Shown one piece after another: positions 1-64,000 of a stretch of 64,000 nt of DNA. Origin of the DNA: Meiothermus sp. Pnk-1. Its GTDB lineage: Bacteria; Deinococcota; Deinococci; Deinococcales; Thermaceae. The stretch is taken from positions 62,001-126,000 of the forward strand of contig NZ_QKOB01000003.1 of assembly GCF_003226535.1 (NCBI RefSeq), read 5' to 3'. The translations under genes and the position numbers were made by a program. Below the pieces are notes generated by a model, which searched no databases, was not told the origin of the DNA, and saw only the letters and a program-made list of their open reading frames with translations. Numbering within the stretch: the first letter of the stretch is position 1; each line of letters opens with the position of its first letter.

Positions 1-13
1 GCGCGTTAGCGGG

Positions 14-1672
14 TTGGGTTGGGTGGGGCTGTTGCTGCTGGTCGCCCTGCCGGGGCTAATTTCGGGCTACTGGCTCTTCCTGGCTACGGGGATACTCATC
101 GCCAGCCTCCTCACCTGGAGCCTGGGGCTTCTGGGCGGGATGGCCGGCTTGGTCTCGCTCTGCCAGCTTTCGCTGGCTGGGGTGGGAGGTTGGGTGGTGG
201 CCTACTTCAACGCCAACGAACTGCCAGTACCCTTTGTGCTCCAGGTGCTAATTGGGTCCCTGACGGCTTTGGGTATCGGGGTGCTTATCGGCCTACCCTC
301 GCTGCGGGTGCGAGGGATTCACCTGGCGGTGGTCAGCTTGGGCTTTGCCGCGGTGGCCGACCTCTTCTTTACCCTGCTCAACTTTCCCGGGGGGGTGATC
401 GGCAAGCCGGTGGTGCGTCCGGGATGGCTGACCTCTGACGCGGCCTACTACTGGTTCTGCCTAGGGGTCTTGCTCTGCTGCATGGGCCTGGGTCTTTGGC
501 TTTACCAAAGCCGCTGGGGCAGCGCCTGGCTGGCGGTTAAGCACTCAGAGCGGGCTGCCGCGGCCATGGGGATCAATGTGAGCGGGGCCAAGCTCTGGGC
601 CTTTGCCTTGAGCGCGGGGATGGCCGGGCTCGCGGGGGGGCTGCTGGCCGGGCTCTTGGGGCTGCTCTCGGCCAGCAACTTCGCCCCCACGGGCTCGCTG
701 GTTCTGTTCGCCAGCGCGGTGATGGTGGGGGCGCAGTACCCTGCGGGGGCTTTCTTGGCCGGGGGGATGAGCTGGTTGGTGCCGGAGCTCCTGAGTCGGC
801 TGGGCCTCTCGCAAAACCTGGGCAACTTGTTCTTTGCCTTCGGGGTCTTGATGGCCCTCAAGGCCGGGGGCGGTGTCTTCGAGGTGGCGGTGCGCAACCG
901 GGGGCGGCGCACCGAGGCCAGGCCGCTTCCCACCCCTGGCTCGAGCCTCCCCCCCCGGCCTGGCCCCAGGCCCGTCCTGGAGGTGCGGGGCCTCTCGATG
1001 AGCTATGGCCCGGTACAGGCCCTCCAGCGGGTGAGCTTCGCCCTCAGAGAAGGGCAGGTGCTGGGCCTAATCGGTCCCAACGGGGCGGGCAAGTCGAGCC
1101 TGGTGGATGCGGTGAGCGGCTTCGTGCCCTATCAGGGAGGGGTGCGCTTCTTGGGGCAGGCCCTGGAGGGACTTTCGCCCAGCCAGCGGGCCCGGGCAGG
1201 GCTGCGGCGCAGCTTCCAGCAGGACCGCACCATCCCCGAGCTCGGGGTGCAGGCCTACCTCGAGCTCGCCGCTGGCCGACGCCTCACCCCTGCCGAACTC
1301 GCCGAGGCCCAGGCCTTCGCCGGGTTAGACGATCCGAAGGTGCCCCTTTACGCCTTGGATGTGGGCACCCGACGGAGGCTGGAGGTGGCCGGAATCCTGG
1401 CCGCAAGGCCCCGGGTGGTGCTTTTGGACGAGCCCGCAGCCGGCCTTTCGGTCCACGAGAGCCGCGCTTTGGCCGAGCGCATCGCCCAGATACCGGCGGT
1501 GTACGGGGCGGCGGTCTTGCTCATCGAGCACGACATGGAGGTGGTGCGGCGGGCCTGCGACGAGGTGGTGGTGCTGGACTTTGGGGTGGTGATTGAAGCA
1601 GGCCCCACCGCTATGGTGCTCTCCAGCCCCAAGGTGGTGGCGGCCTACCTGGGCGAGGAGGTGGCGGTGTGA
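14..1672 (+). CDS. LivM-LivG fusion: ABC importer permease plus ATPase
   Basis: Fused inner-membrane permease and ATPase of a branched-chain-amino-acid-type (HAAT) importer. Residues 1-290 are hydrophobic with the LivM pattern (for example AALGIN-like AAAAMGINV after the membrane spans). From about residue 320 an ATPase follows, with Walker A GPNGAGKSS near 353 and Walker B VVLLDEPAAGL near 467. The ABC signature is degenerate (DVGTRRRLEVA). In most bacteria LivM and LivG are separate proteins. No in-frame stop separates the chosen TTG from the window edge, so the true start may lie outside. A gene for LivH and the binding protein would be expected upstream. Position at the head of an aromatic-catabolic operon suggests an aromatic acid or related carboxylate as substrate (inference). 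Confidence 0.9.
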   Translation: MGWVGLLLLVALPGLISGYWLFLATGILIASLLTWSLGLLGGMAGLVSLCQLSLAGVGGWVVAYFNANELPVPFVLQVLIGSLTALGIGVLIGLPSLRVRGIHLAVVSLGFAAVADLFFTLLNFPGGVIGKPVVRPGWLTSDAAYYWFCLGVLLCCMGLGLWLYQSRWGSAWLAVKHSERAAAAMGINVSGAKLWAFALSAGMAGLAGGLLAGLLGLLSASNFAPTGSLVLFASAVMVGAQYPAGAFLAGGMSWLVPELLSRLGLSQNLGNLFFAFGVLMALKAGGGVFEVAVRNRGRRTEARPLPTPGSSLPPRPGPRPVLEVRGLSMSYGPVQALQRVSFALREGQVLGLIGPNGAGKSSLVDAVSGFVPYQGGVRFLGQALEGLSPSQRARAGLRRSFQQDRTIPELGVQAYLELAAGRRLTPAELAEAQAFAGLDDPKVPLYALDVGTRRRLEVAGILAARPRVVLLDEPAAGLSVHESRALAERIAQIPAVYGAAVLLIEHDMEVVRRACDEVVVLDFGVVIEAGPTAMVLSSPKVVAAYLGEEVAV

Positions 1673-2367
1673 GCTTGGAGGTGCGCGGGCTGCATGTGGC
1701 TCGAGGCCAGGCCCCGGTGGTGCGGGGGGTGAGCTTCAGCGCACCACCGGGGGAGGTGACGGCGCTTTTGGGCCCCAACGGGGCGGGCAAGACCACGCTG
1801 CTCGAGGCCCTTTCGGGCATCCTGCCGGCACAGAGGGGAGAGGTATGGCTTTTGGGGGTTCGGGTAGAGCGAGCCTCGAGGGTAGCCCGCTCCCGGGCCG
1901 GGTTGGCCCATGTGGAGCAAGGCCGCTCGGTCTTTCCCGGACTCACGGTGGAGGAGAACCTGTGGGTAGGAGCCAGAGCTGGCTTGGAGGAAGCTTTTCG
2001 CCTGTTCCCCGAGCTGGAGAAGCGCCGCCGGGTACTGGCGGGACGGCTTTCGGGGGGGGAGCAGCAGATGCTGGTGCTGGCCCGAGCCCTCTTGGGCCGG
2101 CCACGGGTGCTGCTCCTCGACGAGATGTCGCTGGGGCTGGCCCCGCTGGTGGTGCGGCGGCTAATCGGGGCTGTGGAGCAGCTGGCCCAGGCCGGGTTGG
2201 CGGTGCTCTTGGTAGAGCAGTTCGCCCCCCTGGCCTTGGGCATCGCCCAACGGGCCTTGGTGATGAGCCAGGGGCGGCTTGTCTACAGCGGTCCAGCCCA
2301 AGGCCTGCTGCGCGAGCCCGAGCTATTGCAAGAGGCCTACTTGGGCCGCTTGGAGGCAAAACCATGA
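1669..2367 (+). CDS. livF: LivF-type ABC ATPase
   Basis: Second cytoplasmic ATPase of the same importer, 232 residues as usual for LivF. It shows Walker A GPNGAGKTT near residue 35, an intact signature LSGGEQQ near 126 and Walker B VLLLDEMSLGL near 148. The GTG start overlaps the stop of the LivM-LivG gene (GTGA), so translation is coupled. It pairs with the fused LivG domain, whose signature motif is poorer, suggesting an asymmetric ATPase dimer (inference). Confidence 0.92.
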   Translation: MSLEVRGLHVARGQAPVVRGVSFSAPPGEVTALLGPNGAGKTTLLEALSGILPAQRGEVWLLGVRVERASRVARSRAGLAHVEQGRSVFPGLTVEENLWVGARAGLEEAFRLFPELEKRRRVLAGRLSGGEQQMLVLARALLGRPRVLLLDEMSLGLAPLVVRRLIGAVEQLAQAGLAVLLVEQFAPLALGIAQRALVMSQGRLVYSGPAQGLLREPELLQEAYLGRLEAKP

Positions 2368-2786
2368 CCCGCGAGCGCTACGAAACGTACATCTGGCGTT
2401 TCAACGCTCAGGACCTAAGCGTTTTTGAGGAGTTTCTCTCCCCCAGGGTGCGGGTGCTCAACGGCACCTTAGAGCTGCTAGGCCGCGAGGCCGTGCAGGC
2501 CCACTACGCCCGGATTTGGCACACCTTTCGCGAGACCCTAGATATAGAGCGTTGGGTGGCTGACGGCGAGGGCCTGGCGGTGCAGATGCGGGCCCACTTC
2601 CAGACCTTGCGCGACGACCCTGCCTCACCTTTCGGCCCGGTGGCCGCTGGGGAGTGCTTCGACTTCGAAGGCATCGTGCTGTACCGGGTAGAAGAGGGCC
2701 GCTTTAGCGAGATCCGGGTGGCCTACAACCGCTTCACCCGTACCGACCGGGAAGGCCGCCAGCGGGAGCTGGGCATCCCCCACTAG
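2364..2786 (+). CDS. NTF2-like / SnoaL-fold protein
   Basis: 140-residue cytoplasmic protein starting MTRERYETYIWRFN, coupled by an ATGA overlap to livF. The pattern of an N-terminal helix pair (RFNAQDLSVFEEFL), the AVQAHYARIW segment and alternating beta strands ending in FDFEGIVLYRVEEGRFSEIRV is typical of the SnoaL/NTF2-like superfamily, which includes small isomerases, dehydratases and ester cyclases. No catalytic residue can be assigned with certainty. Operon position suggests a role in handling a catabolic intermediate. Confidence 0.7.
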   Translation: MTRERYETYIWRFNAQDLSVFEEFLSPRVRVLNGTLELLGREAVQAHYARIWHTFRETLDIERWVADGEGLAVQMRAHFQTLRDDPASPFGPVAAGECFDFEGIVLYRVEEGRFSEIRVAYNRFTRTDREGRQRELGIPH

Positions 2787-2797
2787 GAGGTGTGGCG

Positions 2798-3592
2798 ATG
2801 CGGCTACCCCCTTCCGCCGACCCCAAGGCCTGCTCCGCGCGCTTGGCGGGCAAGGTGGCCATTGTGACCGGTATCGGCAGCGGTATCGGCAAGTCCTGCG
2901 CACTGATGTTCGCCCGGCACGGGGCCCAGGTGGTGGGCTGCGACCTAGACCCCGCCACTGCCCAGGCCACCTGGGAGGAAGCTCAGGCCGAGGGGCTCGA
3001 GCTAAAAAGCCTCCACCCCTGCGACCTAACCCGGCCCGAGGAGGCCCGCCGGCTGGTGGAGTTCACTTTGGCCTGCTTTGGACGCCTCCACATCTTGGTC
3101 AACGCGGCGGCCTGGGCGGCCTTTAAGCCGGTGGAGGAGCTCAGCTACGAGGAGTGGCGGAGAACCCTGGCGAGCGAGCTCGACCTGGTCTTCCTGCTCT
3201 GCAAGGCTGCCTGGCCTTACCTGAAGCAAGAGGGCGGAGCCATTATCAACTTTGCTTCGGCTAACGCCTACCGGGTGCTGGAAAAAAGCCCTGCCTTGGC
3301 TCACTGCGCGGGCAAAGGTGGGGTGCTGGCTATGACCCGACAGCTGGCGCTGGAGGGCGCACCTTTTGGCATTCGAGCCAATACCATCTCCCCGGGACTG
3401 GTGATAACCGGGGCTACTCGGCCGGTTATTGCCGACCCTGAAATTCACGCCCTGTGGCTCAAGGAACACATGCTACCCCGCTTTGGAACCCCTGAGGACG
3501 TGGCCTGGGCGGCGGTGTTTCTGGCCTCAGACGAGGCGGGCTGGATTACCGCCGCCGACCTTGCCGTGGATGGAGGCACGAGAGCGCTATGA
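2798..3592 (+). CDS. Short-chain dehydrogenase/reductase with altered catalytic Tyr
   Basis: Classical-size SDR (264 residues) using NAD(P). ATG at 2798 lies 7 bases after AGGAGG, better than the GTG at 2792. The Rossmann motif VTGIGSGIGKS and a VNAAAWA segment in place of NNAG are visible. The usual YxxxK catalytic pair reads HCAGK, so the tyrosine position is histidine while lysine is kept. The serine strand is FASANAYR. The protein may therefore be a divergent dehydrogenase or use another proton donor. It would oxidise or reduce an alcohol or dihydrodiol intermediate in the pathway (inference). Confidence 0.85.
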   Translation: MRLPPSADPKACSARLAGKVAIVTGIGSGIGKSCALMFARHGAQVVGCDLDPATAQATWEEAQAEGLELKSLHPCDLTRPEEARRLVEFTLACFGRLHILVNAAAWAAFKPVEELSYEEWRRTLASELDLVFLLCKAAWPYLKQEGGAIINFASANAYRVLEKSPALAHCAGKGGVLAMTRQLALEGAPFGIRANTISPGLVITGATRPVIADPEIHALWLKEHMLPRFGTPEDVAWAAVFLASDEAGWITAADLAVDGGTRAL

Positions 3593-4956
3593 GCTTTAGT
3601 GGAGCTGTTTTTCGTAAAGGCGAACCCGGCTATGAGGAAGCCCGTGTGGGGCGCATCTTCAACGGGCGCAGACCCGAGCGCTACCCCGAGCTCATCGTCT
3701 TTGCCGAGGACGAGGAGGACGTGGTGCGGGCGGTGCGGTTGGCCCGGTCCCAGGGGCTGCGGCTAGCTATACGGGCCGGAGGACATAGCTGGGCGGCCTG
3801 GAGCCTGTGGGAGGGGGCTTTGCTCCTCGATCTCTCCCGTATGCAGGAGATGGCCTACGACGAGGCCACCGGGGTGGTACGGGTGGCCCCCGCAGTTAAG
3901 GGAGGGGCTACCCTGGCCCCCTACCTCGAGGCCCGTGGGCGGATGTTCCACGGCGGGCACTGCCCCACGGTGGGGTTGGGGGGCTTCCTGCTGCAGGGTG
4001 GCATGGGCTGGAACTGCCGCGGCTGGGGCTGGGCTGCGGAGGCGGTGATGGCGCTGGAGGTGGTCACTGCCGAGGGAGAGCGGGTCTGGGCCGATGCCGA
4101 GAGGAACCCCGACCTCTACTGGGCCGCCCGTGGGGCCGGGCCGGGTTTCCCGGGGGTGGTGACCCGGTTTTACCTACAGACCCGCCCCCTGCCTAAGGCC
4201 CTTACCCAAACCACCCACATTTACCCGTTGGATTACACCGCGGAGGTGCTAGCCTGGCTCCAAGAGATCCACGCCCAGGTAGACCCCCGGGTAGAGCTGG
4301 TGGCCCTGAGTCTAGTGCCGCCAGGCTTAGGCCATCGGGCCTTAGTAGTGCACGGCCTGGCCATGGTGGATAGCCCCGAGGAGGGCCGGGCAGCGCTGGC
4401 TTTGCTTGAGACCTGTCCCGTGCGGGAGAAAGCCCTGGTACGCCAGGTGGCCGAGCCCACTAGCTTCGAGGATGAGCGGCGCGAACAGCTCAGGCAGAAC
4501 CCCGAGGGGGCCCGCTACGCGGTGGACAACGCCTGGGTCGCTGGCCCCCCGGAAGCGGTGGTACCTCGCCTGGTGGAGACCTTCACCACCCCCCCTACCC
4601 CCGAGACTTTCGCCTTGTGGTTCAGCATGGCCCCGTTGCGTCCCCTGCCTGACATGGCCCTTTCCTTGCAGAGCGAGATCTACTTCGCTCTCTACACCAT
4701 CTGGCGTGACCCCACCGACGACGTGCGCTGCCGGGAGTGGCTAGCCCAGCAGATGGGCCGCCTCGAGCCCGTCACCCTGGGGCAGTACCTAGGCGACTCC
4801 GACTTCACCACCCGTGCGCTGCGCTTCATGCAGGAGGCGCACTGGGCGCGCTTACAGGCCATCCGAGCCCAGCGCGACCCCGCAGGGCTGTTTGTCTCTT
4901 ACCTGATCCAAGACGAGCGTACCTTGAATAAAAACCCCTGGGAGTGCCATGTTTGA
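3589..4956 (+). CDS. FAD-linked oxidase, berberine-bridge-enzyme type
   Basis: 455-residue flavoprotein with the PCMH FAD-binding fold (FAD_binding_4) and a C-terminal BBE domain. RAGGHS places a histidine at residue 66 and GGHCPTVGLGG a cysteine at 125: these are the two positions that carry bicovalent FAD in this family, so bicovalent flavin is likely. No signal peptide is visible. Family members oxidise alcohols, sugars or aromatic substrates with oxygen. The gene is coupled to the SDR by an ATGA overlap and its 3' end overlaps the next gene. Confidence 0.87.
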   Translation: MSFSGAVFRKGEPGYEEARVGRIFNGRRPERYPELIVFAEDEEDVVRAVRLARSQGLRLAIRAGGHSWAAWSLWEGALLLDLSRMQEMAYDEATGVVRVAPAVKGGATLAPYLEARGRMFHGGHCPTVGLGGFLLQGGMGWNCRGWGWAAEAVMALEVVTAEGERVWADAERNPDLYWAARGAGPGFPGVVTRFYLQTRPLPKALTQTTHIYPLDYTAEVLAWLQEIHAQVDPRVELVALSLVPPGLGHRALVVHGLAMVDSPEEGRAALALLETCPVREKALVRQVAEPTSFEDERREQLRQNPEGARYAVDNAWVAGPPEAVVPRLVETFTTPPTPETFALWFSMAPLRPLPDMALSLQSEIYFALYTIWRDPTDDVRCREWLAQQMGRLEPVTLGQYLGDSDFTTRALRFMQEAHWARLQAIRAQRDPAGLFVSYLIQDERTLNKNPWECHV

Positions 4957-5356
4957 GCTATACCCCCACCACCTGGGCCTGAGCGTGCCCAACCTGGAGG
5001 AAAGCCTCGCCTGGTACGAACGGGTGCTGGGTTTTGTCCGGGAGAAGACCCTCTACCTGGAGGCCATCCCGGCCCGGGTGGCCTTTTTGCGGCGGGGGGA
5101 GTTCCGCTTGGAGCTTTTCGAGGTTCCCGGCGCGAACCCCCTGCCCGAGGAGCGTAAGACCCCTCACGCTGACCTCAAAACTCATGGCACCAAGCACCTG
5201 GCCTTCGCGGTGGAGGACGTGGAAGCGGCAGTGGAGGAACTCAGGAGGAGAGGGGTGGAGGTGGTCATGCAGGCCCGCATCGAGGGGGGGTCCATGGCCT
5301 TTATCCGTGACAACGCAGGAAACCTGTTCGAGCTGGTACAGGCTTCCTCGTTCTAA
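4949..5356 (+). CDS. VOC (glyoxalase/dioxygenase fold) protein
   Basis: 135-residue single vicinal-oxygen-chelate protein made of two beta-alpha-beta-beta-beta modules. Metal-ligand positions are suggested by HHLGLSV near residue 8, HLAFAVEDV near 78 and FELVQ near the end. It overlaps the 3' end of the oxidase gene by 8 bases. VOC members include glyoxalases, epimerases and extradiol dioxygenases; the catalysed reaction cannot be deduced from sequence alone, but the neighbouring larger VOC protein is a better ring-cleavage candidate. Confidence 0.82.
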   Translation: MFELYPHHLGLSVPNLEESLAWYERVLGFVREKTLYLEAIPARVAFLRRGEFRLELFEVPGANPLPEERKTPHADLKTHGTKHLAFAVEDVEAAVEELRRRGVEVVMQARIEGGSMAFIRDNAGNLFELVQASSF

Positions 5357-5403
5357 GGAGGTTGGTATGCAAGGAGTTCAAGCCGCTTTTGCAAGGAGGC
5401 AAC

Positions 5404-6423
5404 ATGCCTAGGTGTTTTTTGTCCCAGCTTATCCACGTGGAGCTCATCACCCCAAAGCTCGAGGAGTCCTTGGCCTTTTTTACCCGAATCGGGGGGCTTT
5501 ACCTGGTGCACCGCGAGGAGGGGCGGGCTTATCTGCGCTGCTGGGGTGATCACTACACCTACAGCCTGATCCTCAGCCAGGGCGAGCTTCCGGGGTTGGG
5601 GCACGCGGCCTGGCGCACCTGGAGCGCTGAGGACTTGGAACAAGCCGTGCGCAACATCGAGGCTAGCGGCGTGAGCGGAGAGTGGGTGGAGGGGAGCTTC
5701 GGTCACGGCCCGGCCTACCGCTTCCGCGCGCCGGGGGGCCACCCCATTGAGCTGGTTTGGGAAGTGGAGCGGTACCAGGCTCCCCCCGAGTGGGCCTCCA
5801 CCTACCCTGAGCGGCCCCAGCGTTTCGCCGGAGGGGGGCTGGAGCCGCGCCAGCTCGACCACCTGACCGTGGCCAGCCGCGATCCGTATGGCGACGCGGA
5901 GTGGTTCCGCCGGGTGCTGGGCTTTCGCTTTATGTGCTACAACGGCCTGGAGGACAACCCCGACTTGGTGGTCTTTTCCATGGTCACCACCAACGAGAAG
6001 AACCACGACCTGGCCTTCGCCAAAGACATGTCTCCTATCCCCGGGCGGCTGCACCACTTGGCCTTCTGGGTGGACAACCGCGAGCTGCACCAGCGGGCCG
6101 CCGATCTCCTGCTGGAAGCAGGGGTGTCACTGGAGTATGGCCCCGGCATCCACGGCATGGGCGAGCAGACTTACCTCTATTTCCGCGAACCGGGCGGAGT
6201 ACGCATCGAGGTAAACACCGGTGGGGTACGCAACTACGTACCGGATTGGGAGCCGGTGCGCTGGCGGCCTTCTCAGGGTTCCAACACCTTCTACCGCAAC
6301 GCTGCCATGCCCGACTCCATGCTGGAGGCCTTCCCTCCCGCCGACAAGGTAGCCGCCGCTGACCTCGAGCTCCTCCCCGACCGCCAGCAGTTCAACCCCT
6401 GGGGCAAGCGCGGCCTGGGCTAA
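5404..6423 (+). CDS. Type I extradiol ring-cleavage dioxygenase (VOC)
   Basis: 339-residue two-domain VOC protein of the catechol 2,3-dioxygenase class. ATG at 5404 follows AAGGAGG with good spacing; an upstream TTG at 5362 would add 14 unlikely residues. The C-terminal module carries the Fe(II) ligand set: His in LDHLTVAS, His in HHLAFWV and Glu in GVRIEVNTGG, plus the conserved Tyr region TYLYFREPGG. It should open a dihydroxylated aromatic ring next to the diol. Clustered with an aromatic hydroxylase and two FAH hydrolases, it forms the core of a meta-cleavage route. Confidence 0.88.
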   Translation: MPRCFLSQLIHVELITPKLEESLAFFTRIGGLYLVHREEGRAYLRCWGDHYTYSLILSQGELPGLGHAAWRTWSAEDLEQAVRNIEASGVSGEWVEGSFGHGPAYRFRAPGGHPIELVWEVERYQAPPEWASTYPERPQRFAGGGLEPRQLDHLTVASRDPYGDAEWFRRVLGFRFMCYNGLEDNPDLVVFSMVTTNEKNHDLAFAKDMSPIPGRLHHLAFWVDNRELHQRAADLLLEAGVSLEYGPGIHGMGEQTYLYFREPGGVRIEVNTGGVRNYVPDWEPVRWRPSQGSNTFYRNAAMPDSMLEAFPPADKVAAADLELLPDRQQFNPWGKRGLG

Positions 6424-6435
6424 GGGAGGGGCGCC

Positions 6436-7194
6436 ATGCGCTTGATTGACCTTTCAGCGCCCATTCAGGCCACCCCTCCTGAGATGCCGCCGTTCCAGCG
6501 CATCAGCATCGAGTTCTCCGACCACCAAGCGGGCCTAGAGGAAGTGAAGGCTCTTTTTGGCTTGGGGCCTGAGCACCTGCGCCGGGGTGAAGCCTGGGCG
6601 GTGGAGACCATCACTCACCTGGGCACCCATAGCTCCACCCATGTGGATGCCCCCTACCACTACAATTCTGTAATCGGCGGTGCGCCCGCACCCCGCGTCC
6701 ACGAGCTGCCGCTGGAGTGGTTTTTTGCCCCAGGGGTGGTGCTGGAGTTCCGCCATAAGGCCGACGGGGAGGCCATCACTCAAGAAGAGGTGGAGGCCGA
6801 ACTAAGGCGCATCGGCCACGCACTACGACCTTTGGATATCGTGCTCATGCGCACCGGGCGGGATGCCTTCTACGGTGCCCCCGACTACTGGACTAAGGGT
6901 CCCGGAGTCACGGTGGAGGCCACCCGCTGGCTCTTCGCCCAGGGGGTGCGGGTGATGGGGATTGACGCCTGGGGCTGGGACCGGCCCCTCCACCTGCAGG
7001 CCAAGGAAGCGCTCGAGAAGAACCAGCCCGGCATCTTCTGGGCTGCTCATCAGGCCGATCTGCCCTACGCCCAGATCGAGCGGCTGTGCAACCTAGGGGC
7101 CCTGCCCAGCACCGGATTTCGGGTGGCCTGCTTCCCCTTGCGCATCGTGGGGGCCAGCGCCGCCCCGGCCCGAGTGGTGGCCATTGTGGAGTGA
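6436..7194 (+). CDS. Cyclase-family hydrolase (kynurenine-formamidase-like)
   Basis: 252-residue protein of the metal-dependent cyclase/formamidase family (PF04199). The metal-binding signature HLGTHSSTHVDAPYHY matches HxGTHxDxPxH with a short insertion. Further family landmarks are GVVLEFRHK and VMGIDAWGWDRP. Members hydrolyse N-formyl amides, lactones or isatin-type rings. Spacing of 12 bases after the dioxygenase gene and the next gene 2 bases downstream place it in the operon. An isatin- or formamide-type intermediate is possible, but not shown. Confidence 0.82.
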   Translation: MRLIDLSAPIQATPPEMPPFQRISIEFSDHQAGLEEVKALFGLGPEHLRRGEAWAVETITHLGTHSSTHVDAPYHYNSVIGGAPAPRVHELPLEWFFAPGVVLEFRHKADGEAITQEEVEAELRRIGHALRPLDIVLMRTGRDAFYGAPDYWTKGPGVTVEATRWLFAQGVRVMGIDAWGWDRPLHLQAKEALEKNQPGIFWAAHQADLPYAQIERLCNLGALPSTGFRVACFPLRIVGASAAPARVVAIVE

Positions 7195-7196
7195 GT

Positions 7197-8129
7197 ATGC
7201 GCTTGGATCTGCATGGACACCTCGAGCCCCCCCTTTACACCCAGATGGTGGCCCGGGTTTTGGGCCCGGCCCCGGTACCGCCCTGGACGGCGGAAGAGCA
7301 GCTTGAGATGATGGCCCGTTACGGCATCGCCGCCACGGTGGTCTCGCTCCCCCCGCCGGGGGTCTTTCTGGGCGATGGGGCCCAAGCCCGCGAGCTGGCT
7401 CGAGCCACCAACGAGTTCTATGCCTCCCTCTTGCGCCGGTACCCCCACCGCTATGCGGCCCTGGCCGCACTACCGCTGCCCGATGTGGGAGCTGCACTAG
7501 AGGAGCTGGCTTATGCGTTAGATGACTTGGGTTTAGACGGGGTGGCCCTCTTCTCCCAGGTGGGGGGGCGCTACCTGGGGGACGAGCGGTTTGAACCACT
7601 CCTGGCCGAGCTCGACCGGCGGGGGGCCTATGCCTTTGTCCACCCCACCCTACCTCCCTACCCAAACCCTTTGCCCCACCTGCCTATCTGGTTGCAGGAG
7701 TTTCCCTTCGAGACCACCCGGGCCATCGCTCATCTGCTTTATACGGGGGCCTTTCACCGCTACCCCCGCATCCGCTTCCAGTTCGCCCACCTGGGCGGGG
7801 CGGCCCCTTTCCTGGCTCACCGCCTGGCCTCGCTGGTGGCGCGGGCCCCGGCTTTGGGCCTGCAGGAGCGGGTACCCCAAGGACCCCTCGCCTACCTGCA
7901 ACGGCTGTACTACGACACCGGCCTCTCCAACCACGCCCCGGCCCTGGCCGCGGCGCTCGAGGTGACTCCCGTAGAGCAGATCGTCTTCGGCACCGACTGG
8001 CCCTACGCGGCCCTGCCTGAGGGTCCCGACCCCGCTCCAGGGCTTGGCTACCTGGGCCCGCACAGAGCCCGGGTGGAAGGCGCTAACGCCCGGGCCCTGG
8101 TGCCCCGGCTTTTCGAGGTGAACCCATGA
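7197..8129 (+). CDS. Amidohydrolase 2 family (ACMSD-like decarboxylase/hydrolase)
   Basis: 310-residue TIM-barrel metal enzyme (PF04909). MRLDLHGHLEPP supplies the N-terminal HxH site, HPTLPP the middle His, FAHLGG the next His and FGTDWPYA the catalytic Asp. The ATG at 7197 begins 2 bases after the previous stop. Relatives decarboxylate 2-amino-3-carboxymuconate semialdehyde, gamma-resorcylate or salicylate analogues, or hydrolyse ring-cleavage lactones. Decarboxylation of a carboxylated ring or ring-cleavage product fits the cluster (inference). Confidence 0.83.
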   Translation: MRLDLHGHLEPPLYTQMVARVLGPAPVPPWTAEEQLEMMARYGIAATVVSLPPPGVFLGDGAQARELARATNEFYASLLRRYPHRYAALAALPLPDVGAALEELAYALDDLGLDGVALFSQVGGRYLGDERFEPLLAELDRRGAYAFVHPTLPPYPNPLPHLPIWLQEFPFETTRAIAHLLYTGAFHRYPRIRFQFAHLGGAAPFLAHRLASLVARAPALGLQERVPQGPLAYLQRLYYDTGLSNHAPALAAALEVTPVEQIVFGTDWPYAALPEGPDPAPGLGYLGPHRARVEGANARALVPRLFEVNP

Positions 8130-9127
8130 GAATCGCCCGTATGCAACTTCCCGCTCCCGATGGCCCCGAGGTGCGCATCGTGGTGGCCTTCCGGCGTGAG
8201 CCTGGCCGCTGGGTGGACGTCCGCCGCGCCGCCCGGCTGAATTTTGAGCGCAAAGGGGCTACCCCTATGGCCGCCCAACGGCTGGCCCAGGCTTTGGTCC
8301 CGAGCAGCCTGAGCGCAGCCTTGGAAAACGGTGAGGCCTTCTTAGAGGCCCTGGCCCGGGCCGCCGAGGACACCAGCGGCGAGGCCATTGCCCCTGAGGG
8401 CCGGCTGGTGGCTCCCCTAGACCCCAGCCTCTACCGCGACTTCCTCTCCTTCGAGGTACACTTTACCAACGCCGCCCGCCTGCATAACCACGGGGTGGCC
8501 CCGGTGCTCTACGAGATGCCCGTGGGCTACATGGGCAATGCCCACGCCTTCATCGGCCCCGACGAGGAGGTGCCCTGGCCCTTTTACGCCAAGGAAAAGA
8601 TGGACTACGAGCTCGAGCTGGGCATCGTGGTGGGACGCGGGGGGCGCAACCTGAGGCCAGAGGAGGCCACTGGGCACATCCTGGGCCTCACCATCCTCAA
8701 CGACTTCAGCGCCCGCGATATCCAGCTGCGCGAGATGCAGGGCCGACTGGGGCCGGCCAAGGGCAAGCACTTCTGCAACGCGGTGGGGCCGGTGATCGTG
8801 ACCCTGGACGAACTGCCCTCGCGCGACCTCCAGATGACCGCCCGGGTCAACGGTGAGGTCTGGTCGAGCGGAAACAGCGGCAGCATGCTCTGGTCGCTGG
8901 AGGAGCTGGTGGCCTGGGCTTCGGCGGGCGAACCCTTGCCTGCCGGAGCCCTTTTAGGTAGCGGGACGGTGGGATGGGGTTGCGGCATGGAGCTGCAGCG
9001 GTATCTGAACCCCGGGGACGTGGTGGAGCTCGAGGTGGAGGGGATCGGGGTGCTGCGCAACCGCCTGGGCCGACCCCCTGCCGAAGGCTGGCTCCCCAGC
9101 CCCAAGACCCCCCACCTCGAGGTGTAG
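8126..9127 (+). CDS. Fumarylacetoacetate hydrolase family protein (1)
   Basis: 333-residue FAH-superfamily enzyme, coupled by ATGA to the amidohydrolase gene. The metal-binding ExE appears in DYELELGIVVG and the following conserved Asp in ILNDFSARD; GKHFCNAVGPV is the usual substrate-loop region. FAH members hydrolyse acylpyruvates or decarboxylate/hydrate ring-cleavage products. Two different FAH proteins in succession suggest two consecutive steps, for example hydrolysis and hydration (inference). Confidence 0.88.
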   Translation: MRIARMQLPAPDGPEVRIVVAFRREPGRWVDVRRAARLNFERKGATPMAAQRLAQALVPSSLSAALENGEAFLEALARAAEDTSGEAIAPEGRLVAPLDPSLYRDFLSFEVHFTNAARLHNHGVAPVLYEMPVGYMGNAHAFIGPDEEVPWPFYAKEKMDYELELGIVVGRGGRNLRPEEATGHILGLTILNDFSARDIQLREMQGRLGPAKGKHFCNAVGPVIVTLDELPSRDLQMTARVNGEVWSSGNSGSMLWSLEELVAWASAGEPLPAGALLGSGTVGWGCGMELQRYLNPGDVVELEVEGIGVLRNRLGRPPAEGWLPSPKTPHLEV

Positions 9128-9135
9128 GAGGGAGC

Positions 9136-10191
9136 ATGTCCCTTATGCCTTTTCATTTGGGTACCTTTCAGGCTGCCGGTGGACCTCCTTTTGCCGGGCT
9201 GGTGCAGCAAGGGCAAGTGGTGGCGGTGGCCGCCCTGAGGCCCCTCTGCCGCCGGCTGGGCTATGAGCTATTCCAGCCGGAGAGCGTGCTCGGGCTTCTA
9301 GAGGACTGGCCACGCAACTATCCGGCATTGGTGCGGGCAGTGGAGGCCATCCGTGCCGGGGAGGCCAAGGAGCTGCCCTTTATCGCCGAGACCCAGCTCC
9401 AAACGCTACCCCCGGTCTACCTGCCGCGGCAGATTTTCTGCTCCGGAGCCAACTACAAAAAGCATGTGGTGGACCTGATCGTGGCCCAGGGGGGGCCTCA
9501 CCTTGCCCATATGAGTCCAGAAGAGCGGCATGAATGGGGACAGCGCCGCATGGACGAACGGGCCTCGAGGGGCCAGCCCTTCGTCTTCACCAAGCTGCCC
9601 ACCAGCATCATTGGCCCCTACGACACCCTCTGGCTACCCCCAGAGGTGGAGCAGGCCGACTGGGAGCTCGAGCTGGGCGTGGTGATGGGCCGCCCGGCAC
9701 GCCGGGTGCGGCGCGAGGAGGCCCTGGAGTACGTGGCTGGGTATGTGGTGGTCAATGACATCACTGCCCGCGAGCTCGTCTACCGGCCCGACATCCCCGA
9801 GATGGGGATGGACTGGCTGGCTTCCAAGAACGCCCCAGGCTTCCTCCCCATGGGCCCCTACCTCACCCCGGCGGCTTTCGTGGCTGATCCACAGAACCTC
9901 ACCCTTACCCTCAAGCTCAACGGCCAGGTCATGCAGCACGAGTCCACCGCGGACATGATCTTTGGAGTGGCCCAGCTCATCGAGTTTATCTCGGCCCATG
10001 TGCAACTTCTGCCCGGGGACCTGATCTGCACCGGTTCCCCGGCAGGCAACGGCATGCACTACAGCCGCTTCCTACAAAACGGTGACCTGATGGAGGGCAG
10101 CATCACTGGCCTGGGTACCCAGCGCACCCTCTGCCGCTTGGAGCAAGTGCCCAGCGCAGCCCCAGCAATCGCAAGCAAGGAGGTCGGATGA
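9136..10191 (+). CDS. Fumarylacetoacetate hydrolase family protein (2)
   Basis: 351-residue FAH-superfamily enzyme starting at the ATG that follows GGAGGGAGC. The metal site is seen in DWELELGVVMG and VVNDITARE, and the family tail LLPGDLICTGSPAGNG is intact. It carries a longer N-terminal region than FAH (1), and the two are only distantly similar, so they are not recent duplicates. The substrate is unknown; hydrolysis of a 2,4-dioxo-acid after extradiol cleavage is the simplest reading. Confidence 0.88.
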   Translation: MSLMPFHLGTFQAAGGPPFAGLVQQGQVVAVAALRPLCRRLGYELFQPESVLGLLEDWPRNYPALVRAVEAIRAGEAKELPFIAETQLQTLPPVYLPRQIFCSGANYKKHVVDLIVAQGGPHLAHMSPEERHEWGQRRMDERASRGQPFVFTKLPTSIIGPYDTLWLPPEVEQADWELELGVVMGRPARRVRREEALEYVAGYVVVNDITARELVYRPDIPEMGMDWLASKNAPGFLPMGPYLTPAAFVADPQNLTLTLKLNGQVMQHESTADMIFGVAQLIEFISAHVQLLPGDLICTGSPAGNGMHYSRFLQNGDLMEGSITGLGTQRTLCRLEQVPSAAPAIASKEVG

Positions 10192-11315
10192 GCGTCCATA
10201 AAGTGCTGATCGTAGGTGGGGGAATCGCCGGGCTCTGCACCGCGGTGGGCCTCAAGGATAGCGGCATCCAGGTCGAGATCGTCGAGCAAAACCCAAAGTG
10301 GGACGTCTACGGGGTGGGCATCATCCAGCTCGCTAACGCGCTCCGGGCTTTGGCTGCTTTGAGCTTGGCTCAGGAAGCCCTTGCCCAAGGGTTTCCCATG
10401 TCCGCCCTAGTGATGTGGCGGCCCGACGGCATTCCCATCGCCACCCTGCCCCAGCCCGCCATTGCCGGCCCCAACTTCCCTCCGCAAAACGGCATCGCCC
10501 GGCCTCGGCTGCACGCCATCCTGCAAAAAGCCGCCCAAGCCGCAGGGGCCCAGGTGCGGCTGGGCCTGAGCGTGCAAACCCTGGAGCAGGGCGAAGGGGG
10601 GGTCAGGGTTACCTTTACCGACGGCAGCCAAGGGATCTACGACCTGGTGGTGGGGGCCGATGGGCTGCGCTCGAGGGTACGCCAGCTGGTCTTCCCCGAG
10701 GTGCCCCCGCCCCAGTACGAAGAACAGGTGGTCTGGCGCTACAACCTGCCCAGGCCCCCCGAGGTGGACAACATCTGGATGTGGATGGGGGAGCCCAAGG
10801 TGGGGATTGTGCCATTGGGCGCCGAACTTATGTACATGTTCATCACCGATCCAGCCCCCGGCCAGCCCCCCCGCTACCCCGAGGCGGCCTTGGCCGAGGA
10901 GATGCGCAAGCGCCTGGACGGTTACCGGCACATCCCGCTGCTGGCCCAGCTGCGTGAGCAGATCACCGAGTCTAGCAAGGTGGTGCTGCGCCCCTTCGAG
11001 ACCATCCTGGTGCCGGCTCCCTGGCACCGGGGCCGGGTGGTGCTGGTGGGCGATGCAGCCCACGCTATGACCGCCCATATCGCCCAGGGTGCGGCTATGG
11101 CCATCGAGGACGCGGTGGTTTTGAGCGAGGAATTGCGCCGGGCGCCCAGCCTAGAGGCCGCCCTGGAAGCCTACAATCGCCGCCGTTTCGACCGGGTGCG
11201 CCGGATGGTGGAGATGTCCCGCCAGCTCTGCATCTGGGAGCGTACCCACGACCCCGAAGCCGACCCCGTGGGGGTGACCCGGGCCTCCATGGAGCTGGCT
11301 GCTCAGCCGATATGA
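10188..11315 (+). CDS. FAD-dependent aromatic-ring monooxygenase
   Basis: 375-residue class A flavin monooxygenase of the salicylate/hydroxybenzoate hydroxylase type. The dinucleotide motif VLIVGGGIAGL is at residue 5, the DG motif VVGADGLRSRV near 157 and the GD motif VVLVGDAAHAM near 285. It uses NAD(P)H and oxygen to hydroxylate an electron-rich aromatic ring, giving the diol for the extradiol dioxygenase. Coupled to FAH (2) by ATGA. The only ring hydroxylase in the visible operon, so the substrate probably already carries one hydroxyl group. Confidence 0.88.
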   Translation: MSVHKVLIVGGGIAGLCTAVGLKDSGIQVEIVEQNPKWDVYGVGIIQLANALRALAALSLAQEALAQGFPMSALVMWRPDGIPIATLPQPAIAGPNFPPQNGIARPRLHAILQKAAQAAGAQVRLGLSVQTLEQGEGGVRVTFTDGSQGIYDLVVGADGLRSRVRQLVFPEVPPPQYEEQVVWRYNLPRPPEVDNIWMWMGEPKVGIVPLGAELMYMFITDPAPGQPPRYPEAALAEEMRKRLDGYRHIPLLAQLREQITESSKVVLRPFETILVPAPWHRGRVVLVGDAAHAMTAHIAQGAAMAIEDAVVLSEELRRAPSLEAALEAYNRRRFDRVRRMVEMSRQLCIWERTHDPEADPVGVTRASMELAAQPI

Positions 11316-12325
11316 GCCGGAATCCGCTACAAGGCTTTCGGGTTGAGCGTAACCAGATTGGCTTCGTAGGCCACGACCTGCAACGCCCCGAGTGTATTCT
11401 GGCCGAGCCGGACGGTACGCTCTGGGTGGCCGACGCCCGCGGGGGGGTGGTGCATATCGACCCGGATGGCCAGCAGATCCTCATTACTCCCAAGACGCAG
11501 CCACAGGAGGCTTCCTTCGAAGAGCGCTACGTGGAGGCCAAGGGCTCGCTGCCCAACGGGCTCTGCTTCGACCAGGAGGGGAAGCTCATCGTCGCCAACT
11601 GGGGCACCAACGCCATAGAACGCATGTCCCGCGATGGCCATCTGGAAACCCTCTACACCGAAGTAGATGGGAAGCCCCTAGGCAAGGTCAACTTCCCCCT
11701 GCGCGACAGCAAGGGGCGCATCTGGTTCAGCGTGACCACCCGTACCGAGCCCTGGACCGAGCAGGTCAACACCAAGGTCAGCGATGGCTATATTGGCCTC
11801 ATCGACGAAAAGGGCATCCGTGTCGTGGCCGAGGGATTTTGCGGCACCAACGAGATCCGCTTTGATGCGCAGGAGGAGTGGCTTTATGTGGTGGAGAGCA
11901 CTGCCCGGCGCATCACCCGGCTTCGCCACAAGGACGGAAAACTCTTCGAGCGTGAAGTCTACGGACCGCAGGAGCTCGAGGGCCACCCCGACGGCTTCGC
12001 CTTCGACGCCCATGGTAACCTCTGGGTAACCCTGGTCTTCTTGGACAAGCTCATCGCCATTACCCCCGAAGGGGAGGTGCTGGAGCTTTTGGACAACTCC
12101 AACCCTGAGGCCAATGCGGTCTACGAGCGGCACTTCCGGGCCGGTACCCTGACCCCTGGGATCATGGCCGCCAACCACGGTACCCTTTGTCCCTGGATGG
12201 CTAGCTTGACCTTTGGAGGGCCCGACCTGCGTACGGTCTACCTGGGTAGCCTGCGGGGTACCCGAATTCCTTTCTTCCGCAGCCCGGTGCCGGGTCAGCC
12301 GATGATCCACTGGCAAAGGAGGTAG
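11312..12325 (+). CDS. SMP-30/gluconolactonase-like beta-propeller hydrolase
   Basis: 337-residue protein of the SMP-30/LRE family. Repeats such as PDGTLWVAD, GSLPNGLCFD and HPDGFAFDAHGNLWV supply the blade pattern and the metal-site Asn/Asp positions. Members hydrolyse lactones using a divalent metal. Coupled to the monooxygenase by ATGA. In this setting it may open a lactone formed spontaneously from a ring-cleavage product. No signal peptide is present, so it should act in the cytoplasm. Confidence 0.85.
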   Translation: MSRNPLQGFRVERNQIGFVGHDLQRPECILAEPDGTLWVADARGGVVHIDPDGQQILITPKTQPQEASFEERYVEAKGSLPNGLCFDQEGKLIVANWGTNAIERMSRDGHLETLYTEVDGKPLGKVNFPLRDSKGRIWFSVTTRTEPWTEQVNTKVSDGYIGLIDEKGIRVVAEGFCGTNEIRFDAQEEWLYVVESTARRITRLRHKDGKLFEREVYGPQELEGHPDGFAFDAHGNLWVTLVFLDKLIAITPEGEVLELLDNSNPEANAVYERHFRAGTLTPGIMAANHGTLCPWMASLTFGGPDLRTVYLGSLRGTRIPFFRSPVPGQPMIHWQRR

Positions 12326-12398
12326 GCTTGCATTCGACCTTGGTCAAGCCGGAGGTTTCTTTCTCGAGCAAAACCCGGTGGTGAATGAGGAAACTGCC

Positions 12399-13358
12399 AT
12401 GAATATCTGGATTACCGGTGCCGCGGGTTTTGTGGGTTCCCGCCTGGTGCGGCTTTTGCTGGAGGAGGGGGCGGTGGACTTCGCCCATCTGCTTCTGCTG
12501 GATCGGCGCTCTGACCAGATCTACGCCGACCCACGGGTAGAAGCCATGAGGGGGGACTTCTTTGACCGGGAGTTGCTCGCGGCGGCCTCGGCCTACCCCC
12601 CGGATTGGGTCTTCCATTTGGCCAGCATTCCCGGGGCCCTGGCCGAGCGCGAGTTCGCCCTGGGCCAGCGAGTCAACCTGGAAGGTACCCTGGCCCTGCT
12701 CGAGGCCCTGCGCAGCTTTAGGCGTTCTCCGGTGGTGGTTTTCGCCAGCAGCGTGGCGGTCTATGGATCGCCCCTGCCGCCATTGGTGGACGACCAGACC
12801 CCCGCCTCTCCCAGCTCGAGCTACGGCACCCAAAAGCGCATTGGGGAGTTACTGTTGCAGGACTACACCCGGCGGGGCTACCTGGACGGGCGGGCCCTGC
12901 GCCTGCCTGGAATCGTGGCCCGCCCACCTGGCCCCTCAGGGCTGGCCTCGGCCTTCATGAGCGAGCTTTTGCGCCACCTAGAGGCCGGGATTCCCTACAC
13001 CCTCCCGGTCTCCCCCCAGGCCGCCATGTGGTGGATGTCGGCCCGATGCGCTGCGGAGAACCTGCTGCACGCAGCCCGGCTGCCGTTGGCCTCCCAGGAG
13101 CCCCGGATCTTCTTGTTGCCTGCGCTTTGGGCCTCCGTGGAGGAGGTGGTGGCCGAAGGAGCGCGGCTTTTTGGGAACGACCGGAAGGAGATGGTGCGTT
13201 ATCAACCCGATCCCGAGCTCGAGGCCCGTTTTGGCCGCTACCCACCCCTCGAGGCAAAGCGGGCCTTGGCCCAGGGCTTCCACCACGATGAGAGCCTTAC
13301 GAATATGATGGTGCGGGCGCTGGAAGATTTCTCGAAGGCGCTGCGCCAGGATCGTTGA
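12399..13358 (+). CDS. NAD-dependent epimerase/dehydratase (extended SDR)
   Basis: 319-residue extended SDR. MNIWITGAAGFVGSR gives the Rossmann motif and start; FASSVAVYG and SSSYGTQK supply the Ser and YxxxK catalytic residues. The nearest relatives by motif are the DenD/LtnD-type D-erythronate or UDP-sugar-like epimerases, so a hydroxy-acid dehydrogenase role is possible. It starts 73 bases after the SMP-30 gene and is the last gene of the operon. The GTG 21 bases upstream in frame is a less likely start. Confidence 0.84.
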   Translation: MNIWITGAAGFVGSRLVRLLLEEGAVDFAHLLLLDRRSDQIYADPRVEAMRGDFFDRELLAAASAYPPDWVFHLASIPGALAEREFALGQRVNLEGTLALLEALRSFRRSPVVVFASSVAVYGSPLPPLVDDQTPASPSSSYGTQKRIGELLLQDYTRRGYLDGRALRLPGIVARPPGPSGLASAFMSELLRHLEAGIPYTLPVSPQAAMWWMSARCAAENLLHAARLPLASQEPRIFLLPALWASVEEVVAEGARLFGNDRKEMVRYQPDPELEARFGRYPPLEAKRALAQGFHHDESLTNMMVRALEDFSKALRQDR

Positions 13359-13881
13359 TATTTCAAGGATGGCCTGACCGGCGCACTGTTGCAGAGACCT
13401 AGATGCCACCCTCCCCTAGCAGGGGAGGGCTGAGTTTTATCGTATATTGCGCAAAGATATTTAGCCTATAAAGAGAAGACAACCTGCTAGATATGCGGCG
13501 TATATAGACTATATGGATATTTGCTGGATAGGCGATTATTACACTTCGGCTGAGCAAAACCGCGTGAGACGAACCCGCTGCTGGGCGGGGTGGAGGAAGG
13601 CTGTGGTGGAGTGGGGACCAGATGCAGACTGCTTCGAACGGGGTTGCACTACCTGGGCTTACACGCGAACCACTTCGTGCTTGACCGGTTATCTGCTTTT
13701 GGATATCGGCCTGATGGTGTCGATGTGGATCTCCCGGTGGTTCGCACACGGTAGGGGGAAGGCGGGGTGGTGGTAAACCGCTTGGGCCCAAAAGCGCCCA
13801 TCTACGGCCCGCCTGCTGGATGTGGCAGCCCGCACCACAGTGGGCTAGTTCTCACCGCACCACAAACACAAGGAGGAAAGG
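13359..13881 (+). other. Intergenic region with hairpin repeat and AT-rich tract
   Basis: No supported gene. 13409-13429 is a perfect 9-bp hairpin, repeated at 16339. It is followed by a markedly AT-rich tract (about 13436-13550), unlike the flanks, that could hold a promoter or foreign remnant. Further on, AGCCC/GGGCT arms sit near 13820-13846. A strong ribosome site AAGGAGGAAAGG precedes the DUF2939 gene. Confidence 0.5.
13409..13429. repeat. Dispersed 9-bp-stem hairpin repeat, copy 1
   Basis: CCCTCCCCT, loop AGC, AGGGGAGGG: a perfect inverted repeat. The same 21 bases occur at 16339-16359. No T-run follows, so it is not a standard intrinsic terminator; a REP-like dispersed element is more likely, here just after the catabolic operon. 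Confidence 0.75.
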
Positions 13882-14415
13882 ATGAGCGTTGAAACCCAGG
13901 AAAAAGCAACCCCAACGCTCAAGAAGCCGGGGTTCTGGTTCGTAGTGTTGGCTGGGCTGCTGCTGCTGGCCTACGCCTGGTTTTCGCCCTATCTAGCCTT
14001 GATAGGCATTCAACGGGCCATTCAGAGCAACAACGCCGCGGCCCTCGAGCGCTACATCGACTTTCCCCGGGTGCGCGAGAGCCTCAAGGCCGACTTCAAC
14101 CGCCTATTGGTAGAGCAGGCCCAACAAGACCAGACCGGCTTTGGGGCGCTGGGGCTGTTGTTCGCGGCTCCCTTGGTGGATCAGATGGTGGATGCCTTGA
14201 TCACCCCCGAAGGCCTGGCCAGCATCGGTACCGACCAGGAACCGCAGAAGGGCGATCTCGAGGCGGTTGGCGACTGGCGCCTCAGGCGAGAGGGGTTTTC
14301 CCGGGCCTTGCTACACCCCAAGGATAACCCCGACGAGGGGCTTTTGATGGAACGGCAAGGTCTGGGCTGGAAGGTAGTACGGCTACAGATCAAGACCCTT
14401 CCCCAAGCCCGGTAA
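13882..14415 (+). CDS. DUF2939-like membrane-anchored protein
   Basis: 177-residue protein with one N-terminal transmembrane helix at about residues 17-37 (FWFVVLAGLLLLAYAWF). The region after it (YLALIGIQRAIQSNNAAALERYIDFPRVRESLK) matches the DUF2939 pattern, a family of unknown function. The rest should lie outside the membrane. AAGGAGGAAAGG gives a strong ribosome site. It stands alone between the catabolic operon and the TPR regulator. Confidence 0.75.
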   Translation: MSVETQEKATPTLKKPGFWFVVLAGLLLLAYAWFSPYLALIGIQRAIQSNNAAALERYIDFPRVRESLKADFNRLLVEQAQQDQTGFGALGLLFAAPLVDQMVDALITPEGLASIGTDQEPQKGDLEAVGDWRLRREGFSRALLHPKDNPDEGLLMERQGLGWKVVRLQIKTLPQAR

Positions 14416-14520
14416 AAAGGCAGCCCGTCTTCAGCTTCTCCCAGGTCCCCTCGCCTCGCGGCGCGTGACGTACGGCGCTCTTGTGGCGCGCAAGGATCAT
14501 GCGCGGGGTGGCCCGAGGGT

Positions 14521-14694
14521 GTGGGTGTGGGAAACGATCCTCTCCTCACCCGAAGGCTCGGCCATTGCGGCTTCAAGCGTTTTGCTCTGCTGGGGGTTCT
14601 GCTGGCGCTGCTCTTGGCGGCTTCGGTGTTGGCCCCCTCTCCACAGCCCCTCATCGCCGATGGCGACGATCCCAAGATCGGTACCGGCGGCTAG
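14521..14694 (+). CDS. Small exported-peptide ORF (57 residues)
   Basis: Short ORF from GTG to TAG. Basic residues (TRR, FKR) are followed by a hydrophobic core FALLGVLLALLLAASVLA and then a polar tail PSPQPLIADGDDPKIGTGG, which is the layout of a secreted peptide precursor with a signal peptide. It ends 23 bases before the TPR-winged-helix gene. A secreted peptide next to a TPR sensor resembles the organisation of quorum-sensing RRNPP pairs, though those are known from Firmicutes. The ribosome site is weak and GTG 14527 is an alternative start. No known family recognised. Confidence 0.5.
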   Translation: MGVGNDPLLTRRLGHCGFKRFALLGVLLALLLAASVLAPSPQPLIADGDDPKIGTGG

Positions 14695-14717
14695 GCATCG
14701 GCTACAATGAGTAGGGC

Positions 14718-16313
14718 GTGAGAAAGATCCCCCTCGAAGATGCTCGGATCAGCCTCGAGGCCCTGCTGGACTCGGCCCGCACGGCCCCGGCGCTTCGGCT
14801 GTTGGAAGAGCTGATTAACCAGGCGGCGACCCATCAGGCCGCGGAGAAGGTGGCAGGGCTGTTCGATCTGCTGCCCGAAGGGCTGCTGCAACGGGAGGTC
14901 TCCTTCGGGCAGCTCTACGCCGCAGCGCTGTGCCGTTCCCGGCAGGCCGATAGGCTGCTGGCCTACCTCGAGACCCTCACCCCGCCGATTCCCCCGGCCC
15001 TGCAGACCTACCGGGCTTGGGCTCTGTTGCGGAAGGAGCGGTATGCGGAGGCCCTGGGCCAGCTCGAGGCCCTCCAGGGCTGTGAGGTCGGCGACCGGGG
15101 GCTCTACTGGCGCACCAAGGGGGAAGCGCTCTTCCGCCTGGGCCGGGCCGACTGGCACCAGGCCTTCCTGAAGGCCAGGGAGCACCTGAAGGGCTCGGCG
15201 CTGGGCCGCTGCTTGGTGGACGAGGGCGGGCTGCTCTACCTCGCGGGCCAGCGCTCGGCGGCGCGGGTGCTCTGGGGCGAGGCCCTGGCCTACCTGCGCG
15301 ACGATCCCTACTACCTGGCCTGGACCCGGCACAGCCTGGGGATGGCCCTCATCAACGACCGCCCCGAGGAGGCCGAAGCCCACCTCCTCGAGGCCGTCCG
15401 CCTCAGCCGCAAGGCGGTGGCGCGGGAATTCCAGGCTCGGGCCCTGTGCGGTCTGGGCGCCGTGCGCCGCGCCTTTGGCGAGTGGGAACGGGCGCTGAGC
15501 AGCTATCGGGAGGCAATCCGGGTGGCCCGCGAGCGGGATGACCGCCAGCAGGCCCTGTGGGGCTACGGCCACACCCTGCGCCTGCTGGGCCGGCTCGAGG
15601 AGGCCCTGGCCCAGCTCACGCTGGCGCGGGAACTCGACCCCTCCCCGGCGACGAGCTGGCTCAACGCCGACATCGCCGCGGTGCGGCTGATGCTGGGGGA
15701 CGCCAGGGGAGCCCGGGAAGCCCTGAGCCAGGCGCTTTCGCTGGGCGAACGCGGGAAGATCGTGCGGCGGGTGGTGCAGGCGGCCCTGGGGCCAGCGGAA
15801 GCCGCCCGCTCCTGGCTGGAGGGCCTCGAGCCCACCAAGCTCTGGGTGCGGGAAGAGCTCCACTGCTTCCCCGAGCTGAGGGCCCTCCTGGCCGCGCCCG
15901 AGCTGGGAGGGCAGAGGTACTGGGTGGAGGTCAACCCCTTTGGCGCGCTCGAGGTCAGGGTCAATGGCCGCCCGGTGCCGATCAGCCCCACCGGCAGGCC
16001 GGGGGAGTTGTTGGTCTTCCTGCTGGAGAATGGCGGGAGCGCCGGGGTGGAGCAGCTCCTCGACCAGCTTTACCGCGACAACCGGCCCCAAGAGCGCAAA
16101 GCGCTGTGGGAGACCGCCGAACGGCTGCGGAGGGCGCTGGGGTGGAAGGGGAGCGTGCGGGTCAGGGGGGGAGTCTACCGGCTCGACCCCGAGGCAAAGT
16201 GGGTCTACCGGGATCGGCCTCCCCCGGGGGCGGGTGAGTTCATGGTGGGCCACTACGCCAACTGGGTTCAGGAGCGACGCCACAGCCTGAACTGGGTGAT
16301 CGAAAGGGACTGA
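14718..16313 (+). CDS. TPR-repeat protein with C-terminal SARP-like winged helix
   Basis: 531 residues, cytoplasmic. Residues about 15-390 are helical repeats of TPR type (for example ALCGLGAVRRAFGEWERALSSYREAIRVA split across 245-275). Residues about 410-510 contain a strand-rich winged-helix segment, FGALEVRVNGRPVPISP then GELLVFLLENGG and AERLRRALGW, which resembles the DNA-binding domain of SARP/BTAD regulators but sits at the C-terminus. It is probably a transcription regulator sensing a ligand or protein through the TPRs. TACAAT at 14703 lies 9 bases before the GTG start, consistent with a near-leaderless transcript. Confidence 0.75.
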   Translation: MRKIPLEDARISLEALLDSARTAPALRLLEELINQAATHQAAEKVAGLFDLLPEGLLQREVSFGQLYAAALCRSRQADRLLAYLETLTPPIPPALQTYRAWALLRKERYAEALGQLEALQGCEVGDRGLYWRTKGEALFRLGRADWHQAFLKAREHLKGSALGRCLVDEGGLLYLAGQRSAARVLWGEALAYLRDDPYYLAWTRHSLGMALINDRPEEAEAHLLEAVRLSRKAVAREFQARALCGLGAVRRAFGEWERALSSYREAIRVARERDDRQQALWGYGHTLRLLGRLEEALAQLTLARELDPSPATSWLNADIAAVRLMLGDARGAREALSQALSLGERGKIVRRVVQAALGPAEAARSWLEGLEPTKLWVREELHCFPELRALLAAPELGGQRYWVEVNPFGALEVRVNGRPVPISPTGRPGELLVFLLENGGSAGVEQLLDQLYRDNRPQERKALWETAERLRRALGWKGSVRVRGGVYRLDPEAKWVYRDRPPPGAGEFMVGHYANWVQERRHSLNWVIERD

Positions 16314-16338
16314 GGCCATACGCTATACGCAAGGTGCT

Positions 16339-16359
16339 CCCTCCCCTAGCAGGGGAGGG
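16339..16359. repeat. Dispersed 9-bp-stem hairpin repeat, copy 2
   Basis: Identical in sequence to 13409-13429. This copy is flanked by near-direct repeats ATACGCTATACG (16318-16329) and ATACGCTGTACG (16376-16387), so the unit may be a small mobile or regulatory element inserted ahead of the CRISPR-Cas operon. Confidence 0.75.
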
Positions 16360-16493
16360 TTGGGGTGGGGTTGGTATACGCTGTACGTCGTAAATCTTGC
16401 TGCCAGACCGCTAAAGATTCTTGCGCGGCTTTTCCGTTCGCACGCTGATATGGACGATTGACGGACGCGTGTGGCTAGACTTGTGGCTGCGGT

Positions 16494-19400
16494 ATGGAAA
16501 CCAACGCTGCGGATTCGCTCAGGGCCTCCCACGAGAAAGCCCTGCGGCTGGTGCGGATCCTCGAGCTGCTCAGGCTCAAGCCCTGGACCGCCCAGCAGCT
16601 CGCCGCCGCCCTCGGGGTCAAGAAGCGGGCGGTGCTGTACTACCTCGAAGACCTGCGGGGGCTCGAGCCCCACCTGGGCTTCCGCCTGCTGCATGACGAG
16701 ATCCGGCACACCTACGCCCTGAGCTCTGGCGTGGTGCTCAGCGACATCGAAAAAGTGGTCGCGCACACCGCCCTGCGGATGCTCTACCACCACTCGCCCG
16801 GTCACAACCAGCAGTACCTCGAGGCCATGCTCAAGCTGGCCCGCGGCCTGCCCGAGCCGGCCCGGACCATCGCGCAAAAGAGCGCCGAGGCCATGGCGGC
16901 GCGGGAGCCCGGCCTCGAGGGGGGCAACCTCGAGAAGATCGCCAACGCCTGGTTCCGCCGGCAACTCATCCGCTTCGAGTACCAGCTCCCCGAGCGGCGC
17001 GATCCCGTGAGCTTTGAGCTGGAGACCTACTTCATCGAGGTCTCGCGGGCCAACATGGCCGTTTACGTCATCGGCCGCGAGCGCAGCTACAAGAACGAGC
17101 TACGCACCTTCAAGCTCGCGCGGATGCGCTTCGTCACCCTGATCGGTCCGACCGAGGCCTACGAGATCCCCGAGGGCTTCGACCCCAAAGAGTACCTCTC
17201 CGACGCCTGGGGCGTCGTGGGGAGTGGGGGCAGGCCGGTGCGGGTGCGGCTGCGCTTCTCACCCCAGGCCGTCCAGCGCATCCGGGAGGGGGGCTACCCC
17301 AACCTCAGAGAGCTGGAGGAGGGCGACGACGGCAGCCTGGTGGTGGAGCTCCGCGTGGGCGCCGACGAGGAGGGTTTCCCCCTCGAGCTGCTCTCCTGGA
17401 TTCAGGGTTGGGGGCCGCGCGTGGAAGTGCTGGAGCCGGAGGTGTTGCGGCAGCGCTGGCTCGAGGAGGCCCGGGCGGTGGTGGAGCGCTACGCCTCGAG
17501 CCGGCCCCACTACTGGGCCCATACCCACCCCGATCCCTCCCGCTGGCAGCCCTTGCGGGAGCACCTGGGCCGCGTGGCCGAGCTGGCTGCGGCCAGGGCG
17601 CGGGCTTTTGGCGAGGCGGAGAAGGGGTGGCTGGCCGGCCGCCTGCACGACGTGGGCAAGTACGGCGACCTTTTCCAGCGCCGGCTGGAGGGCAAAGAGC
17701 GGGGGCTGGACCACTGGTCGGCGGGAGCCCACCTCGCCTTGTTCGAGTACTGCGCGCCCCAGGTGGCCCTGGCCATCCAGGGCCACCACATCGGCCTGCA
17801 GAGCGGGGCCAAGGAGAGCCTCAAGGAGATGCGGCTACGGGAGGATGGCCGGGGTTTCCCGGGCGAGCTGCGCCTGAGCGAGGCCCGGTTGGAGCTGCTC
17901 AGGGAACGCTGGCAAGCCGACGGCCTCGAGCTGCCCCCACCCCGCCAGGCCCAGATAGCCCTTCCGCAGAACGCCGCGGCCATGCTCGAGACCCGCATGC
18001 TCTTCTCGGCCCTGGTGGACGCCGATTTTCTGGACACCGAAGCCCACCTACGGGGGCCGGAAGCCCGCCCCACCCCGCCCCCCCTGCAGGCCGCGCGAGC
18101 CCTGGAGCGGCTCGAGGCCCGCCTGCAGGAGCTGGCCCAGGACCAGGGCTTACCCTCAGCCATCCGCCGACTTCGCCAGCAGGTCTCTGAGGCCTGTGCA
18201 AGGGCCGCACAACAAGACGCCCGCCTCTTTACCCTCACCGCCCCCACCGGCAGCGGCAAAACCCTGGCCATGCTGCGCTTCGCCCTGCGCCGGGCTGTGC
18301 AAGACCCCCGCATACGGCGCATCGTGGTGGTGCTCCCCTACCTGTCCATCCTCGACCAGACCGTGCGCATCTACCGCGAGCTGTTCGCCGATTTTGGGCC
18401 CCACTACATCCTGGAAGACCACAGCCTGGCCTACCGCCCGCTGCGCAAGGATTCCTCCGACGAGCAAGACCTACAGGAGCGCGAGCGCCGCCTCTTGAGC
18501 GAGAACTGGGAGGCCCCCATCGTCCTCACCACCCACGTGCAGCTGCTGGAGAGCCTGCACGCGAGCCGCCCCGGGGCCTGCCGCAAGCTGCACAACCTGG
18601 CCGGGAGCGTGCTGCTGTTCGACGAGGTCCAGACCCTGCCCACCCACCTGGCGGTGCCCACCCTCAAGACCCTTTCGCACCTGGCCAGCGACAAGTACGG
18701 CGCGGTGGTGGTCTTCGCCACCGCCACCCAGCCGGCCTTCGATAGCCTGCACAGCAAAGTTCAGGAAAACGAACCGCAGGGCTGGCAGCCGCGGGAGATC
18801 GTACCGGACCCGGCTGCGCTCTTTGGCCAAAGCCGGCGAGTGGCGGTGGAATGGCGGCTCAAAAACCCCACCCCCAACCCGGCCCTGGCGACCCTGCTGG
18901 AGGCCGACCCCCAGGCTTTGGTGGTGCTCAACCTCAAGCGGCAGGCCCATAGGCTCTTTCGGCTGGCCCAAGAACGGGGCCTGGAGGGGCTTTATCACCT
19001 CTCCACCGCGCTGTGCCCGGCCCACCGGAAGAGGGCGCTGGAGGAGATCCAGGCCCGCCTGGAGGCCGCTCAACCCTGCCGCCTGATCGCCACCCAGGTG
19101 GTGGAGGCCGGGGTGGAGCTGGATTTCCCGGTGGGCTACCGGGCCTTGGGGCCCTTGGAGGCCATCGCCCAGACCGCGGGCCGGGTCAACCGGCACGGCC
19201 TGCGCCCGGAGGGGCGGCTGGTGGTCTTTTGGCCCGAGGACGAAGGCTACCCCGACCGGGCCTACGCCCAGGCCGCCGGGCTCACCCGGGCTTTGCAGGC
19301 CGAGGGGGGCCTCGAGCTCACCCCCGAGGCCTTCCGCCGCTACTACCACAGCCTCTACGGGCTGCAAAGCGTAAGCGACCCCGAGATCGAAGGGCTCATC

Positions 19401-19733
19401 AAAACCCAGAACTACGCCGAGCTGGCCCGCCGCTACCGGATCATCGAAACCTCGGCGGTGAACGTGGTAGTCCCCTACGACGACGAGGCCCGGGCGCTGA
19501 TGCAGGAGGCGCGCGAGCGCGGCATCGCCGCGGACTGGATCCACCGGGCCCGGCCCTACGCGGTGCCCTACTTCCTGCCCAAGGGCGGCCCGCCGCCTTT
19601 CCTGGAGACGGTTTTTCTGCGCTACGGACGGGCCGAGGCCCCCGACTGGTACCTGTGCCCGGACCCTGCCCTCTACGACGCCTCCCTGGGCTTCATCCCG
19701 GAGGAAGGGAGCGGCGTGGGGTTGGTCATATAG
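16494..19733 (+). CDS. cas3: WYL-domain regulator fused to Cas3 nuclease-helicase
   Basis: 1079 residues. Residues 10-75 are a winged HTH (WTAQQLAAALGVKKRAVLYYLEDL), and 140-320 a WYL-type ligand/RNA-binding region with the WCX-like tail. From about 340 a Cas3 HD nuclease begins, with RLHDVGKYGD near 382 and HHIGLQ near 430. The SF2 helicase has Walker A TAPTGSGKT near 581, DEVQ near 708 and QTAGRVNRHG near 893. Type I-C Cas3 normally begins with the HD domain; WYL regulators are normally separate autoregulators of CRISPR loci. The frame is continuous and coding across the joint (17460-17530). First gene of the operon. Confidence 0.9.
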   Translation: METNAADSLRASHEKALRLVRILELLRLKPWTAQQLAAALGVKKRAVLYYLEDLRGLEPHLGFRLLHDEIRHTYALSSGVVLSDIEKVVAHTALRMLYHHSPGHNQQYLEAMLKLARGLPEPARTIAQKSAEAMAAREPGLEGGNLEKIANAWFRRQLIRFEYQLPERRDPVSFELETYFIEVSRANMAVYVIGRERSYKNELRTFKLARMRFVTLIGPTEAYEIPEGFDPKEYLSDAWGVVGSGGRPVRVRLRFSPQAVQRIREGGYPNLRELEEGDDGSLVVELRVGADEEGFPLELLSWIQGWGPRVEVLEPEVLRQRWLEEARAVVERYASSRPHYWAHTHPDPSRWQPLREHLGRVAELAAARARAFGEAEKGWLAGRLHDVGKYGDLFQRRLEGKERGLDHWSAGAHLALFEYCAPQVALAIQGHHIGLQSGAKESLKEMRLREDGRGFPGELRLSEARLELLRERWQADGLELPPPRQAQIALPQNAAAMLETRMLFSALVDADFLDTEAHLRGPEARPTPPPLQAARALERLEARLQELAQDQGLPSAIRRLRQQVSEACARAAQQDARLFTLTAPTGSGKTLAMLRFALRRAVQDPRIRRIVVVLPYLSILDQTVRIYRELFADFGPHYILEDHSLAYRPLRKDSSDEQDLQERERRLLSENWEAPIVLTTHVQLLESLHASRPGACRKLHNLAGSVLLFDEVQTLPTHLAVPTLKTLSHLASDKYGAVVVFATATQPAFDSLHSKVQENEPQGWQPREIVPDPAALFGQSRRVAVEWRLKNPTPNPALATLLEADPQALVVLNLKRQAHRLFRLAQERGLEGLYHLSTALCPAHRKRALEEIQARLEAAQPCRLIATQVVEAGVELDFPVGYRALGPLEAIAQTAGRVNRHGLRPEGRLVVFWPEDEGYPDRAYAQAAGLTRALQAEGGLELTPEAFRRYYHSLYGLQSVSDPEIEGLIKTQNYAELARRYRIIETSAVNVVVPYDDEARALMQEARERGIAADWIHRARPYAVPYFLPKGGPPPFLETVFLRYGRAEAPDWYLCPDPALYDASLGFIPEEGSGVGLVI

Positions 19734-19780
19734 ACCCGAGGGTTTGTGGGAGTGCGGCTATGTTGCTCAAAGGAGGAGCC

Positions 19781-20527
19781 ATGCGAAGGTTTAGCCTGGA
19801 AGTCTGGGGGGAGCTGGCCTGCTTCACCCGGCCTGAGTTCAAGGTCGAGCGCTTCAGCTACCCCCTCATCACCCCCAGCGCGGCGCGGGGCATCTTCGAC
19901 GCCATCTACCTGGACTTTGACCCACAGGGCAAAAGGCCCCTCATGTACTGGCAGGTGGAGCGCATCGAGGTGCTGCGCCCGGTGCGCTACATCAGCCTCA
20001 TGCGCAACGAGGTCAAGGAGAAGGCCAGCCTGCGCAACATCCAGACCTGGATGAAAGACCCCTCGAGCTTCGAGCCCCTCTACGCCGACGCCACCAAGGA
20101 CGACACCGGCCAGGACACCAAGGGCCGCACCCAGCGCCAGACCATGGCCCTCAAGGACGTGCGCTACCGCCTCACCGCCCACGCGGTGCTCTACCGCGAG
20201 GAGCACGCCCTGCGGCAGAAGATCGAGCACAGCTTCGAGCGCCGGGCCAGAGCCGGGCAGTGCCTCTACCAGCCCTACCTGGGCTGCCGCGAGTTCACCG
20301 GCTACTTCCGGCTGGTGGAGCCCGGCGAGGAGGCCCGGCCCGTGCCCTACAGCGAACGGATCGGCTGGATGCTCTACGACGTCTTCGACCTCTCGCGCCC
20401 GGGGGCGCCGCTGCGCACCGACAAGGGCGAGAAGCCCCAGATCAGCCTCTTCGAGGCCGAGGTGGTGGAGGGGGTGCTCGAGGTGCCCCCCTACGAGAGC
20501 CCGCAGGTGAGAAAAGGAGGTGTGTGA
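19781..20527 (+). CDS. cas5c: Cas5c (Cas5d), type I-C crRNA-processing subunit
   Basis: 248-residue RAMP protein. In type I-C it replaces Cas6, cutting pre-crRNA at the repeat hairpin and staying bound to the 5' handle. Family features are the start [35 protein letters not shown] split over residues 4-39 and [11 protein letters not shown] near 167. AAAGGAGGAGCC precedes the ATG. The gene follows Cas3 by 47 bases and overlaps cas8c (TGATG). Confidence 0.93.
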
Positions 20528-22368
20528 TGCTGGCACAGCTTGTGGAATACGCCCGGCAAAAAGGCCTGGAGGCCGAACCCGGCTTCACCACCAAGGAGAT
20601 CCGCTGGCTGGCCGCGGTGAGCCCAGCGGGGCAGTTGACCGAGCTGATACCGCTGGACCAGGCTAAAACCGCCCCCGACCTCTCCCAGCCGGAGATGATG
20701 GCCCTGCCCGGCTACCTGAAGGTCGAGCAGGCCGCCCACTTCCTGGCCGACACCTGCGCGGTGGTGTTCGGCTTGGCCGAGCGGGACGCTCAAGGGGAGC
20801 CCAAGAAGCCTGAAGAGCACGCCAAGAACCTGCTAAAGCAGGCCACCTTCCGGCTGCTCATTCAACTTGCGGCCAAAGATGTGCCGCTGCTCGAGCCCAT
20901 CGCCCGGGCGCTGTCCGACCCCCAGCAGGTGCAGGGGTTTTTGGCGAAGCTCGAGGCCCAAGCCCAGAAAAAGGGCGCGGAAAAGCTCAAACCCACGGAT
21001 AAGATCTCCTTTTTCGTGCAGGGCCGCTGCGTGCTGGACTTCCCCGACTGGCACGGCTGGTGGCGGCAGTTTAGGGCCCAGGCCTTCCCCCGGTCGGGCG
21101 CGGCGGGCCAGATGCCCTCCTTTGCCAGCGGGGGGCTGGTCACCCCGGCCCCTACCCACCCCAAGGTGACCAAACTGGGCGGGAGCGCCTTTGGCCACGC
21201 CCTGGTGACCTACGACAAGGAGGCCTTCGAGTCCTACGGCCTCTCCCAAGGGGAGAACGCGGCGGTAGAGGAGGAGGCCGCCACCGCCTACCGGGCCGGG
21301 CTGGACGCGCTGTTGGAGAAAGCCGAGACCCTGGGCGAGATGAAGGTGGTGGTCTGGTACGACCGCGAGATCCCCGAGGAGGACGACTTCTTCCACGACC
21401 TCTTCGCCCCCGGCAGCGAGGCTGAGGAGCTACAGGCCCTCGAGCGCGCCCAGCGGGTGCTGGAGGCCCTCAAAACCGGCCAGGCCCCCCCGGAGATTCG
21501 CCACAGCCGCTTTTTCGCCGCCGCCCTGAGCCCGGCCTCGGGAAGGGTGATGGTGCGCGACTGGCAGAACGGCAGGTTGGAAGAGTTCGTAGAGGCGGTA
21601 AAGACCTGGTTCGAGCACCTGGCCATCGTGCGCCGCTCGGGCGACCGGCCCGCAGCTCTGCCGGGGCTTAATCGGCTCTTCTTGAGCCTGCAACGCCCCA
21701 AGGCCCCCGAGCAACGCCTCGACGACTACCTCAAGCCCATCAAAACCCTGCAAGTGCCCCTGTGGCGGGCGGCCCTGAACCCCAAGCTGCCCATCCCCTA
21801 TGGGGCCCTGGCCCGCGTCATGGAGTCCCACACCGCCGAGGTGATGACCGGGGCTTTCAGCGAGGCCCTCCGGGCCCAGAAGCCCGACGCTGCGGCCCTG
21901 GGGCGGATCTACGCCCGCATGGGGCTGTTGAAGGCCTACCACATTCGCAAAGGAGGAAGCATGAGCGCCGAACTCGACCTAAGCCACCCCAGCCCGGCCT
22001 ACCACTGTGGCCGCTTGATGTGCCTCTTGGCCCAGATCCAGGAGGCCGCCGCCGACGCCGAGATCAACGCCGGGGTGATCCAGCGCTACTACGGCGCGGC
22101 CAGCAGCACCCCGGCCCTGGTGCTGGGCCGCCTCACGCGGCTCTCGCAGCACCACCTGGCCAAGCTGGCCAAGGACTCCCCCGGCTTGGCCCACTGGTTC
22201 AACACCCGGCTGGCCGAGGTGTGGAAGGCCCTGGGAAAAAACCTTCCCCGCACCCTGAGCCTGGAGGAGCAGAGCCTATTCGCCCTGGGCTACTACCAGC
22301 AGCTCGCCGCCAGCCGGGTCAAAAAGGACGGCCCCGAAACCGCCCAAAGCCCGCTTTTCCAGGAGTAA
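20527..22368 (+). CDS. cas8c: Cas8c (Csd1), type I-C Cascade large subunit
   Basis: 613-residue large subunit of the I-C effector, responsible for PAM recognition and R-loop support. Landmarks are [11 protein letters not shown] near 160, [16 protein letters not shown] and [18 protein letters not shown], and the C-terminal helical region [21 protein letters not shown] typical of Csd1. It starts within the cas5c stop codon behind AAAAGGAGG. An internal ribosome site and ATG at 21961 give the small subunit. Confidence 0.93.
21961..22368 (+). CDS. cas11c: Cas11c small subunit from internal start within cas8c
   Basis: In-frame ATG at 21961 preceded by AAAGGAGGAAGC, a near-perfect ribosome site inside cas8c. 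It would give a 135-residue helical protein beginning [17 protein letters not shown] and sharing the C-terminus of Cas8c. Internal translation of Cas11 from the 3' end of cas8 is established for type I-C systems, where several copies line the inner face of the complex. The strength of the internal site makes this call likely here. Confidence 0.75.
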
Positions 22369-22392
22369 ACCCACGCCAGAAGGAGGCTTGAT

Positions 22393-23373
22393 ATGTCCAA
22401 TCCCATCCAAAACCGCTACGAGTTCCTGCTCTTCTTCGACGTACAGGACGGCAACCCCAACGGCGACCCCGACTCGGGCAACGCCCCCCGCGTAGACCCC
22501 GAGGACGGCCACGGCCTGGTGAGCGACGTGGCCCTCAAGCGCCGCATCCGCAACTACGCCCAGGCTGCCGGAGCTCCCATTTTTGTCCAGCACGGCACCA
22601 ACCTCAACCGCCCCATCTTCGAGGCCCACGAAAAAACCGGCGGCTTTACCGGCGCCAAGACCAAGGACAAGGTCGAGGCGGCCCGTCGCTGGATGTGCGA
22701 GCAGTTCTTCGACGTGCGCACCTTTGGCGCGGTGATGAGCACCGGGGCCAACGCCGGGCAGGTGCGCGGCCCGGTGCAGATCACCTTTGCCCGCAGCCTC
22801 GACCCCATCTTCCCCGCCGAGTTCAGCATCACCCGCGGCGCGGTGGCCGAGGACGTCAAGAACGCCAAGACCCTGGAGGACTACCTGCGCTGGGAGGCCG
22901 AGCAGCCCGAGGACAAGCTGCGCACCATGGGCCGCAAGAGCCAGGTGGCCTACGGCCTCTACCTGGCCAAGGGCTTCATCAGCGCCCACCTGGCCCAGGG
23001 CACCGGATTCAGCCAGGCCGACCTCAAGCTGTTGGTGGAGGCCCTGCTCAACATGTTCGAGCACGACCGCAGCGCCAGCAAGGGGCACATGGCCACCCGC
23101 CGGCTCTACCTTTTCCAGCACGTGGGCAACGGCGACCCCAACAACCCTGAGCAGAACCGGCGCCAGGCCATGCTGGGCTGCGCTCCCGCGCACCGCCTGC
23201 TCGATCTGGGCCAGGTGGTCTCGGTGCGCCGGCTCGACGAGAGCCGGCCACCCCGCCGCTTCGCCGATTACGAGGTACAGGCCGACCCCGCCCGGCTGCC
23301 CAAGGGGGTGCGGATGCTCGAGCTGGACTACTGGGACGAGGCCAAGTTTGAAACCGGCTGGGTGGGGGCGTAG
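22393..23373 (+). CDS. cas7c: Cas7c (Csd2), type I-C backbone subunit
   Basis: 326-residue RAMP that polymerises along the crRNA. The Csd2 start [21 protein letters not shown] and [23 protein letters not shown] region are recognisable (residues 7-55), as is [11 protein letters not shown] near 106, which is the family's finger segment. AGAAGGAGGC precedes the ATG. It is the last gene of the I-C block; cmr1 starts 2 bases after its stop, joining the two effector modules. Confidence 0.94.
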
Positions 23374-23375
23374 CG

Positions 23376-24590
23376 ATGCCAAGGACGATCAAAATTCCAG
23401 CCCCAACCCTTACCGAGCCAAAACTAGAGACCTGGACGCTCAAGCTTAAGACCATCACCCCCCTGTTCGGCGGCAGCGCCACCCCCCGCGAGGTGGACCC
23501 TGAAAACCCGGTGCGGGCGGCCAGCGTACGCGGCCACCTGCGCTTCTGGTGGCGGGCCGTGGCGGGGGCGGCTGAAAAGCTGTTCGAGGCTGAGGAGGCC
23601 ATCTGGGGCAGCGCTGAGAAGCACGGCAAGGTAGCCCTGCGCGTCCTCGAGCCCAACGCCGGACAGCCTGTAAGGCCCTCGGAGCTCGTACCGGACAAGG
23701 GCGCGGCAAAAACCGGTCCGATGGAGCGGTTCTTTTTGCACCCTTTCAACGAAAACAAACGCGAGGGCTTGCCAGAGGCCAGCGGGCTAAAGTCGGTGGA
23801 GTTCACCCTGGAACTCGACGTAACCCAGCTTAGCCCAGAGGAAAAAGAGCAGCTCAAGACCGCGCTGCGTGCCTGGATTGCCTTCGGGGGGGTAGGGGCC
23901 CGCACCCGGCGGGGGGTGGGGGCGCTCGAGGCGCTGAGCGATGTCTCGGAATGGCTGCCTGCAAGCCCTAACCAGCTCAAAGCCTGGTTTGTGGTTTCAC
24001 CCATAGCGGAACCCCAGCACACCACCCTGGCCGGTGCGGTGATCTGCCTGGGGCAGCCCCACAAGCCCAACGCCAACGATCCCTACAAGGGGCAGGCCCC
24101 CTGGCGCGAGCTGGGCCGTTTCTGGGCGCGTTTTCGCAAGGGCCATTTCCTGGAAGACCCCCAGACTGGGCAAACCATGAAATACACCCCCATGGCCGGG
24201 GGCAAGTGGCGCGATCACCAAACCTTGAAGAACCTGGGGCACCACCAGCAGGAAGTTGCCCTCGTCAAGCCTTACCTGGGCCTGCCCATCGTCTACCAGC
24301 GTCTGGGAAATAGCTTCAGCGGCACCCTCGAGGCCCCCCACCCCCAGGGCCGGCGCATGGCCTCGCCGGTGATCCTCAAGCCCATGGCCTTTGCCGATGG
24401 CAGCCTGCGGCCTGCGGTGATCATCCTCCGTGCCCCGGCTCCCGAGCAGATCAAGATCGGGGGGCGGGAACTAAAGCTGCAGCTTCCCGAGCACGACCCC
24501 GTGCTGGATGCGCTCGAGGCCGGCGACGCACTGGAAGCGGTGCGCAAGGCCGCCCGCATCCAGGGCTTCGCCGTGGAGGTGCGCCTATGA
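23376..24590 (+). CDS. cmr1: Cmr1 (Cas7-group RAMP of type III-B)
   Basis: 404-residue RAMP protein, which caps the Cmr complex near the 3' end of the crRNA. The N-terminal family pattern LKTITPLFGGS and VRGHLRFWWRAVAG (residues 25-65) and the glycine-rich loop AFGGVGARTRRGVG near 170 support the call. It begins 2 bases after cas7c and ends overlapping cmr2 by ATGA. Confidence 0.93.
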   Translation: MPRTIKIPAPTLTEPKLETWTLKLKTITPLFGGSATPREVDPENPVRAASVRGHLRFWWRAVAGAAEKLFEAEEAIWGSAEKHGKVALRVLEPNAGQPVRPSELVPDKGAAKTGPMERFFLHPFNENKREGLPEASGLKSVEFTLELDVTQLSPEEKEQLKTALRAWIAFGGVGARTRRGVGALEALSDVSEWLPASPNQLKAWFVVSPIAEPQHTTLAGAVICLGQPHKPNANDPYKGQAPWRELGRFWARFRKGHFLEDPQTGQTMKYTPMAGGKWRDHQTLKNLGHHQQEVALVKPYLGLPIVYQRLGNSFSGTLEAPHPQGRRMASPVILKPMAFADGSLRPAVIILRAPAPEQIKIGGRELKLQLPEHDPVLDALEAGDALEAVRKAARIQGFAVEVRL

Positions 24591-26065
24591 GCCACCTGCT
24601 CTCCATCTCCCTCGGCCCGGTGCAGGACTTCATCGCCGCCGCCCGCCGCACCGCCGACCTGTACGCGGGTTCGCAAATCCTGCAGGAGCTGAGCAAGGAA
24701 GCTGCAAGGCATCTGGCCAATAACGGCGCTACGCTGATCTTCCCCGCCGACAAAGACGCCGACGGAGCCAACAAGATTCTGGCCGAGGTAACGGCAGACC
24801 CCAAGCGGCTTGCCGAGGAGACCAAAAAAGCCGTTCAGGAGAGGCTCTTGGGGCTTTGGAACGAGACCATCGGCAAACTCCCCGCCGAGCAAAGAAACCT
24901 GATCGACCAAGCAAGGGCCAAAGAGCAGCTCGGGAGTTTCCTCGAGTTCTACGCCGCTTGGGTTCCCCTGGACGGCGACTACCCCCAAGCCCGCCTGGCG
25001 GTGGAGCGCCTGCTGGCCGGGCGCAAGGCCCTGAGGGATTTTCTGCCTACTCAGCAAAACGACGACGGCGTGCCTAAGTCGGCCCTGGACCCCGCCCGCG
25101 CGGCGGTCATCGACCCGCGCCGCTGGGCCGGGGTGAATATCCGCCTCGAGGACGGTACTTACCGTCCCCTGCGCATCAAGCCCACCGAGCACCTCGACGC
25201 CCTCTCGCTGCTCAAGCGCTGCTACGGGGCTCTCAAGTCCGGGGTGGTGGTGGACACCCGCACTATGGCCCGGCGCTCCTGGAGGCCGGAAGCAGAGCCC
25301 GACGAGCGCTACGGCGAGGAAGACGACCATATCCCAGAGCCTCAGCCCTACCTGGCCATCCTGGTGGCCGACGGCGACCGCATGGGCGAGCTCATCGCCC
25401 GCCAGGACGACCCCCAAGCCCACCGCGGGCTTTCTCGCACCCTGGATGGTTTTGCCCGGAAAGCTCGAGCCATCGTGCCCCAATACGGCGGTTTCATGGT
25501 CTACTCCGGCGGCGACGACGTGCTGGCCTTTTTGCCGGTAAACCGGGCGGTGGAGTGCGCCAAGGAGCTCTCGGATGCCTTCCGCCAAGAGGTAAAGGGC
25601 ACCCTCTCGGCGGGAGTGGCCCTGGTACACTACCGCGAGCCGCTCTCCATTTCTCTGCAAAATGCGCGGGATGCGGAGAAAGCCGCCAAGAACGGCGGGC
25701 GCAACGCGCTGGCGGTGGCCCTGCACACCCGGGGCGGCTCGCCGGTCGCGGTGGTGCAGCCCTGGGACGAGCTGTCCTGGGGCGAGCTGCTGGAGGCCTA
25801 CCAAAACCGCCAGATTACCCGCGGCCTGGCCCATGAGCTGCGCGATCTGGTGCTGGAGTGGCAAGACGGGATGCGGGCCGATTACCTGCACAAAGAGGCC
25901 CAGCGGGTACTGGGCCGCAAAGAGGCCCGCGGCCTGCGCATCCCCGCCCCCACCGCCGACACCCCCACCTACCGCAAGGCCCTGCTGCGCTTTGTGGATC
26001 AGCTCATCATCGCCCGCTTCCTGAGCGGGCTCGAGGAGGAAGCCCATGCCGGAACGGGTGCTTGA
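24587..26065 (+). CDS. cmr2: Cmr2 (Cas10) lacking the HD domain
   Basis: 492-residue Cas10 of type III-B. It starts directly with the first Palm region (ISLGPVQDFIAAARRTADLYAGS within residues 6-28). LVADGDRMGELI is near 260, and the cyclase motif YSGGDDVLAF near 306 is intact. No N-terminal HD nuclease is present, and it is much shorter than HD-bearing Cas10 proteins. On target-RNA binding it should make cyclic oligoadenylates but not cut ssDNA. The downstream CARF protein is the obvious receiver. Confidence 0.93.
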   Translation: MSHLLSISLGPVQDFIAAARRTADLYAGSQILQELSKEAARHLANNGATLIFPADKDADGANKILAEVTADPKRLAEETKKAVQERLLGLWNETIGKLPAEQRNLIDQARAKEQLGSFLEFYAAWVPLDGDYPQARLAVERLLAGRKALRDFLPTQQNDDGVPKSALDPARAAVIDPRRWAGVNIRLEDGTYRPLRIKPTEHLDALSLLKRCYGALKSGVVVDTRTMARRSWRPEAEPDERYGEEDDHIPEPQPYLAILVADGDRMGELIARQDDPQAHRGLSRTLDGFARKARAIVPQYGGFMVYSGGDDVLAFLPVNRAVECAKELSDAFRQEVKGTLSAGVALVHYREPLSISLQNARDAEKAAKNGGRNALAVALHTRGGSPVAVVQPWDELSWGELLEAYQNRQITRGLAHELRDLVLEWQDGMRADYLHKEAQRVLGRKEARGLRIPAPTADTPTYRKALLRFVDQLIIARFLSGLEEEAHAGTGA

Positions 26066-27179
26066 GATCCACGCCCTAAGCCCCTTGCTCTTCCGCGATG
26101 GCCGGCCTTTCAGCGCCGCCGACGGCACCGAGACCGCCGCCCAAAGCCTGCCCCTGCCCCTACCCAGCACCCTGGCCGGGTTCGTGCGCACCCAGGTCGG
26201 CCTGGCCGCAGGTATGGGTTTTAGCCACCAGGAGCTGCAAAACCTGCACGGCCTGCAGGTGTGCGGCCCCCTGCTGGCCCGGGGGGGCGAAATTCTGCTG
26301 CCCGCCCCGCGCGACGCGGTGATCTACAAGGAAGGCGAGAAGCCCCAGCTCATGAAGCTGCGCCCCTTTAGCCCGCCCGAAGGCGCCGGTTGCGACCTGC
26401 CGGGAGGTTTGCTGCCCCTCGAGGTCACCCAGGACGTCAAGCCCGAGAGCGGCTACAACTTCTGGACCGCGGGCGAGATGGAGCGCTGGCTCTTGGATGA
26501 GGAAGTGCTTCCTGCGGAGAAGATCTCCGGCCTGCCCAGCGAAACCCGGGTGCACGTGGCCATGGACCCCGCCAAGGGCAAGGCCCGAGAGGGGCAGCTA
26601 TTCAGCGTGGCCTACCGGCCCCTCGAGACGGGCAAAGGTCCGGAAGACTACCGGCCTGCTTCCCTGCGGGTACGGCTTTCCTTGTCCAACGGCTGGACGC
26701 CAGCCCGCATCGGCTACCTGGGGGGTGAGCGCCGCCCGGTGGCGGTGGAGGTGAAGGAGGGCCTTTCCGAGTACTGGTACGACTGCCCCGAGGGCCTCAA
26801 AAAGCGCTTTGCCGGGCTGGGCAAAGGGGCCCGGGTGCGCTTGGTGCTGGCCACCCCGGCCCTCTTCGAGGGCGGTTGGAGACCGGGCTGGGTTGAAAAA
26901 TCGGGCACCGGCGAGCTCCACCTGCCGCGCGGCCTGAGCAAGGTAAGGCTGAGGCTGGTCGCGGCGGCAGTGGGGCGGCGCGAGCCGGTGAGCGGCTGGA
27001 GCCTGCGGGCAAAACAGCCCAAGGCGGTGCGCTGGATGGTGCCGGCGGGTAGCGTGTACTTCTTCGAGGTGTTGGAGGGCAACCCGGCTGACCTACTGGA
27101 AAGCTGGCTCAGGCCCGTAAGCGACGACGAACAAGACCGCAAGGACGGCTTTGGCCTTGCGCTGTGGGGAGTGTGGTGA
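26046..27179 (+). CDS. cmr3: Cmr3 (Cas5-group RAMP of type III-B)
   Basis: 377-residue RAMP that binds the crRNA 5' handle. The start LEIHALSPLLFRDGRPFSAADG (residues 5-26) and the segment PLPLPSTLAGFVRTQVGLA are characteristic. The ATG overlaps the end of cmr2 by 20 bases. The family glycine-rich tail is represented by VGRREPVSGWSL. Confidence 0.92.
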   Translation: MPERVLEIHALSPLLFRDGRPFSAADGTETAAQSLPLPLPSTLAGFVRTQVGLAAGMGFSHQELQNLHGLQVCGPLLARGGEILLPAPRDAVIYKEGEKPQLMKLRPFSPPEGAGCDLPGGLLPLEVTQDVKPESGYNFWTAGEMERWLLDEEVLPAEKISGLPSETRVHVAMDPAKGKAREGQLFSVAYRPLETGKGPEDYRPASLRVRLSLSNGWTPARIGYLGGERRPVAVEVKEGLSEYWYDCPEGLKKRFAGLGKGARVRLVLATPALFEGGWRPGWVEKSGTGELHLPRGLSKVRLRLVAAAVGRREPVSGWSLRAKQPKAVRWMVPAGSVYFFEVLEGNPADLLESWLRPVSDDEQDRKDGFGLALWGVW

Positions 27180-27181
27180 AG

Positions 27182-27976
27182 ATGCAGGTGAAGATGATTT
27201 TCTGGCAGGCCCTCACTCCGGTGCACCCTGGCACCGGGCAGGACTCGAGCAGCGTGATCGACCTTCCGGTAGCCCGCGAAGCCGCCACCAAGTTTCCGGT
27301 TATCCCGGCCAGCAGCCTCAAGGGGGTGCTGCGCGATGGCCGCGAGGACGAGGGGGCCAACAGGATCTTTGGCTCGTTGGAGAAGGCCGCCGAGCTCACC
27401 CTCACCGACGCGCGGGTGCTCTTTTTGCCGGTGCGCTCGTATGCGGGCACCTTCGCTTTTCTGACCTGTCCGCTGGTGCTGGAGCGCTTGGGGCGCGACC
27501 AGAAGGCCCTGGGGCTTCCCGGCCTGCAAGCGCCCATCCCCACACCCCAGCAGACCGAGGCCCTGCTGCCGCAGGAAAGCGAGATTGTGCACAACGGCCA
27601 GGTGATCCTCGAGGACATCGACCTCACCGCCAAGCCTGGTGCGGTTAACGACCTGGCGAAAGAGCTGGGCCAACGGGTTTTTGGCCCCGAGGCCGCATAC
27701 TTCCAAAAGCGCTTTGCCCTGGTTTCCAACGACGTGTTCTCCTATTTCTGCGAAACCGCCCTGGAGATCATCGCCCGGGTCAGGCTCAATTCGGACTCCA
27801 AAACCGTGGAGCGGGGCGGGCTTTGGTACGAGGAGGCCATCCCGGCAGAGACCGTTTTTTCGAGCTTCGCCATTGGCACCGACGGCTTCGAGGAGCTCGA
27901 CCGTTCCTTTATCCAGCTCGGCGGCCAGGCCAGCGTGGGCCGGGGGCTGTTGCGGCGGCTGGGGGGTGGGGTATGA
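27182..27976 (+). CDS. cmr4: Cmr4 (Cas7-group backbone, target RNA cleavage)
   Basis: 264-residue RAMP forming the Cmr backbone and cutting target RNA every six bases. The pattern LTPVHPGTGQDSSSVIDLPVAREA (residues 10-33) with the conserved Asp, VIPASSLKGVLR and GGQASVGRGLLRR near the end are typical. ATG at 27182 lies 2 bases after cmr3; GTG codons just upstream in frame are alternatives. Confidence 0.93.
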   Translation: MQVKMIFWQALTPVHPGTGQDSSSVIDLPVAREAATKFPVIPASSLKGVLRDGREDEGANRIFGSLEKAAELTLTDARVLFLPVRSYAGTFAFLTCPLVLERLGRDQKALGLPGLQAPIPTPQQTEALLPQESEIVHNGQVILEDIDLTAKPGAVNDLAKELGQRVFGPEAAYFQKRFALVSNDVFSYFCETALEIIARVRLNSDSKTVERGGLWYEEAIPAETVFSSFAIGTDGFEELDRSFIQLGGQASVGRGLLRRLGGGV

Positions 27977-28365
27977 GCCTGGTGACCCGCGCGCAGGAGG
28001 ATATGGAACTCGCGCTAAAACTGGTGAGCCAGGTTGAGGAGGACTTCAAGGATAACAAAGGCACCGGAACCAAAGGACGCTATCAGGCTTTATGCCAAGA
28101 ATTCCCGGTCATGGTGCGTACTTCGGGGCTTTGTCAGGCTATTGCCTTCAGCGAGGCAAAAAAGGGTGATGAAGAGGGTTTGCCCAGAGCCCACAAACTC
28201 TTGCTGAACCATGTCGAGAAAATTCTTGGCTCAGGAAACGGCTCGATACTTGAAAAAATCCGAAAGGCATCAGCCATTGAATACATGCACATGACGCGCA
28301 GAGTCCTGGATTCTTGGGTTTACTTCAAGCGGTTCTCCAAGAGCGTGCTCACGGTGGAGGATTAG
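27973..28365 (+). CDS. cmr5: Cmr5 (Cas11-group small subunit of type III-B)
   Basis: 130-residue all-helical small subunit that lines the Cmr complex. The order QEDMELALKLVSQVEED, RYQALCQEFPVMVRTSGLCQAIAF and the C-terminal EYMHMTRRVLDSWVYFKRFSKS are the usual Cmr5 landmarks. Its base composition is noticeably lower in G+C than its neighbours, as is the start of cmr6. Overlaps cmr4 by ATGA. Confidence 0.9.
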   Translation: MSLVTRAQEDMELALKLVSQVEEDFKDNKGTGTKGRYQALCQEFPVMVRTSGLCQAIAFSEAKKGDEEGLPRAHKLLLNHVEKILGSGNGSILEKIRKASAIEYMHMTRRVLDSWVYFKRFSKSVLTVED

Positions 28366-28367
28366 CG

Positions 28368-29374
<1,007 letters not shown>

Positions 29375-29378
<4 letters not shown>

Positions 29379-30424
29379 GCACCGTCATCCTCACCACCGT
29401 AGGCACCAGCCTGTTGATGAACGCCCGGCGCGAGGCGAAGGTCGCCGACCACGAGATCATGGAATACCTTTCTCGCGACCCCAAATCTGCCAGCGCCGAG
29501 ACCAACTCGCTTTTGCGCATCCGCCAGCGGGGGGACTCGGTGGTGCTACTGCATAGCGATACCCCCGAAGGGGAGCGGGCAGCTACGCTGCTGGAACTCT
29601 ATCTGCAAGACCAAAAGGTGGAGTGCCGCAAAGTGCGCATTGTGGGCCTGGCCTACGAGGCCCAGGGCTTTGTGGACTACGGCCTTAAGCACTTTGTGCA
29701 AACCCTGGCGGCGGAGATTCGCCGGGCCAAGCGGGAGCAAAAAGAAGTTATCATCAACGCCACCGGTGGCTTCAAGGCCGAGATTGCCTACGCCACCGCG
29801 CTGGGGCTGGTGTTCAAGGTGCCGGTTTACTACATTCACGAGAAATTCGGTGATGTCGTGACCCTCCCCCCGTCCCCCTTTGGTTGGGACAGCGAACTCA
29901 TTGCCTGGAACCACGAGTTTTTCGACTGGATCGACGCCGAGCTGCGCCCCAAACGCGAAGTGGAGTCCCGGGCCGCCGGCTTACCCGAGGCGCTTCGGGT
30001 GCTGCTCGAGGATTTTGAGCTAGACGGCCAAGTCTATACCAGCCTCTCGCCTCTGGGCCAAGCCTACCTCGAGGCCTTCCGGGGCGAGCTCGAGCAGGCC
30101 CAGACCATTCCCATCTACCTCGCACCCAAGGCCAGGCGCACCTGGGAGGGCCTCGAGCCTGCCGAAAAAGAGCGCTACCGCAAACTCCTGCAACGCCTGC
30201 GCCTGCCCAACCGTGCCGCCAACAGCGAGCGCAAAAGCGGTGGGGGCGATGCGCTGGGCTTCCCTAAGGGCAACACCGACGAGCGGGTGTTCTACGCCGA
30301 AAAAGAAGGGGCGCTCTATGTATTCGCCCTTACGCACCATGGTCCGGAGTATGACCGAATGTGCCAGGAGGGCTTTCGCTGGTCCGATTACGCCGACCAT
30401 GACTTCACCCTTTGGGAGGGCTAG
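29375..30424 (+). CDS. CARF-domain effector with RelE-like C-terminus (Cami1-like candidate)
   Basis: 349 residues. The N-terminal CARF Rossmann fold has TTVGTSLLMN at residues 6-15 and the ligand loop INATGGFKAEIAYA near 127, which binds cyclic oligoadenylate. After a linker, residues about 260-349 carry RKLLQRLRLPN, DERVFYAEKEGALYVFALTHHG and EYDRM, a basic beta-rich layout resembling RelE/ParE toxins rather than HEPN (no RxxxxH) or PD-ExK. CARF-RelE mRNA interferases activated by type III signalling (Cami1) are established. Translationally coupled to cmr6. The toxin assignment is inference. Confidence 0.75.
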
Positions 30425-30426
30425 TT

Positions 30427-31083
30427 TTGGATGACTTGGACGACCTTCTGCCCCAGGCCGCCCTCTCACCTCCCACCGGGGGCGAACCCCTGCCTATCAG
30501 CGCCCTGGCCCAGTACACCTACTGCCCCCGCCGGGCAGCGTTGATTCTGCTGGAGGGCGAATGGGAGGACAACGAGTACACCCTGCGCGGTGCGCGCGCC
30601 CACGAGCAGGCCGACATTCCTGAGGGGCTGTTGCGTGAAGGGGTGCGAATCGAGCGAGCCTTGCCCCTCTGGTCCGAGCGGCTGGGGTTGGTGGGCCGGG
30701 CGGATGTGGTGGAGTTTGTGGAAGGTGCGCCCTATCCGGTGGAGTACAAGGTGGGCCGGCGCTGGCCCCGCGAGCTGGCCCGCAAAGCCGCCGAGGTGCA
30801 GCTCTGCGCCCAGGCCCTGTGCCTGGAGGAGATGTTCGGCCAGAGCGTGCCGGAGGGGGCCATCTTCAGCAAGGCCAGCCAGCGCCGCCGGGTGGTGCGC
30901 CTGACCCCCGAGCTGCGCGCGCTCACCCTGGCCACCCTTGGCGCCTTGCGCAAGCTCATGCAACAAGAGCGCCTGCCCCCACCCACCGCCGACGAGCGCT
31001 GCCGCCACTGCTCGCTCCTAGCGGTGTGTATGCCCGAAGTGCCCCAGGCCCTGGCCCTCTGGCGGGCCCAGCAAGGATCATGA
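30427..31083 (+). CDS. cas4: Cas4 (adaptation nuclease with Fe-S cluster)
   Basis: 218-residue PD-(D/E)XK exonuclease that trims prespacers and selects PAM. The first cluster cysteine is in AQYTYCPRRA near residue 33, the last three in RCRHCSLLAVC near 196. The nuclease core is ADVVEF and PVEYKVGRR. The TTG start at 30427 is chosen because GGGAGG lies 8 bases upstream; no ATG is available. Overlaps cas1 by ATGA. Confidence 0.92.
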   Translation: MDDLDDLLPQAALSPPTGGEPLPISALAQYTYCPRRAALILLEGEWEDNEYTLRGARAHEQADIPEGLLREGVRIERALPLWSERLGLVGRADVVEFVEGAPYPVEYKVGRRWPRELARKAAEVQLCAQALCLEEMFGQSVPEGAIFSKASQRRRVVRLTPELRALTLATLGALRKLMQQERLPPPTADERCRHCSLLAVCMPEVPQALALWRAQQGS

Positions 31084-32099
31084 CCACCGAGCTGCTGAAC
31101 ACCCTCTACGTCCAGACCCAGGGAGTCTATCTGCGCCTCGAGGGCGATACCCTGCGGATTCAGCACGAGGAGGTAACCCTCCGCAACGTGCCGCTGCACC
31201 ATCTGGGAGGGTTATCGCTGTTTGGCAACGTGCTGCTTTCGCCCTTCTTGCTGCACCGCTGCGCGGAGGAGGGCCTCGAAGTGGCCTGGTTCACGGAGTC
31301 GGGCCGCTTTCAGGGGCGGCTTGCGGGGCCGGTCTCGGGAAATGTGCTGCTGCGGCGTGCTCAGTACCGGGCGCTGGACAATCCTTCGACCTGCTTGTAC
31401 CTGGCCGCGCGCTTTGTGGAGGGCAAGCTCAGGAACGCTCGGCTGGTGCTCCAGCGGGCGGTGCGCGAGCGGGGCGAGACCGAGGCGCTGAATCAGGCCC
31501 TTTTTGAGCATGAAGCGGCCCTGCGCCAACTTCCCCAGGCCCGCTCGGTGGACGAGGTGCGGGGCCTCGAGGGGCAGGCCGCAAGTGCCTATTTCGCGGC
31601 CTTTGGCGACCTCTTGCTCTCGGGCGAGTTTCGCTTCGATGGGCGCAACAAACGCCCCCCGCGCGACCCGGTGAACGCCCTGCTGGGCTTTGTGTATGCC
31701 CTACTCACCACCCAGTGCACCGCCGCCTTGGAAGGGGTGGGGCTCGACCCCCAAGTCGGCTTTCTGCATGCCCTGCGATCCGGGCGCAATGCCTTGGCCC
31801 TGGATCTGCTCGAGGAGTTTAGAGCCTGGTGGGCCGACCGGCTGGTGCTTTCGATGATCAACCGCAAGCAGCTATCTCCAGAGCACTTCGAGGAGCGCCC
31901 CGGCGGTGCCGTTTTGCTGAACGAGGAAGGGCGAAAGGCGGTGATCGTAGCCTTTCAAGGCCGCAGGCAGGAAACCCTACAGCACCCCTTGTTCAAAGAG
32001 CCCGTACCCATCGGGTTGCTGCCCCACATCCAGGCCCGCCTGCTGGCCCGCTACCTGCGGGGCGACCTGCCCGAGTACCCCCCGTTTGTAGGAAGGTAG
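31080..32099 (+). CDS. cas1: Cas1, type I-C integrase
   Basis: 339-residue integrase that forms the Cas1-Cas2 spacer-acquisition complex. The N-terminal beta domain (LYVQTQGVYLRLEGDTL) is followed by the helical active domain with Glu in LEGQAASAYFAAFG, His in VGFLHALRSGR and Asp in LALDLLEEF. The sequence type matches Cas1 of I-C loci. All catalytic residues are present, so adaptation could still work in principle. Confidence 0.94.
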   Translation: MTTELLNTLYVQTQGVYLRLEGDTLRIQHEEVTLRNVPLHHLGGLSLFGNVLLSPFLLHRCAEEGLEVAWFTESGRFQGRLAGPVSGNVLLRRAQYRALDNPSTCLYLAARFVEGKLRNARLVLQRAVRERGETEALNQALFEHEAALRQLPQARSVDEVRGLEGQAASAYFAAFGDLLLSGEFRFDGRNKRPPRDPVNALLGFVYALLTTQCTAALEGVGLDPQVGFLHALRSGRNALALDLLEEFRAWWADRLVLSMINRKQLSPEHFEERPGGAVLLNEEGRKAVIVAFQGRRQETLQHPLFKEPVPIGLLPHIQARLLARYLRGDLPEYPPFVGR

Positions 32100-32101
32100 G
32101 C

Positions 32102-32401
32102 ATGGAACGGCTAGATATTCTGGTTACCTACGATGTGAACGTGACCTCTGAAGAGGGCCAGGCCCGGCTGGCCCGCGTGGCCAAGGTATGCAAGAACTTC
32201 GGCCAGCGGGTACAGATGTCGGTGTTTGAGTGCCGGGTGACACGGGCCCAGCTCGAGGATATGGAAGCCAAGCTCCTGAAGATCATCGAACCGGACAAGG
32301 ACAGCCTGCGCATCTACACCCTGCCCGGAGGCCGGGAAAAGTGCTTGCGGGTTCACGGCCAGGACAGGTACACCGACTTCGACGATCCTTTGGTAGTCTG
32401 A
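32102..32401 (+). CDS. cas2: Cas2
   Basis: 99-residue Cas2 with the ferredoxin-fold start DILVTYDVNV (catalytic-position Asp at 11) and VQMSVFECRVT strand. It begins 2 bases after cas1 and is the last cas gene; the CRISPR leader follows directly. Confidence 0.95.
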   Translation: MERLDILVTYDVNVTSEEGQARLARVAKVCKNFGQRVQMSVFECRVTRAQLEDMEAKLLKIIEPDKDSLRIYTLPGGREKCLRVHGQDRYTDFDDPLVV

Positions 32402-32586
32402 AGTTGCGCGAACCCCAAGCAAGCACCAAAACCCGGGGGGGTTCGCGCAAGCCGAGAAATCGGCTAGGGGACATTGAAAACCCGTTTTCCCCTCACCTTC
32501 CCCCACCCTGCGTCGGAACCCTTTTTAGGGGGGTTCGCGCAAACGGCCCCTTGAGCGCCGTCCAGCACGCGCGCTAGAATGGGCCT
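32402..32586 (+). promoter_or_regulatory. CRISPR leader with three GGGGTTCGCGCAA boxes
   Basis: 185-base non-coding region between cas2 and the single repeat. TTGCGCGAACCCC (32404-32416) and GGGGTTCGCGCAA (32438-32450) form a perfect 13-bp inverted repeat with a 21-base loop, which may end the cas transcript. A third copy lies at 32530-32542, just ahead of the array promoter. The boxes may be sites for a leader-binding protein or regulator. Confidence 0.75.
32551..32580 (+). promoter_or_regulatory. Putative CRISPR array promoter
   Basis: TTGAGC (32551-32556), an 18-base spacer and TAGAAT (32575-32580). The expected transcription start is 6-7 bases later, exactly at the first base of the repeat (32587). 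This is the normal arrangement for a leader promoter. Confidence 0.65.
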
Positions 32587-32623
32587 GTCGCACTCGGGCG
32601 AAAGCTCGAGTGAGGATTGAAAC
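32587..32623 (+). CRISPR. Single remaining CRISPR repeat (37 bases)
   Basis: Begins GTCGCACTCGGGC, has a GAAA loop and ends GCTCGAGTGAGGATTGAAAC. CACTCGGGC pairs with GCTCGAGTG (8 of 9 plus a G:U) to make the hairpin cut by Cas5c, and the 3' ATTGAAAC is the classic repeat end. No second copy is visible within the next several hundred bases or elsewhere in the window, so no spacer can be defined here. Confidence 0.85.
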
Positions 32624-33280
32624 AGCCGGGAGGAAGGGGAGAGGCGCGCCTGGAAGGCTCCTCCCGAGCACGCCCCCCAGGAGGGCTTCGGCCGCGCCCC
32701 CACCCGGCAGGAGTGGAGCCCGGACCCCCGGGACTACCACCCCGAGCTTTGGTGGGCCTACATCCAGGCCCTGGGCCGGGGGATGCCCGGGGCCGACGCC
32801 CACCTGGCCGCCATCGCCCGGGGGGAGCGCCCTCCCCAGGCCACGGACTGGATGCTGGCCGCCGGGCGGGTGGCGGTGGCCGCTTTCTCCCGCCGCCCCC
32901 GCCCCCTCTCCCCCGGGGACCGGCAGCTCCTGGGGGCCAACCTCGAGGCCCACTGGCGAAAGCGCCTTTTGGAGCGCCAGCTCGCGGGCGTTTCCGCCGA
33001 CGAATACGAGGCCGTGGCCCGCCGGGCCGCCTTGGACCCCGAGGTGGGCGTGGTGGCCTACAGGGGGCCGCGGGGCCCGGTGGTGGCCCTCCTCTCCCGC
33101 ACCGAGGCCGTGGTGCCGGAGGAGGAGCGGGGGGAGGCCTGGCTGCCCGTCTGGTTCGTGGTATACTCCCTGCAAGGCGCGCTGGTCACGGCCTACATGG
33201 CATCCTCCCTAAGCGCCCTGTGGATCCCTGAGGACGCCGTATGGATGCGCAAACCCTCCTGGTTCCCCACCCCCTCCTAG
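32624..33280 (+). pseudogene. 5'-truncated ORF of unknown function joined to the CRISPR repeat
   Basis: The reading frame is open and coding-like from the first base after the repeat (SREEGERRAWKAPPEH..., then WSPDPRDYHPELWWAYIQ) but has no start codon until the internal ATG at 32783, which would give 165 residues. The upstream stop is the TGA inside the repeat itself. The protein is rich in Trp, Pro and Arg, with an LLSRTEAVVPEEERGEAWLPVWFVVYSL region; I do not recognise a family. The arrangement suggests a deletion or insertion that joined the repeat to the middle of a gene. Confidence 0.6.
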
Positions 33281-33528
33281 ACCCCGAGGGCTACGCCCGG
33301 TGGCACTGGGGGGCTTACCAGGCGCTCCTTTCTGCCCCCGAGGAGGCCGGGGAGGCCGACTGGGCCGAGTGGGGCCTCATGGTGGACGCCCTGAAGCGGC
33401 TTGCCGCCCACGACCCTGAGGCCGCCCTATCCCTGGCGCGGGAGATCTGGGACGAGCGCGAAAGGCTTCAGGCCCTCGGGATCCGGCTCCCGGACTGGGA
33501 GGCGTGGCGGGCCCGGTTGGGCCTCTAG
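33241..33528 (+). CDS. Small acidic helical protein, unknown function
   Basis: 95 residues, starting MDAQTLLVPHPLLDPEGYARW, overlapping the end of the previous ORF in another frame. Trp-rich and acidic, mostly helical (WAEWGLMVDALKRLAAHDPEAAL). Thermus-like codon use. No family recognised. It forms a run with the ORFs on either side, which may be remnants of one cassette. Confidence 0.55.
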   Translation: MDAQTLLVPHPLLDPEGYARWHWGAYQALLSAPEEAGEADWAEWGLMVDALKRLAAHDPEAALSLAREIWDERERLQALGIRLPDWEAWRARLGL

Positions 33529-33533
33529 GCCCT

Positions 33534-33806
33534 ATGGTCCAGCCACATCTGGCTCAGGAAGAACCCGCAACTCGGCTCCTAGAGCGGGCGGAGAACCGGT
33601 GGGCCCTCATCCGCGATGCGCTGCGCAACCCGGAGGACTGGGACGACCTGGATTGGCAGGGCGAGGTGGCCGAGCTCGGGGCGCTCTACACCCTTCTCGG
33701 GCGGGTTCGCCCTTCCACGCCGGAGGAGCGAGAACGTTGGACGCGCCTGCTGCGGGAGATCCGCGAATCGGCCCAGGAGTTCGGGTTCAACCCGCCCCCG
33801 CTCTAG
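33534..33806 (+). CDS. Small helical protein, unknown function
   Basis: 90 residues from ATG at 33534, 5 bases after the previous stop. Helical and charged (RLLERAENRWALIRDALRNPEDW, then TPEERERWTRLLREI). No family recognised. Same orientation and tight spacing as the two ORFs before it, so they are probably cotranscribed, possibly now from the CRISPR leader promoter. Confidence 0.55.
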   Translation: MVQPHLAQEEPATRLLERAENRWALIRDALRNPEDWDDLDWQGEVAELGALYTLLGRVRPSTPEERERWTRLLREIRESAQEFGFNPPPL

Positions 33807-34394
33807 TTAGCCCTCGCATCCATCCAGACCTCCAACTTCGCCTGGGGCAGTGGGCAGCCCTTCACCCCGAATCGAGCCCAGCCTATCCGTCCCTGGACAC
33901 ATTCTGCGTGGGAACAACGTCCAGGACGGGCTCGAGACGCTTCTTTCGCCGAGCGAAGCGAGGGGTGGCGCTTCTTTCGCCGAGCGAGACGCTTCTTTCG
34001 CTGCAAGCCGTGGGGTGGCCGCCGCCCGAGTAAAACGAAAGATAAGGCCTCACAGCTTACGCCGAAAGAAGCCTCGCCAGGGAGAAGGCTTTGGGCGGCG
34101 GGGGCTCGAGGGGGTGCCCGGCGGGTTCCTGGGGGCTGGCTCGAGGAAGAGCCCAGGGCCCCGGCACCTCGGCGTGATCTACCTGCGCCACAGCCCCTAT
34201 CCCCAAGGCAGACTCTGGACCGGCTCCTTGAGGAGCGCACCCGCCGCCTTCTGTCCCGGCTGTAAATTTCCCCTAAGTGTTATTAGCGGAAATTTGCAAG
34301 GTCTCGAGGGTGGGGCAGAACTGCTTTCCCGCTGTCTACCCTTTGTATCCTTCATCCTAGGCCACCAAGAGTCTTCAGGGAGAGGAACCAGCGA
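33807..34394 (+). other. Gene-free segment with repeats and a C-terminal gene fragment
   Basis: No complete gene. Left array of GCTTCTTTCGCC repeats is at 33936-34019. A plus-strand frame ending at TAA near 34261 reads GGWLEEEPRAPAPRR, then TLDRLLEERTRRLLSRL: it looks like the end of a broken protein. The last 120 bases before 34395 are lower in G+C and show nothing recognisable. Confidence 0.4.
33936..34019. repeat. Short-repeat array, left copy (GCTTCTTTCGCCGAGCG)
   Basis: Three near-copies of (G)ACGCTTCTTTCGCCGAGCG at 33936, 33967 and 33988, the last running into GCAAGCCGTGGGGTGGC (34003-34019). The whole block is an inverted counterpart of 34444-34542. Confidence 0.8.
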
Positions 34395-34736
34395 TTAGCC
34401 ACCGCCTCGTTCACCAAGGGCCACACCCGTACCCCGCTGCGCGGCGAAAGAAGCGCCACCCCACGGCTTGCGCCGAAACAAGCGTCTCGCTACCCCGCCT
34501 ACCGGCGGCGAAAGAAGCGTCTCGCTCGGCGAAAGAAGCACCTCCACCGGCTGCAGCTCGGGACTAAAGACCAGCCGTATCTCTGGCGGTACCTCAGCCA
34601 GAGCTCGGCTGAAGGTGAGGTAGAGGATGCGCCACCCCCGGAGGGCGCGGGCCACCGCCACCAAGGTGAAGGTCTTGCCCGCTCCGGCTGAGGTGCGGGC
34701 GGCGTTTACCACGGCGAGTTGTTCTGGAGTGAGCAT
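34395..34736 (-). pseudogene. UvrD/Fbh1-like helicase, N-terminal fragment truncated at repeats
   Basis: Begins MLTPEQLAVVNA, then Walker A SAGAGKTFTLVAVARAL and motif Ia-like RILYLTFSRALAE, the pattern of SF1 helicases of the UvrD/Fbh1 type. After about 70 residues the frame enters the GAAAGAAGCG repeat block and the protein becomes low-complexity (VLLSPSETLLSPPVGG). It starts 24 bases after the 513-residue gene, so it was probably the last gene of the same operon. The rest of the helicase is not present nearby. Confidence 0.75.
34444..34542. repeat. Short-repeat array, right inverted copy
   Basis: GCGAAAGAAGCG units at 34444, 34508 and about 34528, and GCCACCCCACGGCTTGC (34455-34471), which is the exact reverse complement of 34003-34019. 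With the left array it frames a 435-base segment. It also forms the 3' part of the truncated helicase ORF. Confidence 0.8.
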
Positions 34737-34760
34737 CGTTAGGATCCCAATTCGTACGGT

Positions 34761-36302
34761 TTAACCTGTTTTGGTAGAACGCTCCAGCCCCAGGCCAAGC
34801 CGCCACCAGTTCTGGGGCCACCCCCTGGGGGCGAGAGCAAGAGATAGGACTTCGCTTCCCAGGCACACTTCGACTCGTAGGGGGACCAGCTCACTCCGTG
34901 CGACCAGGGTACCCTGGGCTTCAGTCCTCACCAATTCCTCCTCCCGTACCAGGCGCTCTCCTGCCAGGACTCGAGTTCGTACGGCAAAGCCCGGGGGATG
35001 GGTGCGAACGAAAGCCCCCTGGGGTCCGACCCAGGCCTCGAGGCGTACCCTCACCTCAACGGGCAACACTGCGATCCGGCGCCACTCGTCCCCTCGGCCG
35101 TCGGTTCTCACCTCCACGACGAGTTCGTCCTTTGGGGCTGACCCCTCCCCAATCTTCTGCGCCAGCTCCTCTGGCCTCTCCCTTGCCTCCCCCTCGGAGG
35201 CGAGCAGAAAGCGCAGAGGGTGCTGAGCGGGGTCGAAGCCGATAGGGCGCACCTCCAGGGGCTCACCAAGCTTCCAGACGAGTTCGGAGAAGCGAATGGC
35301 GAAAGCCTGGTGGTGCAGGCGGAAGCGCACAATCTCGCCTTCCTCGAACGAGACCTCGAGCTCTTCGGGGATGGGGTCTCCCTCGGTGGTGAAGCGGGGC
35401 ACCCAGTCAAAGCGCCTGAAGCGCCCATCCTCCAGCGTGAGCTTCCCATAAACCTTCCATCCCTCCAGCAGGGGCTCTCGGTTGAGCGTGGGTCGGATCT
35501 CCTCGAGGCTGGGGAGGGACTTCAAGAGCTCGACCCTCACCTGCTTGTGCCCGAGACGGGTGCTTTTTTGCCTGGCGGCTGGCTTATCTCCCCTTAGCTC
35601 CCAGTAGAGGTCGTGTAGGGCCTTGTCCGAACGGTTGAAGAGGAGGCGCACGGGGTCGGGCTCTCCCAGGTAGAGGCCGGCCTCTTGGAGAAAGCCCAGG
35701 ACCGCTCCCTCGTCGCATAGATCCGGGACCGCCTCCTCTTCAAGCAGGAGTTCCATGGCTGCCTGGAGCTTGCGGAACACTCGCTCGTATGGCTGGGCTC
35801 TTTCAGGAAGCACCCCGGTTTGATAGAAGGCCAGGAAAGAATCCTTGAGCGCGTTCAGGCGCAGGGCCTTGAAGTGGAAGATCGCATCCAGGGTGCCGAT
35901 GAAGTCCCGAGCGCCGTTTTCGTGGAATTTCAGGCAGCGCGATGTCTCGTCATGCCAGTCCAGAACCCCCCACAGGCGGTCGTACTCGACTTGGGTAGGG
36001 AGATGACGCCCCTCAATCCCCAGATCTTTCAGGAAATTCGGCCAGAAGGCCCGGTCGTTTTCCGGCACCTCCCGGTAGAGGAAATAGCCTCGCAGATAGC
36101 CTAGGAGCACGTGGGCGGGGATCAGTACTTGGTTTTGTGAGCGAATGGTCTCCAGCAGATTCCTCCATCGCTCACCCCGCCACACCTGACGCATGAGGGG
36201 TTTTACCCCTTCGTAGTCCTCCTGGGCCACGCGGGCCTGCGCTACCCCTCCCTGTTCCACGGCCTTATTCAGGTTCAACGCGTGGATCCACGGGTCAACC
36301 AC
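34761..36302 (-). CDS. Unrecognised 513-residue protein of the exonuclease-helicase operon
   Basis: Start taken as GTG at 36302 (VDPWIHALNLNKAVEQGG), just after the stop of the upstream coiled-coil gene. The N-terminal half is helical with aromatic-rich motifs (LLGYLRGYFLYREVPENDRAFW, CLKFHENGARDFIGTLDAIFHF). The C-terminal half (from about 290) is beta-rich with repeated charged strands (FDWVPRFTTEG, VEVRVRLEAWVG). No catalytic motif or known family seen. It could be a structural or DNA-binding partner of the helicases. Not membrane bound. Confidence 0.8.
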   Translation of the reverse strand: MVDPWIHALNLNKAVEQGGVAQARVAQEDYEGVKPLMRQVWRGERWRNLLETIRSQNQVLIPAHVLLGYLRGYFLYREVPENDRAFWPNFLKDLGIEGRHLPTQVEYDRLWGVLDWHDETSRCLKFHENGARDFIGTLDAIFHFKALRLNALKDSFLAFYQTGVLPERAQPYERVFRKLQAAMELLLEEEAVPDLCDEGAVLGFLQEAGLYLGEPDPVRLLFNRSDKALHDLYWELRGDKPAARQKSTRLGHKQVRVELLKSLPSLEEIRPTLNREPLLEGWKVYGKLTLEDGRFRRFDWVPRFTTEGDPIPEELEVSFEEGEIVRFRLHHQAFAIRFSELVWKLGEPLEVRPIGFDPAQHPLRFLLASEGEARERPEELAQKIGEGSAPKDELVVEVRTDGRGDEWRRIAVLPVEVRVRLEAWVGPQGAFVRTHPPGFAVRTRVLAGERLVREEELVRTEAQGTLVARSELVPLRVEVCLGSEVLSLALAPRGWPQNWWRLGLGLERSTKTG

Positions 36303-36303
36303 C

Positions 36304-36813
36304 CTACACCCCCTCCCCCTCCAGCCAGGTGAGCAGGGCCCACTCCAGCACCAGGCCGGTACGCACCCGCCGCCAGTCGGGCGCCTCACCGCCGAGCGCC
36401 CGAGAAAGGGCCACCTCCCGCTCTGCCCAGATCGCCTTGAGCCAGGGCTCCAGCCTGCTCCCACCCAGCTTACGAGCCTCCTCGATCAGCGTCCGGTCCC
36501 AGAGCTCGAGCGCCTGCGCCAGGTGGTGAAAGAAGTCCGCCCCCAGTACGGGCCGCGAGGCCAGATTCAAGGCCTCTTTACAGCGCCTATGGGCTTCTTG
36601 CTCCTCCCTTAGGCTTTGCTCGAGTTTTCTGACCCGCTCCTCGAGGGCTCGAAGGGCCTGCTGTTCTTGCTCTGCCACAGCCTGCTTTAGGCTTACAATC
36701 TCTTCGGCTTGCTCATCTAAACGCTGCTCCAGTCGCTTTTTTTCCGCCTCCCAGCGCTGTCTATCCTCCTCCCACTTTCGCTCATACCACCTCAGCGCCT
36801 CTTTGCAGTCCAT
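36304..36813 (-). CDS. Coiled-coil protein, 169 residues
   Basis: ATG at 36813 overlaps the stop of the upstream gene (ATGA). Residues about 10-85 form a continuous heptad coiled coil (KRLEQRLDEQAEEIVSLKQ, then RALEERVRKLEQSL). A compact helical tail follows (FFHHLAQALELWDRTLIEEA, TGLVLEWALLTWLEGEG). No known family. Together with the next coiled-coil protein it may form an oligomeric scaffold for the helicase operon. Confidence 0.8.
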   Translation of the reverse strand: MDCKEALRWYERKWEEDRQRWEAEKKRLEQRLDEQAEEIVSLKQAVAEQEQQALRALEERVRKLEQSLREEQEAHRRCKEALNLASRPVLGADFFHHLAQALELWDRTLIEEARKLGGSRLEPWLKAIWAEREVALSRALGGEAPDWRRVRTGLVLEWALLTWLEGEGV

Positions 36814-37781
36814 CACTCCTCCCTCAGGCGGGGCGAGGAGGGGCGTTGCCCTTCCTGGAGCAGCGCCTCCAGGCGGAAGGCGTGGGTCCTTAGCCAGCGA
36901 GCGAGGGGGAGGCTGGCCAGGTCTAGCAGCAGCTTCTCCAGCCCCACGAGCACCATCCCCTCCGGTTCGCCCACGAGCAGCTCACGGTTGCTGTGGCGGA
37001 GGGCGGGGTGATCCTCCCCCTTGAGAAAGGCCCAGTATCCCTCGATAAGGGCGATCACCCGCTCTTCCGCCTTATCTCCGAGGTTTGGGTAATCCAGCAC
37101 CAGGACCCGAAGGAGGGCCTCCTGCGGGAAGGGCTCGGGAAGGGTCTCCTTGAAGCTACTGAGCCCGGCGAGCTGGGCCTCGAGGTGCTCCTTCTGTACC
37201 GCGATGCCCTCGAGTTCCCGTACCCTGGCCTCTAGCTCATCCACACGCTTTTTGTAGCCCTCAAGCTGCCCTTCCAGCGCCTCTTTGTCTGCCTCCACCT
37301 TCGCGAGCTCAGCGCTTAAGCGATCCCTCTCTTCAGCAACCCGCGACAGGTCCTTGCGCAAGTGCGCCGCTTCCTCCAAGGCCCTTCCTTTGGCACTCTG
37401 CGCTTCCTGTACTGCCCTTTGTTCCTTTTGAAGCTTGGCTCTGAGCTTTTCAGCCTCGTCGGCCTTTTTCTGGAGCTTCTTCTGGCTTTCCCGCAGCCTG
37501 TGCAAGAGGTCTCGATCATGAGCGGCTGGCTTCTGGGCTCCTTCGTCAGGTTGCGCGGATGGCGGCTTTGGCTTGACCTCAACAGCCTCAACAACGATTG
37601 TTGCCTGAGGTGGGTTCTTCGCGGATTGTTTGTCCGGGCTTGGGGTGGCGAGCGTTTCCTTGAAGTTTGGAGACAATGCCCCCAGGGCTTTTTTCAAGGA
37701 AGACACAGAGCCTTTGGCCTCGGTTGGAAGGCCGAGGACCTTTCGCGCCGCTTCCTTCAGGATCTCCTCAAGCTCCGACAT
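36813..37781 (-). CDS. Coiled-coil protein, 322 residues
   Basis: Begins MSELEEILKEAARKVLG inside the 3' end of the giant helicase gene, behind GGGAGG. A Pro-rich linker (about 45-85) leads to a long coiled coil at about 90-215. The C-terminal globular part (FPQEALLRVLVLDYPNLGDKAEE, VLVGLEKLLLDL) is helical. The plan resembles GrpE-like or structural adaptor proteins only in general shape; no family recognised. Translational coupling implies stoichiometric production with its neighbours. Confidence 0.8.
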   Translation of the reverse strand: MSELEEILKEAARKVLGLPTEAKGSVSSLKKALGALSPNFKETLATPSPDKQSAKNPPQATIVVEAVEVKPKPPSAQPDEGAQKPAAHDRDLLHRLRESQKKLQKKADEAEKLRAKLQKEQRAVQEAQSAKGRALEEAAHLRKDLSRVAEERDRLSAELAKVEADKEALEGQLEGYKKRVDELEARVRELEGIAVQKEHLEAQLAGLSSFKETLPEPFPQEALLRVLVLDYPNLGDKAEERVIALIEGYWAFLKGEDHPALRHSNRELLVGEPEGMVLVGLEKLLLDLASLPLARWLRTHAFRLEALLQEGQRPSSPRLREE

Positions 37782-40700
37782 CCGCTACCTCCCGCCGCAG
37801 CCGGCGCTCGTGGCGAGCCCAGCCCCGCTCGGTAAGCCCGTAAAGCGGGCTGCCCTCGTACGCATCCTTTGACTCGAGATACCCCTGCTTCAGTGCCTCC
37901 TCGAAGGCGCGCTCCAGCTCCTTGGGCTTGATGAAGGAGAGGTGGCCGAAGAAGCGGTTGTCCGTGTACTTGCGGCCCAAGGAGCCGCTCTTGCCCCGGT
38001 CCTTGCCCCGCAGGGCCATCAGGGTGCTGCGCCTTCCCAGATACATGTAGCGGGCTTCCGGCGACCGGGCGCTTTCCTCGGCCAAGGCGAAGAAGGCCAG
38101 CAGCGTGTCCAGGGGGCGGTAGGCCCGCTCGAGTTCCTCTTCATCCAGCCCCTCCAGGGCTTCCCAGGGACCAGCATCCTTGGTGCAGATGTCGCAGACC
38201 CCGCAGCCACCAGGAGACTCGCCTAGGTGATTGAGGAGGACCTGAGCACGGCACCGTCCGTTTTCGGCATAAGCCTGCACCCTGCTGAGGCGTTTCTTGG
38301 ACTGCTCCCTTAACTTTCCCTGCTCCTCTTGCCAGTCCAAGTAACCACTCTTCAGATGATCGCCCGCCTGAATGCGGAGCAGGGGCTCTCGGTAGTGGTA
38401 GAGGTGGATTTTCCGTTCCCGGAAGAGCTGATAAAGCTTCCGATCCAGCTCCAGGGCTTCCTCCGGGGAAATGCGGGAGAAGTCCAGCTCGTCCCCTCGC
38501 TCGCTACCCTTGTAACCGGCCTTGTAAAGCAGGGCCAGGGCTTCCTGCGTCAGGTGCTCTCTTAAGACGTCGCTAGACTCCAGCAGGAGGGCCTTGCCCA
38601 GCGGAAAGTCATATTCCAGAATTCCAGCGCGCTCGAGGCTGGAGAGGGTGCGTTCGAGATTCTCCAGGCCTACTTCCCGCCGAAGGGGTGCGGCAGCCTC
38701 TTCCTCCTCTTCGTCCTCCTCGAGCAGATCCTCCTTCACTTCTTCTTCATCGGGCTCTTCGTAGATTTTCCGGTAAATCTCTTGGCGGTAGCCGACAAGA
38801 GCCCTTCTCTCCTCTAAGAGGCGGATGAGCTGCTGGACGAACTTCTCATGGGCCCGCCCACCACCGTGGTCCACCCCCACCATCCACTCCAGAAAGCCCC
38901 AGTCCGACCTGGTATGCAGCAGCAGGCAATAAGCCTCCTTTCCATCCCGCCCTGCGCGCCCCGATTGCTGGACGTACTCCTCCAGGCTGCGCGGGGGCCG
39001 CCAGTGGACCACCAGGCGGATGTTCGCCTTGTCGATGCCCATACCGAAGGCGGTGGTGGCCACCATGACCCGGGTCTCGCCAGAAGTGAAGCGCTCCTGG
39101 GCCTCGCGGCGGGGAACCGGACCCAGCCCCGCGTGGTAGGCCTCCACCTCCAGGTTGGAAAAGAGACGGCCCAAGGCCCAGGCCAGTCGCTCGGCCTCGG
39201 CGCGGGTGGCGGTGTAGACGATGGCGCTGCCTCCTTCCCCACACTCCGTAAGCCAATGAAGGGCTTTGACCAAGACCTGGAACTTGCCCACTTCCCCCTG
39301 CACCTTCTTCACCACGAAGCGAAGGTTGGGGCGGTGGAAGCTCTCGGGCTTGATCCGCTGGAAGGCTTCCAGCTTAGCGGCCTTCTTCAACCGCTCCAGG
39401 TCCTTCGGGGTCAGGGTGGCGGTGAAGAAGCTCTTGGGGACCCCCTCCAGGGCCTCCAGCTTCTCCAGGGCTTTGAGGTAGTCCGGTCGGAAGTCAAAGC
39501 CCCACTCCACTAAGCAGTGGGCCTCGTCAAACACCACCCGCCGAAGCCTGCCCCTGGCGTGTTCCTCTTGAATCAGCTTCCAAAGAGCCTCGCTCCGGTT
39601 AAGTCGCTCGGGGCTCACGTAAAGAAGCTGTACCCGCCCGGTGCTGACCTCATCCAACACGCCCCTTTGCTCCCCCGCGCCCATCAGCGAGTGCACCGCA
39701 CCCACTGGCAAGCCCAGCTCCAGAAGCCGGTCAGCCTGGTCCTTCATCAGGGCTACCAGAGGGGAGACCACCAGGGTAAGACCCTGCTGCATAAAAGCGG
39801 GAAGCTGGAAGGCCAGGCTCTTGCCGAAGCCGGTGGGGAGCAGAGCTACCAGGTCTTCTCCTTCGAGGGCCGCCTGGATGGCCTGGGCCTGTTTGGCCCA
39901 GCGGTCCTCATCCACCAAAAGTCCGTAGACTTCCTGCGCGATGCAACGGGCTTTTTCCAGCGGCTCGAGACCGGATTGCAGGATTTCCCTGAGCCGGCGC
40001 AGCGCCTCCTCTTCCAGCTCGTCCTGGGGGAACCAGGCCCGGTCAACCCCTAGGATGTTCGCAATCCGGTCGTAAAAGTCCTTCCGGTCCTTGGGGAAGT
40101 GTCGGTGGACACCCGGCGGCAGGGCGCGGTAAAAGACCTCCTGGTAAGCAGCATTGAGTAGCCTCTTGTCCCATAGGATGAAGGCGCCATCTCCTACCTC
40201 TCGCTGATCCCGGATGAGCCGACCGAAGGCTTGAGCGAAGGAGAGGGCGGCCTTGGGCAGGTAATAGTCCCACCATTTGTCCAGCCCTTGCTCATAGGCC
40301 CACTCCATGCGCTTGGTCAGGAGCAGCGAGGGCAGGGGGAAGGGGATCCGCTCCAGGCTCACCAGCTTCAAAGCCGGGAAGTCCACCCCTTCCATGTAGC
40401 TCCGCGAGCCTAAGGCGGCCACCGGGGCCTCGGGGTCCTGCTTGATGCGGCTGGCCACGTCCTCTCGCTCCTTGCGGGTGAGGGGGGCCAGGAGGTGCGG
40501 GTGCTCTTCGAGGGCCTCCTTGGCCTCTTGCAAGCGCCTCAAGCTGGTGAAGAGGGAGAGGCTGCGGTGGGATCTGGGTACGAGCACTCTCAGCTCCTCA
40601 TGGAGCATGCGTTGGAAGCGAGGCAGGGTGCTTTCGCGGGCCTCCGGGAGGTGGCGGGGCACCAGGAGGTGGGCCTTATCGTAGGGCAGGGAGGGGGGCA

Positions 40701-42762
40701 GCCGCCGAGTCTTGATTTCCTTCAGGCCCAGCACCCGCTTAAGCAGCCCAAAGCCCTCGGGGTCTTGCTCGGTGGGCACGCTTAGGGTGGCGCTGGTGAG
40801 GATGGTGCTTTTGAAGCGGGGCCATAGCTTTTCTTCGAGAGTACGCGAGACGTCGATGGGCTGAGCCAGGTGCCGCCAGCTCCCGGTGGTTGGATCCCAC
40901 TCTGAGAGGTGGAGCCGGTTGGGGTCGGGCTTACCTTGAGGCGACGCCAGGATCTGGCGTCGCTCGAAGAGAAGATCCAACGCTCCTTTGAGATACTCCC
41001 GAATGGGCGCCAGATCGCGGACCATGAGGCTTTTCGGGTCCTGGCCGATGGCCTCGAGCGCTTCCTTGAGTTCACGAAGGATATCGATGAGCAACCGCTC
41101 TTCCCGGTTGATGCGAGGCCACTCCTCGAGCCTTCGCCAGGTGCCGCTCAGCCCCAGGCTAAGGCCGTAGCGCTGGTCCCCCGAACCCCGGTTCTTGATG
41201 AAGGCCACCAGATGACGGGAATAGTTGTCCAAGGCCTCGCGCAGTCTGGGAAGCAACTTCTGGACGACCTCGTTAGCCTTGTCCCGCTTTTCCTCGGACA
41301 GCTCGGCCAGCCGACGGTCATCCTTGAGGAGGCCCCGGTCCTTCTTGGGATGGGCCAGGCGGTTGATCCGGTGGGTGAGTTCCTCGTGGTCCAGGACCAG
41401 AGTGAGGGCTTCGGTGGCGGTGTCCTCGAGGTGGTGAGCCTCGTCGAGCACTAGATGGGCCTCCTCTGCGGGTTCTTCTTCCCTCTCCTCTTCCCGCAGA
41501 AAGCTGGCCAGAAGGTACGCCTGATTCGTCACCAAGATTTGGGCGCTCTTACGCCGAGCGAGCTGTTTCTGGAAAGCACAGGTGTGGAAAAAGGGACAGT
41601 CCACCCGGCAGCGGCGGGGATTGGTGCCTACTCGGTCTCTCGCCTCGCGGAAGCCCCGAGAGAAATGCCAGTAACCGGGGAGGGCCTCGAGGTCGTGCCC
41701 CCCTAAAGCCGCATAGTGCAGGAGCAAGCCCACCGCAGCCCTGAGTTCTTCGTCCTCTTCCTTCCTGGCGTCCAAGAATAGCTCGAAGAGGGCCTCAGGG
41801 CAGAGAGTGTCGCGAGGACTTTTGACCAGGGCGGCCTTGACCTCATACCCCTTCTCGCCCATCCCCTTAAGCTCCTCCAGGGCCTGGGCCTGGAGTACTT
41901 TGGTATGGGTAGCCACCCAGGTCTTTTCACCCCGGTGCAAAGCGGGGTAGAGATAGCCCTTGGTCTTTCCGGTGCCGGTAGGAGCCTCGAGGAGCACTCG
42001 GTGCCCACCCTGCAGGGCCCTTTCTACCTCTTCGAACATCTGCTCCTGGGCTGACCTCCTCTGAGGCAGGAGGTCTTTCCCCAGGCGCGAGGGATGCGGC
42101 AGGGGTCGGCCCTCGTACGAAACCGACTCCACCAAAGCGGGTGTGGCCAGGAGTTCCTTGACCTGGACTGAGGTCTCCGGGAAGAGTTCCCCCTCGGTGA
42201 GCCCAAGCTCCCGCCAGGCTCGGGCCACCCCGTCGGGCAGCTTTTGCAGCACCAGCCCGGCCAGGACCCTCCAGGTAGCCTCCACGTCGGCCTGGGCCCG
42301 GTGGGCGCCCTCCAGTGGTGCGCCGGTGAAGTAGGCGTGGAGATCCCCCAGGCGGTAGCCGGAAAGCCCCTGGGGTGGAGTGGGAAAGACTAGCTGGGCC
42401 AGGCGCAGGGTATCCAGAGCGGGTTTCTTCGTAGGAGGGAGATTCAGACCAACCTTCCCCAGGGCGCTCTCTAGGACGGGTAGGTCGTAGCGCAGCAGGT
42501 TGTGGCCGAGGAGGGGGCGGTCCCCGATGAAGTCCAGGAGTTCCTTGAGTGCTTTCTCCGGCGGCACTTTTCCCCGCTCGTACTCGTCGAAGGCGATGCC
42601 GGTAAACTGGAAAGCTTCGTGGTCGGCCTTGAGTGGTTCTGAGGTAGCTGCGTACCAGTGGCAGGTCCGGCCTTCCGCGTCCTGAGCAGAGATCTCCAGG
42701 ATCTCAGCTTCCTCTGGGTTTGGGGAGGTGGCCTCGAGGTCCAACGCTACGTAGGGTTTCAT
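37768..42762 (-). CDS. Triple fusion: DEDDh exonuclease - DinG/XPD-like helicase - RecQ helicase
   Basis: 1664 residues from the ATG giving MKPYVALDLEATS; an upstream ATG would add 12 residues. Residues 1-180: DnaQ-type exonuclease with DLE (8-10), LLGHNLLRYD near 90 and HRAQADVEAT near 152. Residues about 230-900: DinG/XPD helicase with EAPTGTGKT near 258, Fe-S cysteines in DTLCPEAL and RRCRVDCPFFHTC, LVLDEAHHLED and QAFGRLIRD. Residues about 940-1664: RecQ with LLPTGFGKSLAF, VFDEAHCLVEWGFDFRPDY, QQSGRAGRDG and a CRAQ...CGVCDIC zinc site. Exo-DinG fusions are known; adding a full RecQ is unusual. It heads a five-gene operon beside the CRISPR locus. Confidence 0.92.
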   Translation of the reverse strand: MKPYVALDLEATSPNPEEAEILEISAQDAEGRTCHWYAATSEPLKADHEAFQFTGIAFDEYERGKVPPEKALKELLDFIGDRPLLGHNLLRYDLPVLESALGKVGLNLPPTKKPALDTLRLAQLVFPTPPQGLSGYRLGDLHAYFTGAPLEGAHRAQADVEATWRVLAGLVLQKLPDGVARAWRELGLTEGELFPETSVQVKELLATPALVESVSYEGRPLPHPSRLGKDLLPQRRSAQEQMFEEVERALQGGHRVLLEAPTGTGKTKGYLYPALHRGEKTWVATHTKVLQAQALEELKGMGEKGYEVKAALVKSPRDTLCPEALFELFLDARKEEDEELRAAVGLLLHYAALGGHDLEALPGYWHFSRGFREARDRVGTNPRRCRVDCPFFHTCAFQKQLARRKSAQILVTNQAYLLASFLREEEREEEPAEEAHLVLDEAHHLEDTATEALTLVLDHEELTHRINRLAHPKKDRGLLKDDRRLAELSEEKRDKANEVVQKLLPRLREALDNYSRHLVAFIKNRGSGDQRYGLSLGLSGTWRRLEEWPRINREERLLIDILRELKEALEAIGQDPKSLMVRDLAPIREYLKGALDLLFERRQILASPQGKPDPNRLHLSEWDPTTGSWRHLAQPIDVSRTLEEKLWPRFKSTILTSATLSVPTEQDPEGFGLLKRVLGLKEIKTRRLPPSLPYDKAHLLVPRHLPEARESTLPRFQRMLHEELRVLVPRSHRSLSLFTSLRRLQEAKEALEEHPHLLAPLTRKEREDVASRIKQDPEAPVAALGSRSYMEGVDFPALKLVSLERIPFPLPSLLLTKRMEWAYEQGLDKWWDYYLPKAALSFAQAFGRLIRDQREVGDGAFILWDKRLLNAAYQEVFYRALPPGVHRHFPKDRKDFYDRIANILGVDRAWFPQDELEEEALRRLREILQSGLEPLEKARCIAQEVYGLLVDEDRWAKQAQAIQAALEGEDLVALLPTGFGKSLAFQLPAFMQQGLTLVVSPLVALMKDQADRLLELGLPVGAVHSLMGAGEQRGVLDEVSTGRVQLLYVSPERLNRSEALWKLIQEEHARGRLRRVVFDEAHCLVEWGFDFRPDYLKALEKLEALEGVPKSFFTATLTPKDLERLKKAAKLEAFQRIKPESFHRPNLRFVVKKVQGEVGKFQVLVKALHWLTECGEGGSAIVYTATRAEAERLAWALGRLFSNLEVEAYHAGLGPVPRREAQERFTSGETRVMVATTAFGMGIDKANIRLVVHWRPPRSLEEYVQQSGRAGRDGKEAYCLLLHTRSDWGFLEWMVGVDHGGGRAHEKFVQQLIRLLEERRALVGYRQEIYRKIYEEPDEEEVKEDLLEEDEEEEEAAAPLRREVGLENLERTLSSLERAGILEYDFPLGKALLLESSDVLREHLTQEALALLYKAGYKGSERGDELDFSRISPEEALELDRKLYQLFRERKIHLYHYREPLLRIQAGDHLKSGYLDWQEEQGKLREQSKKRLSRVQAYAENGRCRAQVLLNHLGESPGGCGVCDICTKDAGPWEALEGLDEEELERAYRPLDTLLAFFALAEESARSPEARYMYLGRRSTLMALRGKDRGKSGSLGRKYTDNRFFGHLSFIKPKELERAFEEALKQGYLESKDAYEGSPLYGLTERGWARHERRLRREVADVGA

Positions 42763-42941
42763 GATCGGTGAGCTTTTTTCGATAACAATGGCTGTGAAGC
42801 CTTCCAACATCGACACCCTGCGATTTTTCTGGCGCGCACTCCACATTAAGCTCGTGAAATGGGCTCGAACACCACTAAAGCGGAGCCGAAGTGCACCTGC
42901 CCTTGGCGAGGCAAAGCAAGAATACTACCATTCTAAACAGC

Positions 42942-43307
42942 ATGTTGCGACTTTTGACGTGCCTCCTGATCCTGCTCAGTCTGGCCTTAGCCCAGCAGAG
43001 CGTGGTGGGCCGGGCCAGCGTGGTGGACGGCGACACCCTGGAGATCTAGGGGGTGCGCATCCGCCTGTGGGGAGTGGACGCGGTGGAGTCGGGCCAGACC
43101 TGCCTGGACGCGGCAGGGAAGGTGTGGCCTTGCGGGCGCAGGACAGCTTTCACCCTCGCCGACTTCATCGGGCCGCGCACCGTGAGCTGCACCCGGCGCG
43201 ACACCGACCGCTACGGGCGGATGGTGGCGGTGTGCCTGGTAGGGGGTGTGGAGATCAACCGCTGGCTGGTGGAGCAGGGCTGGGCGCGTTCGCGGGCCAG
43301 ACGCTGA
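42942..43307 (+). pseudogene. Secreted staphylococcal-nuclease-like protein with internal TAG
   Basis: Signal peptide MLRLLTCLLILLSLALAQ, then the SNase start VVGRASVVDGDTLEI. TAG at 43047-43049 interrupts, after which the same frame continues GVRIRLWGVDAVES, CRRTAFTLADFIGPRTVSC and DTDRYGRMVAVC, the rest of the domain with its catalytic Arg/Glu/Arg pattern. Removing one codon restores a complete thermonuclease-like protein of about 121 residues. Either a recent nonsense mutation, amber read-through or a sequencing error. Confidence 0.85.
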
Positions 43308-43389
43308 GCGACTCCCGCTGCCCATAGCCCCTATGCCGCCCGTGACCCTGCCCTGTGCCCTGTTCCTATCCGTCGAGCTGAAGGAGGGT

Positions 43390-43720
43390 AGGAGGGTTAG
43401 AGCCAGGGTAGGAGCGAAGCGCAGCCCGAAGAGGACCGGCCTCTGTCAGCGGCGGGGCCGGCCTTCTCCTTGCTGCCAGGCCAGCAGGGCCACGCCGCCA
43501 GGAGCGCTGCCCGGCCCAGCAGCAGCCCCATTTCTGGGAGGAGGGCTGGGAGGCCGTGGACGGTCTCGAACGAGGAGGCATAGTCCTCCCGGGGCCAGGG
43601 ATAAGGAGCGGCCTGGAGTCAAGCACCCCCAGCGACGCAGCCACAAAGGCCATGGGCGGGGCCAGGGTCAGCCCGAACGCGATGCTCCACCAGTGGCGTG
43701 CCTACTGCCTGCATGTCTCC
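43390..43720 (-). pseudogene. Decayed small membrane-protein gene
   Basis: On the minus strand one frame reads WWSIAFGLTLAPPMAFVAAS then LGVLDSRPLLIP. A +1/-1 shift continues in another frame with EDYASSFETVHGLPALLPEM and GLLLGRAALLAAWPCW. The pieces look like a hydrophobic protein broken by at least one frameshift. No family can be named. Confidence 0.35.
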
Positions 43721-43769
43721 ATCCTCCTACCGGCCCACCCGAAAGCAGGCACGCCGCGCCCCGCGGCCG

Positions 43770-44441
43770 CTAGCCGCCGCCTGGCCGCACCTGGGTGTAC
43801 AGGACCCTGGCGAGGGGGGAAAAGTCTCCCGACACGAACTCCAGCCAGGGGTGGCGTGACATCTGCAGGTCCTCCTGGAGGATGAAGTTGCCGGAGCGCA
43901 ACTGGTTGAGAACCGCAGCGAGCATCTCCGAGAGCGAAGGAAACGCCACCTCAGCCTCGGGCAGGTCGGCCCCGAAGACGAGGATCTGCCCGAATGTCCC
44001 GGATGGCCCCGGCCTGACGTCAAAGCCAATATAGTTGCCGGAGCCGTCGGCCAGGAAAGGGATGTGACCTGTCCCGGGGAAGTCCTCGCTCAGCCGGGGG
44101 TCGGCAGGGGAGGGGCTCTGCACGATGCCCGAATCGCGCAGTTCGAGGAGGGCCCGGTACTCCTCGGCAATCTGGTCCAACCGCAGGAGGTCGGCACCGA
44201 AAAAGACGCCGTTGCTGAGGTTGTCCCTCTGCCCGTTGTGCCGCGTGTACAGGTGGCGGATCTGCTCCGGGAAACGGGTACCGGTCAAACGCTCGACTCG
44301 TGAGAAGTCCTTGGAGGAGGCAGGCGGGCCCAGCCGCTCGATGAATGAGGGGTGGAGACGCGCGAGCTCCCGCAGGAGACTATCGAGGGTAGACTCAAAC
44401 TCATCCACAGTGGGCTCAACCGATTCTATCAAACCAGTCAT
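43770..44441 (-). CDS. SMI1/KNR4 (SUKH) family protein
   Basis: 223-residue protein from ATG 44441. The SUKH pattern is visible: SSKDFSRVERLTGTRFPEQIRHLYTRHNG (split at residues 45-75), IPFLADGSGNYIGFD and FPSLSEMLAAVLNQL. SUKH proteins often act as immunity proteins against nuclease or deaminase toxins in polymorphic toxin systems. Here no toxin gene is adjacent. The presumed IS end lies only about 10 bases upstream of the start, so its own promoter was probably displaced. Confidence 0.8.
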   Translation of the reverse strand: MTGLIESVEPTVDEFESTLDSLLRELARLHPSFIERLGPPASSKDFSRVERLTGTRFPEQIRHLYTRHNGQRDNLSNGVFFGADLLRLDQIAEEYRALLELRDSGIVQSPSPADPRLSEDFPGTGHIPFLADGSGNYIGFDVRPGPSGTFGQILVFGADLPEAEVAFPSLSEMLAAVLNQLRSGNFILQEDLQMSRHPWLEFVSGDFSPLARVLYTQVRPGGG

Positions 44442-44452
44442 CAATTGAGATA

Positions 44453-45349
44453 GGACTTACGCAGTTGGGAAGAGTTCATAAGAGGGATGTGCCAGATAGG
44501 CTCGGATGGCGTCTCGAATAATGGCTGCCTTCGCCGTCCGCAAACGATAAACCTCCAACCTCAAGAAAGCCTGCAAGGAGAGCGAAAGGTGCTTGAAATA
44601 AGCCTCTGCTTTCCGCACCACAGCATCCCTTCAGCGCACGAGGATCCAGCGTGGCCCTCTTTTCCTCCGTCATCTCCAGGTCGTTCGTCACCCAGTATTC
44701 CGCACCCCCGTCTTTGGGGACCGTCCGGAATACCTTCACAAACCCACCCTTCCTGCTTGAGGGATGTCCAGGCTGGCCATCGGGGTTCACCATCCGGTTG
44801 CTTTTGCGCCTGCTCAGGAAAAGCCAGCCAAAAGAAGCGATGCGCTTGAGGTTCTCCAACCCCGAATACCAACTGTCCATCAGGACATACGCCGGCTGAA
44901 AGCCTCGCGCCTTGGCTTCCACCAGCATTTCCTGAAAATGCTCGTTCTTGGTCTTGTGGGAGATGGGTTTGTCGTAAACCCGAAAGTCGCAGGGAATGAG
45001 GGCTTTCCCATCCGTCCAGAGTAAGGTCAAAAGGGCAATCCCCTTCACCACCCGTTGGTGCTTGCTTTTGGGTGTAGGGCTTATCTAACGTGGTATCCTC
45101 CAACACCAAAAGCCCCCGCTCTTTTTGTACAAACGCCTGTGCTTCCTGCCACAACGCCATTGTGTCTAAGGGCTGTCTTTGCAGCAGGCGGGGGAAGGCA
45201 TCGTGAGATGGGGTATCGGGGCTTTCGGGTTGACATCGGGCCGCCTCGGTGCAGGTGAAGGTCTTCTGAGCGGCAATGAGGAAGTGAATGTAGTCCAACT
45301 CGTCGCACTTGGGTGGATTCATGGGTCATCCCCTCCTTTTGAAAAGTCC
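44453..45349 (-). mobile_element. Defective insertion sequence (about 0.9 kb)
   Basis: Contains one broken DDE transposase. Possible termini share only GGACTT: GGACTTACGCAG at 44453 and the complement of AAAAGTCC ending at 45349. No target-site duplication could be identified, so boundaries are approximate. Confidence 0.5.
44457..45322 (-). pseudogene. DDE transposase (IS4/IS701-like) with internal deletions
   Basis: The N-terminal part reads CDELDYIHFLIAAQKTFTCTEAA and LLVLEDTTLDKPYT, with the first catalytic Asp in LVLEDTTLDKP. A frameshift near 45070 with loss of about ten residues leads to SKHQRVVKGIALLTLLWTDG, VLMDSWYSGLENL and YWVTNDLEM. A second deletion near 44630 joins to AEAYFKHLSLSLQAFLRLEVYRL, split here, ending ELFPTA. 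The Glu-bearing segment is lost, so it cannot transpose. Confidence 0.8.
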
Positions 45350-45725
45350 GTCTTTCTGAAGCCTAAATATCATGACGAAGGGGTTCGCAGTCGACTGTGT
45401 AACCCCTAGGCGGTTTTACGAGGTCGGCGGTTTTATACCTGTCAGAGACGGGATGCGGGCCACCATGTGCGGGCAGAACCCGAACCAGGGCCGCATCGGC
45501 GCCCTGAAGGTGCCCAGCTTCTTGAGTGGCGATGGCCTGCTTGACCTGGGCGCCGTTGCTTTGCCCGAAGGGCAAACACGTCTTGGGGCGGGTCAGAGGT
45601 CTTTCCGCAGTCACGCCCGCGATTGGAGGAGTCCCCACGGGCGTCCGGTTTACAAGTACGGGATTTGGCTGAAAATCAACCACTAAGAAGTTGATTTTCA
45701 GCCGGAAAGCGAATAACCTCGAGGC
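45350..45725. other. Non-coding or remnant region between the IS and the AAA ATPase
   Basis: No reliable gene. A minus-strand frame with VGTPPIAGVTAERPLTRP and VKQAIATQEAGHL vaguely resembles the tail of TnpB-type transposases, which would make this an IS605-family remnant; the match is weak. A strong hairpin occupies 45667-45703. Confidence 0.35.
45667..45703. repeat. Perfect 14-bp inverted repeat before the AAA ATPase gene
   Basis: GGCTGAAAATCAAC, a 9-base spacer, GTTGATTTTCAGCC. It ends 22 bases before the ATG at 45726. It could be an operator for autoregulation of the ATPase gene, an IS end or a terminator; no T-run follows. Confidence 0.8.
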
Positions 45726-46949
45726 ATGTTCCCCCGCTACCTTGCCCAGCCCCTGAGGGAGGCCCTCAGGGCCCGGCCCGTGATCCTCCTCCTGGGTGGC
45801 CGACAGGTGGGCAAGTCCACCCTGGCCCAGGCCCTGGTGGCCGAGGGGCTTTTGGATCGGTACCTCACCCTGGACGACCTCACCCTGCTCGCCGCGGCCA
45901 CGGAGGACCCCCAGGGCTTTCTCGCCGGCCTCCAGGGCCCGGTGGTCCTGGACGAGATCCAGCGGGCCCCCGGCCTCCTCCTCCCCCTGAAGGCCTGGGT
46001 GGACCGCGATCGGCGGCCAGGCCGCTTCCTCCTCACGGGCTCCGCCAACCTCCTCGCCCTGCCCAAGGCCGCGGGGTTCCTGGTGGGGCGGGTGGCCCTC
46101 TTCACCCTCTGGCCCCTCTCCCAAGGGGAGATAGAGGGTAGGCGCGAGGGTTTCCTTTCCGCCCTCTTCGCCGAGGAGCTTCCCCCGGTCCAGGGGGAGG
46201 GAAGGCTGCCCCTGGACCGCCTTCTCCGCGGGGGGTATCCGGAGGCCGTCCTCCTTTCCCCGGAGCAACGGGGGGCCTGGTTCCGGGACTACCTGGTCAC
46301 CCTCCTCGCCCGGGAGGTGCGGGAGCTGAGCCAGATCGAGCGGGTGGCCGAACTCCCTCGGCTCTACCGGCTTTTGGCCAGCCGCCCCATGGACCTCCTC
46401 AACTGGGCGGAGCTAGGGCGGACCTTGGGCCTGGCCGCCACCACCCTGAAGCGCTACTTTGCCCTCCTCGAGGCTCTCTACCTGGTGCACACCCTTCCTC
46501 CCTGGCAGGCCAACCTGGGTAAACGCCTGGTGAAAAGCCCCAAGCTCCTGCCCACGGATACCGGCCTGGCCCTCCACACCTTGGGGCTGGACGAAAAGCG
46601 GCTGGAGGCGGACCGCACCCTGCTCGGTGGCTTTCTGGAGGCCTTCGTGGCCATGGAACTCCTCAAGCAGCTGGGGTACGCCCCCTTCTCCGCCCAGCTT
46701 TTCCACTACCGGAGCCACACGGGGGAGGAGGTGGACCTGGTGCTGGAGGGGCCGGGAGGCCGGGTGGTGGGCCTGGAGGTCAAGGCGCGGGGGAGCGTCC
46801 ACCCGAAGGACCTCCACGGGCTCAAGGCCCTGGCCCAGGCCCTGGGTCCCCGCTTCCACCGAGGGGTGGTCCTCTACCTGGGGCGGGAGGCGGTCCCCTT
46901 CGGGCCCAGGCTCCACGCCCTGCCCCTCGAGGCCCTCTGGAGGCTTTAG
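45726..46949 (+). CDS. AAA ATPase with DUF4143 (AAA_14 family)
   Basis: 407-residue protein with Walker A LLLGGRQVGKSTL near residue 25, Walker B VVLDEIQRAPG near 75 and sensor LLTGSANLL near 103, followed by the DUF4143 region with the restriction-nuclease-like core FHYRSHTGEEVDLVLEG and VVGLEVKARGS. Such proteins are common in accessory regions of thermophiles and are of unknown function. Codon use is more Thermus-like (fewer CTCGAG) than the flanks, suggesting transfer. Start MFPRYL is the family norm. Confidence 0.88.
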   Translation: MFPRYLAQPLREALRARPVILLLGGRQVGKSTLAQALVAEGLLDRYLTLDDLTLLAAATEDPQGFLAGLQGPVVLDEIQRAPGLLLPLKAWVDRDRRPGRFLLTGSANLLALPKAAGFLVGRVALFTLWPLSQGEIEGRREGFLSALFAEELPPVQGEGRLPLDRLLRGGYPEAVLLSPEQRGAWFRDYLVTLLAREVRELSQIERVAELPRLYRLLASRPMDLLNWAELGRTLGLAATTLKRYFALLEALYLVHTLPPWQANLGKRLVKSPKLLPTDTGLALHTLGLDEKRLEADRTLLGGFLEAFVAMELLKQLGYAPFSAQLFHYRSHTGEEVDLVLEGPGGRVVGLEVKARGSVHPKDLHGLKALAQALGPRFHRGVVLYLGREAVPFGPRLHALPLEALWRL

Positions 46950-46965
46950 CGCTCCCGGGGTGGAA

Positions 46966-47358
46966 CTATTGTTCCCGACACCACCACCCGCATCTCCCAG
47001 GCCCCTCAAAGCGGATCAACGTCACATAGCCCTGCCGTTTTCCCTCCACCCCTTCCTCCTCGTATTGCCAGGCCCCTCGGCTGTACTTCACCTGCTCGGG
47101 AAGGCCCGCTCGAGCCTGAAGGTGGCGGCGCTTCCAGCGGTAGCCGAAGGCGTAGACGTACTCCCCCTCCAGGCTAGCCCCCAGGAAGGCCCAGTCAAAG
47201 CAGCGATGGCACTCCAGGGGCAGCACGAAGCCACCCGGAGGCGGGGGTGACGGGCGAAAACCCTTGGCCCCCCAAGCCCTGAGGTCTTCCCGCCAGGTCT
47301 CGGGGGTGGTTTCGATTTCGACGGTGTGGCCGAGGGGGGTTTGTAGGACTAGCCGCAT
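46966..47358 (-). CDS. Hypothetical protein, 130 residues
   Basis: Begins MRLVLQTPLGHTVEIETTPE. Three cysteines lie in ECHRCFDW and RCGWWCREQ, which might bind metal. Predicted mixed alpha/beta and cytoplasmic. No family recognised. Convergent with the AAA ATPase gene (17 bases apart). Confidence 0.6.
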   Translation of the reverse strand: MRLVLQTPLGHTVEIETTPETWREDLRAWGAKGFRPSPPPPGGFVLPLECHRCFDWAFLGASLEGEYVYAFGYRWKRRHLQARAGLPEQVKYSRGAWQYEEEGVEGKRQGYVTLIRFEGPGRCGWWCREQ

Positions 47359-47393
47359 GCTTCTACCCTAGCAGCCGCCCGCGGATTTTTCTT

Positions 47394-49157
47394 CTAGACC
47401 AGAGGCCCGGGCCGCTTGAGGTAGAGCTTCTTGATCGCGTCGGCGGTCCAGTAGGCCAGGGCCCCCACGGTACCGGTGGGGTTGTACCCGGCGTTTTGCG
47501 GGAAAGCGCTGGCCCCCACCACAAAAACGTTGGACACGTCCCAGCTCTGCAGGTATTTGTTCACCACGCTATTTTTGGGGTCGGTGCCCATGATGGCCCC
47601 GCCGCAGTTATGCGTGGACTGGTAGGGCACGATGCTGTAGTGCCCAGAAAGCCCCCGCGCCACGAGGGTTTTGGGGTTCATGGCCCTGCCGATCTTTTCG
47701 CACACCCCTGCCAGGTACTGGGAAGCCTTGATCTCGTTGGGGCCCCAGTCGTAGGTCATGCGCAATAACGGCAACCCGTAGGCATCGCGGTAGACCGGAT
47801 CGAGGTCGAGGTAGTGTTCGCGGTAGGCCATATCGGCCCCCTGCGCCCCAATCCCGAAGGAGCGGTTATAGTACTGGGCTACGGCCTTTTTCCAGGCTGA
47901 ACCCCAGCGGGGCGTTCCGGGAGGAACCGGCCGCGACTGGATGGGCCGAGCCCCGGTATTGCCCACGGTGATGCTGGCCCCGTGGATGAAACCCAACCCT
48001 GTGTGGTCGAAGTTGTCGCCGTTGAAGTCGTCGATGGCCACGCCCACCGAGCCCGTGCCCATGAAGGAGTTGAAGATCTTGTCGTCGAAAAACAGCGTCG
48101 CTCCGGCGCTGGCCTGGTAGGTGTAGTTGCGTCCCACCACCCCTTCCCCTTTGACCGGGTCGTAGGGTTGACCGATGCCGGAGAGCAGCAACAGGCGCAC
48201 ATTGCCCAGGGTGTAGGAGGTGAGGCAGATGATCTCGGCGGGTTGCTCGAACTCCTGCCCGCTCTTGAGGTCGAGGTAGGTCACGCTGAGGGCGCGCTTC
48301 CTGCTCGAGTCCAGGTTGATCCGGAGCACGTTGGCACGGGTTCTTAGCTCAAAGCGGCCCGACCTGAGGGCGACCGGGATCACGGTGATGTGGGGGCTGG
48401 CCTTGGCGTTGACCTCGCAGCCGAAGCGCTCGCAGAAGCCGCAGTAGATGCAAGCCCCCAACGTCTGGCCGTCGGGGTTGGTGTAGGACTGGCTGAGCGT
48501 GGCCGAGGGGCGAGGGAAAGGATGGTAGCCGAGTTCCTTGGCTGCCTGCTCGAACAGCCAAGCGGCGTAGGTGGGTTTCAGGGGAGGGGTGGGATACTCC
48601 CGGGCGCGAGCTCCCTCGAAGACGTTGCCGCCCGCGATCTTCTGACCCCCGAGGTTGCCGGCTTTGCCGGAGATGCCGCAGGTATACTCGAACTGGTCGT
48701 AGTAGGGCTCGAGCTCGTCGTAGGTGATGCCCCAGTCCTGGATGAGGCTGTTTGGCGGCAGCGCTTGCTGGCCGTAGCGGGCCAGGGTGCGGCTTTTGAT
48801 TTCAAAGTCGTAGGGCAGAAAACGCCAGGTCTGGCCGTTCCAATGCACCCCTGCCCCGCCCAGCCCTTCGCCGGGCAAAAAAGAGCCGTACTGGCGCATG
48901 GGCCGGGCGGTCTGGTTGAGGTTGTTGCGAAAGGTGATGGTCTCGCGGGAGAGGTCTTGCATCAGCTCGTACCGCAGGGCGTAGCGCAGCTCGTCGTGAA
49001 TGCTCGGCATGACGAAGCTGCCCTCGGTGCTGCGGGGTTCTCCCCGCTCGAGGCCCACCACGCTAAGCCCGGCGGCGGTGAGCTCTTTGGCCAGGATGCC
49101 CCCGGTCCAACCTACGCCGATCATGACCGCGTCTACCGGTTTGAGTCTGGTTGCCAT
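47394..49157 (-). CDS. GMC-family oxidoreductase (flavoprotein subunit)
   Basis: 587-residue FAD enzyme with dinucleotide motif MIGVGWTGGILAKEL near residue 11 and the GMC C-terminal landmarks HNCGGAIMG and GYNPTGTVGALAYW. The length, cysteine cluster CIYCGFCERFGC and pairing with a subunit-3 protein match membrane-linked gluconate/sorbitol-type dehydrogenases. GGAGGAAGCACC precedes the ATG. No cytochrome c subunit gene is visible next to it, so the electron acceptor is unknown. Likely escorted through the Tat system by its partner. Confidence 0.88.
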   Translation of the reverse strand: MATRLKPVDAVMIGVGWTGGILAKELTAAGLSVVGLERGEPRSTEGSFVMPSIHDELRYALRYELMQDLSRETITFRNNLNQTARPMRQYGSFLPGEGLGGAGVHWNGQTWRFLPYDFEIKSRTLARYGQQALPPNSLIQDWGITYDELEPYYDQFEYTCGISGKAGNLGGQKIAGGNVFEGARAREYPTPPLKPTYAAWLFEQAAKELGYHPFPRPSATLSQSYTNPDGQTLGACIYCGFCERFGCEVNAKASPHITVIPVALRSGRFELRTRANVLRINLDSSRKRALSVTYLDLKSGQEFEQPAEIICLTSYTLGNVRLLLLSGIGQPYDPVKGEGVVGRNYTYQASAGATLFFDDKIFNSFMGTGSVGVAIDDFNGDNFDHTGLGFIHGASITVGNTGARPIQSRPVPPGTPRWGSAWKKAVAQYYNRSFGIGAQGADMAYREHYLDLDPVYRDAYGLPLLRMTYDWGPNEIKASQYLAGVCEKIGRAMNPKTLVARGLSGHYSIVPYQSTHNCGGAIMGTDPKNSVVNKYLQSWDVSNVFVVGASAFPQNAGYNPTGTVGALAYWTADAIKKLYLKRPGPLV

Positions 49158-49179
49158 GGTGCTTCCTCCGATTGGCCAC

Positions 49180-49968
49180 TCAGGGTTGGTGTTTGGCCAG
49201 GGGTGTGTGGATGGGATGGCCGTGCTCGTCGAGCTGGGCCCTACCCTGCATCACGTCGGCGATGCCGACCGGTTCGACTTGATAGGGTTGGCCGTAGTTG
49301 CCCACCACCCCCACGTAGGCCGCGGCCACGCCAGGGAAGCCCACCAGCTTCCAGCCCACCTTGTCCCGGTTGCCCCCATAGATGGGATCGGCAAAGAACC
49401 CTTCGATGGCGTTGCCCAGCAGCAGGTTGAAGAACTCGCTGATGGGGGCGTCCGCGACCGGAAGCTTCCCCCCGTCCATCGCGGCGAGCACCTCGTCCTG
49501 TTGTTGGGTTGAAAGCTGGTCGAAGGGGTTGCCGTACTGGGCTTGGCAATAGGCATTGACCTTCTCGATCCCCAAACGGTATAGCTGGCGCGGGGTAAGG
49601 GGAAGTTGATAGCCCTGTTCAGGGGCGCTCTCGCCAAAGGGGCCTTGCATGTACCAGCGCCCCGCGTTGCCATAGCTGCCGCTGAGCTGCTGGTCGATGT
49701 AATAGGCGCAGCCCGCCTCGAGCCCTCCCGGCCCCAGCTCATCTGCGGGGATCAGCCGGGCCACCGCGGCCTCGACGAAAGCTGCCTCGGCGGGGGTGAA
49801 GTAGGTATAGGCCTGGGGGGTTTGGGCCAGGGCTTTGGCCGGAGCCTGGGCCAAAGGAGGTGGGGCGAACCCGCCTCTTCCGGCCTGGACTTGGGCTTTG
49901 CCCGGCAAGGCCCCCATGACCCCCACTAGGCCCGCGACCTTGAAGAAATCTCGCCGGTTCATCCCCAT
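49180..49968 (-). CDS. Gluconate 2-dehydrogenase subunit 3-like Tat-exported protein
   Basis: 262 residues from ATG 49968, six bases after AGGAGG. The N-terminus MGMNRRDFFKVAGLVGVMGAL is a Tat signal (RRDFFK). The mature part has the subunit 3 pattern FTPAEAAFVEAAVARLIPAD and YGNPFDQLSTQQQDEVLAAM. Such small subunits are needed for export and activity of the GMC subunit, encoded 22 bases downstream. The pair probably oxidises a sugar or polyol at the outer face of the membrane. Confidence 0.87.
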   Translation of the reverse strand: MGMNRRDFFKVAGLVGVMGALPGKAQVQAGRGGFAPPPLAQAPAKALAQTPQAYTYFTPAEAAFVEAAVARLIPADELGPGGLEAGCAYYIDQQLSGSYGNAGRWYMQGPFGESAPEQGYQLPLTPRQLYRLGIEKVNAYCQAQYGNPFDQLSTQQQDEVLAAMDGGKLPVADAPISEFFNLLLGNAIEGFFADPIYGGNRDKVGWKLVGFPGVAAAYVGVVGNYGQPYQVEPVGIADVMQGRAQLDEHGHPIHTPLAKHQP

Positions 49969-50069
49969 GCGCCACCTCCTTCTGAGCGGACAGCGCACGA
50001 TGTAGTTGGGGTTGTTCGCTCGAAGCTCTATGAGCTTAAGCCTTTGGCCGAGCTTCGTCAAACGGTGCC

Positions 50070-53000
50070 CTAGTCGTCGGCCGCGGGGGCGGGGTGCAGC
50101 GGCACGGATGAGGGCTCGACGGGGGTGCGCTGGCGCTCGAAGAGGTAAAAGGCAGCAGGTACCACAAAGAAGGTCAGGATGGCGGAGAACAACACGCCGC
50201 CCAGGATCACCACCCCCAACCCCCGGGCATACTCGGAGCTTTCGCCCTGCCCCAAGATCAGCGGGAAGCTGATGACCAGGACGGTCGTGGTGGTCATGAC
50301 GATGGGTCGAAAACGCAGCCTGGCCGCGTCTACCAGCGCCTCGCGAAACTCCATCTTACCCAGCCGCTCGACCACGAAGTCGAGGTAGAGGATGGCGTTT
50401 TTGGCCGAGAGCCCGATCAAGAGCAAAAAGCCCATCACGCTGAAGATGTCCAGGCTGCCGCCGGCGATGAAAATCGCCCACAGCGCCCCTGCCACGGCCA
50501 GCGGGACCGGGAGCAGCAAATACAGGGGGTAGCGGAAGCTGTTGAACTGGGCCCCCATCACCAGGTACACCAGGAACAGGGCCAGCGCGAAGACCTGCAC
50601 CCCCAAGCTGCTCAGCTGGCTGGCCAGCGCCGCTTGGCTGAACTGGTCGGCGCTCCCTAGCGAAACTTGATTGTCGAGGATCCCCGCTTGGGTGAGCTTC
50701 TGGGTGAGCTGGCGCTGGAACTCGAGCTGGCTGGGCGCCCCCGGGGCCAGGCTGATGTTGAGGGTGCTGGTGTAGAGCCGGTTGGTGCGGCTGATGTTGG
50801 TGGGGGTCTGGGCCTGTACCAGGTGGCCGAGCTGGCCCACGGTAAGGTTGGTTTGGAGGGCGGGAGCGTAGATGGGCAGCGAGAGCAGGGACTGGGCGTC
50901 GCGGAGGTATAGGGGATCGAGCTGTACCTGAATGGGGTAGTTGATCCCGTTGACCTCGACGCTGCCGGCCTGGCTGCCGCTGGTGTAGGTTTGCAGGGCG
51001 GCGGCCACGCTGCTGGCGGTCAGGCCGGTGCCGCTCATGCGGCTTGGATCGGGGATGAAGCGGTTTTCCACCGTGGTCTGCGAGAGGCTGGTGGTGGCGG
51101 AGAGCACGTTGGGGTCAGCTTGCAGCAGCTCCAGGGCCTGATTGGTGCGGGCGTTGAGCAGCTCCAGGCTCGGGGAGGCCAGGTTGACCTGCAACGCCGA
51201 ACCCTGCCCCCGGAAACCGCCCCCCGCGCTGATGAAGACCCGGGCCGAGGGCTGGTCTTGCAGCAGCCCGGAGAGGGCGCGCTGCCACTGGGGGATCAGG
51301 CTGAAGATGTTGGCCCGCTCCCCGCGCGGGGCGAGCTGTACGGTCAGGCTGGCCCGGTTGCCGCTCACCTGGGTCTGTACGCTGCGCACCTCGGGGCGGG
51401 AGAGCAGGTAGCCTTCCAGGCGGGCGGCGAGGGCGTTGGTGGTGTAGATCGAGGTGCTCGAGGGGAGGTTGAGGTTGACCTGGGCCCTGCCGCTGTCGTT
51501 CTGGGGAACGAAGTTAAAGGGAATCTTGGGCCCGATCCACACCACGGTGAGCACAAAGAACGCGGCGGCCGCGGCCAGTATCCAGCCGCTGTAGTCCAGC
51601 AGTCCCCGCAGCCGATGGGCGTAGCCCTCGCGCACGTAGGAAAGGGCGGCCTCGGTGAGGCGGTGCAGGCTGGTGGTGAGGGCCTCGAGCAGGGTGAGCA
51701 CGAGGCTGATCAGGTAGTACGCCACCCCCAGCGCCAGCGGGTAAAGGAGGAGCCCCAGCAGCCCGGCCACCCCGAACCGGTGGACCAGCACGGCGGCGGC
51801 CACCACCGCCCCTAAAAGGCCCAGCCAATGCCGCCAGGCCCGCCACCCCCAGCCCAGAGCGCGCGGCCACTGGGTAAGGCTATGGCCCAGGTCGGCCCAG
51901 GTGCGCGGATGGCTATCGGGGGTGTAGGCCATGCGCACGGTGAGAAAGAGCAGCGCTTCAAACCAGGACAAAAACACCGCGGCGGCCAGGCCCAGCGAGA
52001 ACTGCTGCAGGTAGAACCCGGCGAACCCTCCCAAAAAGCTCACCGGCACCACCACCGACAGCAGCGAAAGCGAGGCCGCGGCCACCGCGCTGAAGACCTC
52101 GCTGGCCCCCTTCAGCACGGACTCGGTGCGGCTAAAGCCCAGCTCGCGGTAGCGCTCGACATTCTCCGCCACCACGATAGAGTCATCCACCACGATGCCG
52201 ATGGCCACGATCAGGGCCAGCAAGGAGACCAGGTTGAAGGTAAACCCCAGCAGGCTGTAGAGGGCCGGGGCCGCCGAAAGCGCGATGGGGATCGCCAGGA
52301 TCACCGTAAATGCGGTGTTGAGCCGCCCCAGGAACAACAGCACCACGATCGCCACCACAAGGGCGGTGTTGAGCAGCTCGTGGTAGGTGGCGTTGATGCT
52401 GGCGGTGATGGGGACAGTGGTGTCGTTGGAGTAGGTGATCTGGTAGCCCTGCGGCAGCGGGGTGCGGGCCAGGGTCTGGCGCACCGCCTGGGCCACGGCT
52501 ACGGCGTTGGAGCCCTGGGTTTGCTGGATGGAAAACAGCACCACCGGTTGCCCGTTGACCCGCACGTAATCGTTGCTGGCGCTGTTGTCCCGCACCGTGC
52601 CCAGATCGCTCACCCGGAGGCCGCGGCTCGAGTCCACCAGGATCTGCGCGAGCTGCTCGGCGTTGCTGGGGATGTTGCGGGTGGCGAAGGTGAGGGTGTT
52701 GCCTTGGCGGGTGATGTTGCCGATGGGCTGGTTGACCGCGCCGTTCAGAATGGCCTGGGTGACCTGCTGCGGGGTGATCTGATAGTAGGCGAGCCGGCTC
52801 GGGTCGAGCAGCACCTGAAACTGCCGGCTGAGCCCGCCGGTGAGGGTGACGTTGGCCACCCCGTCAATGCGCTGCAGGATGTTGATGAGGGTGTTCTGGG
52901 CGTAGTCGTAGACCTGTTCCAAGCTGTCCCCGCCCCCGGAGAGGCCGAACTCCAGGATGGGCAGCGCGGTGGGATCGAAGGTGCGCACGGAGGGCGCGCC

Positions 53001-53414
53001 CACCCCGGAGGGAAAGCTGCGCGCCAGCGCCGAGACCTGGGCGCCAACCTGGTTGGCCACGGCGTTTGGGTCCACGCCGGTGGTGAACTGCAGGATGACC
53101 CGGCTGAGGCCCTGGCTGCTGCTGGAGTTGAGGTTGGTGATGCCGGCCAGGTTAGAGACGCTGTTTTCGATCACCTGTGTGACCTGCTTGTCCACCACCT
53201 CCGGGCTGGCCCCCGGATAGCTGGTGAAGATTGCCACCACCGGGATGTTGGGGTTGGGCAGCAGATCGACTCCCAGGCGGCTGGCGGCGAGCAGGCCGAA
53301 GGCCACCACCGCGGCGAAGATCCCGACGCTGAAGACGTAGCGCGCCACCGAGAACCCCACCAGGGGGTTGACCCGGTTGAAGAGCTGGGTTTGGAATTCC
53401 TTGAGGGGCCTCAT
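50070..53414 (-). CDS. RND (HAE1-type) efflux transporter
   Basis: 1114-residue inner-membrane pump. The N-terminal helix and porter region ([20 protein letters not shown]), the helix 4 acidic motif [21 protein letters not shown] with the proton-relay Asp pair, and the C-terminal [19 protein letters not shown] are typical. A 100-residue hydrophobic insertion (about 495-615) makes it longer than AcrB-like proteins. Coupled to the adaptor gene by ATGA. No TolC-like gene is visible in the window. Confidence 0.93.
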
Positions 53415-54868
53415 GGCTGGCTTCCTCCCGGGGAGCTCGAGGGTTGCCCTGGGTTTTCGACGTTGGGCCTGCGGGGTGGTTGCGAAGAGCCACTTTGGCG
53501 GAAGCTAGAACCTGAAGATCGGCCCTGGCTACCGCCGCTTTGCTCCTGTCCATAGCTAGGGCTGGGGGACTCTACCTTAGCTACGCTCACCCCGTCCAAA
53601 AGCCCCGGCGGCGGGTTGACGATGACCTCCAGGTTGGGGGCTAGCCCGCGTACCGCTGCCTGGCTGCCCGCTTGCGCCAGTACCGTAACCGTCTGCGCCC
53701 GCGCCTTGCCCCCTTCCACCACGAAGACAAAGCTGCGGGTACCGTCATTCTGCAGCGCGGTGATGGGAACCAGGGTCCCCTGAGCCAGCCGCACCGGGTA
53801 GGTGAGGGTGCCCACCGCGCCCGCCGGGGAAGGATCGTTGCCCAGGATGCGGGCGGTGAGGGAGACGTTGGCGTTGGCGCTCGCCGGAGGAGCGGGGTGT
53901 TGGTCTACTTTGACCTGGAAGCTCTGGGCATCGGTGCTGAAGCTCAGCGTCTGACCCGGGCTGAGCGAGGCGGCGTCGGCGGGCGGTACGCTGAAGCGCA
54001 CCTGGCGCTCTGGGCTCACCAGGGTGAGGGGCTGGCTGCCGCTGTTGACCGTCTCCCCCACCGCCACGTTGATGGCCGCTACTTGTCCGCTAAACGGGGC
54101 CCGCAGGGTGGCGTTGGCCAGGTTGATCTGGGCTTGCTGGAGCTGGCTCTGCGCCTGGGCGACCGCCACCCGCAGCTGGGCCAGGGTTTCTTGCCCCGCC
54201 CGCCGATTGGCGGCCAGGGCGCTTTGGGCCGCTGATAGGTTGGCCTGGGCGGTGTCGAGGTTGGCCCTGGCGTTGTTGAGCTCGCTTTGCGAGATGCCCC
54301 CCAGCTGGTAGATCCGCTGCGCCGCCTGATAGGCCATCTGGGCGTTGTTGAGGGCGGTTTTGGCGGCCTGGAGTTGCTGCTCGAGCTTCAGCGTGGCGTC
54401 GCGGGTGGCGTTGGTCTGAGCGGTGAGGTTGATCTGGGCGTTTTGTACCGCGAGCTGCGCGTTCTGCACGGCTATGCGGAGCTGGGTGTCGTCGAGCTGG
54501 ATCAACGGCTGCCCGGCCTTAACCACGTCCCCTACATTTACCAGGATCTGGCTGACCACGCCCGAAATCTGCGGCGAGACCCGGCTCTGGACCACGGGCT
54601 GCACGCTGGCCATGGCCTGACGCTGGGCTACGAGCGTGCCTGCTCGGCTGGTGTCGGTTTGTACCGGCACGGTAGCGCTTCGTACCATCCCCTGCCGCCC
54701 GGGGAATCCCCCCGTGACCCCCGGGCCGGCCGCTCCGCTGCGGGAGTTGCTGGGGCTGCTGCTGTTAGGGCTGCTGCCGCGCAGCATATAGCCCCCCACA
54801 CCAGCGGCCAGCATCAGCAGGATCACCCCGATCCATCGGCCCACCTCTCTTCCTGCGTGTGCTTGCAT
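53411..54868 (-). CDS. RND efflux periplasmic adaptor (membrane fusion protein)
   Basis: 485 residues; ATG 54868 follows AGGAGGAACT. One N-terminal membrane segment ([18 protein letters not shown]) and a Ser/Gly/Pro-rich linker are followed by the biotinyl-lipoyl half-motif [23 protein letters not shown], split at residues 110-135. A long Gln/Ala-rich coiled-coil hairpin (about 140-260) and the second lipoyl half [20 protein letters not shown] follow. The C-terminus is unusually long and Ser/Gly/Gln-rich. It links the pump to an outer-membrane channel. Confidence 0.92.
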
Positions 54869-55215
54869 AGTTCCTCCTATCCTATGCCGTTCCGCGCCCT
54901 CGCCCAAGCCCTGGCGGCAGGCCCGGCGAACCCGGGCCCAGTCTCGGGGCGGCCCGTGTAGGCCCGGGGAACGAAAGGTGAAGATCGTGTGTAGAAGAGG
55001 GGTGGCTCCCTGCTGGCGCAGCAGCTTACCAATTATCGTAGCAATAATATTTGTTTGGCCCCCACCCTCCTCCCCTCATCCCTCCCTTCCCAGCTTTTTG
55101 CCGCACTCGCGCGCGCTCATGCACAAGCCCGTGCGCTTACAAAGGGGAGACAGAGAGAAACGGGGGAGTAAGGGGTTGTGGTCGCAAACTAATATGTATG
55201 ATATAATTGTTGGTA
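54869..55215. promoter_or_regulatory. Divergent AT-rich intergenic region
   Basis: Separates the efflux operon (minus) from the recombinase-like gene (plus). Two AT-rich blocks, about 55027-55052 and 55188-55212, stand out from a GC-rich background. TATAAT at 55202-55207 lies 8 bases before the ATG at 55216, so the plus transcript is probably nearly leaderless. No gene is seen. Confidence 0.5.
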
Positions 55216-56148
55216 ATGCTGCTCGAGGCCACCCCCTACGACGATCCAGCCCAGCGAAAGCTGCGGGTCGAGGAAGCCCTCTCGCGCTGGGACCGCACGG
55301 TTCTGGCCGAGGCTGCGGTCTATGCCCACCGGCTTTTCCGCTGGCACGAGTCCCAGACCCTCGCGGTGCTCACCAACCTCTTCTACTGGCTGGCCGAGCA
55401 AGGCTACGTCTGGCCCCGGCTGCCGCAAAACGCCCTGCTGCTGTTCTGGGAGGAGTGCACCACCCGCCATCCTCCCCTTTCCCAGCGCCCCTTGCGCAAA
55501 AACACCACCCTCTACGCCTGGTGGCGGGGTCTGAAGCGGACCCTGGAGGTCCTCCAATGGGCCGGGGTGGAAGTACCCCGGCTGGAGATGCCGCCCAAAC
55601 CGCGCTATGCCCTGGTGCGCCCCTACCTTTCCGAAGAGGAGTTCGCGCGCTTGCTGGAAGCCGCCCGCCGCCACCCCGAGGGGCGCCTGCGGCGGCTGGG
55701 CGTGGCCCTGCTATACCTGCTGGGAGAGAGCGGGGCCTGGCCCAAAGAGGTCTTTGCCCTCCGGACGGAGGACTTCAACGGCCAGACCCTGCGCATACGC
55801 GGCCGACGGGCCAGGACGTTGCCCCTTTCCCGGGAGGCGGCCAGGGCCATCCGCGACTATCTGGAAGAGCGCGAATCGGTGGCTTCCCTGGCGCCCATCC
55901 CTCCCCCCTACCTGTTCCTGCGCATGACCAACAAAAGAGGGGGGCTGGGGCGGCCTTTGACCATGAACAGCCTCAACGCCCTCTTGCAGCGGGTGATGGA
56001 GCTGGCCCAGGTCTTCCCCGAGCAGATCGTCGGCTCGCTGCGCTGGCGAGCGGTGCGAAGGTACCTGCGCGCCGGATTATCCCCGGCCGAAGTGGCCGCC
56101 CGCACCGGGCTGGCCTCGGTGGCAGAGCTGGGAAGGCGGAAGGAGTAG
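55216..56148 (+). CDS. Tyrosine-recombinase-like protein lacking catalytic residues
   Basis: 310 residues with an N-terminal SAM-like core-binding domain and a C-terminal phage-integrase-type fold. Where Xer proteins have TGLRxSEL, this one has SGAWPKEV, so the first Arg is missing. Where they have HxLRH...Y it has GSLRWRAVRRYLRAGLSPAEVAARTGLAS, split here, without the His and Tyr. It is therefore probably a DNA-binding protein that no longer recombines. Start ATG 55216; TTG 55207 would add three residues. It is not adjacent to a mobile element. Confidence 0.8.
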   Translation: MLLEATPYDDPAQRKLRVEEALSRWDRTVLAEAAVYAHRLFRWHESQTLAVLTNLFYWLAEQGYVWPRLPQNALLLFWEECTTRHPPLSQRPLRKNTTLYAWWRGLKRTLEVLQWAGVEVPRLEMPPKPRYALVRPYLSEEEFARLLEAARRHPEGRLRRLGVALLYLLGESGAWPKEVFALRTEDFNGQTLRIRGRRARTLPLSREAARAIRDYLEERESVASLAPIPPPYLFLRMTNKRGGLGRPLTMNSLNALLQRVMELAQVFPEQIVGSLRWRAVRRYLRAGLSPAEVAARTGLASVAELGRRKE

Positions 56149-56156
56149 CGCCCCGA

Positions 56157-56903
56157 TCAGCCCCCGGCCTTCCGGCGGCGCTTGTGCTCGTACATGCGGG
56201 CGTCGGCCAGCGCCAGCAGGCTCTCCCCCTGGGCCTCCTCGGCCCAGGCCACCCCCAGGCTCGCGGGCAGGCCGGCCAGGGCGTGGTGAAGCCGCGGCGA
56301 ATCCGCCCGGTTTAGGACCACGGCGAACTCGTCCCCGCCGATGCGGTAGGCCTCGAGGCCCTCCTCCTTGAGGGCGCGGGCCAACCCGACGAGCAGCCGG
56401 TCCCCCGCCGGGTGGCCCTGGGTGTCGTTGACCCGCTTGAGCCCGTCCAGGTCCAACAGGGCCAGCCCCCACCCCTCGGGGAGGCCCCCCTCCAACCGCC
56501 GCGCAAAGGCTCGGCGGTTGCCCAATCCGGTGAGCCAGTCGTAGCGGGCCTGGCGCTCCAGCTCCTCGCGGTAGCCCGCCCCCTTGAGGGCCGCGAGCAG
56601 GTAGTCGAGGTAGAGCGCCGCCAGCCGCAGCTCGGTGGGGTCGTCGATGCCGGGGTGCTCCAGCCGCAGGTAGAGGGGCTGGGGCGGCCCCGGGAAGTAG
56701 GCCCCATACCCCCCCGGCACCCGCCCGCGGCCCGCCAGGTGCACCCCCGACTCCGGCGCCAACACCATCAGCCGGGCCCCCTGGAAAACCCAGCCCACCC
56801 CCCGCTGGGCGTGCGCGAGCACCTCGGCGAAGGCCAGGCCCCCGTAGCCCACCACGGTCTCGTGGAGGAGTAGCAGGCGCAAGAGGAGGGGCTCGAGGCT
56901 CAC
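56157..56903 (-). CDS. Diguanylate cyclase (GGDEF)
   Basis: 248 residues. The GGDEF domain starts about residue 115 (YDWLTGLGNRRAF) and has LLDLDGLKRVNDTQGHPAGD, split at 148-168, and the intact YRIGGDEFAVVL. The N-terminal 110 residues are a small alpha/beta sensor-like region with no transmembrane helix. It should make c-di-GMP. No clear RxxD inhibitory site is seen upstream of GGDEF. It is coupled by ATGA to the AhpD-like gene. Confidence 0.9.
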   Translation of the reverse strand: MSLEPLLLRLLLLHETVVGYGGLAFAEVLAHAQRGVGWVFQGARLMVLAPESGVHLAGRGRVPGGYGAYFPGPPQPLYLRLEHPGIDDPTELRLAALYLDYLLAALKGAGYREELERQARYDWLTGLGNRRAFARRLEGGLPEGWGLALLDLDGLKRVNDTQGHPAGDRLLVGLARALKEEGLEAYRIGGDEFAVVLNRADSPRLHHALAGLPASLGVAWAEEAQGESLLALADARMYEHKRRRKAGG

Positions 56904-57382
56904 AGCGGATCCACGGGGATCTCCAGGAGGTCGGTCCAGGTGTTGACCAGAGCAAACAGCCCCACCACCGCCACCGCCTCCTGCACCTCGGCCTCGCTCA
57001 GGCCGGCCTGGCGCAAGCCCTCCAGCAGCTTAGGGCTAGGGGAGGCGGCCGCGGCGTGGGCGAAGTGGAGCAGGGCCTGCACCTTCTCCGGCAGCCCCGG
57101 CGGCACCTCGCCCCGCCGCAGCGCCGCCAGGATCCCCTCCTCGGTCCCCTGCACCATCAGGGCGTGCAGGTGCACCTCGGCGGCGTAGCGCGAACCCCGG
57201 GCCCGCGAGGCGAGCACCCCCATCATCTCCTTGAGGGTGCGGGGCAAGGCCCCCCGCAGCACCACGTGGCGGAAGGCCTTCCACAAGGCGGTCTGTAGGT
57301 CCTCGCTCTGGGCCTGGGCAAAGAGGTTGGGCACCAGGCCGAAGCCCAGCTCCTCGGCGATCTCGCGGGTTACGTTCTGCAT
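56900..57382 (-). CDS. AhpD/carboxymuconolactone-decarboxylase-like protein without CxxC
   Basis: 160-residue all-helical protein. Start MQNVTREIAEELG at 57382 is preceded by a GGGGG-type site. The CMD/AhpD fold is suggested by LKEMMGVLASRARGSRYAAEVHLHAL, split over residues 65-90. AhpD active sites read CxxC...H; here the cysteines are Ser and Ala while His is kept, so peroxidase-partner activity is not expected. Coupling to a diguanylate cyclase suggests a sensing or regulatory role (inference). Confidence 0.78.
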   Translation of the reverse strand: MQNVTREIAEELGFGLVPNLFAQAQSEDLQTALWKAFRHVVLRGALPRTLKEMMGVLASRARGSRYAAEVHLHALMVQGTEEGILAALRRGEVPPGLPEKVQALLHFAHAAAASPSPKLLEGLRQAGLSEAEVQEAVAVVGLFALVNTWTDLLEIPVDPL

Positions 57383-57548
57383 AGGGTTCACCCCCTGATC
57401 CCATGTTATCCCGCGGGTCCGGCCTTCCGGTTCTTCGATCACACGCCCGGCCGGAGGCCCTCCGGGCCGGCGCGTTCAGCCCGGAGGGTGGGGTCTGAAC
57501 CAGGAGGCCGGGCGCACCCGGCTATGATCAGAGCGAGGGGGGAGCTCC

Positions 57549-59375
57549 GTGGAGGATAGGGTCTTGCTCAGCGCGGTGGAGTCCACGTTCACCGGGGTGG
57601 TCATCGCCGATGCCCGAGCGCCCGACTGCCCGGTGATCTACTGCAACCCGGCCTTTGTCGAGCTCACCGGCTACCCTCAGGAGGAGGTCCTGGGGCGCAA
57701 CTGCCGCTTTCTCCAGGGACCCGCCACCGACCGGGAGGCGGTGGCACGGGTGCGGCAGGCCATCGCCGATGGGCGCAGCACCCGGGCGCTGCTGCTCAAC
57801 TACCGCAAGGACGGTCGGCCCTTCTGGAACGAGCTGCACCTCTCTCCAGTGTGCGACGGCGACGGGAACCCCACCCACTTCGTGGGGATCCAGCTCGATG
57901 TGACCGAGCGGGTGGAGGGGTTCCGCCTGCTGGAGCGGGCCTTGCGGGAGTGGACGGCCACGCTGGACGCCCTGCCGGAGATGGTGTTCCTCACCGACGG
58001 GGCAGGGCGGCTGCGCCGGTGCAACCTGGCGGCCTCGGAGTTCTTTGGCCTGGGCTTCAGGGAGCTCATCGACCGCAGGCTGGCCGAGCTGTTCGGGCAG
58101 GAGGAGGGCCTCTTTCGCGGCGCGGGGGGAGAGTTCCGCCTGGGGCGCAGCTGCTACTCCGTGGCCAACCACCCGCTGCCCCGCGCTCAGGGGGGACAGG
58201 TGCACGTGGTGCGGGACATCACCGCCCAAAAGGCCCTCTCTTCCCAGCTGGAGTGGCTCCTGGCGGCGGTGGAGCAGGCCGCGGATGCGGTGGTGGTCAC
58301 CGACCTGGAGGGGCGGATCGAAAGCCTCAACCGCTCATTTCGGGCCAAGACCGGCTGGTCCTCCGAGGAAGCGCTAGGCATGGAGCTGTTCGCCCTGCAG
58401 GGGGTCCCGCCAGAGGTCGCCGCCCAGGTGCGCCGGGAGGTGGAGGAGGGGCGGGTGTACAGCGGCCTCTACCAGGCCCGCCGGCGCGGCGGCGAGGTCT
58501 ACTGGGAGGAGGCCACCGTCTCCCCGGTCAGGGAGGCGGGCGGACGGGTGGTCAAGCTGGTTCATATCCAGCGCGACGTGAGCGAGCGGCGGCGGCTCGA
58601 GGCCATCGCGGAGGCGGTGAACATGGCGGAGAACCTCGGCCAGGTCTTCTCCGGGCTGCGCCACGAGCTGGGCAATCCCATCAACTCGGCCATGACGGCC
58701 CTGAGCGTGCTGCGGGAGAACGCTGCCCGCTGGCCCACGGCGCAGGTGCTGAGCTTCGTGGAGCGGGCCCTGGTGGAGCTGGAGCGGGTAGCCTATCTCT
58801 TGCGTACCCTCAAGACGTTCAACCTGGAGGCGCTGGAGCTGGAGCGGCTCGAGCTGGGCAGATTTCTCCGGCGATTGTTGCTCCTGGTGCGGGAGGACCT
58901 CGAGCGCAAGGGCATCCAGCTCACCCTCCGCCCCCCTGAGGAGGAGGTGGTGGCCTGGGCCGACCCGCGTGCGCTGCACCAGGTGCTCCTCAACCTGCTC
59001 AGCAACGCCGCAGAGGCCCTGGAGGGGCACCCCCTGCCGGAGATCTCCCTGGAGTTCTGTCGGCGGGGGAGGAGGGTCGAGGTGACGGTGGGCGACAACG
59101 GCCGGGGGATGGGCCCGGAGGAGCTGGCCCGGCTGTTCAAACCCTTCTACACCACCAAGCGGCAGGGGAGCGGCCTGGGGCTGGTGATCTCCCAACGGCT
59201 CATGGCGGGGATGCGGGGGACCCTCTCGGTGCAAAGCGAGCGGGGGCGGGGCACCCGGGTGACCCTCACCCTCGAGGAGGCCAGCGGCGCAGCATCGCCT
59301 CCAGCTGGAGGCGAACCAGGGCCAGCGGTCCCGGCCCCTCCAGGAGAAGCCCCAGCAGGCCCGGAGGGGTTCTGA
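57549..59375 (+). CDS. LOV blue-light-sensing histidine kinase (LOV-PAS-PAS-HisKA-HATPase)
   Basis: 608 residues, soluble. Residues 1-120 form a LOV domain with GRNCRFLQGPATD, placing the photoactive cysteine at residue 52 (FMN adduct). PAS domains follow at about 135-225 and 235-355. The H-box LRHELGNPINSAM is near 373 and HATPase motifs HQVLLNLLSNAAEAL, DNGRGMG and GSGLGLVIS near 480-550. A Pro/Ala-rich tail follows. GTG start. It should phosphorylate a response regulator on blue light; the convergent REC gene next door is a candidate. Confidence 0.92.
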   Translation: MEDRVLLSAVESTFTGVVIADARAPDCPVIYCNPAFVELTGYPQEEVLGRNCRFLQGPATDREAVARVRQAIADGRSTRALLLNYRKDGRPFWNELHLSPVCDGDGNPTHFVGIQLDVTERVEGFRLLERALREWTATLDALPEMVFLTDGAGRLRRCNLAASEFFGLGFRELIDRRLAELFGQEEGLFRGAGGEFRLGRSCYSVANHPLPRAQGGQVHVVRDITAQKALSSQLEWLLAAVEQAADAVVVTDLEGRIESLNRSFRAKTGWSSEEALGMELFALQGVPPEVAAQVRREVEEGRVYSGLYQARRRGGEVYWEEATVSPVREAGGRVVKLVHIQRDVSERRRLEAIAEAVNMAENLGQVFSGLRHELGNPINSAMTALSVLRENAARWPTAQVLSFVERALVELERVAYLLRTLKTFNLEALELERLELGRFLRRLLLLVREDLERKGIQLTLRPPEEEVVAWADPRALHQVLLNLLSNAAEALEGHPLPEISLEFCRRGRRVEVTVGDNGRGMGPEELARLFKPFYTTKRQGSGLGLVISQRLMAGMRGTLSVQSERGRGTRVTLTLEEASGAASPPAGGEPGPAVPAPPGEAPAGPEGF

Positions 59376-60249
59376 GGGGGCGAAAGAGCAGGGCGAGGCC
59401 CGGACCCCAGAGGGCGATCTCCTCCACCTCCTCCCCCGCCAACCCTGCGGCCATCTGCCAGGCCAGGGCCGCCACCGGGGCAAGGCCCGCCAAGGTCTGC
59501 GACGAGCTCCCCGTGGCGGCCAGCACCTGCCCTCCCGAAGGGTCCAGCAGCGCGGCCGAGCGCACCCCCTCGAGGCCGAGCAACCCTTCCAGAGGAAGGG
59601 CCGGGCCGCGTCGGCCCTCGTCCTTGCGCCGGGCGGCTTCCAGGAGGACCGCGGTGAGGGGGATGGGGGTCCCCTTCACCCCTTGCTGAAGCCGGCTCAC
59701 CTCGATCTGAACGTCTTCCCAGGCCAGGACCTCCCAGGCCGCCTCCTCCCCCCGCAGCTCCCCCGCCTCCGCCCCCACCAGCTGACCGGCGGCGCAGTGC
59801 AGCACCCCCACCTTTCCCCGGGCCTCCACCCAAACGCTGCAGGTTTTGCGCTCCACCTCGATGAGCTGCAAAAACCCCGGCAGGGTGATGCCGCGAAAGC
59901 TCCCCGTGGTCGCTTCGGCCAGCACCCGGCGAATGGTCTGCACCAGGTGGGCAAACTCGATGGGCTTTTCGATGTAGCCGCAGGTCAACCCCGCAAGGCG
60001 GCGTTCGGTCTCGGCGCTGCCGAAGGCGGTGACCACCACGATGGGCAGGCCGGGGAAGACCCGGGCGGCGTGGGCGATGAGGGCGAAGCCGTCCATCCCC
60101 GGCATGCGCAGGTCGGTGACCAGCAGGTCGAAATCGACCTGCTCCAGGAGCTTTGCCGCCTCGCGGCCATCCGCCGCGTAGGGGCGCAGCCCCTCGGCCA
60201 GGCTGCTGAGGAATAGCAGCTCGTAATCGACGATGAGCACCCGCTTCAC
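59266..60249 (-). CDS. Response regulator with PATAN (DUF4388)-like and roadblock-like output
   Basis: 327 residues. REC domain 1-120 with D8, phospho-acceptor Asp 46 (LLVTDLRMPGMDG), Thr in VVTAFGS and Lys in YIEKPIEF. Residues about 125-220 look like a PATAN/DUF4388 domain (FRGITLPGFLQLIEVERKTCSV, HCAAGQLVGAEAGEL). The last 100 residues resemble a roadblock/LC7 domain (GVRSAALLDPSGGQVLA). No DNA-binding domain, so it acts through protein contacts. Its 3' end overlaps the kinase gene by 110 bases in the opposite direction. Confidence 0.87.
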   Translation of the reverse strand: MKRVLIVDYELLFLSSLAEGLRPYAADGREAAKLLEQVDFDLLVTDLRMPGMDGFALIAHAARVFPGLPIVVVTAFGSAETERRLAGLTCGYIEKPIEFAHLVQTIRRVLAEATTGSFRGITLPGFLQLIEVERKTCSVWVEARGKVGVLHCAAGQLVGAEAGELRGEEAAWEVLAWEDVQIEVSRLQQGVKGTPIPLTAVLLEAARRKDEGRRGPALPLEGLLGLEGVRSAALLDPSGGQVLAATGSSSQTLAGLAPVAALAWQMAAGLAGEEVEEIALWGPGLALLFRPLRTPPGLLGLLLEGPGPLALVRLQLEAMLRRWPPRG

Positions 60250-60313
60250 AGGTGTCCTCGGAGGTACCGTCGAGCTCGCTGAGGTGCGCGGGGGAGTCCC
60301 GCCCCCCTCTTTT

Positions 60314-60496
60314 CTACAAAACCAGTTTGCTCTCCACCTCCGCCAGCTTCAGGCGGGCCAGGGCAAGGTTAGCCCGCCCTGGGTCGAGCACGTAGGAGAA
60401 GAAAAGATAGGGGTACTTCTCCCCCAGACGGATGAGGTGGTACTGCTTGCTCAACGAGATGAGTATGTCCTCGATGCGGTCTTGCAGACTAAACAT
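60314..60496 (-). CDS. Small protein, 60 residues, upstream of the response regulator
   Basis: Starts MFSLQDRIEDILISLSKQYH and continues with an aromatic-rich stretch (KYPYLFFSYVLD) and a helical tail (ANLALARLKLAEVESKL). The amphipathic pattern is protein-like and unlike a chance ORF. It begins within the last bases of the upstream regulator gene and lies 64 bases before the response regulator. Role unknown; a partner of the roadblock-type regulator is possible. Confidence 0.6.
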   Translation of the reverse strand: MFSLQDRIEDILISLSKQYHLIRLGEKYPYLFFSYVLDPGRANLALARLKLAEVESKLVL

Positions 60497-61610
60497 AATC
60501 GCATGGCCTGATTTGGGTAAGGTGGTTTGTAGATTCTAGTTTGTTCACTGAGTAGTCGCGGGGAAGCACATCAGCTATAGGTGATAGAGGATCTGTGTCT
60601 GACTGCATGGCTGCGTACGGCTCAAGCATGGCTGCCTCCTGTCCCGTTTGACCCCTTTGCGGCCCCTTCAAGACATACCGCGTCCCCTTGCCGGTTTCCC
60701 CCACCCGCTCGAAGATGCCCGCCTCCGTCAGTTGCTCCAGGTCACGGCTGGCGGTGCACTTGGAGACACCCGCGACCTCCTGGTACTCACGGTTGCCGAT
60801 GCCGCCGTGCTCCTTGGCGTACATCACCCCCCATACCTGTCTCTCGGAGAGCCCCCGCGCCCGCAGCAGCTCGGGCGTGTAGGCGTCCTTGAGGAAGGTC
60901 AGGCGGAACCCACCGGCCTCCTCGGCCATCTCCGGCTCGGGGAGGCCCTGGTCCCGGAGCGCCTGGCGGATGCGGGTGATCCCCGAGCCCCAGCGCTCGA
61001 CCAGCCCGGCGTAGTACAACACCTGGGCGATGGCCGGGTTGCGCAGGCGGGAGGGGTGGTCCTCCCGGCGGAGCACCTCCACGGTGAGGCCGCCGTAGAG
61101 GGTGCCGGGGTTCCACAGCGAGAGCCGGTCAGGGTAGAGCCGCACCTGGATGTCGCCGGAGTCGGCGTAGTCCCGGTGCATCAGGGCGTTGAGCACGGCC
61201 TCGCGCAGGGCCTCGATCAGGGCCTTGAGGTAGTCGTCGGGGACGATGCGCTGCCCGACGGCGGTGGCGTTGAAGTCCACCACGTCCACCACCCCGGAGA
61301 GCGCCGGGTTGGCCTGGGCCACCGCCCGCACCGCGTCGGTGAGCCTCTCGCCCAGGCCGCCCTTGGGCAGGGTGCGCAGGTAGCCCCGCACACGGTCGTC
61401 GGTGGGGGCCGCGTCGCCCCAGGGGAACTCGGGCAGCACCTCGAAGCTCACCGGGCTGTCGGGGAAGACCAGCTTAGGGGGGAAGCCCGAGTCGTCGAGG
61501 CGGAAAGGATAGACCCACCGGAATGAGAAGCCCTGCGGTTCAGGCACAGGGCCCCCCGAGGCCGACCGGCGCTGCGCCCACCAGAGCGGATTGGAAGGCT
61601 CGACACGCAT
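60489..61610 (-). CDS. HATPase_c_4/winged-helix regulator (RecG-like ATP-binding family), N-terminal domain missing
   Basis: 373 residues from ATG 61610. LKALIEALREAVLNALMHRDYADSG, split at 145-170, WNPGTLYGG and NPAIAQVLYYAGLVERWGSGI are hallmarks of the divergent ATP-binding family PF13749. A C-terminal winged helix follows (EYQEVAGVSKCTASRDLEQL). The AlbA_2/Schlafen-like domain normally present at the N-terminus is absent, replaced by about 70 unrelated residues. The last 55 residues are an unusual tail. It is divergent from the Xre-RES pair (46-base gap) and may be truncated. Confidence 0.75.
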   Translation of the reverse strand: MRVEPSNPLWWAQRRSASGGPVPEPQGFSFRWVYPFRLDDSGFPPKLVFPDSPVSFEVLPEFPWGDAAPTDDRVRGYLRTLPKGGLGERLTDAVRAVAQANPALSGVVDVVDFNATAVGQRIVPDDYLKALIEALREAVLNALMHRDYADSGDIQVRLYPDRLSLWNPGTLYGGLTVEVLRREDHPSRLRNPAIAQVLYYAGLVERWGSGITRIRQALRDQGLPEPEMAEEAGGFRLTFLKDAYTPELLRARGLSERQVWGVMYAKEHGGIGNREYQEVAGVSKCTASRDLEQLTEAGIFERVGETGKGTRYVLKGPQRGQTGQEAAMLEPYAAMQSDTDPLSPIADVLPRDYSVNKLESTNHLTQIRPCDYV

Positions 61611-61656
61611 CCGCCAAATGGACGTTGTAAGATTCCAGACGGAACGGTGAGACGCC

Positions 61657-62088
61657 ATGACCGCGACCCCGCACGACCCCGCCCTCGAGTCCCTCGCCCT
61701 CTTCGGGCTGCACCCGCGCGACACCCAGGAGGGCATCCGCTACCTGCTGGACGGCCTGCCCGCGGAGGGCTGGGACCGGCTGCTGGAGCGCTTGGGCGTG
61801 GGCGAGCGGCACCTGGCCTGGGTGGTGCGCATCCCGCCTACCACCCTCCACCGCCGCAAGCAGAGCGGGCGCTTCACCCCGGAGGAGAGCGAGCGGCTGT
61901 GGCGGCTGGCCCGGCTGGTGGCCCACGCCGCCCAGGTCTTCCGCACCCCTGAGGGGGTCGCGCGCTGGTTCAGCCGGCCCAACCGGGCGCTGGGCGGGGC
62001 CACCCCGCTGGAGTACGCCCGCACCCCGCTGGGGGCGGAGGAGGTGGAGCGGGTGCTCGAGCGCATCCTCGACGGGGGACCCGCCTAG
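61657..62088 (+). CDS. Xre/MbcA/ParS-type antitoxin (DUF2384)
   Basis: 143 residues with an N-terminal helical region and the C-terminal DUF2384 domain (FRTPEGVARWFSRPNRALGGATPLEYAR, split at about 95-122). VVRIPPTTLHRRKQSGRF is the helix-turn-helix. It neutralises the RES toxin encoded immediately downstream and probably represses the shared promoter. One base separates the stop from the toxin ATG. Confidence 0.88.
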   Translation: MTATPHDPALESLALFGLHPRDTQEGIRYLLDGLPAEGWDRLLERLGVGERHLAWVVRIPPTTLHRRKQSGRFTPEESERLWRLARLVAHAAQVFRTPEGVARWFSRPNRALGGATPLEYARTPLGAEEVERVLERILDGGPA

Positions 62089-62553
62089 ATGCCGCGGCTG
62101 CAGGCCTGGCGCCTGGTGGCCCGCCACCGGGCCGAGACCGCCTTCGACGGCGAGGGCAGCTTCCGCTACGGCAACCGCTGGAACCACCCCGGCACCCGCG
62201 TGGTGTACCTGGCCTCCACCGCCAGCCTGGCCGCGCTGGAGGTGCTGGTCCACGCCGAGAGCTACGCCGAGCTACCGGAGTACCTGGCCTTCCCGGTCAG
62301 CTTCGACGCCGAGCTGGTCCTCGACCCGCCGCGCCTGCCCCCCGACTGGAGGGCCGATCCCGCCCCCCCGAGCACCAAGGAGCTGGGCAGCCGCTGGGCG
62401 GCCGAGGGCGCCAGCGTGCTGCTGAGGGTCCCCAGCGCGGTGGTGCCCTGGGAGCACCACTACGTGCTCAACGTCTCCCACCCGCAGTACCGCCGGGTGC
62501 ACGTCGGCGAGCCCCGGCCCTTCGCCTTCGACCCGCGCCTACTCAAGGGCTGA
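62089..62553 (+). CDS. RES-domain toxin
   Basis: 154 residues. The RES family motifs AWRLVARHRAETAFDGEGS, RWNHPGTRVVYLAST with the key Arg/Tyr pair, and ALEVLVHAE are present, ending with the conserved NVSHPQY region. RES toxins degrade or modify NAD+. Paired with the Xre-type antitoxin as usual for type II RES-Xre modules. Confidence 0.9.
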   Translation: MPRLQAWRLVARHRAETAFDGEGSFRYGNRWNHPGTRVVYLASTASLAALEVLVHAESYAELPEYLAFPVSFDAELVLDPPRLPPDWRADPAPPSTKELGSRWAAEGASVLLRVPSAVVPWEHHYVLNVSHPQYRRVHVGEPRPFAFDPRLLKG

Positions 62554-62620
62554 CCGGCGCGCAAAGGGGCGGAGCCTCAGAGGTCCTCCCGCCCCGCCAT
62601 GACGCAGACGGAAAGCCCGT

Positions 62621-62701
62621 CTAGCCTGCGAACTTCTCCAAGAGCGATCCCATCACCAGCAGGTTGTCGCCCCAGATCAGCTTGTCGGGCCAGACCAACT
62701 C
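62621..62701 (-). pseudogene. Remnant of a type III restriction-modification methyltransferase (Mod)
   Basis: The minus-strand frame reads ELVWPDKLIWGDNLLVMGSL then LEKFAG and a TAG. This is the well-known N-terminal segment of Mod-type adenine methyltransferases, normally followed by the DPPF catalytic stretch, which is absent. No start codon of quality precedes it. A short relic left by deletion. Confidence 0.6.
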
Positions 62702-62771
62702 AGTCTGGTCTCGCGATGATGCCGTCGGGGCCGAAGCGCGGGCCCTGGGTGGGGACGCTCCCGGGGGCGGC

Positions 62772-64000
62772 CTAGTCCCGCTCCACCGCCCCGATGTCGC
62801 ACTTGCCGTTCTGCGGCTGCGGGCGGCTGACCCCGCGGGCGTCGGTGGCGACCGAGTTGCCGTCCAGGTCGGTGCAGGCCGAGGGCGGCACCTGGTCCAG
62901 CACCGGGCTGCCCGACTGCGGCAGGTGGGTCTGCACCGGGCCGCCGTTGTCGGCCAGGGGGTTCAGTTGGGGGTCTTTTGGGCTGGAACCCGTGCCCACC
63001 AGGTCGGTGCCCTGAGCGCTGAAGTTGCAGTCTGCGTTGTTCCCGACGAGGTTGTACCCGCTGCTGGTGATGGTGTAGGAGCCGCCGCCGCTGCAATCCG
63101 GCCCACTGGAGGTGGCGGTGTTGCCCGCCAGGATGACCCCTTTGAGGGGGACGCTGCCGCTATAGTAGGCGAAGAAGTACAGCCCTCCGCCGCTGGAAGC
63201 GGTGTTGTTGGTGAGGGTGGAGAAGGCGACCTTCAGGGTGCTGCCGCCGTAAATCCCCCCGCCGTTGCCCGTGGCGCTGTTCCCGCTCACCGTCACGTTG
63301 GTCAGGGTGCCGCCGCCGTAAATCCCCCCGCCGTTCGTGGCGCTGTTCCCGCTCACCGTCACGTTGGTCAGGGTGCCGCCGCCGGCAATCCCCCCGCCGT
63401 TCGTGGCGCTGTTCCCGCTCACCGTCGTGTCCTTCAGGGTGAGGGTACCGGTGTTGTAAATCCCCCCGCCGTTACGGGCGCGGTTCCCGCTCACCGTCAC
63501 GCCCTCCAGGGTGAGGGTGCCGCTGTTGGCAATCCCCCCGCCGTCAACCGTGGTGCTGTTCCCGCTCACCGTCACGTTGGTCAGGGTGAGGGTGCCGCTG
63601 TATTCGTTGGCAATCCCCCCGCCGTCGCCCGTGGTGCTGTTCCCGCTCACCGTCACATTGGTCAGGGTGAGGGTGCCGGTGTTGAGAATCCCCCCGCCCC
63701 CGTTCCCGCTCACCGTCACATTGGTCAGGGTGGCGGTGCCGTAGTTGCGAAGCCCCGTCCCCGGGTTATCGCTCAGGGTGCTGTCGGTGAGGGTGAGGCT
63801 GCCCCCGTTGACGAAGATCCCGTTCTTCCCGTTTCCGCTCACCGTCACATTGCTCAGGGTGGCGGTGCCGCCGTTGATGTAGGCCCCGGCGTCGAGGTTG
63901 TCCTTGAGCGCCACCCCGTCCAGGGTCAGGTTGCCGTCGCTGAACACCCCGAAGGCATTGTTGGGCGCCTTCCGGAGGGTGAGCCCCTCGATGCGCACCG
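62772..64000 (-). CDS. Right-handed beta-helix surface protein, partial (5' end outside window)
   Basis: 409 visible residues, running off the window. From about residue 20 to 270 it consists of near-identical 20-27-residue repeats built on TLTNVTVSGNSATNGGGI, the pattern of parallel beta-helix adhesins and polymorphic outer-membrane-like proteins. The last 130 residues (GPDCSGGGSYTITSSGYNL, GGPVQTHLPQSGSPVLDQVP, GVSRPQPQNGKCDIGAVERD) match the choice-of-anchor Q domain. Likely secreted and surface-exposed. Confidence 0.85.
   Translation of the reverse strand, partial: VRIEGLTLRKAPNNAFGVFSDGNLTLDGVALKDNLDAGAYINGGTATLSNVTVSGNGKNGIFVNGGSLTLTDSTLSDNPGTGLRNYGTATLTNVTVSGNGGGGILNTGTLTLTNVTVSGNSTTGDGGGIANEYSGTLTLTNVTVSGNSTTVDGGGIANSGTLTLEGVTVSGNRARNGGGIYNTGTLTLKDTTVSGNSATNGGGIAGGGTLTNVTVSGNSATNGGGIYGGGTLTNVTVSGNSATGNGGGIYGGSTLKVAFSTLTNNTASSGGGLYFFAYYSGSVPLKGVILAGNTATSSGPDCSGGGSYTITSSGYNLVGNNADCNFSAQGTDLVGTGSSPKDPQLNPLADNGGPVQTHLPQSGSPVLDQVPPSACTDLDGNSVATDARGVSRPQPQNGKCDIGAVERD
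63230..63870 (-). repeat. Tandem DNA repeats encoding beta-helix coils
   Basis: Units of about 60-78 bases share near-identical cores such as CCGCTCACCGTCACGTTGGT on the plus strand (seen at about 63285, 63348, 63567 and 63645, with further variants). The high DNA identity favours slippage and copy-number change. Confidence 0.8.

Follow-up and report, generated by a model that had tools for sequence, protein, structure and literature searches.

The operon described here, from Meiothermus sp. Pnk-1, is a real, conserved and mobile four-gene system that joins an exonuclease-DinG-RecQ fusion protein (EDR) to three undescribed protein families (CC322, CC169 and U513). We favour, with a confidence somewhat above even, its reading as a horizontally mobile accessory system, most likely for defence against phage or plasmid DNA, in which EDR would act as a RecBCD-like single chain.

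Organization of the locus

In the window, by which we mean the whole stretch of 64,000 nucleotides that was analysed, the conserved unit consists of four minus-strand genes at 34761-42762, in the order EDR, CC322, CC169 and U513. According to the ORF list of the window, the ends of these genes touch or overlap, CC322 overlapping EDR by 14 bases and CC169 overlapping CC322 by 4 bases. The features of the locus are the following:

37768-42762, minus strand: EDR, exonuclease-DinG-RecQ fusion, 1664 aa (Pfam domains; invariant motifs in 16 homologues; dN/dS 0.16-0.28)
42265-42750, minus strand: DEDDh 3'-5' exonuclease domain of EDR, residues ~5-166 (PF00929, E=1e-13; DLE, D and H-x4-D in 16/16)
40114-42063, minus strand: DinG/XPD-type helicase domain of EDR with four Fe-S cysteines, residues ~234-883 (NCBIfam DinG profiles; PF13307; motifs in 16/16)
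38857-39894, minus strand: RecQ helicase core of EDR, residues ~957-1302 (TIGR00614 above cut-off; PDB RecQ, E=1e-70; motifs in 16/16)
38182-38268, minus strand: RecQ zinc-binding cysteines of EDR (PF16124 above cut-off)
37816-38013, minus strand: weak RQC-like winged helix of EDR (PF09382, E=0.02, below cut-off)
36813-37781, minus strand: CC322, 322 aa, coiled coil and conserved C-terminal domain of ~100 aa (alignment; profile matches in every intact operon)
36304-36816, minus strand: CC169, 170 aa as called here, coiled coil and conserved C-terminal domain (alignment)
34761-36302, minus strand: U513, 513 aa, family-less, helical N-domain and beta-rich C-part (no Pfam, PADLOC or NCBIfam match; alignment; structure models)
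35583-36302, minus strand: N-terminal all-helical domain of U513, residues 1-240 (AF2 pLDDT 93, pTM 0.89)
34395-34736, minus strand: helicase gene remnant, outside the conserved operon (8-residue gap relative to intact ORFs, then repeat; missing at other copies)
16494-32099, plus strand: type I-C (cas3, cas8c, cas7c, cas1) and III-B (cmr1, cas10, cmr3, cmr4, cmr6, ring-nuclease-like) CRISPR-Cas genes (NCBIfam and PADLOC profiles)
43770-44444, minus strand: SUKH-1 (SMI1/KNR4) protein, upstream of the operon (PF09346, E=2e-17)

The first-pass annotation had read this locus as a five-gene minus-strand operon ending in a UvrD/Fbh1-like helicase. The overlapping ORFs and the recurrence of four of the genes elsewhere support an operon, but the supposed fifth member is a stray remnant. 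Its ORF codes for 113 aa only, of which ~49 residues align, with 8 residues missing, to 57 residues within intact ORFs of 575 and 528 aa that sit on other contigs of two relatives. The rest of the frame enters a dispersed repeat with 11 copies in the genome, and no such remnant was found downstream of any other operon copy inspected. On these grounds, a five-gene operon is ruled out. The CRISPR-Cas and SUKH genes that had been placed beside the operon are borne out by the profile matches listed above, the nearest CRISPR-Cas gene lying ~2.2 kb away.

Domain architecture of EDR and its relation to known systems

Pfam recognizes in EDR, whose start (MKPYVALDLE) was picked by comparison with homologues, an RNase_T domain, ResIII and Helicase_C_2 domains corresponding to DinG, DEAD and Helicase_C domains, and a RecQ zinc-binding domain. 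The five DEDDh residues (D, E, D, H, D) are kept in all 16 aligned homologues, as are Walker A, DEAH and motif VI of both the DinG and the RecQ motor. The four Fe-S cysteines of the DinG domain are retained in 14 of the 16, and the four RecQ zinc cysteines are present in most homologues, being eroded in the copy L093. The earlier description of three activities in one 1664-residue chain with intact motifs is thus confirmed. An HRDC domain, which is variable among the RecQ family, gave no match anywhere in the window's genome.

NCBIfam DinG profiles match EDR below their equivalog cut-offs, and the protein continues past the DinG domain into its RecQ and zinc-binding parts. In this regard, the ExoDinG subgroup of DinG-like proteins, known for example from Staphylococcus aureus and Bacillus subtilis, resembles EDR in that an N-terminal DEDDh exonuclease is followed by a DinG-type helicase (PMC11981726). 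EDR differs by the addition of RecQ, zinc-binding and RQC-like parts, by its three obligate partner genes and by its Fe-S site, the four cysteines of which are kept in most EDR copies, whereas the site of S. aureus ExoDinG is incomplete (PMC11981726). The S. aureus protein is a 3'-5' exonuclease in which helicase activity was undetected, and the word RecQ is absent from the text of the 2025 DinG review (PMC11981726).

The Werner helicase WRN likewise fuses a DEDD exonuclease to a RecQ helicase, but it is eukaryotic, belongs to another exonuclease branch, and has neither a DinG helicase nor such an operon. RecBCD and AddAB share with the predicted EDR machine two motors of opposite polarity and a nuclease, whereas the folds are unrelated, EDR combining SF2 RecQ and DinG motors with a DEDDh exonuclease in one chain; neither Chi nor a RecC-like part was identified for the EDR operon. 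In PADLOC, the operon matches no catalogued system. The helicase profiles of Dpd (DpdF), Shango (SngC), PsyrTA and BREX (BrxH) do match the RecQ part of EDR, but the likeness is limited to the helicase motors, the other components of these systems being absent from the operon. Particularly, the partners match no Dpd component in PADLOC, including the DpdA-type 7-deazaguanine transferase, and PglZ, BrxC, PglX, BrxL and BrxA/B of BREX were not found in the operon with Pfam or PADLOC.

A member of the EDR family has been described before. The relevant passages of a 2005 paper report a DnaQ-DinG-RecQ fusion as unique to Thermus thermophilus HB27 and absent as such from HB8 (Omelchenko et al., PMC1274311), and this three-domain protein belongs to the same family as EDR. 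Those same passages are silent on operon partners, on spread or mobility and on any part in defence (PMC1274311). In a search of mainly open PMC literature, we found no account of the operon, of its spread or of any role in defence, and no publication under the locus tags TTP0116-0119.

The partner proteins

For CC322 and CC169, Pfam and PADLOC gave nothing beyond coiled-coil composition, to which we ascribe the PADLOC matches of these proteins to LmuB, JetC and PbeC. NCBIfam profiles gave no match for CC169 or U513, and U513 has no Pfam or PADLOC match either. The plasmid annotation of U513/CC169 as 'BglG antiterminator' or 'DUF713' was rejected, as it is without family support in Pfam and NCBIfam. 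The view that the partners belong to no recognised family is therefore upheld.

The full-length model of U513 is moderate (pLDDT 78), and its only fold matches in PDB and BFVD were spurious Ig-like ones (TM ~0.1). A PDB fold search with the N-terminal domain returned no match better than E=0.6, at TM ~0.2 or less, and the model suggests a fold that is not represented in the PDB. The HMM and structure-based searches that the first-pass annotation had proposed for the partners thus yielded no families and, as regards the fold of U513, no PDB counterpart of the N-domain. The invariant residues of U513 in the alignment (RGY...RE.PEN and R132) do not look like any known catalytic site, and we infer a role as an adaptor or in nucleic-acid binding.

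Distribution, selection and transfer

Twelve further Thermaceae loci carry the four genes in unchanged order, as do three genomes from two other families (G053, G058 and G064, with an EDR identity of ~40%). The 16 aligned operon loci, in which the gene ends are coupled, cover three families. A same-genus relative (G001) is among the carriers. Full U513 is encoded in 12 of the 50 Thermaceae genomes (species), with fragments in two more, and each full copy is immediately preceded by EDR, CC322 and CC169 in this order, with only the end of EDR present where a contig edge intervenes; none was found without the other three genes. The partners are present with every full-length EDR of the phylum search, and CC322 profile matches occur in every intact operon. 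Whereas the first-pass annotation had allowed that the neighbours of homologous fusion genes might prove random, the partners recur with EDR in a fixed order.

Beyond Deinococcota, the analysis covered one genome scan with U513 patterns together with plasmids, phages and viral contigs. The U513 scan returned six loci, all of them from Thermaceae, and no U513 relatives were found in viral contigs. Against phage records, EDR gave RecQ-domain matches only among the matches listed, none of them spanning 80% of the query. A match of the U513 C-part in genome G003 was discarded, as a wider profile did not reproduce it. A divergent EDR of 1759 aa, with exonuclease, DinG and RecQ domains and an extra N-terminal stretch of ~65 aa, is encoded on the Deinococcus actinosclerus plasmid CP029776.1; its neighbours are a UvrD-type helicase on the upstream side and a protein of 886 aa on the downstream side, and they match none of CC322, CC169 and U513.

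All four genes are under purifying selection, with dN/dS of 0.16-0.38 in close pairs (Nei-Gojobori). Because their pairwise identities correlate over the 16 loci (r = 0.92-0.97), the genes diverge and move as a unit. The operon has been transferred between genera: in the EDR tree, the Thermus copies are scattered, a single Thermus clade is rejected (AU p ~1e-45) and the copy of T. brockianus groups as sister with that of Meiothermus luteus.

Within T. thermophilus, the operon is intact in HB27, where it corresponds to TT_RS10770-TT_RS10755, is represented by an exonuclease piece only, at the same place, in HB8, and has a broken EDR with intact partners in SG0.5JP17-16. CC322 is interrupted by an insertion in G017, and truncated EDR or U513 genes occur in other genomes, although some contig-end pieces may be assembly effects. 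Patchiness together with loss and breakage within a species is the pattern of an accessory system and not of housekeeping repair. The earlier caveat that the fusion might be a widespread housekeeping repair protein can therefore be set aside, the operon being patchy, mobile and often decayed.

Proposed function

Defence is the role that we judge likeliest for the operon, at slightly better than an even chance. RecQ enzymes move 3'-5' and DinG/XPD enzymes 5'-3', and DEDDh exonucleases act in the 3'-5' direction. EDR would then be a single-chain machine comparable to RecBCD, with two helicases of opposite polarity and an exonuclease. Given these polarities, a RecQ and a DinG motor would advance the same way along a duplex if each engaged a different strand, and the DEDDh domain would degrade the 3' ends exposed during travel. 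U513, with CC169 and CC322, would recognise the invader and load EDR at the recognised site, which could be an end, a fork that has stalled, an R- or D-loop or a cut made by a partner. The three partners are presumably loaders or sensors; complex formation, the substrate, the target sensor and a defence phenotype are alike predictions. Against this reading, no target-recognition domain is identifiable in the operon proteins, and PADLOC assigns the operon to no catalogued system.

More tentatively, and at a likelihood that we place well short of even, the single-chain bipolar RecQ and DinG helicase-exonuclease could define a new defence class that replaces RecBCD-type hardware, is aimed by three previously undescribed families and can exchange its partners, with a coiled-coil/U513 set in loci of the Thermales type and a UvrD/886-aa set in Deinococcus. 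If the operon acts in defence, the known systems gain one that has recognition proteins of its own and a rare chain of two motors and one nuclease; if it acts in repair, it is an example of a mobile, dispensable repair machine in thermophiles. Whichever role applies, a clear partner set accompanies the three protein families and what appears to be one new fold. The presence of the operon in the model strain HB27 and its natural loss from HB8 make both deletion and restoration feasible in a tractable species.

Genomic context and alternative roles

The operon had initially been assigned to a defence island, and defence genes do lie near most loci. In HB27, type III-B and I-C genes are 3.8 kb and 8 kb from the operon, respectively. 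In A. silvanus, I-C adaptation genes flank one side, and WYL, vWA, tubulin-like, BrxL, DrmD/BrxH-like helicase and methyltransferase genes the other. A NERD/UvrD-like helicase gene, itself preceded by BrxL, lies 3 bp upstream of the operon in T. oshimai, BrxL being near two operon copies only, and VapBC lies 0.6 kb upstream in T. aquaticus. No defence genes were seen near the operon in T. brockianus, T. altitudinis and T. scotoductus, and few or none in M. taiwanensis. The operon is often carried by megaplasmids, and eight control windows from these same megaplasmids contain CRISPR, Argonaute, HEPN/MNT, toxin-antitoxin or restriction-modification genes too; on megaplasmids, proximity to defence genes is therefore uninformative. 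The proximity of the operon to defence genes is not clearly above the megaplasmid background, and the island argument is weaker than had been assumed.

The four non-megaplasmid contexts all adjoin defence or toxin-antitoxin genes: RES-Xre 0.3 kb upstream in G024; a split DUF499 antiphage-type ATPase, a Swt1-like HEPN protein and HicAB in G041, the nearest ORF being 58 bp off; a type I restriction-modification system 166 bp downstream in G053; and type III-A genes plus Cas6 within ~2.5-7 kb in G058. These contexts are more telling than the megaplasmid ones, though the control windows all came from megaplasmids.

The richness of the megaplasmid controls in defence genes bears on the alternative that survives best, accessory DNA repair or recombination, which we nevertheless hold to be unlikely. 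EDR, loaded by its partners, would here handle stalled forks, D-loops or G-rich structures in cells that are hot, polyploid and equipped with megaplasmids, and the proximity to defence genes would come from shared megaplasmids. The RecQ, DinG and DnaQ families have roles in repair, reverse gyrase adjoins the operon in T. parvatiensis and T. thermophilus SG0.5JP17-16, as does a small topoisomerase ORF in HB27, and the 2005 paper, in the passage concerned, sets the fusion among thermophily-linked gene differences (PMC1274311). However, no reverse gyrase was seen beside the inspected copies outside the T. thermophilus group, and the operon is found in a minority of species, has been lost or broken within T. 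thermophilus and has moved between genera. In line with dispensability, Tn-seq in T. thermophilus classed the pTT27 'recQ' of HB27 as highly permissive for insertions and as a shell gene of the pangenome, a point weakened by the paper's own warning that polyploidy makes essential genes appear permissive (PMC13140390).

A CRISPR accessory that degrades Cas-cut DNA for type I-C/III interference, or supplies ends for spacer acquisition, is quite improbable. It would account for the I-C/III-B genes in the window and HB27, the I-C adaptation genes in A. silvanus and III-A/Cas6 in G058, and PADLOC matches show DEDDh and DinG domains among CRISPR-associated proteins; yet the copies by type I restriction-modification, DUF499/Swt1, RES-Xre and VapBC genes have no CRISPR genes in the inspected 20-37 kb, and the strict form of this reading is disfavoured.

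We give an equally low probability to the operon being one module, effector or accessory, of a larger system. This system would resemble BrxL/DISARM and include vWA and tubulin-like genes, and some Thermus would have kept the operon alone. The module with vWA and tubulin-like genes is missing from the inspected flanks of most Thermus copies and of all three non-Thermaceae copies, and G008 has it without the operon. In its favour, Tubulin_2 genes were found in 10 of the 50 genomes, and 8 of these 10 carry operon sequence too (p = 0.0013, or p = 0.00016 when non-Thermus genera are taken alone), although shared ancestry of the genomes inflates both p-values, which overstate independence. The module is also present in T. 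oshimai, where BrxL lies just upstream of the operon, and in four genomes the Tubulin_2 genes are 2.5-15 kb from the operon on one contig. In the annotated loci, these genes stand in a row with vWA, a protein of unknown function and BrxL, a module that may either work together with the operon or simply travel with it.

Relatives of the exonuclease-DinG-RecQ operon

Since the divergent exonuclease-DinG-RecQ protein of Deinococcus actinosclerus is accompanied by an unrelated 886-aa partner and a UvrD-type helicase upstream, its locus suggests that partners have been exchanged around this fusion. In addition, a Meiothermus metagenome genome (G017) in which the coiled-coil partner gene CC322 is split represents a candidate natural knock-out.

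L105:11229-19186, divergent exonuclease-DinG-RecQ protein locus, D. actinosclerus plasmid
L050:9140-12318 (G017), CC322 interrupted by an insertion of about 2.3 kb

Other candidate systems in the compared loci

A row encoding a vWA protein, a tubulin-like protein (PF13809), a protein of about 686 aa with no known function and BrxL appears to be a system related to BREX/DISARM that includes a tubulin-like component. In A. silvanus, BrxL is followed by a DrmD/BrxH-like helicase and then a DNA methyltransferase. A literature search for the tubulin-like, BrxL and vWA row (BREX, Thermus) found no paper.

L087:22175-37521, row on A. silvanus pMESIL01
L089:1482-9441, row on T. oshimai pTHEOS01
L053:12230-16667, row

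In genome G041, a transposase-like ORF interrupts a DUF499 gene, with its Swt1-like HEPN part lying beyond that ORF and HicAB adjoining the split DUF499/HEPN gene.

L055:12057-18178 (G041), interrupted DUF499 antiphage-type gene

Other features of the window

A dispersed repeat adjoins the helicase remnant; its core, GCTTCTTTCGCCGAGCGA, has 11 copies by pattern search of the window's genome, as against 0 for the reversed control pattern. Upstream of the SUKH gene lies an ATPase gene of unassigned role, and a further ORF is possibly a fusion or a relic.

33934-34552, inverted pairs of the repeat (core and surroundings)
45726-46949, AAA_14/DUF4143 ATPase gene
60489-61736, ORF combining a HATPase_c_4 domain with a short stretch that resembles a type I methyltransferase (PADLOC)
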